Source: an uncultured Eggerthellaceae bacterium
Lineage (GTDB): Bacteria; Actinomycetota; Coriobacteriia; Coriobacteriales; Eggerthellaceae
DNA length: 32,779 nucleotides
NCBI GenBank assembly: GCA_947626665.1
Contig: CANQTB010000004.1
Coordinates: 1 to 32,779 of the forward strand
Direction of reading: 5' to 3'
Shown: one piece after another, positions 1 to 32,779 of the stretch
Layout of the letters: the number at the start of each line of letters is the position of its first letter
Position numbering within the stretch: position 1 is the stretch's first letter
Made by a program: the position numbers and the translations under genes
The notes under the pieces: model-generated
Seen by the model: the letters and a program-made list of their open reading frames with translations, nothing else
Told to the model about the DNA's origin: nothing
Database searches by the model: none

Positions 1-138
1 TCAGAAAGAAGATGTGGGTCGACTTGCCGCCGCCCTCGCCCCCCTCGAACGTGATGAACGTTCCCCAGGGGCGCACCGCGGGCGTCGACGCGGACGGCGG
101 AACGGGCGCGATCGGGTTTCCCCTGTCAGGACGATTCG

Positions 139-142
<4 letters not shown>
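1..142 (-). CDS. tmk: Thymidylate kinase, N-terminal part (truncated by window edge)
   Basis: Not in the ORF track (GTG start, cut by edge). Minus-strand translation from GTG at 142: VTNRPDRGNPIAPVPPSASTPAVRPWGTFITFEGGEGGGKSTHIFFL, with the typical dTMP kinase P-loop FITFEGGEGxGKST. Start overlaps the malic enzyme stop (GTGA). Exact start uncertain. Confidence 0.8.
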
Positions 143-1311
<1,169 letters not shown>

Positions 1312-1389
1312 CAGTTCACATCCTTAAATCCACGCTTCGCATCAACGTTCCAGTGTAACGTAATTGCCCCCCTTTCCCGAAATCTCACT

Positions 1390-1758
1390 GGTGCAATCGA
1401 CCGGGGGACGATCTCACCAGTCGCGCTGGTGGTCGAAGAACCGAAGGATCATCGACCACCGGTTTGAACTGGGAAAAGGCTGATTGTTCGAGCGTCTTCT
1501 CGATTGCTGAAATGCATTTCCCCAGGTCAGGCGTTCGAGTCAACTCCAGGTGGTCGAAGAACCGAAGGATGTTCGACCACCATCGGGGGGTTAGAGTGAG
1601 ATCCAACGGGGGGCTTAACTTACCAAAAGCGTACCTACACAGGCGATTTTCGAACGCGACTGGTGCAATCGACCGGGGGTCGATCTCACCAGTAGCGCTA
1701 TTGGTGCAATCGTCCCCCGGTCGATCTCAGGTGCAATCGTCCCCCGGTCGATCTCACC
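1390..1758 (+). repeat. Palindrome-rich intergenic repeat, copy A
   Basis: Contains four ~29-bp modules of the type ggtgcaatcgaccgggggtcgatctcacc (1390-1418, 1662-1690, 1703-1729 partial, 1730-1758) and ggtggtcgaag...tcgaccacc palindromes; same order of modules recurs at 4474-4815. Confidence 0.9.
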
Positions 1759-1806
1759 AGTAGCGCCTGATACACTGTCAGTGTTCGAACAAGCCGAGGA
1801 GGGCGT

Positions 1807-2700
1807 ATGATCTCAACGTCCAACGACGATATTCGCCCGCTGACGGCGCTCAATGCGGATACGGTCGCAGCGTGCGCCTACGACGCGATCCGCCATTGCG
1901 CCACGCATTTGCGTCCCGACATGCTCGCCGCCGTACGCGAAGCGCTCATTCGGGAAACGTCCCCACGGGCTCGCAGCGTATTGCAGTCGGTGATCGACAA
2001 TGCCGCGATCGCGGCCAACGACGGCGTTCCCCTCTGCCAGGATACGGGCAGCGTCTGGATCGACGTCGAGATCGGCCCCGACCAATGCCTTCCCGGCGAT
2101 CTGTTCTCAAACATTGACGCCGCCGTCGCTCGCGCGTACGACGAGGGCCGTCTCCGTTATTCAATCGTCGCCGACGCGCTCGTCGATCGCCGTAACACCG
2201 AAACCAACGCGCCGGCGTTTTGCGAAATCCATCTTCGTCCCGAACCCGGCGCACGGCTTTCGGTCATGCTCAAAGGCGGCGGCTCCGACAACGCCTCCCG
2301 CGTTGCGATGCTCGTACCGGGCGTCGGCCGCGCGGGCATCCTCGAGACAGTGGTTTCCTGGGTGCGCCAAAAAGCCGCCAACGCCTGTCCCCCGCTCTTC
2401 ATCGGCATCGGCGTCGGCGGCACGTTCGACACGGTCGCGCATCTCGCGAAAACGGCGCTCCTTCGTCCCATAGGAACCCCGAACGCCGATCGCGAAGTCG
2501 CGGCATTCGAACAGGAGCTGCTCGCAGCGGTCAATGCGACTGGCATCGGCCCGGCGGCGCTCGGCGGCGACACGACCGCGCTCGGCGTCGCGATCAACAC
2601 CGCCCCTTGCCACATCGCGGCGCTGCCGATGGCGATTAATATGGGCTGCATCGCCCTGCGTTCCGCCTCAATCGAACTGACGGAGGCCGCCAATGAGTGA
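1807..2700 (+). CDS. Class I fumarate hydratase, alpha subunit
   Basis: 297 aa; PLCQDTGSVWIDVEIG, LKGGGSDN, GIGVGGTFDTVAHLAKTALLRPIG, TALGVAINTAPCHIAALPMAIN are class I fumarase/tartrate dehydratase alpha motifs. Confidence 0.93.
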   Translation: MISTSNDDIRPLTALNADTVAACAYDAIRHCATHLRPDMLAAVREALIRETSPRARSVLQSVIDNAAIAANDGVPLCQDTGSVWIDVEIGPDQCLPGDLFSNIDAAVARAYDEGRLRYSIVADALVDRRNTETNAPAFCEIHLRPEPGARLSVMLKGGGSDNASRVAMLVPGVGRAGILETVVSWVRQKAANACPPLFIGIGVGGTFDTVAHLAKTALLRPIGTPNADREVAAFEQELLAAVNATGIGPAALGGDTTALGVAINTAPCHIAALPMAINMGCIALRSASIELTEAANE

Positions 2701-3268
2701 ACCGCGCTCCCTGACGCTGCCGCTGTCCCGCGAGAGCCTCGCGTCGCTTCGCATCGGCGATGAGGTATTGCTGACCGGGCCGCTCTATACGATGCGCGAC
2801 GCGGGCAGCCTTCGAGCTCTCGAAGCGCTCACGGCCGAGGGCGCGCTGCCGTTCAATCTCGCCGGACAGACGCTCTTTTACGTGGGACCGACCCCTGCCG
2901 CGGCCGGACGTGCGCTCGGCGCCGTCGGACCGACGACCGCATCCCGCATGGATTTCGCAACACCGGCGCTGATGGACGCCGGAATCGTCGCGACGATCGG
3001 CAAGGGCAAGCGCGACCTATCGGTCATCGAGGCTTGCAAGCGCAACGGCGGCGTCTATTTCGCCTGCGTCGGAGGCATAGCGGCCCTCCTCGCGACCCAT
3101 GTGCGCGGCGCGGAGACGATCGCCTGGGACGATCTCGGCACCGAAGCGCTGCGCCGTCTCGACGTCGTCGATCTGCCGGCGTTCGTCGCCATTGACAGCC
3201 ACGGCGGTGATCTCTATCGGACGATCGAGGAGAACGCGATCAACGCCGCGACCACCGACGCGCTTTAA
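2693..3268 (+). CDS. Class I fumarate hydratase, beta subunit
   Basis: 191 aa overlapping the alpha stop by 8 nt; LTGPLYTMRDAG, FYVGPTPA, GPTTASRMDFATPALMDAGIVATIGKG typical of the beta subunit. Confidence 0.93.
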   Translation: MSEPRSLTLPLSRESLASLRIGDEVLLTGPLYTMRDAGSLRALEALTAEGALPFNLAGQTLFYVGPTPAAAGRALGAVGPTTASRMDFATPALMDAGIVATIGKGKRDLSVIEACKRNGGVYFACVGGIAALLATHVRGAETIAWDDLGTEALRRLDVVDLPAFVAIDSHGGDLYRTIEENAINAATTDAL

Positions 3269-3278
3269 GGCTGATGCC

Positions 3279-4469
3279 ATGGTCCGAGGTAAACACGCCC
3301 GCAAAACGCCACCCACCGCGCCTCTGCAATCACTGGCGGAGCGAATGCGCCCCGCCGGAGGGACGATCGCCACATTCGCGGCGGCCATCGTAGCCGTCGT
3401 CGTCCTCGGCTTCGCATTCGGCGCGTCTCCCACGCCGACCGTCGACGATTATGCGGGCAAAACTTCGCTCGCCGAGCGCTCGCTTCCCCAGACGACAAGG
3501 CTCGTCGATCCGACCGCCGTCGTCACCGAAACCGAGGAGACCGATGAAACCGCGACCCCGGACGATGCCGATGCCGCGCCCGAGCCCACGCCGATTTCCA
3601 TTCCGGGCATTCCGCCGACGATCGCCGATCTGCTGGCGCTTCCCGATCCGGGCGGCGTGTTCGCCTTTTGCTGCGCCGATCCCGCCCGTGCGCCGATGCT
3701 GACGGGCGAGGCCCTTAACGCCATCATCGAGGCGCAATCGGCGTTTACGGCGGCGGGCGATTCCGTCGGATTTCTTTTCATGAATCTCGCAAACGGCGTC
3801 GGCGTCGCCTCCAACATCAACGAGCAGTTCTACTCCGCTTCGACGATGAAGGCGCCGTTCGCGACGTTCGTTTGCTCGGTTTTGATCGATGGCGGCCGAG
3901 TCACCGTCGACGATTCGCTCGCGATCTCCTACGCGTCTGAATATCTTGAGTCCGGCCTCGATTCGCTCCGCGTCGAAACGCTCCTGGAAGACGCCATTCT
4001 CTATTCGGATAACGATTCATATCGGGTGTTGCGTGCGAACTTAGAATCGCTCGGCTTCAGCCCATGGCTGGCGTCGCTGGGGCTCGATGCCGACCGTCTC
4101 GCCTGGTATTGGTATCCCCGCTATGACGTGCGCGAGGCTGCGGTGCTCTGGCTGGCGACCTATGACTATCTCAGGAGCGAGGCGCCCCACGCCCCGTGGC
4201 TCGGCTCATTGCTCGGCAATACCGAAGTGTCGTTCATTCGCGACGGCATCGGGGCCGAACCGGGGATCGTCATTCAAAACAAAGCCGGCTGGATCGGCGA
4301 AGATGGGCTCGCGGCGACGAGTGACAATGGACTTTTGACGAGCGACGGAACGACGTATCTACTCTGCATTTTGAGCGACGCTCCCGACGGCGAACGCTCC
4401 GAGCACGCCGTCGCCACGCTCGCTCGCGCGCTTTTCGACGCCCGCGCGGCGCTCAACCCCACTCCTTAA
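3279..4469 (+). CDS. Membrane-anchored serine hydrolase, class A beta-lactamase-like fold
   Basis: ORF track opens at 3099 but that part overlaps the fumarase beta gene; start placed at ATG 3279. N-terminal hydrophobic segment, SxxK (SASTMKAPF), SDN (YSDNDSYRV) and KxG (NKAGWIG) motifs. Confidence 0.8.
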   Translation: MVRGKHARKTPPTAPLQSLAERMRPAGGTIATFAAAIVAVVVLGFAFGASPTPTVDDYAGKTSLAERSLPQTTRLVDPTAVVTETEETDETATPDDADAAPEPTPISIPGIPPTIADLLALPDPGGVFAFCCADPARAPMLTGEALNAIIEAQSAFTAAGDSVGFLFMNLANGVGVASNINEQFYSASTMKAPFATFVCSVLIDGGRVTVDDSLAISYASEYLESGLDSLRVETLLEDAILYSDNDSYRVLRANLESLGFSPWLASLGLDADRLAWYWYPRYDVREAAVLWLATYDYLRSEAPHAPWLGSLLGNTEVSFIRDGIGAEPGIVIQNKAGWIGEDGLAATSDNGLLTSDGTTYLLCILSDAPDGERSEHAVATLARALFDARAALNPTP

Positions 4470-4473
4470 ACTT

Positions 4474-4815
4474 GGTGAGATCGACCCCCGGTCGATTGCA
4501 CCAGTCGCGTTAGTGGTCGAAGAACCGAAGGATCTTCGACCACCGCTTTGAACTGGGATAACTCCGCTAACTCCAGCGCTCTGCCGATCGCCAAAAGACA
4601 TCTCCCCAGGTCAGACGTTCGAGCTAACTCCAGGTGGTCGAAGATCCTTCGAATCTTCGACCACCATCGGGGGGGTCAGAGTGAGATCCATCGGGGGATT
4701 AACTTACCAAAATCGATGCTACGCAGGCGATTGTCGAACGCTCAAGGTGCAATCGACCGGGGGTCGATCTCACCAGTAGCGATCAAGGTGCAATCGACCG
4801 GGGGACGATTGCACC
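4474..4815 (+). repeat. Palindrome-rich intergenic repeat, copy B
   Basis: Direct repeat of copy A with shared blocks (ccccaggtcag.cgttcgag..aactccaggtggtcgaag, ...agagtgagatcca.cggggg..taacttaccaaaa, ggtgcaatcgaccgggggtcgatctcaccagtagcg); 29-bp modules at 4474-4502, 4746-4774, 4787-4815. Confidence 0.9.
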
Positions 4816-4852
4816 AAATGGCAAAGTGGGATGCGAATGGCGGAGGTCGGGG

Positions 4853-4858
4853 TATAAT
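4853..4858 (+). promoter_or_regulatory. -10 box of tRNA-Gly promoter
   Basis: Exact TATAAT 12 nt upstream of the tRNA 5' end; -35 not clear. Confidence 0.6.
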
Positions 4859-4870
4859 CCTTTTTGGCGA

Positions 4871-4911
4871 GCGGGTGTAGTTCAATGGTAGAACTTCAGC
4901 CTTCCAAGCTG
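4871..4911 (+). pseudogene. tRNA-Gly(UCC) 5' fragment, broken after the anticodon stem
   Basis: GCGGGTGTAGTTCAATGGTAGAACTTCAGCCTTCCAAGCTG: acceptor 5' strand, D arm and anticodon arm (loop CTTCCAA) intact. Following sequence (ttgcactacccggcttctatc) has no T arm (no GGTTCGATTCC) and no acceptor 3' strand. Confidence 0.8.
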
Positions 4912-5095
4912 TTGCACTACCCGGCTTCTATCTTCTTAAAAATCCCCTCTGACCTCGGAGTTTTCTCATGGCGTCTTTCATTTTAGCAAGCGCGCGGGAT
5001 GAAAGACGGGAAATTTCGTATCGTTTTCATTTTGGCTTGGTTTGAACCCTGAATGCACGAGCGCCGTCTTTGCGACGGCGCAAGAATCATCGATA

Positions 5096-5170
5096 TGGAG
5101 CGGGCGACGGGAATCGAACCCGCGAATAGTGGCTTGGAGGGCCACGGCCTTACCGCTTGGCTACGCCCGC
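5096..5170 (-). tRNA. tRNA-Gly(UCC), complete, with encoded CCA
   Basis: Reverse complement GCGGGCGTAGCCAAGCGGTAAGGCCGTGGCCCTCCAAGCCACTATTCGCGGGTTCGATTCCCGTCGCCCGCTCCA folds as a cloverleaf: acceptor GCGGGCG/CGCCCGC, discriminator U, anticodon arm GTGGC-CCTCCAA-GCCAC, T arm with TTCGATT. Confidence 0.92.
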
Positions 5171-5181
5171 ATCATGATCGC

Positions 5182-5187
5182 ATTATA
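5182..5187 (-). promoter_or_regulatory. -10 box of the intact tRNA-Gly
   Basis: TATAAT on the minus strand, 11 nt before the tRNA; possible -35 TTGACG at 5208-5213 with a long 20-nt spacer. Confidence 0.5.
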
Positions 5188-5215
5188 CCCTAACGATCGG
5201 CCTGGTCCGTCAATG

Positions 5216-6634
5216 TCATGCTAGACCGGCACCGGCTCCCGCTGAGCGGATGTAGCTGATATAGCGTTGGCCAATGCCCAGGGCGGTGTTAGGCACGTAT
5301 CCAGCATAGAGGTCCAGTGTGTACGACGGACTCTCGTGACCCATGAGCACTGACACGGTCTTAATGTTCTCGCCGTTGGCGAGATTTTGGGTGGCATAGG
5401 TATGACGCAACGCATAAGGGCGGATGCCAGAGAACCCATTCTCGTCAATGAACTCGACCCATTGCTTTCTCCAGGTGTTGTAGGCATAGGGTGTGACGCC
5501 GTTCGACATGAGCGCCATGCGCATGGACGGAATGAGTCCCATGTCCTCAATCATCTCGGATTTCATGGCGATCCATTGCTTAGCCGTATCGGCGAATAAT
5601 GTATCGATGGGAATCGTCCGCCTACCGGCGTCGGTTTTTGGGTAGTCGACGATTTTGATGCCACCATGAGGAACGACGCTCGTGATGATGACCGAAGGTG
5701 CATCCCCAAACGCGAAGCTGCCCGCACGAAGGGCCTGCATCTCTTCAGGACGCATGCCGGTGCAAAAGAGGGCGAGGAGACTCACCTTGAACCATGTGAG
5801 CACAAGTTTCTCAACGGCCTCAAGAAACCGTGCGGCCTCGTCAGTCATCAAGGGATCGATGAGGGGCTTGTTAGACTTGAAGACGCGGCTCAAGAACCGT
5901 GCATGCGCAGGGTTTCGCGGTGTGTGCTCTTTATCAAGTCCGTAGTTGTAGAGCTCACGCAGGAACTTGAGAACCTTCGCTTGGGTGCTTGAACCGGCAA
6001 TCTTCGGCTCCTTAAGGGGCTTAACGAGTGACTTCTTCTCTTGAGCCCACTTGGCAGTCTTCCGGTTCTCCTCACGTGCCTTCTGTTTCTCTTCCGCCCA
6101 TTGGCGCGAAAGTCTAGGAATGGCGATCAGGCATGACTCTATGTCGTCCGGCGTCACCTCAAAAAATGGCTTATCGCCAATCGTGGGCCGAATGTAGCGC
6201 ATGAAGCCCCGCTCGTTTTTGATCGTTTCCGCAGAAACGGACCCATGACTTCTCACCTCGATGTACCGTTCAGCATACTCGGTGAGCGAAGCGGTGCAGT
6301 AGCCCTTGTCGTTGAGTGGAAAGGACGGTGTGCTCTTGCCAGCCGCCTCCATCTTCATCTCATAGGCGTCTTTAGCTCGAACAAGCTCGGCGTTCTTCTC
6401 ATCCTCAAACGCTCGCTCCGCGTCTTGAAGCTCGCGACGATTGAGAACGTAAACGCGCTTGGTGTATTTGATCTTGCCGTCGAGATAGACTTGGCAGTCT
6501 TCGGGCACGCGTATGCAGAGCTCATAGGCCGTCGTCCTTGGATCGGGCCGCTTTATCCTGGGTTTCCCCCTACGTTTTCTCGCCTCGTCGAGGTTGTAGG
6601 ACTTATCGCATCTCAACTGCTGCACAGAGCTCAC
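5216..6634 (-). CDS. int: Tyrosine-type site-specific integrase
   Basis: 472 aa; SAM-like N-terminal region (YAERYIEVRSHGSVSAETIKNERGF), catalytic TGMRPEEMQALR, ALRHTYATQNLANGENIKTVSVLMGHESPSYTLDLYAGY (R..HxxR-type box: LRHTYAT..LMGH..Y). Confidence 0.93.
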   Translation of the reverse strand: MSSVQQLRCDKSYNLDEARKRRGKPRIKRPDPRTTAYELCIRVPEDCQVYLDGKIKYTKRVYVLNRRELQDAERAFEDEKNAELVRAKDAYEMKMEAAGKSTPSFPLNDKGYCTASLTEYAERYIEVRSHGSVSAETIKNERGFMRYIRPTIGDKPFFEVTPDDIESCLIAIPRLSRQWAEEKQKAREENRKTAKWAQEKKSLVKPLKEPKIAGSSTQAKVLKFLRELYNYGLDKEHTPRNPAHARFLSRVFKSNKPLIDPLMTDEAARFLEAVEKLVLTWFKVSLLALFCTGMRPEEMQALRAGSFAFGDAPSVIITSVVPHGGIKIVDYPKTDAGRRTIPIDTLFADTAKQWIAMKSEMIEDMGLIPSMRMALMSNGVTPYAYNTWRKQWVEFIDENGFSGIRPYALRHTYATQNLANGENIKTVSVLMGHESPSYTLDLYAGYVPNTALGIGQRYISYIRSAGAGAGLA

Positions 6635-6899
6635 CTTCTCCCGTCGGGCGATCCCTGTAGAGATAGTTGAGCAGCGCGAGCTTCGGGATGAGCCACCGCG
6701 ACCCCATCCGGCTTCCCTGCATCTCGCCTTTGTTGAGCAGCTTGCGGACTTCCTGATCGGTCACCCCCGTGAACGAAGCCACGTCGACGGGCGTCATCAT
6801 ATAGGGGTAGTCCGCAAGCATGAACAGGTAGAGTCCATCGGGGTCGGCCGCTTTGAGCCGATCCTCATCTATCTTCAGATCGCCGTACTTGTCTTCCAT
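6603..6899 (-). CDS. Excisionase-like helix-turn-helix DNA-binding protein
   Basis: 98 aa directly upstream of and overlapping int; MTPVDVASFTGVTDQEVRKLLNKGEMQGSRMGSRWLIPKLALLNYL resembles the HTH_17/excisionase domain. Confidence 0.75.
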   Translation of the reverse strand: MEDKYGDLKIDEDRLKAADPDGLYLFMLADYPYMMTPVDVASFTGVTDQEVRKLLNKGEMQGSRMGSRWLIPKLALLNYLYRDRPTGEGELCAAVEMR

Positions 6900-7294
6900 C
6901 GCTACCCCCTCTCAGAGTGAAAGGCGGCATTGTGCCGCCCATGATGGTCAGTTGTCGGTCGCGCCTCAACGCTGCGTTTGATCCAATCGCAGCGTTGACA
7001 ACGCGCCGTTTCGCCTGGTGTGGCGCCCTTTCGCTTCGAGGAGGGTCATGGCGCGTCCGGGATGCGCGCTCGCAACCTTGCCGGCAATCGGGCTATGAAT
7101 CTGTCAAGTTGCAGAAAGCGGGAAGCATCTCCCGCATCCGCAAGCTGATACGTTTCGTGCTGCGTTTCCTTTGCGAACGGCCGTAGCGTAATGGCATTTC
7201 AAGGGCGTTTACGAAAAATGTTCGAGTATCGAGCCAATTGTCCTCATTTCGAGAACAATGTTTCTATGAGAGCGTTTTCAAGGGCATTAAAGGC

Positions 7295-7325
7295 TTGACC
7301 CTCACGCCGCGTTAGGCTGCACACT
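7295..7325 (+). promoter_or_regulatory. MerR-type promoter/operator (19-bp spacer)
   Basis: TTGACC (7295-7300), 19-bp spacer, CACACT (7320-7325); imperfect dyad ACCCTCACG-ccg-CGTTAGGCT (7298-7318) lies in the spacer. Confidence 0.45.
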
Positions 7326-7342
7326 TGCACCAGGAGGTGCTT

Positions 7343-8119
7343 ATGAACAATCTGGTTGAGCAGCAGTATCGAGTGAAAGAGCTCGCCGAACTCTCCGGTG
7401 TGAGCGTGCGCACGCTCCACTATTACGAGGAGATCGGGCTGCTTGCACCTGAGCGCACCGATTCGGGCTATCGCATCTACGGCGAGGCGGATGTCCGACG
7501 TCTTCAGGAAATACTTGCGATGCGAGCATGCGCGATGCCGCTTGGCAAGATCAAGGAGCTGTTAGCCTCGTCCGAAAGCGATGCAAAATCCGCGCTCATG
7601 GGCCACCTCCAACGCTTGCAAGCACAGAAACGCGAACTTGAGGGGGCTGTCGCCAAAACCCGCAGCGCCCTCTCACTTATCAAAGGGATGGAAGCTATGA
7701 ACGATGCCCAGAAATTCGAGGAGCTCAAACGGGCGAGCATTGAGAACTTCGAGGCGACGTACGGACGCGAGGCCCGCGAGCTCTACGGCGACGAGACCAT
7801 CGACGCGTCCAACGCCAAGTTCGCTCAGATGAGCGAAGACGCCTGGAACGCTAAGAAGCTGCTAGAAAAGGCCGTTATCGCCCAACTCAAGGTGGCGATG
7901 GCCACAGGCAACACCACAAGCACGGCGGCACAGGAGCTCACCGAGATGCACGCCGCCTGGATTCAGATGCACTGGCCGGATGGCACTTACACGCCCGAGG
8001 CCCACAAGTCACTCGCAGAGGGCTATCTCGCCGACGAACGCTTCATTGCCTACTACGACAGCGCCGCCGGCGACGGCGCCACAAAGTTCCTCGTGAAAGC
8101 GCTGCTTGCGAACCTATAA
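7343..8119 (+). CDS. MerR-family regulator with TipAS-like ligand-binding domain
   Basis: YRVKELAELSGVSVRTLHYYEEIGLLAPERTDSGYRIYGEADVRRLQEI; C-terminal EMHAAWIQMHWPDGTYTPEAHKSLAEGYLADERFIAYYD typical of TipAS. RBS aggagg before ATG 7343. Confidence 0.9.
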   Translation: MNNLVEQQYRVKELAELSGVSVRTLHYYEEIGLLAPERTDSGYRIYGEADVRRLQEILAMRACAMPLGKIKELLASSESDAKSALMGHLQRLQAQKRELEGAVAKTRSALSLIKGMEAMNDAQKFEELKRASIENFEATYGREARELYGDETIDASNAKFAQMSEDAWNAKKLLEKAVIAQLKVAMATGNTTSTAAQELTEMHAAWIQMHWPDGTYTPEAHKSLAEGYLADERFIAYYDSAAGDGATKFLVKALLANL

Positions 8120-8192
8120 AGGCCTTCGTGTCGGACGGCAACGTAGGCGACGTAACGCCGTCCGCCTTCCCGATATTGTTCGAGCATCAGTT

Positions 8193-8648
8193 CTACTCGC
8201 TCTTCCAACGCTTTAAATAAGGCAGCACGGTGGCCAGAAACGAAACGGCCTCATCGAAACTGCCTCCTGCTTGAGATACGTAATGGCGAGCCGTGGCCTC
8301 GATGAAATCGTCGAGTTCGACATCTTTGGCCGTGAAATCGCCGTTCTGGTAGCACCACTTGCAGTAGCTTTCGGAAGGTCTGCCGTCGGACTCGGTGCCG
8401 TGAATCGCGGGATCGGCGATGGGCATGCCGCAACACTGGCAGAAATATTCGGCGGGCATGTCGAAGAAGCGCTCCAGCGGCACGCCGAACGTGACTGCGA
8501 TGAGTTTCACCATATCGATGCCCGGCTCGGTCTCGCCGTTTTCCCATCTTGATATCGCCTGGCGGGTTACGAAAAGCCTGCGCGCCATCTGCTCTTGGGT
8601 AAACCCCTGCTCCGCGCGCACTTCCGCGATGGTGTCCTTGATGGCCAT
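8193..8648 (-). CDS. XRE-family HTH regulator fused to a zinc-ribbon domain
   Basis: AEVRAEQGFTQEQMARRLFVTRQAISRWENGETEPGIDMV then CQCCGMPIADP...SYCKWCYQNGDFT (CxxC...CxxC) and a C-terminal alpha-helical segment. Confidence 0.88.
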   Translation of the reverse strand: MAIKDTIAEVRAEQGFTQEQMARRLFVTRQAISRWENGETEPGIDMVKLIAVTFGVPLERFFDMPAEYFCQCCGMPIADPAIHGTESDGRPSESYCKWCYQNGDFTAKDVELDDFIEATARHYVSQAGGSFDEAVSFLATVLPYLKRWKSE

Positions 8649-8753
8649 GGGGCTCCTTTCAAGCGATAGCTGGGCGATTTCAAGGGTACGAGAGCGAAAG
8701 CGCTGCGTTCAAGAAACAAGCCGTTGCGTCCTTGGGTGGAGATCCGTGAGGTG

Positions 8754-9464
8754 TTACCAGATGCGAAATGGCAAAAACATCTCAAACAGCATGGCCAGCA
8801 GAATCGACAAACCCAACATGATCGCCGTTTCTTTGGCTGATCGGCGTAAAACCACAATCCCAAGACTAAGCATCACGACGTTAAGCCACGAGCGCACATC
8901 AATGTAGAGAAGCCCATAGGCAAACGCGGTATTGATGAGCGCGCTGAGGATAATCGAGGAAACGACGAGCGCGACAGGCCCCGTTCCCTTTGCATACCAA
9001 GTGATATAGGCAAGCACGGGAGAGACGATGGTCAAAGCGATCCATATCCGGGCATAACCGGCCGGATAAAAGCCCGCCACGAAATAGCTATAGAGGTAAT
9101 AGCTGGCCACAAATCCCGCGAAAAAGACCAATACATTAATGGCGGCCCGCAAAGGCGTTTTACTTAACACCGCCACGCAAAGCGCAATCACGATCCAGGG
9201 TGCGAACCCGCCTAAGAAGTTATGCAGATCAAGTGCATTGTCGATGGCCATGAGAATCGCGGGCAAGTCATAGGTCTCATAGTTTACATAATGCGGTGAT
9301 GAATCCAGGTATTTGGAAAACGTGCCGAGACTAATCCCGAGAAGCAAGACGCCGAGCGTGACGCCAAGCTTTGCAATCAAAGAGCCCGATTTTTCAGGCT
9401 CCCTTATTTTGTTGAGAAATTCCGTCATCGGTATCTCATGATATCGCTCCGTCGAGGTTCTCAT
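8754..9464 (-). CDS. Polytopic membrane protein of unknown function
   Basis: Multiple hydrophobic segments; start chosen at M14 of the ORF (9464), 7 nt after the upstream TfoX-like stop, with ggtgag as possible RBS. Confidence 0.65.
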   Translation of the reverse strand: MRTSTERYHEIPMTEFLNKIREPEKSGSLIAKLGVTLGVLLLGISLGTFSKYLDSSPHYVNYETYDLPAILMAIDNALDLHNFLGGFAPWIVIALCVAVLSKTPLRAAINVLVFFAGFVASYYLYSYFVAGFYPAGYARIWIALTIVSPVLAYITWYAKGTGPVALVVSSIILSALINTAFAYGLLYIDVRSWLNVVMLSLGIVVLRRSAKETAIMLGLSILLAMLFEMFLPFRIW

Positions 9465-9471
9465 TATTCGC

Positions 9472-9780
9472 TCACCGCTTTTTGGGCGCAGGCAACTCCT
9501 CATACATGGCCTGAACCATGGCTACAAGGCGCTCGACACCGTCCACATCCGCCACGAGCATTGGCTTTGCACCATCGTAGGGCGTCTCGTAGTGCGCGTC
9601 CGCGAGTGCCGCAACCGCCGCATCCGTAGGTTTGAGCAACAGCCGGTCATCGTAGATACCGCCGAAGAGCTTCCCCCGGTAGTAGAGCAGATACTCACCC
9701 ATCATCTTTCGGTGGGTGATCTTGTCGAGCCCAGAGAGATGTTCGAGCACAAAGTCCAGATAAGCTTCGGTGGAGGGCAC
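9472..9780 (-). CDS. TfoX/Sxy N-terminal domain protein
   Basis: 102 aa; KITHRKMMGEYLLYYRGKLFGGIYDDRLLLKPTDAA matches the TfoX_N pattern. Confidence 0.82.
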   Translation of the reverse strand: MPSTEAYLDFVLEHLSGLDKITHRKMMGEYLLYYRGKLFGGIYDDRLLLKPTDAAVAALADAHYETPYDGAKPMLVADVDGVERLVAMVQAMYEELPAPKKR

Positions 9781-9863
9781 GAGTGATCACCTCGTCAATA
9801 GATTCGAGTCCGGTCTTTGAGTTGGTGGCGGGAGAAACTCACGATACTTAACATCCAGCGCCG

Positions 9864-10517
9864 TCACTCCGCTATCCGCAACATTCGAGACGCCCATCGC
9901 AGAAGCAACGCGGTGGCATCCTCGAAGCTCTGATCGTCGAGCTCTTTCGTCGCCAGAGCGAGAATCTGCCGCTCCTCATCGTTTATGCGCTCGACGAGTT
10001 CCGATGTGCGAGCGTAGTAATTACCCGTATCAAGCCACACCCGCGCCTGCATGACGAAGCGGGCGGTCTTGACATGGGCGGCAACGGCTCCAAAGTCGCG
10101 CCCGTGGAGAAAGTTGTGGCTGCAGGCATGATAGATGTTGCCGGCGCCCATGCGTATGGCCGCGCGGGCATCATCGGCGGCCGGCCGCTCGATCAGGTCA
10201 TCAATGACACCGACGATGCTTTTGGTGTCGAAGTAAAACTGGAAAAGATCGCCCCTATCCCAGGCTTTAAGCTCGTCAACCCCTGAGACGAAGCCGCAGA
10301 GCAGCTCAGAGTGCTTCATGGCATCGGTCAGGTCGCGGTAGCGTCTGAGATCGTCGATATCGACGGAATCGAGTATGAATACGACATCAATGTCGCTGTC
10401 GGCTCGCGCTTCGCCGCGACCTCGGGAGCCCTGTAGGCCGATGAAACGGATGCGATCTCCAAACGCACCTTTCATGGCGGTAACGTAGTTCGTCATCCAT
10501 TGCTCCATGTCGATCAT
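9864..10517 (-). CDS. Nucleotidyltransferase-fold protein (pol-beta superfamily; adenylyltransferase-like)
   Basis: 217 aa; FIGLQGSRGRGEARADSDIDVVFIL (GSxGxG..DSDID) plus a helical C-terminal part. Confidence 0.75.
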   Translation of the reverse strand: MIDMEQWMTNYVTAMKGAFGDRIRFIGLQGSRGRGEARADSDIDVVFILDSVDIDDLRRYRDLTDAMKHSELLCGFVSGVDELKAWDRGDLFQFYFDTKSIVGVIDDLIERPAADDARAAIRMGAGNIYHACSHNFLHGRDFGAVAAHVKTARFVMQARVWLDTGNYYARTSELVERINDEERQILALATKELDDQSFEDATALLLRWASRMLRIAE

Positions 10518-10700
10518 TGAGTGTCCCCATTCTTATGGCGATCCACATCATTGTCGCTCTCCAAAACCGTCCGCTATCGTTCTATTCCCCATACATGATG
10601 CCAGGTTTCGTTGTAACTGAGGGATTACGCAATCACGGCGCTTGGGCACTACTTGCAGATCGTCCGGCCCGCAGCATCGCTTAGTATGGGTGTCGTCTTG

Positions 10701-10967
10701 CTATTCATCATCCTCTTCGAGGGCGTCGTCGTCTCCATCGTCGCAAGCAACCTTGATCTTGTCGGTCGCATCCCAGGCGTTGTCCACGAGCTCGACGCTT
10801 TTCTGAACATCTACACTGAGGGCCCTAAGCTCACCTTCTTGAACCGGCATATCGGGCAGCCCGTCAATTACGCGCCCGATTATGGCGATGACGCCCGTTA
10901 AGATTTCCGATGCTTCGGAAAGACTGTCGTTGATGAGGATCTTCGCTTGCCTAAGACCGTTTTCCAT
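10701..10967 (-). CDS. Small hypothetical protein with acidic tail
   Basis: 88 aa; gaggagg RBS upstream of ATG; tail CDDGDDDALEEDDE. Confidence 0.45.
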   Translation of the reverse strand: MENGLRQAKILINDSLSEASEILTGVIAIIGRVIDGLPDMPVQEGELRALSVDVQKSVELVDNAWDATDKIKVACDDGDDDALEEDDE

Positions 10968-11730
10968 TTTGGACGCCTCCTCGCGGCGGTGGGCATGAAA
11001 GCCCGTGGGCCCGGTAGAATGGAGCTATCGCGGAGGCTGCTTCCTTAAGCATGAAGGAAAGCATCCACCACGGTTACCAGGCCGGATTCCGTTGGGCGTC
11101 CAACATCCTCGAAGGCAGATGCTCTCCTTGATGGATGTTGGTATTCGATTCAACGGCGCCCGCCTCACGACGGGCATCCGACCTGGTGCCCATCATTGTA
11201 ATGGATGCGACTAAACTTCAGGTATCTCGTATGAATGGCACTGCGGTAAACGCGCATTATCAGCTCGCTATCAAGCAAGTCGATGACTCTAACGGCGTCT
11301 TGAGCGCCTGGCCTTGGGTTCTCGCCGAAACGTTTTATCACGCCGGTCTCTGGCATTTCGTCTTCACCTCATACAACGCTCTCATCAACTGCGTTTCCAA
11401 CCTTGCAACAGGCTGACAAAACCGCTGCTATCATTCGTCGCTGCTCCCATCACCGTCTTGACCTCCCTGCCGGCTGCCCACCGAGGGTCGCCTTTCACGC
11501 AACGCGCAGGTTCGCAGATGAGGGCTTGTCCCTTGCAAGGGTCGGCGACACTTTTTCAATGCTTATGGCTATCCTCGGGACCGCTCTCATAACCATTGAA
11601 AAACTGACGCCAACGAAGACCTCCCGATGGTTGGCTTCGCCTTTGCCCCCTTGCAATGGCGCCCTCACCCGCGCACGTCCGCCTTGCGAGGCGGCCCAAC
11701 GGGGGCAGCCCAAAGACAAGGAGGTCAATC

Positions 11731-12090
11731 ATGTCGAATCTGAAGAGTCGTGCCGTGAAAGCCGCGGAGAAATTCCTCGCCTGCAAAGGCTACGATGTGC
11801 TGGAGACCGAATGGAGCTGTTTTGCCGGAGAGATCGACATCATCGCCCGCGATGGCGACACCATCGTCTTCGCCGATGTGAACGCCAAAGATGCCGGAGC
11901 CACAGGCTTTCCTGAAGAGTCCCGCTCGAAATCCGATCGTGAGCGCCTGGAGAAGATCGCGCTCGCCTACCTGGCCGATCACGATACTGGCGAGTTGCGC
12001 ATCCGCTTCGATGACATCGCCCTTGTGGTCCTCGGAGGAAACCGCGCCATCGTTCGCCATCACGTCAACGCTCTTGGGGCCGCCGCTTAA
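11731..12090 (+). CDS. YraN/UPF0102-family nuclease-like protein
   Basis: Start ATG 11731 with aaggagg RBS; AAEKFLACKGYDVLETEWSCFAGEIDIIARDGDTIVFADVNAKD resembles the UPF0102 core (GEIDLI..VFVEVK). Confidence 0.8.
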   Translation: MSNLKSRAVKAAEKFLACKGYDVLETEWSCFAGEIDIIARDGDTIVFADVNAKDAGATGFPEESRSKSDRERLEKIALAYLADHDTGELRIRFDDIALVVLGGNRAIVRHHVNALGAAA

Positions 12091-12169
12091 GACCTCCGAA
12101 GCGCCTCCGCCCCTTTAGCTGGCGCGGCCTCGGGCTCAACGCTCGGGGTCGCGCCCTTTCTCATGTCCA

Positions 12170-15100
12170 TCAACGCTCAACGGCGCCGACGACGAGATGC
12201 TCGCCGAGACCGGTGCGTGCCCGCATGAGCTCGGTGATTCGCGCACGGGCGTCACTCAGGCTCTCCCGATGGGCGAATGCGCCGATCGGTGCCGGCTCTG
12301 CAATCGGCGCGCCATCGTCGCGGCGGGGTGTCGGCGCAGGGTCTCGCTCGACGTCATGCGAAGCCCCTTCGACGTGATCCCGCGCAGACTCATCCGAATC
12401 GGCGATATCAGAGGGCGCTTCATGGCCATCCATGTCAAGCGCTGCGTTGAGCTCGGCGAGCCGCGCGCTTTTGGACGTGAGCTCGGCTTCCTCGGCGAAG
12501 GGCTTGTCAAGCTCCGCCTTGGAGGCCTCCATTTGGTGATGGAGCTCCTGGAGGCGCTCTTTGGCCTCCTCCAAGCGATCGGGCAGGTGCGCGAGGGCGT
12601 TGTCGATGCGGATGAGATTTCCATGGACGCTTGTGCCAAGCTCGACGGTGTGGGAGGCCGCGCCCCGCAAGGTGAGCTTGTAGTCGAAGCCGGAAAACGA
12701 GGCCACCATCGAAAAGCCCCGATAGTTTCCGATATCGACTGGCTTGGAGAGCTTCGATTGCTTGCACGCCGCGATCATCGCCTCGCCGGCCTCGGCCTTT
12801 TCCGTGAAGAACCGGCCACCCACCGTCATGCCGCCAAACTCTCCATCGGGCGCTGTGTGGGCATTAAGCGTTTCAATGTCGCGCTCGTAAGCCGCAATCG
12901 ACTCCTCGGTTTTGGCGATGCGTTCGGGGATGCGCATGAGGATGTCGTCTTGAAGGCGGAAGCGCTGGCTTTCGAAGTCGGACTTGAGCACTTTGAGGCG
13001 CGCCACCTCGACATCGAGGTCCATCTTCTCCTTGATGCGCGCGTCTCCCGCGCATAGAGCCTTGATCTCGGCATAGGAAAGCGCCGTCTCGTCGATGTCC
13101 TCGCAGCTTCGCACGGGGGATTTCGAGGTCATGATCTGGCTGATGAACCTCTGCTTGTTTTCCACGGTCTGCCAAAGATAGGCGTCAAAGGTGTTTTCGG
13201 TGACGTATCGATAGATGCGCACGAGAGGGTTGGCGTTTCCCTGGCGCACGATACGCCCCTTTCGCTGCTCCAGGTCACCTGGCCTCCACGGGCAATCGAG
13301 ATCGTGCAGGGCGATGAGACGATCCTGCACGTTTGTGCCGGCGCCCATTTTCTGGGTGCTTCCCATAAGCACCCGCACGCTGCCCGCGCGCACGGAGGCG
13401 AAGAGCTCCTTTTTGCGAACTTCGGTGTTGGCGTCGTGAATGAAGGCGATCTCATCTTCGGGAATGCCGCCCGCGATGAGCTTTGCCTTGATGTCGTCGT
13501 ACACCGAAAACTCGCCCTCGCCATCGGCTTTACCCTTGGGCGTTGAGATGTCGCAGAACACGAGCTGGGTGAGCTTGTCCGTGGCTCCCTCCCGATAGAT
13601 GGCGAGGATGTTTTTCACGCAGAGGTTCACTTTGCTTCCCGGATCGTCGGGCAAAAGAGGATTCACGATGCGCTGGTCGAGCCCGAGCTTGCGGCCATCC
13701 GAGGTGATCTTGAGCATGTTGTCGACGCTTGGGTCCACCAGCCGATTGTGCACCTTGGCCGCGCGCTCGGAGAGCGTGGCAACCATCTCGCGCTGGTGAT
13801 CGGTGGGCTTGGCCACGACGTTGTGATATTCCACATCGGGAACATCGAGCCCGAGCTCGTCTGCGGTCTTGATGTCTGCGGCTTCCTTCCAAAGCGTCAT
13901 GAGCTCAGGGACGTTGTGGAACTTGGCGAAGCGGGTGCGGGCGCGATACCCCGTGCCCTCGGGCGCAAGTTCGATGGCGGTCACGGTCTCGCCGAAGACG
14001 CTCGCCCAGCTATCGAAGTGCGCAAGCCCCCGCTCTGTGAGCATGTCGTGCTGAAGGTAGCGCATCATGGTGTAAAGCTCGGTCATGGAGTTTGACACAG
14101 GCGTGCCGGTGGCGAACACGACACCGCGTCCGCCGGTGATTTCGTCGATGTAGCGGCACTTGAGCAGCATGTCGCTTGACTTCTGGGCCTCCGAGGTGGA
14201 AAGGCCGGCGACGTTTCGCATCTTCGTGTAGAGAAAGAGGTTTTTGTAGGAGTGGGCCTCGTCCACAAAGAGCCTGTCGCAGCCGAGCTCTTCGAAGGTG
14301 ACCACATCGTCTTTACGCTCCTCATTGTTGAGCTTCTCCAAACGGGCCTGAAGCGACTTGCGCGTCTTTTCCATCTGCTTGATCGTATAACGCGCGCCCT
14401 CCTCCTCTTTGAGCTCGGCGATGCCCTGCTCGATTTCATCGATCTGGGCCGTGAGAAAGCGGACTTGACGCTCGCGTGAGAGCGGTATCCGCTCCAGCTG
14501 ACTGTGACCGAGGATGACCGCATCCCAGTTCCCCGTGGCGATGCGGGAGCAGAACTTCTTGCGGTTCGCGCGCTCGAAGTCGCGCTTTTTGGCCACGAGG
14601 ATGTTTGCCGCCGGATAGAGCCGCAAAAACTCCGACGCCCATTGCTCGGTGAGGTGGTTCGGCACGGCGATTAGCGATTTCGTGCAAAGCCCGAGGCGCT
14701 TCGATTCCATGGCGGCCGCTGCCATCTCGAAGGTCTTGCCGGCCCCCACCTCGTGGGCCAAGAGCGTGTTTCCACCATAGAGGATGCGCGCAATGGCGTT
14801 TGTCTGATGCGGGCGCAGCGTGATCTCGGGGTTCATGCCAGCGAAGGCTATGTGGCTGCCGTCGTATTCCCGAAGCCTCACGGCGTTGAAAAGCTCGTTG
14901 TACTTTTGCGTGAGCGCGCGCCTGCGCTCCGGATCGCTCCAGACCCACGAGCTCCAAGCGTCTTTGATCATCTGCTGCTTTTGCTGGGCTTTGGTGGTCT
15001 CGGCCTTGTTGAGAACGCGGTGCTTTTTGCCCTCTGCGTCCTCCACGGTGTCATAGATGCGCACATCGCGCAGATTCAACGTGTCTTCCAGGATGCGGTA

Positions 15101-18100
15101 GGCATTAGCCCGCGGGGTGCCGTAGGTGGTGCGCGCCGCCACATCCCGATACGACGTGCGCGTCTTTCCCTCCACCCGCCATTCACCGGTGACGTTTGCG
15201 TACTTCACGCGGACGTTGCGCCGCTCATAGCGGGGCGTCTCGAACGTCTCGTGCATGAACTGCTCAACGTAGGACACATCCACCCAGGTGGCCCCAAGCC
15301 TGACATCGATCTCGGTGGCATCGAGGTCTTTGGGCTTCGCCTGTGTGAGCGCCTCGATGTTTGAGCGCACCGACCCTCGACGCTCATCGTTCTCATCCAT
15401 CGCTTCCAGCAGGTTTTCGTGGGCGCCGAGCTTTTTCCGTATGTCGCCGGATAAAAACTCATCGGCGGCAACGTAGGGAGCGCTCTCCTGTGAAAAGTCT
15501 TGGAAGATGACACCTTGAAGCTCGTCTACGAGCGCAGACGCCTCACGTCCCGTGAGACGCTCCATAAGTTCCACGTCGACGCGCCCCGCCTCGGCGATGG
15601 AGACCGAGAGCGCCTCGGCGGCGGTGTCGGCGTGATCGGCCGGAACGTGTGAGCGGATGGTGCGCTCAAAAAACATATCCGCTTTACGAGAGGGGTTTCC
15701 CTCTTCATCGAGAATCTCCAATGAGCAGAGGAGCGGATATGAGCTGTCATCGGAAAACGCGAGCGAGTTTGCGCGGGAGTTGAGAGCACCGAAGCGTTTG
15801 GTGAAGCTGTCATAGAGGATGGTGAGCTCGGCCTGGGCGTCATGCACATCATCATCGGTTGCATCTTTCAGCTGTAGATCGATGAGGTGCCGCGTGCAAT
15901 CGCGAAGCGCGATCATTCCCTTCACGCGCTCGGCGGCGGTCGCATTGAGTGTGCGCCGTGTCATGACGCTTCCCTCGCGGAAATAGATGTCGCTACCGAC
16001 AAGCGCAAATGAGAAGTTTTTAACCGATGGGTTGGCGGGAATCGTCTCCCGTGTCGCCTCTGTCCGGTTGGCCTCGTCGATGCTTAAGGCCTCCGCAGGC
16101 TCGAAGGTGCCGCGAATCGAGCGCACGGCGTGCTCCAAAAGCTCGCCGAGTTCGGCGCCCGCGAAGGACTTCACCGTGAGCTCGTCGTGGCCGTATTGGG
16201 TGGAGCGATCGGTGATCTCTCCGAGCACCATCTCGGGGTGATCGATGAAGTAGCGGTTGAGTGTGTAGCCTTCGGGCGTTGTTCCCACCTCGACCCAGCT
16301 CGGAGTCTCGGCAGAAGGAATCTCGCGCTTTTTCAGAAAGAGGATGTCTGAGACCACCTCGGTGCCCGCATTGGCCTTGAAGGCGTCATCGGGAAGGCGT
16401 ATCGCGCCCAAAAGATCGGCGCGGCTCGCGATATAGCGGCGGGCGTCGTCTTTTTGCTTGTCCATGGTGTAGCGCGAGGTGACAAAGGCCACGATGCCGC
16501 CCGGTCGCACCTGATTAAGCGTCTTTGCGAAGAAGTAGTCGTGGATGGGAAAGCCGTAACGTTCAAAGGCCCTATCGGCCACCTGGTATTGGCCAAAGGG
16601 CACGTTTCCGACGGCGAGATCGAAGAAGTCCTCGCGCTCGGTCTTCTCAAAGCCCGTGATCTCGATTTGAGCTTCGGGATAGAGCAGCTTCGCGATGCGC
16701 CCGCTTAGAGAATCGAGCTCCACGCCATAGAGCTTCGAGTCTTTCATGGACTCGGGCAAAAGCCCGAAGAAGTTTCCAATGCCGCACGCGGGCTCAAGGA
16801 CGTTTCCACCTTGAAAGCCGAAGGACTCGATCGCGCTATAGATGGCCTTTATGACCGTGGGACTCGTGTAGTGAGCGTTTAAGGTCGAGGCCCGCGCGAG
16901 CGCGTACTCGTCATCGGTGAGCAGCTCTTTAAGCTCGGCGTGTTCCTGCGCCCAGGACGGCTTCGCCTCATCGAACACATCGGGGATGCCTCCCCAGCCC
17001 ACGTAGCGTGAAAGCGTCTCTTGCTCATCGGGCGTGGCGGGACGGTTTTCAGCCTCGATGTGCTTGAGCGTGCGTATGGCCTCCACGTTCATCTGATACT
17101 TGGCCTTGGGGCCGCCGTGGCCAAGCGCGTCATCTGTGATGCGGAAGTTCGTCGCCCGCTGTATCGGCTTCGCCTCTACGACGCTTTCAGGTGCGCCACC
17201 ACGAACACCAGTGCTGATGTCTGGCATCTTTTCAGTCTCGCCAGCGAGATCGAAAAGTGATTGCTCGCCGTCAAGCTGCGCGATTGGAGGAAGGGCGCTT
17301 GAGAGCTCTTCTCGGGATTCCTCAAAGCGTTTTCTCTCATCGGGCGTGAGGTAGTCATCGCGCAAGGCGATTGAGCGCAGATGACGCTCAAGCTCGGGCC
17401 AGCCAAACGTCGCCTCTTGGCGCACGTCCCCGAAGGTCCAAACGCGAAGACCGCGCGCTGAATAATCGGCGAAAGCGCTCGTCCCATCATGAAGCGTGAT
17501 CGAGTGGCCGCCTATGCCGTATTCGCCCTTGAGGAACTTGATGGCGTCTTGGGCGCTCGGCCGCCGTTCATACAGTGCGCGGATGCGCAGCTTGCCGTTC
17601 TCAAACCCGCTTCCTCGGCGAAGCTCCGCTTCGATGTCGGCGGGTGAAAGCGCAAGCACGCCCACGGGCGTGACAGCATTCGACTCAACGGATGCGGAGG
17701 GCTCTTCGTCAAGATTGAGGTTTAGTTGCAGATGAGCTCGTCGATCACGATTTCCTCCGCTTGCGCCCGGCAGGTGTTCATGAGCCCCACCCACCTCATC
17801 TGATCGTGGGCTTTGAGGTTCTCGGTCACTCCCGCCCGCTGCGCGAACGTGCTCGTGAGTTCCTCCATCCGGCTCCTCGCCGTCTCGTCGATCTCGATCA
17901 GGTGAGCCGTGAGCGTCCCCGAGAGCAGAAGCTCGTTGTAGAGGACCGGTCGATGTTCCTTGAGATAGCGCTTCCTCATGGAGCCCCACCGGGTGAGCGT
18001 CACCTCGGTCTTCGGGCTTTGACTCTCGTCGCTTCTGTTCATCTGCTCGTCCATGGTCATTCTCCTCACTTACATTACGGCTTTTGGTGGCGCGTCCTAT

Positions 18101-18796
18101 ATCTTGCAAAACATCACGCGCAAGCGTTGAGGTGGCAACGCCAAGCGCACGCACAGCCTCGGGCGTCGCAAGCACCGTCGCTTGTGCGACGTTCGCTTCG
18201 AGCGTGCGCAATCCATCTGGATCAAGTCCGCAACGGGCGTAGAGCACTCGCGTGACGCTCATCCCTAATGCCTGCGCAAACGCCTCTCGGTCATCCTCGC
18301 TGGCGTCGGGGCCGAGCGTGTCGCGTCCGTTGTCGCGAAGCCACGCATTCCCGAGCCTATGGGCGATCTCTGAGAGCTGGCGTTCAAGGCCTGCGCTTGC
18401 ATCGGCATCGTAGGCCTTGGAAAGTTCAAGCGCCACGCTGCGTTTTTGAGAATCTTGAAGCCGCCACTGGCCAAGCGGGCGCGCATTGGCGCGCATAGCG
18501 GTGTCGGACACGTCGAACACGTAACGCAGTCGCGGCGCATCCCCGGCGTCATCTATGAGCGCTATGCCCTTTGAGCCGCGCTTCACATAGCGGCCCATCT
18601 TCTGAGACCAGAAATCGTATTCGGCGAGCGCGGTGGCATCAGGGCGCTGGGCGAAGATGAGCACCTGCTCGGCGAAGGTGTACTTGTAGTTTTGCGCCGC
18701 CGTGTCGAGAAAGCGCGCCCACTGCTCGCCATCGCCTATGAATCCGTCGATGGTGCGATGGGCGAGCTCGGTGTAGCTATCGAGTTTGGTGGCCAT
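12170..18796 (-). CDS. Giant N6-adenine methylase / SNF2-type helicase protein of ICEs
   Basis: 2208 aa; N-terminal ICE module (YKYTFAEQVLIFAQRPDATA), methylase VLEPACGIGNFFGLLPE and GNVPFGQYQ, helicase LLAHEVGAGKTFEMAAAAME, LFVDEAHSYKN, FATGTPVSNSMTELY, MGSTQKMGAGTNVQDRL...QRKGRIVRQGN. Confidence 0.9.
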   Translation of the reverse strand: MATKLDSYTELAHRTIDGFIGDGEQWARFLDTAAQNYKYTFAEQVLIFAQRPDATALAEYDFWSQKMGRYVKRGSKGIALIDDAGDAPRLRYVFDVSDTAMRANARPLGQWRLQDSQKRSVALELSKAYDADASAGLERQLSEIAHRLGNAWLRDNGRDTLGPDASEDDREAFAQALGMSVTRVLYARCGLDPDGLRTLEANVAQATVLATPEAVRALGVATSTLARDVLQDIGRATKSRNVSEENDHGRADEQKRRESKPEDRGDAHPVGLHEEALSQGTSTGPLQRASALGDAHGSPDRDRRDGEEPDGGTHEHVRAAGGSDREPQSPRSDEVGGAHEHLPGASGGNRDRRAHLQLNLNLDEEPSASVESNAVTPVGVLALSPADIEAELRRGSGFENGKLRIRALYERRPSAQDAIKFLKGEYGIGGHSITLHDGTSAFADYSARGLRVWTFGDVRQEATFGWPELERHLRSIALRDDYLTPDERKRFEESREELSSALPPIAQLDGEQSLFDLAGETEKMPDISTGVRGGAPESVVEAKPIQRATNFRITDDALGHGGPKAKYQMNVEAIRTLKHIEAENRPATPDEQETLSRYVGWGGIPDVFDEAKPSWAQEHAELKELLTDDEYALARASTLNAHYTSPTVIKAIYSAIESFGFQGGNVLEPACGIGNFFGLLPESMKDSKLYGVELDSLSGRIAKLLYPEAQIEITGFEKTEREDFFDLAVGNVPFGQYQVADRAFERYGFPIHDYFFAKTLNQVRPGGIVAFVTSRYTMDKQKDDARRYIASRADLLGAIRLPDDAFKANAGTEVVSDILFLKKREIPSAETPSWVEVGTTPEGYTLNRYFIDHPEMVLGEITDRSTQYGHDELTVKSFAGAELGELLEHAVRSIRGTFEPAEALSIDEANRTEATRETIPANPSVKNFSFALVGSDIYFREGSVMTRRTLNATAAERVKGMIALRDCTRHLIDLQLKDATDDDVHDAQAELTILYDSFTKRFGALNSRANSLAFSDDSSYPLLCSLEILDEEGNPSRKADMFFERTIRSHVPADHADTAAEALSVSIAEAGRVDVELMERLTGREASALVDELQGVIFQDFSQESAPYVAADEFLSGDIRKKLGAHENLLEAMDENDERRGSVRSNIEALTQAKPKDLDATEIDVRLGATWVDVSYVEQFMHETFETPRYERRNVRVKYANVTGEWRVEGKTRTSYRDVAARTTYGTPRANAYRILEDTLNLRDVRIYDTVEDAEGKKHRVLNKAETTKAQQKQQMIKDAWSSWVWSDPERRRALTQKYNELFNAVRLREYDGSHIAFAGMNPEITLRPHQTNAIARILYGGNTLLAHEVGAGKTFEMAAAAMESKRLGLCTKSLIAVPNHLTEQWASEFLRLYPAANILVAKKRDFERANRKKFCSRIATGNWDAVILGHSQLERIPLSRERQVRFLTAQIDEIEQGIAELKEEEGARYTIKQMEKTRKSLQARLEKLNNEERKDDVVTFEELGCDRLFVDEAHSYKNLFLYTKMRNVAGLSTSEAQKSSDMLLKCRYIDEITGGRGVVFATGTPVSNSMTELYTMMRYLQHDMLTERGLAHFDSWASVFGETVTAIELAPEGTGYRARTRFAKFHNVPELMTLWKEAADIKTADELGLDVPDVEYHNVVAKPTDHQREMVATLSERAAKVHNRLVDPSVDNMLKITSDGRKLGLDQRIVNPLLPDDPGSKVNLCVKNILAIYREGATDKLTQLVFCDISTPKGKADGEGEFSVYDDIKAKLIAGGIPEDEIAFIHDANTEVRKKELFASVRAGSVRVLMGSTQKMGAGTNVQDRLIALHDLDCPWRPGDLEQRKGRIVRQGNANPLVRIYRYVTENTFDAYLWQTVENKQRFISQIMTSKSPVRSCEDIDETALSYAEIKALCAGDARIKEKMDLDVEVARLKVLKSDFESQRFRLQDDILMRIPERIAKTEESIAAYERDIETLNAHTAPDGEFGGMTVGGRFFTEKAEAGEAMIAACKQSKLSKPVDIGNYRGFSMVASFSGFDYKLTLRGAASHTVELGTSVHGNLIRIDNALAHLPDRLEEAKERLQELHHQMEASKAELDKPFAEEAELTSKSARLAELNAALDMDGHEAPSDIADSDESARDHVEGASHDVERDPAPTPRRDDGAPIAEPAPIGAFAHRESLSDARARITELMRARTGLGEHLVVGAVER
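17722..18069 (-). CDS. tnpV: TnpV-like transposon-encoded protein, overprinted in another frame inside the methylase/helicase gene
   Basis: MRKRYLKEHRPVLYNELLLSGTLTAHLIEIDETARSRMEELTSTFAQRAGVTENLKAHDQMRWVGLMNTCRAQAEEIVIDELICN matches the TnpV pattern as I recall it. Same strand as the 2208-aa ORF, different frame (checked by codon-level reading of 17722-17800). Confidence 0.75.
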   Translation of the reverse strand: MRRMTMDEQMNRSDESQSPKTEVTLTRWGSMRKRYLKEHRPVLYNELLLSGTLTAHLIEIDETARSRMEELTSTFAQRAGVTENLKAHDQMRWVGLMNTCRAQAEEIVIDELICN

Positions 18797-19468
18797 GTCA
18801 TCGCCATCCCAAAGGGTTTAAGACAGCTGGCGATGACGGCGAAAGGGCAAGACAGGCCATGGCATAGCCTTCTTCCTGTAATTACGTTTTGGGAGACAAG
18901 TCCACGACGACGCTCGCCAAAGGCGCTGCATCCGCTCATGGAAAGGCGATGATGTGTGCCGCCGCGTCATGCCGGCGGCTCGGGCCCGCTGTCAAAAGCC
19001 CGGATGGTATTAGAGAAGAAATCTCGCCTTCACTGGTATTTTCCCACGAAACGCCCCGTCTGAACAATAATTCGGCAATTTCACATCCTGTTTGCCCAAA
19101 GTCGGCGAATGCCCCAAACCAACCGTTAAGCCTCCTACCTCTACGTGTCTGATAACGATTTCGCTCGAGCGCGTTCATTCCCGCCATAGCGGGCAATTTT
19201 TCGCGGCCTACGCGGCCGCCTCGCGGCAGGGCATGCAGCCCTGCACCCGCTCCCTTCCCTCAAGCGCCGGGTGGCTTGCCATAGGCCGAGCCTGTCGCCG
19301 CCAAACCTCACGACATCTCCACAAAGCCGCTTCGCGCCTTGGTGCAGATGACGCGCACACGCTTCGTGAAGCTTGTCGCTTTCGGCCCGTCCCATGGCGT
19401 GGGGCACTTAAGCCGAGTGCGTGCGAGCCGCAATCGGCGGCAAGCGATTCATCCAAGGAGGTCAGCAA

Positions 19469-20842
19469 ATGGATGCCATCAACATAAGCGAGCTAGTGCT
19501 CACCGGAAGCGAGACGACGAGACCCCAGGCCGCCAGGAAGAAGAACAATCCGCCGGTCTATGAGGTGGTCGTGAACTCGGGAGCAGACGTCGCCATACGC
19601 CGCACCCAGGGAAGATCGCGCCGTCTGCTCGTAATGCTTGTGAGCCAAGGCCAGTACTACGTGAAAAACGAGGGAACCGGCGAGGTGCGCGAGCTCGATG
19701 AGAAGACGCTTGCCTCATTCATGTCAGGCTCGGGAGGCTCCATCACCGTGAACAACCAATGGCTCGATGAGCTCTTAGCGGAGAAGGGCGAGCGGGACTT
19801 CCTCTTGCGCGTAATGAACACGGAATGGTTTAGCGAAACGGCCAAAAGCGGCATTTGGAATATGGGCGATGCGAGGCCTCGGTTCTCATGGGAGCGCGAT
19901 GTTTGCGATTTCGCCACGCCTATGAAGCTCATAGCCAACCACGGAGCGCTCGCCAAAACCGTAAAGGAGTCCATCGACGATGCCGACGAAGGGGCGCTCA
20001 AGTGTCGCATCAAGAAATCGTTTCCTGCCTTTTGCGCCGTTGAAAACGCCTACGGTCTTGATCGGGCGAGGCTCTTCATCAAACGCTACATCGAAAGTGG
20101 CGTTGAGGTGGCGCTTGACGGCGATGTCATGGGCGCCATCCTCAACACCTCCGCCGAAAGCGACACCATAGGAATCTATCGACACAGCACACGATACTCC
20201 ACCAACATCAACGGCTTCGGAAGAGACGGTCGTGGGACGCCCATTGTCTTTTCCTTCGATAAGTTCTGCGACTACCTGCTTTGCCAAAGCTGCCGCGAGG
20301 GCTTTGCCCGCGAAATCCGCGAATGGCTCATCACCTGGCGCGACGCACTCGTGCTCCAGTATCGCTGCTTTGACAAGGTGACCGACAAATACCCCGAAAA
20401 CCTCCTCTCCGCCCACATGCGCCTTTCGACCACCTCCCAATCCCTCAAGCAAAAGATCGATGAAAAGCTCTGGGCGGGTGCTACTTCGGCCATGGAAGCC
20501 CTTGACTGGAAACCTGATTCAGAGCGCTATCTCATAAGCCACCCCACATGCCCCGACGACATGCGACGCGAGGCCGCTTCCCAGTCAAACTGCCTCGCCT
20601 CTTACATCGACGCCGCCGCTAAAGGGCGGACGCTCATCGCGTTTCTGCGCCGCGCCTCAGACCCGGAGTCCTCATTTGTCACCATCGAGGTCTCCCCGGA
20701 AGAAAAGCGAATCATCCAGGCGAAGGCACGCTTCAACAGAGAGGTGAACGACGACGCGCTCGCGTTCATCGGCAAATGGTGTGTCGCAAGGTCGATCAAG
20801 CCCGGCTGCCTCCGTGATCGGCTTGCAGCCATGAGCGCCTAG
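19469..20842 (+). CDS. PcfJ-like protein of conjugative elements
   Basis: Start ATG 19469 with aaggagg; C-terminal SQSNCLASYIDAAAKGRTLIAFLRRASDPESSFVTIEVSPEEKRIIQAKARFNREV resembles the PcfJ pattern. Confidence 0.6.
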   Translation: MDAINISELVLTGSETTRPQAARKKNNPPVYEVVVNSGADVAIRRTQGRSRRLLVMLVSQGQYYVKNEGTGEVRELDEKTLASFMSGSGGSITVNNQWLDELLAEKGERDFLLRVMNTEWFSETAKSGIWNMGDARPRFSWERDVCDFATPMKLIANHGALAKTVKESIDDADEGALKCRIKKSFPAFCAVENAYGLDRARLFIKRYIESGVEVALDGDVMGAILNTSAESDTIGIYRHSTRYSTNINGFGRDGRGTPIVFSFDKFCDYLLCQSCREGFAREIREWLITWRDALVLQYRCFDKVTDKYPENLLSAHMRLSTTSQSLKQKIDEKLWAGATSAMEALDWKPDSERYLISHPTCPDDMRREAASQSNCLASYIDAAAKGRTLIAFLRRASDPESSFVTIEVSPEEKRIIQAKARFNREVNDDALAFIGKWCVARSIKPGCLRDRLAAMSA

Positions 20843-20864
20843 CGCTCGTGCCGACAGCTTCGGC

Positions 20865-20888
20865 GGGGGATGGATGAGCCCATCCCCC
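20865..20888 (+). terminator. Hairpin between PcfJ-like gene and next ORF
   Basis: gggggatgg-atgagc-ccatccccc, 9-bp perfect stem; no U-tract. Confidence 0.45.
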
Positions 20889-20938
20889 GAACGCTCTATA
20901 AACCCTAATCAACCGTCCCAACGACAAGGAGGATCTCC

Positions 20939-21166
20939 ATGAACGAAACCGAGAGAAGGGGCATCGCCTACGTGCCAGAAAACTCGGAGGACGGACACGT
21001 CTACCGATGGTCCGACTTCCTGAAGATCGCCAAGGGAAACGTTGCGTTAGCCGAAGAGCTCGTTTCGCTTTGCACCTGGCAGCATCCCGAGACCGAAATC
21101 GACCAACTTCTGCGCGACGAGATCATCGACGAAACGGAGGATGGCTATGTCTTCAAAGCAGACTGA
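20939..21166 (+). CDS. Small hypothetical protein
   Basis: 75 aa, acaaggaggatctcc RBS upstream of ATG. Confidence 0.6.
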   Translation: MNETERRGIAYVPENSEDGHVYRWSDFLKIAKGNVALAEELVSLCTWQHPETEIDQLLRDEIIDETEDGYVFKAD

Positions 21167-21261
21167 AACCCGCATTATCCAACAACGTCAAACCCCAGAA
21201 ATGCACTCGTTGCACGTCGTTGGACGTCCGCCGCCCACTCAATGCTCCTATCGTGTAAGAA

Positions 21262-21370
21262 GCCGTCTGAGAGCCGAAATCTCAATGAACCGACCAAACA
21301 CTCATAAGGAAACATCCAAGGCTCTCAGGCGGCGATCGCAGCAAGTATCCCATGGCGTTAACACGCCATG
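21262..21370 (+). other. oriT: Candidate oriT
   Basis: Inverted repeat gccgtctgagagcc (21262-21275) / ggctctcaggcggc (21320-21333), then perfect hairpin catggcg-ttaaca-cgccatg (21351-21370), located directly upstream of mobC-like and relaxase genes. Confidence 0.5.
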
Positions 21371-21549
21371 AAACTTGGGGCAGCCGGCGATGTTTACACC
21401 CAAACCACCCTCTCGGATGGCGATTGGAAGCAATCATCGCTGCGCGGCCGCCCGAAAGCCCGAACGGTCGGTGACGCAGGCGCGCCATCGCCGTCGAGCT
21501 TTGCGGGGGAGGCCCCGCGCCCCTCGAAGATGCAAAGGTGAGGATTTCG

Positions 21550-21954
21550 ATGGACACGATGGTCATGGTGGGATTTCGACTGGAGCGCTCAGACGGAGCG
21601 TGGCTCACCGAGCGCGCGAACGCGACCGGCCTTTCGGTTTCGGTCTATCTGCGCCAGCTCGTGAGACTCGCTCGTGCCACCGATGACGCCTTGGGCGAAG
21701 CCGCCCTCTTCGAGCGCCACACCCAGCACCTCATCTTTCGAGAGCTCCGGCGCCAGGGAGTGAATCTCAACCAAGGCGTCCATGCCTTAAACACCATCGC
21801 CATGCAGTTGGAGCGAGGGCGAAGCACGGGCGATTGGATGCGCGAGCTCTTCGAGCGCGCGTCACTTGCCTTGGATATGGCTACCGACGCCCATGACGAC
21901 ATCGAATCGACCATCGAGACATTGAATGACCGAATCCTTCTAGGAGGCGCGTGA
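21550..21954 (+). CDS. MobC-like relaxosome accessory protein
   Basis: ~134 aa from ATG 21550 (alternative 21538); GFRLERSDGAWLTERANATGLSVSVYLRQLV...RRQGVNLNQGVHALNTIAMQL; stop overlaps the relaxase start. Confidence 0.8.
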   Translation: MDTMVMVGFRLERSDGAWLTERANATGLSVSVYLRQLVRLARATDDALGEAALFERHTQHLIFRELRRQGVNLNQGVHALNTIAMQLERGRSTGDWMRELFERASLALDMATDAHDDIESTIETLNDRILLGGA

Positions 21955-23246
21955 TGGCAATCCTCAAGCAGATCGCCGGACACACAGGTTGCGCCCGCAT
22001 CAAGCACTACCTGGAGCGCGGAGGCCGCGCCATCGAGCGCGAGTTCATGAACTTCTACTGGCAGCTCGGCGAAAACGAGATCGAGCCTGCCGATCACGCT
22101 CCCGAGGGCTTTGACTGGGCGGTCGCCATGGATGCAACCCGTGTGTCCGAAAACAACCACCTGCCCTATAACGGTCGCCTCGCGCGCACCTTCAAGCACT
22201 TCGTCATTTCTCCCGACCCCAAAGACAGAATCACCTTCGATGAGCTGAAAGCGCTTGCGCACACCTGGCTTACAGAAGAGTTTCCCGACTTTGAGGCTGC
22301 CATCGTCTATCACGACGACAATGATGGTCACATCCCGCACGCTCATATCGTCGTGAACAACACGAATCTCAAAACCGGACGCCGCATGCACACAGACGAC
22401 GCCCGCGATCTCAACCGCGATCTCCAGAAAATGGCCAAGGCCATGGAGCTCGCCCATTTCGATGACGACCGAAAGCGGGCCTTGGCAAAATCCCAGATAG
22501 GCCCCTCCAAAACGCCGCGCACCCATCAGGCCATCCACTACAGTCGCGCCGAGGAGCGCATAGCGCGGGAGGGCGGCTACTCGTGGCTTTCAGACATTCG
22601 CTCGCGAGTGGATGCGGCCAAGCACCTTTCTGCCGATGTGGTCGAGTTCAAGAAGAACCTCGAAACCCTCGGCGTCACGGTCGAGGACTCCAAGAGCCGC
22701 CGCCATCGTCCCGATTGGGTATTCAAACTTGCTGACCAGCCCACCTGTCGTGTGTGCGGGGAGAAGCTCGGCGCTCTTTATGGGCGCACGGAGCTGACAC
22801 TCTTCTTCAACCGGCAAGGGAGAAACGCCTTATCCACACGGGGCGAGCTTCTCGATCACGCAAAGACCGCCGTCACGTTAAACGACCTCTCAGAGCTTCA
22901 CGAGCTCGCCCGTTCACTTTCCCTTTGCTCACGCCATCACATCGTCTCGATCAGGGGCATTGATGAGGCTATCGCCCGCACCGAGAAGCTTGCTTCCAGC
23001 GCCGAAGGACGCCGAAGCATAGCGCTCTCCCAACAGATCGAGGAGCTTAAGCGTGCCAAGGACTTCTTGGCCACCCGAAACCTCTTGCCGCTGCGTGGGA
23101 CTGCGACCGCTCCCGCCAAACCCGAACGCACAGGCCGAACGAGTCCCCGAGGAGACGATGGCGTTTACCGCAACACCCACCCGTCGTCATCGTCACGTCC
23201 GACTATCGAGCCGCAACGCCGCGATGCCGTAGAGAGGGGCCGCTAG
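21951..23246 (+). CDS. MOBP-type relaxase (MobA/VirD2-like)
   Basis: 431 aa; FKHFVISPDPKDRITFDELKALAHTWLTEEFPDFEAAIVYHDDNDGHIPHAHIVVNNTN contains the HxH relaxase motif. Confidence 0.88.
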   Translation: MMAILKQIAGHTGCARIKHYLERGGRAIEREFMNFYWQLGENEIEPADHAPEGFDWAVAMDATRVSENNHLPYNGRLARTFKHFVISPDPKDRITFDELKALAHTWLTEEFPDFEAAIVYHDDNDGHIPHAHIVVNNTNLKTGRRMHTDDARDLNRDLQKMAKAMELAHFDDDRKRALAKSQIGPSKTPRTHQAIHYSRAEERIAREGGYSWLSDIRSRVDAAKHLSADVVEFKKNLETLGVTVEDSKSRRHRPDWVFKLADQPTCRVCGEKLGALYGRTELTLFFNRQGRNALSTRGELLDHAKTAVTLNDLSELHELARSLSLCSRHHIVSIRGIDEAIARTEKLASSAEGRRSIALSQQIEELKRAKDFLATRNLLPLRGTATAPAKPERTGRTSPRGDDGVYRNTHPSSSSRPTIEPQRRDAVERGR

Positions 23247-23783
23247 ATGCAGATTCTCATCACATACGCAGATGGGAAGCGGACGGTCTTTGACACGGGT
23301 TCGCTCAAGCCTTTTGGAGCCGACGCGATGCTCATCGAATGCGAGCTTTCCCTTGACGATGTCTCAGAGGGAGGGCTTTGGGTGTCCATCCATCACTACG
23401 ACGCGAATTCTAAAGATGCTACCCAAGGCGAAACCCCAACCGCTCTGCGCCATCGGGGATGGCGATTTCTGCTGGCCTCGCCTGACGAGGCGGAAGACAT
23501 CATCGAGGTTCTCATGGACGGAAAGCCCGTGCTTGGGCGCATCGGCGACGAACTCGTGAAGACCACGGTCCTCGACGCCAGGGCGCGGCTTCTTCTCCAT
23601 AACGCCGAAGCCCTATCCCTTATCGCCAAGATCGCCGACGCCGATGGCTTCCTCACACGGGCGGAAGACGCGCTCCTGCCGATTGACGAGAACACGACAA
23701 CCGCCGATTTCCTCGGCATACCCGCCGAAACGCTCAGCGCCGCGCTTGCGGCCGACCGGGCCCAGAAGAATCTCGCCATCTAG
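23247..23783 (+). CDS. Hypothetical protein in the mob operon
   Basis: 178 aa, starts immediately after the relaxase stop. Confidence 0.6.
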   Translation: MQILITYADGKRTVFDTGSLKPFGADAMLIECELSLDDVSEGGLWVSIHHYDANSKDATQGETPTALRHRGWRFLLASPDEAEDIIEVLMDGKPVLGRIGDELVKTTVLDARARLLLHNAEALSLIAKIADADGFLTRAEDALLPIDENTTTADFLGIPAETLSAALAADRAQKNLAI

Positions 23784-23807
23784 CTTAAAACCAAGAAAGG
23801 ACTCATC

Positions 23808-24539
23808 ATGGGAACCATCAAAAACACCATCCTGGGAACCACTCGAAAAGGCAGGGCTCTCCGCGCATCAGGTTTGTGCGTTGCGCTTGCGGTCGCGTTG
23901 ATCGGAATCGTCGCTTTGGCCCATCCTGCCACCGGTGAAAGTCAGCCGATCAGTTTGAAGGATGCAGTTGATCAGTCGAGCGTCCAAGAGGCCGGGGGTG
24001 TCGATGCGCCCGCCGCTAGTCCTGCTTCACCCGAAAACCTGATGGTCGAATCCGGAGAAGCGGAATCCACGCCTCCACAAGAAACGAATGAGGAGGATCC
24101 CGGCGAAATGGTCGTGAACGCTGATGCGCCCGCAGTCGCCTCAACAGACCAAAGTCAGGCACCACGAAACAACCCGTCTGGCGCTGAAACCGCATCAGGC
24201 ACAGCGTCCTCAACGTCAACGCCTGGACATACGCACACATGGATCGATCAAACCGAGATCGTCCATCACGATGCCGTTTACACCACCGTCTGGCATGACC
24301 CTGTTTATGAAACCAAAACCACCTACCACGACGTATGCGTCCAGTGTGGAGCCATCCTCGACGGCGGTAAAGCCGCCGAGCACTTAAAGAGCGGCACCTG
24401 CACCAACTACCGCACCGGCGTCCCCTACACCGAGCAGGTGCTCATCTCCGAGGGCTACAGCGAGCAGGTGCTCGTCACCGCCGCCTACGACGAGACGATC
24501 GTGGTTGGCCGCTACTGCGCCTGCGGAGCAAAACTTTAG
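23808..24539 (+). CDS. Secreted/surface protein with His/Tyr repeats and Cys pairs
   Basis: Signal/TM segment GLCVALAVALIGIVALAHPATG; C-terminal HTHTWIDQTEIVHHDAVYTTVWHDPVYETKTTYHDVCVQCG...YCACGAKL; RBS agaaagga. Confidence 0.75.
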   Translation: MGTIKNTILGTTRKGRALRASGLCVALAVALIGIVALAHPATGESQPISLKDAVDQSSVQEAGGVDAPAASPASPENLMVESGEAESTPPQETNEEDPGEMVVNADAPAVASTDQSQAPRNNPSGAETASGTASSTSTPGHTHTWIDQTEIVHHDAVYTTVWHDPVYETKTTYHDVCVQCGAILDGGKAAEHLKSGTCTNYRTGVPYTEQVLISEGYSEQVLVTAAYDETIVVGRYCACGAKL

Positions 24540-24579
24540 AACATGTCGCGTCGAAAAAGCCTAAGCATATGGTCGGATT

Positions 24580-26817
24580 CTAATCTTGATGATTGGCGCC
24601 TATGGTTGTCTTCGCTTTAGCCACCACAGCGTCACACCAATCGACCACATAAAACGGCACCTGGTCAAACTCCTGCTCGTCGAGTTGATAGAGGTAGCTT
24701 CCGCCAATATGGCACTCCTCATCAGCAAATCTTTTAATGATGTTTGTGCTATCGGCAAGGCTCGCATCTCTTTTAAGCATCAAACGCACGAGTAGGAGTT
24801 TGTCATGCGAGGAAAGATCAGGTTCGTCATAAAGACCTATAAGATGGCCCATGCAATCGGCATAAAATTTGACTTCATCCCAAAAATCAATCTTCCAGCC
24901 AGTTAAATCCTTGACAAGGTTTTCACACATCTCGACATCGCGCTTATGTTCGTCAGCCCACCCCAAATCTTTCATTGTTGCATCGCGATCTTTTCCATGA
25001 ATGATGCTGGAGAGAAGAGCAAAGGTCCACGCATACCGCGTTCGGCGTTCTAAACTGTTTTTCCGAAGCAGTTCGCAGTATTGCCTAACTCTCACATATC
25101 CAAATATGCGAGGACGATCCTTGCACCGTTCAATTTCTTTTCGTAGCAATTGTGTGTATGGAGCCATGGAATCATTTCTCAGTTCTTTGGAGCAGAGCTG
25201 CCCTTTTTTGTTGATGCTGAGAAACAGTCCTTTCGTTGATCTATTTCTGCGACCAGGTATCTTAATCGTGAGTAGGTCCCTTACGACCAGTGGGTCGTGT
25301 GTCGCCACGACTACGGTTTTGCGATTCAGGTTTTCCGAAAACACTGTCCGATGAGAAGAGAACAATGCATATAGAACGCCGTAACGCTTGTCGTAGTCAA
25401 ATGACGAAATTGGGTCATCGAGTACAATGAGCCCATCGGGTGCTTTTATGGCTTCATGCATGAATAAGATCAGTGACAAGGCGTTTTGTTCGCCGTAACT
25501 TAAGGCTTCTTTGGGGTTGGTCACAGACTTGGAAGCCCCAATGGGTACGAGGAATATCTGAGCTTCTGAAGACTGAATATTGCACTCAATCTTTATTTCG
25601 TAGTTGTACCCGCACTGTGTGAGGAAGCGGTTGATCTCTTCCACATGTCCTTCAATACTCGACGCAACTTGCGCAATGAGCTTCTTGCTGTCTTTATTAA
25701 GGTCAGCTTGTGCTGCAACAATCTTGTTGATTGCGTTTATGACACCTTTTAGCGCCTTTTCTGGTATGGTTGTTGACCCTTTCTTTGTTTTCAGAAATAA
25801 ATTGCAGCTAGAGAGCGTAATAGCACAAGGCTCTAACTCGGAAATAAGCTCAGCTGCTTCGATGTTCTGGGGCTTCTGCAGCGCTTCCCTGATCATGTTG
25901 ATAGCTTCAAGCGTCTCTTTCACCTTTATTTCCATCGACGCTAACTGTTCGAGTTGCAAGGCATCCGGTGCTTTATTGCTAATGATGATCTCCCTAAGAA
26001 GATGGGCGCATGGCCTTGAGAGAATTTCCCTATGCTCGTGATAGGCAGAAGCGACTTTCTCCCACTGCTTGATGGCATCGTTCGAACGGGACGTATCGTA
26101 TTCAAAACAATCTTTGATCCGCTCTGGATCTCTAGTGCCGCAATAAGGGCATATGTCTGTAGGTGTTGACCCATGAGGCTCCGTTCGCCATTTAAGCCAC
26201 AGGGCTTTATCGGCATCCACCAATCCTTTCACAACGGGGTGAAGGAATTGAGGCAGTGGTTCCAAGGGTGATCCGTTTTTATATGCTTTAATAATTGGTG
26301 CAGCAGCGGTAAAAGCGCCATCTTTGTTGGTCTTGCCAAGATTGCTTTGAAGACTTGAAAGTATTTTTTCGGTCTTCATCATTTCATCGGAATCAAGCGC
26401 ATGCCGCAGAGCGACAATATATGCATCCCGCTTCTTTTCTTGCTTGCGAATCTCTTTGTTCCGCACGTAGAGTTCGAAGGCGTTTTCATGAATAGAACTG
26501 CTTACAAAACAGTGATCTTGAATCCATTCGTCGTTGAAAAAACATAGATTCTTTGGCTTCGGAAAGACTTTAGCTTCTGGCTTTAACGCAAAATTGTTTG
26601 CCTCTCTGAAAGCGAATGGCTCAAGATCGGTTGCACCCTCAACGTCATCTAAAACTGCATGTTCCAAAGCCTTGCAAAGCGTCGTTTTCCCAGTTCCGTT
26701 TGATCCAAAAAAGATGTTCAGACTGTTACGTGCGATCACGAGAGGACTTGATTCGAGTGACCTAATGTTTCTGCAGTTTTGTAGTTCTAACGAATAACAA
26801 TTCTTCAATTTCACCAC
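24580..26817 (-). CDS. ABC-type ATPase related to RloC/PrrC (AAA_13-like), possible anticodon-nuclease-type defence protein
   Basis: 745 aa, GTG start. Walker A FFGSNGTGKTTLCKAL, ABC signature SYGEQNALSLILF, Walker B LIVLDDPISSFD, H-loop VVVATHDPL, zinc-hook-like CPYCG, C-terminal RQYCE (RxxxE) followed by SIIH. Confidence 0.7.
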   Translation of the reverse strand: MVKLKNCYSLELQNCRNIRSLESSPLVIARNSLNIFFGSNGTGKTTLCKALEHAVLDDVEGATDLEPFAFREANNFALKPEAKVFPKPKNLCFFNDEWIQDHCFVSSSIHENAFELYVRNKEIRKQEKKRDAYIVALRHALDSDEMMKTEKILSSLQSNLGKTNKDGAFTAAAPIIKAYKNGSPLEPLPQFLHPVVKGLVDADKALWLKWRTEPHGSTPTDICPYCGTRDPERIKDCFEYDTSRSNDAIKQWEKVASAYHEHREILSRPCAHLLREIIISNKAPDALQLEQLASMEIKVKETLEAINMIREALQKPQNIEAAELISELEPCAITLSSCNLFLKTKKGSTTIPEKALKGVINAINKIVAAQADLNKDSKKLIAQVASSIEGHVEEINRFLTQCGYNYEIKIECNIQSSEAQIFLVPIGASKSVTNPKEALSYGEQNALSLILFMHEAIKAPDGLIVLDDPISSFDYDKRYGVLYALFSSHRTVFSENLNRKTVVVATHDPLVVRDLLTIKIPGRRNRSTKGLFLSINKKGQLCSKELRNDSMAPYTQLLRKEIERCKDRPRIFGYVRVRQYCELLRKNSLERRTRYAWTFALLSSIIHGKDRDATMKDLGWADEHKRDVEMCENLVKDLTGWKIDFWDEVKFYADCMGHLIGLYDEPDLSSHDKLLLVRLMLKRDASLADSTNIIKRFADEECHIGGSYLYQLDEQEFDQVPFYVVDWCDAVVAKAKTTIGANHQD

Positions 26818-27077
26818 GCTCCGACCTCCATTACGACCTGATAGGCATTATGCGCGATATTCTGATTATGACAGAACATTCGTTCTGTTAGCAGGCGATG
26901 TTGGCCAGTTTTGCTATGAGAGAACAAGGTTTTCGTTTCAAGAGCGTACTCCAGCCCAGCCTCATCTCTCTTTGCTCTAGCTTCGGCTTGTTGAAGCCGA
27001 TCTGCTCGTCCGTATTGAGAACATGCGATGTAGCCGCTAACCGGTTTGTAGTGACCCTGTGCGCTCAGTTCGTCCAT
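26811..27077 (-). CDS. Small hypothetical protein, possibly coupled to the ATPase
   Basis: 88 aa; its TGA stop overlaps the ATPase GTG start (GTGGTGA). RBS is weak. Confidence 0.4.
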   Translation of the reverse strand: MDELSAQGHYKPVSGYIACSQYGRADRLQQAEARAKRDEAGLEYALETKTLFSHSKTGQHRLLTERMFCHNQNIAHNAYQVVMEVGAW

Positions 27078-27340
27078 CGTGGCTGCTGCTCCGAAGTCCC
27101 TGAGTGCTTTTGATTTGTCCGTACACTGAACACAGACGACTGCTATGGCTCACATCTGCATAGACACCTCGGATGCGCACCATATCCCGAGTACGAGGCT
27201 TCTAGTATCCCGTTGGCATCGTGTGACCACATAACGTCATCGAGCTGCCAGAGGACGGTGCCTTGCCGCAGATTGTGTCATTTCAATCGCGCCTAACCGT
27301 TGTGGGCATCGTCGCTTCTCGCTCGTGTTAAAGTGATCTC

Positions 27341-27458
27341 TTGCCTAGATAACGAATAGTGAGCGCATTGTGCTCTTTCCAGAATCCGAAAAGGAGGCTA
27401 CTCGCTCCGGCGACCTCCTTGATTCTGGAATGGTTTGCTTACAACGTTATCTAGGCAA
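27341..27458 (+). repeat. Nested inverted repeat upstream of lipoprotein gene
   Basis: Outer 13-bp perfect IR TTGCCTAGATAAC (27341-27353) / GTTATCTAGGCAA (27446-27458); inner 15-bp stem ccagaatc(cgaa)aaggagg (27379-27397) / cctccttgattctgg (27414-27428), 16-nt loop. Confidence 0.8.
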
Positions 27459-27542
27459 TAGCGGTGGTGGAGTTGAGTAGTCTCCTTAACGTTGCCTAGC
27501 TCTTGCTCCTTCCACATAGGCATAGTGTTGAAGGAGGCACCA

Positions 27543-28658
27543 TTGGACCATCCAGCCCCAAAAACGAAGTTTCGGTTAGCCCTTGTTTTATTGGCGATGG
27601 CCTTGATGATCCTTCTTGCGACCGGCTGCTCGGGAGGCAATGCCTCATCGGACTCGCCAGCAAGCGAAGCGGGCGACGCTCCCGTCGACAACCATGCCGG
27701 CGAAGTGGAATACTCCTGGTCCGGCCTCACCTTCTATCTCGATGAAGTCTATGGGGACGGCTGGGGCGAAAGCGCCAGCCAGTACGTTACTGATGTCGGC
27801 TCTGGTCTCAGTTGTGTGCTCTACAGTGAGGCCCATATACCCATAACAGATGAACAGGCTCATAGCGTTGAAGACGTGCTTGGCCGGTCGATTAGTGACG
27901 TTGGGTACCCCTATTTCGTAAAAAATCTGGGCGATCTCTCATTTCATATCTTCATTTATAGAAATGGTGAGACTCAAAGCCCTGAGCACTACGATGAGGC
28001 TGCACCCATGCCGGCATTCAGTGGCTTCGATGTGAAGATCAGCCTTGCTAATGATTGCACGGCTCTCGACTCAAGGGAAGCCGGGACAATCACTTATACT
28101 CTTTTTGAACAGAACGCATCGACAAAATATTACGTTATGGGGCATGATTCCGATACAGGCTACGGCTTTGTCGTACGGGTTGGTCATTTTCCTTACGCTA
28201 CTGAGACCATTGACCTGGAAAAAGAATTTTTGCGGCCTGTGGCTGAGGAGGTTTATGCCTCGGCTGTCTTCGATCCCTCAAAAGTCACTTTTGATTCCTT
28301 AGCTACAGAGCCTTCTGTGCCATCGCCTAGTACCAGCGGCAATCAGTCAAGCTCTCGAACAGAAGCGCCCGCCTATGATAAGGACGAACTTATTGTCGAT
28401 ACCGACGGCAAGATGGTGTACCACGTTCAAGCCATCGACAACACTATTCATTTCACTGGGGAATACACGGGCACGGGAAACTTCATTGTTCAAGTTCTCA
28501 ACGACAATCAAGAGCTGGACACTTTAGTGTGCAATGAGATTGGCGACTGGAAGCTCGACAGTAGCGCAAAAGTCACTAAGGGGTTGCATTACTACATTTC
28601 CATCGAGTGGAACAATGGCTCTTGGAATGCAACATGGACAGGAACCGGTGGAGCATAA
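27543..28658 (+). CDS. Lipoprotein of unknown function
   Basis: TTG start at 27543 preceded by gaaggaggcacca; signal LALVLLAMALMILLATGC with lipobox cysteine. Confidence 0.7.
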   Translation: MDHPAPKTKFRLALVLLAMALMILLATGCSGGNASSDSPASEAGDAPVDNHAGEVEYSWSGLTFYLDEVYGDGWGESASQYVTDVGSGLSCVLYSEAHIPITDEQAHSVEDVLGRSISDVGYPYFVKNLGDLSFHIFIYRNGETQSPEHYDEAAPMPAFSGFDVKISLANDCTALDSREAGTITYTLFEQNASTKYYVMGHDSDTGYGFVVRVGHFPYATETIDLEKEFLRPVAEEVYASAVFDPSKVTFDSLATEPSVPSPSTSGNQSSSRTEAPAYDKDELIVDTDGKMVYHVQAIDNTIHFTGEYTGTGNFIVQVLNDNQELDTLVCNEIGDWKLDSSAKVTKGLHYYISIEWNNGSWNATWTGTGGA

Positions 28659-28769
28659 GCGACCACCCAAGCTGTTTTAAGCGTTGTATATTCCATTGAA
28701 AGTGGTTCCGGGCCCGAAGGCCATTTTCGTCTGTAGCATTTGCATGCCCATAGGCTAAATTGATCCACA

Positions 28770-28812
28770 AGCGGGGCACGTCCAGACTTGAACGTCGGGA
28801 CACGGCCCCGCT
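28770..28812 (+). terminator. Candidate bidirectional terminator hairpin between convergent genes
   Basis: agcggggc (28770-28777) / gccccgct (28805-28812) with a weaker inner gtcc/ggac pairing. Confidence 0.4.
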
Positions 28813-28870
28813 TCTGCATACTCAGGAGCAGTTCCCGCCGTTCGGGCGCACTTATCACAGCCTCAGGAGT

Positions 28871-31756
28871 TCACCCGTTTTCGATCACATACGGAAAACT
28901 CAACGGCCCAACATAGAGCTCCCTTGCCTGATCGCCCTCGAAATCCATGATCGACTGTTGCGTCTCCGCATCAAGCAGATCGAGGAACCGATACTCCCCG
29001 TCAGCCATCTTGCTTACGCTTAACACCTGCACGAACACTTCCGGGTAGTCCCGCAGGTATTCCACGTATCCGCGCAGCTTCGGTATCGCGTCGCTTAAGA
29101 AATCCCCGTGCGGGTCCACAATCGCCGGTCTGATAACCCCATCTTTCCGAACGAAGAATATGAAATCGGGCCGCAACGACCGTCTTCCGTCGGGCATCGC
29201 ATAGGGGATGCTGAACACGCTCGGCTGATAGTTGTTGGGGATGCGGTAAAACGCCACCGTACGCTCTCGCGCCATCTCAGTGCGCAAAACATCGATCTCC
29301 CAGTTGTTAAGCGCCAGAGGCGCAAGGCCATCGGCAGGGTCGTAAAGGATGTGCCGTGCATAACGCGGCAGGTTTCCATCGGCGATCAGGTTAGTGGGAA
29401 AGTCCACCTCGCTATCCCGGATACCACTCGTCAGTTGACGCAGGGTGTCAAAGTGTTGCCGCTCTTCCTCACTGAGGTAAGCCCGCTCCGTCGAATACTT
29501 GTCGAAATACTGCTTGCGCTTGGTGTCGGCCCAGCGCTCCAACGCCTTCACGATGGGCTCGGTGCGGGCCACGCTGGCGAGAATCAGGTTGACATCCCAG
29601 TTCTCCAGCCCCTCGCCCAAAATCTTCTGCTTGCGATAGGCGTTCACCAGGTCTTTTCCGCCAAACTCCACGAGTGCCCGCTCGGCTGCCTTGTTAAGGC
29701 CATATTCGTCGATCAATGGGCTTTCACTTCGTCGCGTTACTGCATCATCGTGACGACGGTCGATGGTGATGACCTGCATTTCCGCCACTTCGACGTTATG
29801 GCGCTCTTTCTTATACTCCGTCGGATAGGCGACGATCTCGGCATCGACGCGATTGCAGAACTCGTTGCGCACATCAGCGCCGGCGCCTTTGTCGAGCCCC
29901 GTTTCCATGAGAAGCGTGGCCGTGTCGATGAGCGATACGAACTGATTTCTCGGCTTCTTGGGATTGATGCGCTTGCGAAGTGTTCCCCAGGCGGCTCGTA
30001 TCCCTTTGAGCTCCTCGGCGGTGAATACCTCCACAGGCCCAGTGTGCTCTTCTTCGGCACTCGCTTCTTCAGTCGCGCTGTCCGGTGGCTTCTCATCATT
30101 CTCATGTTGAGCAGTGGCGCGTTTTTGCCCAGGATGTATCGTTTTCTGCCTCGGCACCGTTGCGGTCTGGTTTTGCGGCGCAGGTTGATGGTGCTCGCTT
30201 ACGTGTTCGGTCTCGGTCTCGTCAACGTTTTCGCTTTCGTCATCATCGGTCGTCAATTCCATCGAGGGCTGTTCGTTGGTGACTTCCTCAGTGACAACCT
30301 CCTCGGCGATTGCCTCCTCGATCTCCTCATCCTCGGGCTCCATCATCATCAACTGCCAACTGATGGTGACCGGATTCGTAAGTACCTCTTTGACGACAGA
30401 CCCGCCGATGAAGTCGTCGCTTTTGCCCGTCAGGTAGTCGATGACCGATTGGGTGGCGTCTGGGTCGAAAGCCGGTAGAAAGCACGCTACTGAGTTGAGC
30501 GTTTCGTCGGCTTCAACGCGACGTGCCAACGGCGTTCTCACCATGCGCCCGATGAGTTGCGCGATATAGGTGTCGTCACTGCGCCTGCGCTGTGAGTAGA
30601 TCACTTCAGCACGCGGGCAGTCCCAGCCGTTCGAGATAGCCTCCTTGGCAAACAGTACCCGCACGCTGCGCGTCTCTTGGATGTTTTCGGGCTCCATGTA
30701 GGGCATGAAGTAGTTGGGCGCGGGCAGGCGATCTTTATGCTCGCCGAATACGTTGGCGAAGCAGGTCTGCGTGTTCAGGTGCGGCAACTTGCGCGTTATC
30801 TGATCGCAGAGCGATTTCAGCGCCGCGTCCGTGATGTTGTCCGCCACCTGCACGACGAGCAGAGGAGCGACAGCGGGGGTGATACCCTCGGCATCACAGT
30901 AAGCCTTCCAGGCTGTCTCTGCTGTTTTGAGCCGCTCACAGGCCATGTCGAGGTACTGGTGCTCAACGGCGTCGTCTTCTTCGGGAACGCGGAGCTCGAT
31001 GGTGTCTTTCAGCAACCCCGATTCCTGCACATCTTTCGGGGACACGTCCACGGCGGGCATGAGCGTCCGATTGCCGCGCTGCCTCATCGCCTGCTCAAAC
31101 CGCTGAGGCGTCGCCGATATGCCGACAACGATGGGCATGGGCGAGCGTCCTTCGAAACCATCGATCAGGTGCGCATAGATCGTCGCCGTATCCCGTTCGC
31201 TTGTGGATGCATTCGTGCCAATGCCACGGTGCGCCTCGTCGATAAACAGATAGAGGTGACGGCTCGGGTTTTGTATCGTGGCGTTGAGGATGTCCCAAAA
31301 TATCCGCCCGCCGTTGAGCTCGGTCGCCTTACTGAGGATGCTGTTGCGGGAGAGCATCTGCTTGTTGAGGAAGTACACGTGACGGGGTTCGAGTGTTTCA
31401 TGGGTCGCACCGAAGTCACTGTCAACCACTTCAAGGTGGCGTTCGTCAGTGAACCAACTCGCGAGCTTGTCGGAGACTTCCACGAACCGGGCTCGTGTCT
31501 GATCGTTGAGGCTCGGCGAATCTGAGAGCCAAAGCACGCACGCCTTCGGGTCGGCTTCTATGCCCGCATCTGCATCACCAAAGAACAATCCCTCGATGAT
31601 TGCCGCTGCCATGACAGTCTTTCCAGCACCCGTCGGCGCGGTCAGGCTCACGGCAGAGAGGCTTTCGTACTGGTCATAGTTGCTGCGCATGATGATGAGC
31701 CGCTTTTGCAGCTCGTAGACGGCATCTTCCTGAAAGGCTTTGAGCTCGACCTTCAT
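28871..31756 (-). CDS. Type III restriction enzyme Res subunit-like DEAD/DEAH helicase
   Basis: 961 aa; LTAPTGAGKTVMAAAII, LFIDEAHRGIG, VGISATPQRF, LFAKEAISNGWDCPRAEVIYSQRRRSDDTYIAQLIGRMVRTPLARRV; C-terminal PDFIFFVRKDGVIRPAIVDPHGDFLSD resembles a PD-(D/E)xK-type domain. Confidence 0.85.
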   Translation of the reverse strand: MKVELKAFQEDAVYELQKRLIIMRSNYDQYESLSAVSLTAPTGAGKTVMAAAIIEGLFFGDADAGIEADPKACVLWLSDSPSLNDQTRARFVEVSDKLASWFTDERHLEVVDSDFGATHETLEPRHVYFLNKQMLSRNSILSKATELNGGRIFWDILNATIQNPSRHLYLFIDEAHRGIGTNASTSERDTATIYAHLIDGFEGRSPMPIVVGISATPQRFEQAMRQRGNRTLMPAVDVSPKDVQESGLLKDTIELRVPEEDDAVEHQYLDMACERLKTAETAWKAYCDAEGITPAVAPLLVVQVADNITDAALKSLCDQITRKLPHLNTQTCFANVFGEHKDRLPAPNYFMPYMEPENIQETRSVRVLFAKEAISNGWDCPRAEVIYSQRRRSDDTYIAQLIGRMVRTPLARRVEADETLNSVACFLPAFDPDATQSVIDYLTGKSDDFIGGSVVKEVLTNPVTISWQLMMMEPEDEEIEEAIAEEVVTEEVTNEQPSMELTTDDDESENVDETETEHVSEHHQPAPQNQTATVPRQKTIHPGQKRATAQHENDEKPPDSATEEASAEEEHTGPVEVFTAEELKGIRAAWGTLRKRINPKKPRNQFVSLIDTATLLMETGLDKGAGADVRNEFCNRVDAEIVAYPTEYKKERHNVEVAEMQVITIDRRHDDAVTRRSESPLIDEYGLNKAAERALVEFGGKDLVNAYRKQKILGEGLENWDVNLILASVARTEPIVKALERWADTKRKQYFDKYSTERAYLSEEERQHFDTLRQLTSGIRDSEVDFPTNLIADGNLPRYARHILYDPADGLAPLALNNWEIDVLRTEMARERTVAFYRIPNNYQPSVFSIPYAMPDGRRSLRPDFIFFVRKDGVIRPAIVDPHGDFLSDAIPKLRGYVEYLRDYPEVFVQVLSVSKMADGEYRFLDLLDAETQQSIMDFEGDQARELYVGPLSFPYVIENG

Positions 31757-32076
31757 TATCGCAACGCTCCCTCGGCTGCTATCTCAAAATTGCGAAGGTA
31801 GCTCTCGTAGAGCTGTACCACATCGCGCCCGACGAGCGTCTGATTGATGCTCTGATACCGCCGCTCATCGTCGGTGACCACGTAGATCGTCTCAATATCT
31901 GGCCGTTTCTCGACTGCCTCGATAAACTCCTTGGCGCTGGCGTAGTCGAATAGGATGGCATAGGCATCAGCAATAGCGTAGTTGCGGCCGCCCTGGGTTT
32001 CAATGATGCGCCCTTTGCTAATGTGCGATAAAGAAGTAATAGAAGTGTAAAAAATTTTGCCGTTCCTATCCGGCAC
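31756..32076 (-). pseudogene. C-terminal fragment of a Mod-type adenine-specific DNA methyltransferase
   Basis: GGRNYAIADAYAILFDYASAKEFIEAVEKRPDIETIYVVTDDERRYQSINQTLVGRDVVQLYESYLRNFEI resembles a methyltransferase C-terminus; no catalytic motifs; stop/start overlap (TAATG) with res. Upstream sequence changes to the recombinase element. Confidence 0.65.
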
Positions 32077-32097
32077 TTAGGGCTGTGTCGGATAGGT
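32066..32097 (-). terminator. Hairpin after the recombinase gene, near the element end
   Basis: cctatccg...cggatagg 8-bp inverted repeat; on the minus strand followed within ~10 nt by a run of T. Confidence 0.55.
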
Positions 32098-32103
32098 CAG
32101 GCG

Positions 32104-32763
32104 TTAGGCTTCCGGCAAGTCTATCTTGCCGACAAAGCTGTAATAAATCTCAATGTCCTGCCTGCGGGTGCCGTTCTCGTCATAGCTGCACTCATGCACG
32201 ACGATTTTCTCAATCATTTCCCGCAAGAGGGTGGGGGTCAATTCTTCAAAAGCAAGGTGCTTTCTCACAATCCCCATGAATTTCTCGGCGTTGACGGTGG
32301 CGGCCTGCGACTTGGAAAGTTCCTCCTGCAAAGCGGCAGCCCGGTCTTTCAGTTCCCGCTGCTCCTGCTCATAGTCCGCCGACAGCTCCATGAAACGCTC
32401 GTCGCTGATTTTGCCGCTTACATTGTCCTCATACAGCCGCTTGATAATGCGGTTCACTTCGGCAATGCGTGTCTGGGCCTGTTCAAGCTGCTTCGTGGCT
32501 GCGGCGGTCTTTCTCTTGCCGCCGATTTCGTTCTGCTGGATGAGCAGCTTTACAAAGCGGCTCTCATGCCTGGCGGCGTATTCCGTCACTTGCCGGAGAT
32601 TGGAAAGCACGCCCGCCGTCAAAAGGTCGGTGCGGATAAAGTGTGCCGTACAGTCACGGGTACGCTTCTTGTAGCTGCCGCAGATATAACAGTCCTGCTT
32701 GCGGTTCTTGTTCTGATACCGCTGCTGATACAGCACATGGCCGCAGTCGGCGCAGAACAGCAT
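32104..32763 (-). CDS. Large serine recombinase, C-terminal portion (5' end beyond the window)
   Basis: Zinc beta ribbon FCADCGHVLYQQRYQNKNRKQDCYICGSYKKRTRDCTAHFIR and coiled-coil region followed by LTPTLLREMIEKIVVHE; no stop between ATG 32763 and the edge region, so this is probably an internal Met. Ordered like large serine recombinases of Firmicutes transposons. Confidence 0.85.
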   Translation of the reverse strand: MLFCADCGHVLYQQRYQNKNRKQDCYICGSYKKRTRDCTAHFIRTDLLTAGVLSNLRQVTEYAARHESRFVKLLIQQNEIGGKRKTAAATKQLEQAQTRIAEVNRIIKRLYEDNVSGKISDERFMELSADYEQEQRELKDRAAALQEELSKSQAATVNAEKFMGIVRKHLAFEELTPTLLREMIEKIVVHECSYDENGTRRQDIEIYYSFVGKIDLPEA

Positions 32764-32779
32764 ACCAGAGAACAGCCCC

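Follow-up and report, generated by a model that had tools for sequence, protein, structure and literature searches.

The stretch of DNA analyzed here (hereafter the window) is the entire 32,779-bp contig of a draft MAG (87% complete, 241 contigs), and it very probably holds the integrase end of an integrative conjugative or mobilizable element whose relatives split a host tRNA-Gly gene and supply a replacement with the same anticodon. At the level of the element family, the reading of the element-borne gene (the cargo tRNA) as a rescue tRNA is well supported, and functional rescue of the host is what the arrangement suggests.

The features of the window are collected in Table 1. The host gene starts downstream of an exact TATAAT box with GCGGGTGTAGTTCAATGGTAGAACTTCAGCCTTCCAAGCTG at 4871-4911, which corresponds to nt 1-41 of a tRNA-Gly(UCC), and directly past 4911 it gives way to TTGCACTACCCGG, a non-tRNA sequence; the preliminary description of a gene intact for 41 nt and broken after the anticodon stem can thus be read directly from the letters. 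A chance match is dismissed because the piece is identical to intact tRNA-Gly(UCC) genes of relatives (e.g., 41/41 in genome G012, E 2e-14). The broken copy scores merely 29 bits with Rfam and was not called by ARAGORN on the window. Between the break and the tyrosine integrase lies the full tRNA-Gly(UCC) on the other strand with its own -10 box, likewise as first described. Its distance is 185 nt to the core and 45 nt to the integrase stop codon. The spacer separating this cargo from the core is homologous across the family, with the GAGGTCAGA motif in common. The window therefore displays a split at the left junction, a complete cargo gene and an agreement of their anticodons.

Table 1. Features of the window and the evidence on which they were assigned
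Feature	Position	Strand	Evidence
TATAAT -10 box upstream of the split host tRNA	4853..4858	+	sequence
Orphan 5' half of host tRNA-Gly(UCC), up to the anticodon stem-loop	4871..4911	+	identity to intact genes of relatives
att core AGCCTTCCAAGCT in the anticodon stem-loop, forming the left element junction	4898..4910	+	G006/G028 homology begins exactly there
attP spacer from core to cargo tRNA; core inverted relative to most relatives	4911..5095	.	alignment
Complete tRNA-Gly(UCC), element-borne, loop CCTCCAA	5096..5170	-	ARAGORN; Rfam 61.5 bits
-10 box TATAAT of the cargo tRNA	5182..5187	-	sequence; cargo upstream sequences
Tyrosine integrase	5216..6634	-	Pfam PF00589 1.4e-9; PHROG 1; family alignment
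Small helix-turn-helix protein, probable excisionase	6603..6899	-	Pfam HTH_17; role suggested by position
2208-aa SNF2-type helicase protein, conjugative-element type	12170..18796	-	Pfam SNF2/ResIII
PcfJ-like protein	19421..20842	+	Pfam PF14284
NikA-like mobilization protein	21538..21954	+	Pfam PF21983
Relaxase (MobA/VirD2-like)	21951..23246	+	Pfam PF03432

The cargo tRNA would be expected to be expressed and charged and, in this way, to rescue the host. Its anticodon loop, CCTCCAA, has C33 in place of the near-universal U at this position, which is unusual and could weaken decoding or reduce function. Together with the incompleteness of the MAG, this loop gives some room to a rather unlikely explanation, in which the cargo is non-functional and its task falls to another UCC gene that is missing from the assembled contigs. 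Since the MAG is 87% complete, a further UCC gene may indeed exist in this genome, and an unrelated UCC 3' half on another contig (C145) points to assembly gaps at such genes. Against this explanation, the cargo adopts a complete tRNA fold, scores well with Rfam and has a -10 box of its own, and no intact second UCC gene was detected in the 87%-complete MAG.

As the window is a whole contig, the right end of its element is not visible there. A 3' half of the kind anticipated in the preliminary description is present at one end of complete elements of the family; for the window element, none matching its 5' half was found in the 87%-complete MAG. The only candidate, C145, carries a UCC tRNA 3' half with 30 nt of element-like sequence in front of it (L035, G000:C145:1-75), and it is an unlikely partner because its stem, GCTCT, does not pair with TCAGC of the window. 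This 3' half resembles the G067 cargo and the G041 gene. Apart from the window, the same genome contains a second, different tRNA-Gly interruption (L056, at the end of G000:C48), where the 5' half of a native tRNA-Gly(CCC) gives way to non-tRNA sequence shortly before the end of the contig.

The presence of an integrase and a relaxase on a single element in the window is a feature of integrative conjugative or mobilizable elements. The contig stops before any T4SS region, and the T4SS genes were read from a complete element of Parvibacter (G018), which encodes a type IV coupling protein and a secretion-type ATPase. No convincing virion gene was found among the 10 proteins checked, as opposed to what would be expected for a temperate phage. 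A search of IMG/VR returned two weak fragment matches and nothing more, and the plasmid and phage collections contained no close relative. PADLOC recognized a methyltransferase-like stretch in the 2208-aa SNF2-type protein. It also assigned a 745-aa AAA ATPase (24580-26817, minus strand) to the candidate defence family PDC-S06 (9e-114), the PrrC match of this protein being weak and partial.

Relatives of the integrase occur in 18 of the 140 genomes of the host's family and in four genomes from elsewhere in the order, the named hosts being Adlercreutzia caecimuris, A. hattorii, Gordonibacter pamelaeae, Ellagibacter isourolithinifaciens, Parvibacter caecicola and Slackia equolifaciens. In nearly all of them, a complete tRNA-Gly lies 39-209 nt past the integrase stop codon and half of a host tRNA-Gly another 162-200 nt beyond, an architecture of cargo plus half tRNA common to at least 20 of the relatives. 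The possibility that the complete tRNA is a reconstituted host gene was dropped once the half was seen 162-200 nt further on. The cargo genes comprise about ten distinct bodies, 64-99% identical. The anticodon of the cargo equals that of the adjacent half at all 19 loci readable for both (15 CCC/CCC and 4 UCC/UCC), these loci not being independent of each other.

The fate of the host gene is best seen in complete elements and in relatives with an empty site. Both orphan halves, the 5' half at one end and the 3' half at the other, delimit the elements of G068 (38 kb), G018 (40 kb), G098 (53 kb) and G006 (36 kb), which bears out the earlier claim that the host tRNA is split at the anticodon and not restored. 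In Gordonibacter 28C (G108), the upstream (C14) and downstream (C1) flanks map to one contiguous locus of G109 with an intact tRNA-Gly(CCC), and the two flank alignments overlap there by 11 bp, which is the core. A corresponding comparison of G098 with G097 gave an overlap of 12 bp. Comparison with intact genes and empty sites of relatives thus places attB within the host tRNA gene. The common core is too short to rebuild the tRNA in either pair (of the window element, the left junction alone is visible), and a host tRNA rebuilt at a junction, as in tRNA-restoring islands, was not encountered. No second CCC gene was detected in G109 or G097, and the empty site of the Gordonibacter relatives has a single intact tRNA and no cargo. 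The pattern that would have spoken against an element-borne tRNA, with a broken and an intact copy in empty-site relatives, was therefore not seen. As an empty site, the same-genus genome G001 was uninformative, because none of the 30 tRNA loci read there was an assembled Gly(CCC) or Gly(UCC) gene, and synteny via the flanking hydrolase gene gave distant matches only.

Element-bearing genomes yielded no other intact gene for the anticodon concerned, with the exception of G064 and G035, which also have an intact native CCC gene. In A. hattorii (G064), the att site looks unrecombined, and an intact native tRNA is what would be expected there; it lies 37 kb from an attP-like junction. At this junction within the chromosome (L057, G064:C1:287800-288800, ~409), the integrase-proximal end is directly joined to an integrase-distal arm.

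The next question is whether the complete tRNA belongs to the element, as first proposed, or to the host. Integrase and cargo are identical across three genera (G064, G103 and G121) and nearly identical in G018 and G066, which assigns the cargo to the element. The opposite assignment, with the complete tRNA as the host's native gene and the half as a displaced attP-type fragment of a tRNA-restoring element, would be the usual arrangement for integrases that target tRNA genes and agrees with the close spacing of the complete tRNA and the fragment. It is nevertheless highly improbable, since comparison with empty-site relatives shows the host flanks to be continuous with the halves instead of the cargo, the cargo moves with the integrase across genera, and the homology of the spacer between elements runs from cargo to core and ends at the core. 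An element-borne cargo is also retained after the integrase decays. In G028, a 49-aa remnant of the integrase and a decayed host 5' half accompany a cargo identical to that of G006 (76/76), and on contig C9 of the Parvibacter genome G018 and in G063, 50-87 aa of the integrase are left beside an intact cargo-type tRNA, the only CCC gene detected. These fossil loci argue that the cargo is in use.

The integrase tree provides a view of how target and cargo change together. Targeting of the UCC gene arose twice, as forced by well-supported branches, and the integrase of the window is the sister of the CCC-targeting integrase of G006. The cargo of the window is 84-86% identical to CCC-type tRNAs (the native gene and the G006 cargo), compared to 68-73% for native UCC tRNAs. 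As judged from these identities, it is most probably a CCC-type tRNA whose anticodon mutated to UCC when the target changed. For the other UCC lineage, the G067 cargo matches the UCC gene of G041 and G429, from another family, at 74 of 74 positions and was, for this reason, probably captured whole. This joint movement bears on the alternative that the cargo serves codon supply or resistance to anticodon nucleases and that disruption of the host gene is incidental. Phages carry tRNAs for such proposed reasons (PMC10865867), and the window's AAA ATPase of the PDC-S06 family, with its faint resemblance to PrrC, might hint in the same direction. This alternative is quite improbable, however, since the cargo anticodon follows the target at 19 of 19 loci across two target switches and no member of the family was found with a cargo anticodon differing from that of the disrupted gene. 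Moreover, the cargo is kept after loss of the integrase and is usually the sole intact gene of its kind.

The cargo-core spacer is homologous in all aligned members, and the window, G006 and G028 have the core in inverted orientation within this spacer. Owing to this inversion, the half adjacent to the window's cargo is the 5' half on the opposite strand, whereas the other members have the 3' half there, on the strand of the cargo. The target core reads AGC(T/C)T(T/C)CCAAGCT, and many cargo genes deviate from it. The A38U loop (CCCATGC) is present in two cargo backgrounds (G083/G163 and G322/G323/G258/G333), the stems are changed in G006/G028 and G064/G103/G121, and the window cargo combines C33 with an altered stem. 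To judge from these differences, the altered loops and stems should block insertion of an element into its own cargo. In G035 (C21/C19) and G083 (C11/C12), the cargo fits the core, and later elements apparently inserted into it.

These observations can be combined into a likely mechanism. The tyrosine integrase would use a core of about 11-13 bp to recombine with the host tRNA-Gly(UCC) gene at its anticodon stem-loop, and the insertion would split this gene into dead halves because attP lacks any tRNA half. The cargo tRNA-Gly with the same anticodon would be transcribed from its own promoter beside the integrase gene, and the host could therefore continue to read GGA and GGG. The integrated element would thereby become the sole source of this tRNA, and viable integrants are predicted to need it. 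When an integrase lineage turns from the CCC gene to the UCC gene as its target, the anticodon of its cargo would shift too, either by mutation of a CCC-type tRNA, as proposed for the window, or with a UCC-type body, as in the other lineage. In some bacteria, tRNA-Gly(CCC) is dispensable since the UCC tRNA also reads GGG, while the UCC tRNA is not. For the CCC members, rescue may therefore concern fitness rather than survival, and rescue from lethality would be clearest for UCC members such as the element of the window. It is about evenly balanced whether the family as a whole represents an addiction-like device, in which destruction of the target is coupled to a matching replacement, with co-evolving cargo and target, shielded loops, stacking and permanent replacement of the host gene after decay of the element.

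The closest known systems are temperate phages. Lysogeny dependent on a phage tRNA was shown by experiment in mycobacteriophages, with cores of 8-17 bp and a requirement for the cognate phage tRNA, and an inverted attP is known for phages Omega and Gaia (PMC10865867). The actinobacteriophages Fionnbharth, LeBron, Gaia and others resemble the present elements in having a tyrosine integrase, a short core in the anticodon region and a host tRNA that is not rebuilt; closely related integrases with different targets likewise carry the matching tRNA, and Gaia shares the inverted attP (PMC10865867). These phages (PMC10865867) differ in their targets (Lys, Ile2 or Leu, as opposed to Gly(CCC) and Gly(UCC) in the conjugative elements) and in the host lineage. 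The best phage integrases found by search are ~25% identical, and a cargo always located beside the integrase, nested stacks and fossil cargo genes are traits of the present elements. In the Rhizobium phage vTRX32-1 group, a complete phage tRNA-Leu without the 12-bp att motif was proposed as a substitute for the interrupted host gene that avoids super-integration (PMC8631192). That case is a phage with a tRNA-Leu, inferred in one group, and changes in the anticodon loop were not described (PMC8631192). Islander-type islands and ICEs share the tyrosine integrase, the tRNA gene as attB and the conjugation genes, but their attP holds the 3' part of the tRNA and the gene is restored (PMC4383910), in contrast to the ~11 bp core and lack of restoration found here. 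The Caldiarchaeum tRNA-Thr model also places a tRNA fragment near another, complete tRNA, and a recombinase lies between the two or beside them, yet it is archaeal and involves intron gain and reconstitution with no replacement gene (PMC3293823).

In the literature searched, in which subscription journals were thinly covered, no report of a replacement-tRNA strategy in conjugative elements was found. New with respect to the phage precedent are its occurrence in conjugative elements, the family-wide rule, the cargo that tracks the target, the non-matching cargo loops, the stacking and the retention of fossil genes. The phage strategy is hence widened to conjugative elements of common gut bacteria, as a family-wide property and not as scattered cases. 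It accounts for tRNA fragments and "extra" tRNA genes beside integrases and for hosts relying on an element-derived tRNA, in which deletion of the element may remove the sole tRNA of its kind. The joint switching of target and cargo, in turn, offers a natural experiment on how integrases change targets.

Several minor observations concern the surroundings of these loci. The fumarase-hydrolase genes of the window are flanked on both sides by intergenic repeats of ~85% identity (1390-1765 and 4473-4830). Further along, a type III restriction res gene is followed by a C-terminal methyltransferase fragment (28871-32763, minus strand), and the last gene, which the contig end truncates, is serine-recombinase-like (Zn ribbon, DUF4368) and possibly belongs to a second element. 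Finally, a van-like cluster for glycopeptide resistance lies beside the integrase gene of the Parvibacter caecicola element (L160, G018:C12:4501-24500, positions 3233-8415), consisting of a D-Ala-D-X ligase, a D-2-hydroxyacid dehydrogenase, an S11 D,D-carboxypeptidase and a sensor kinase.
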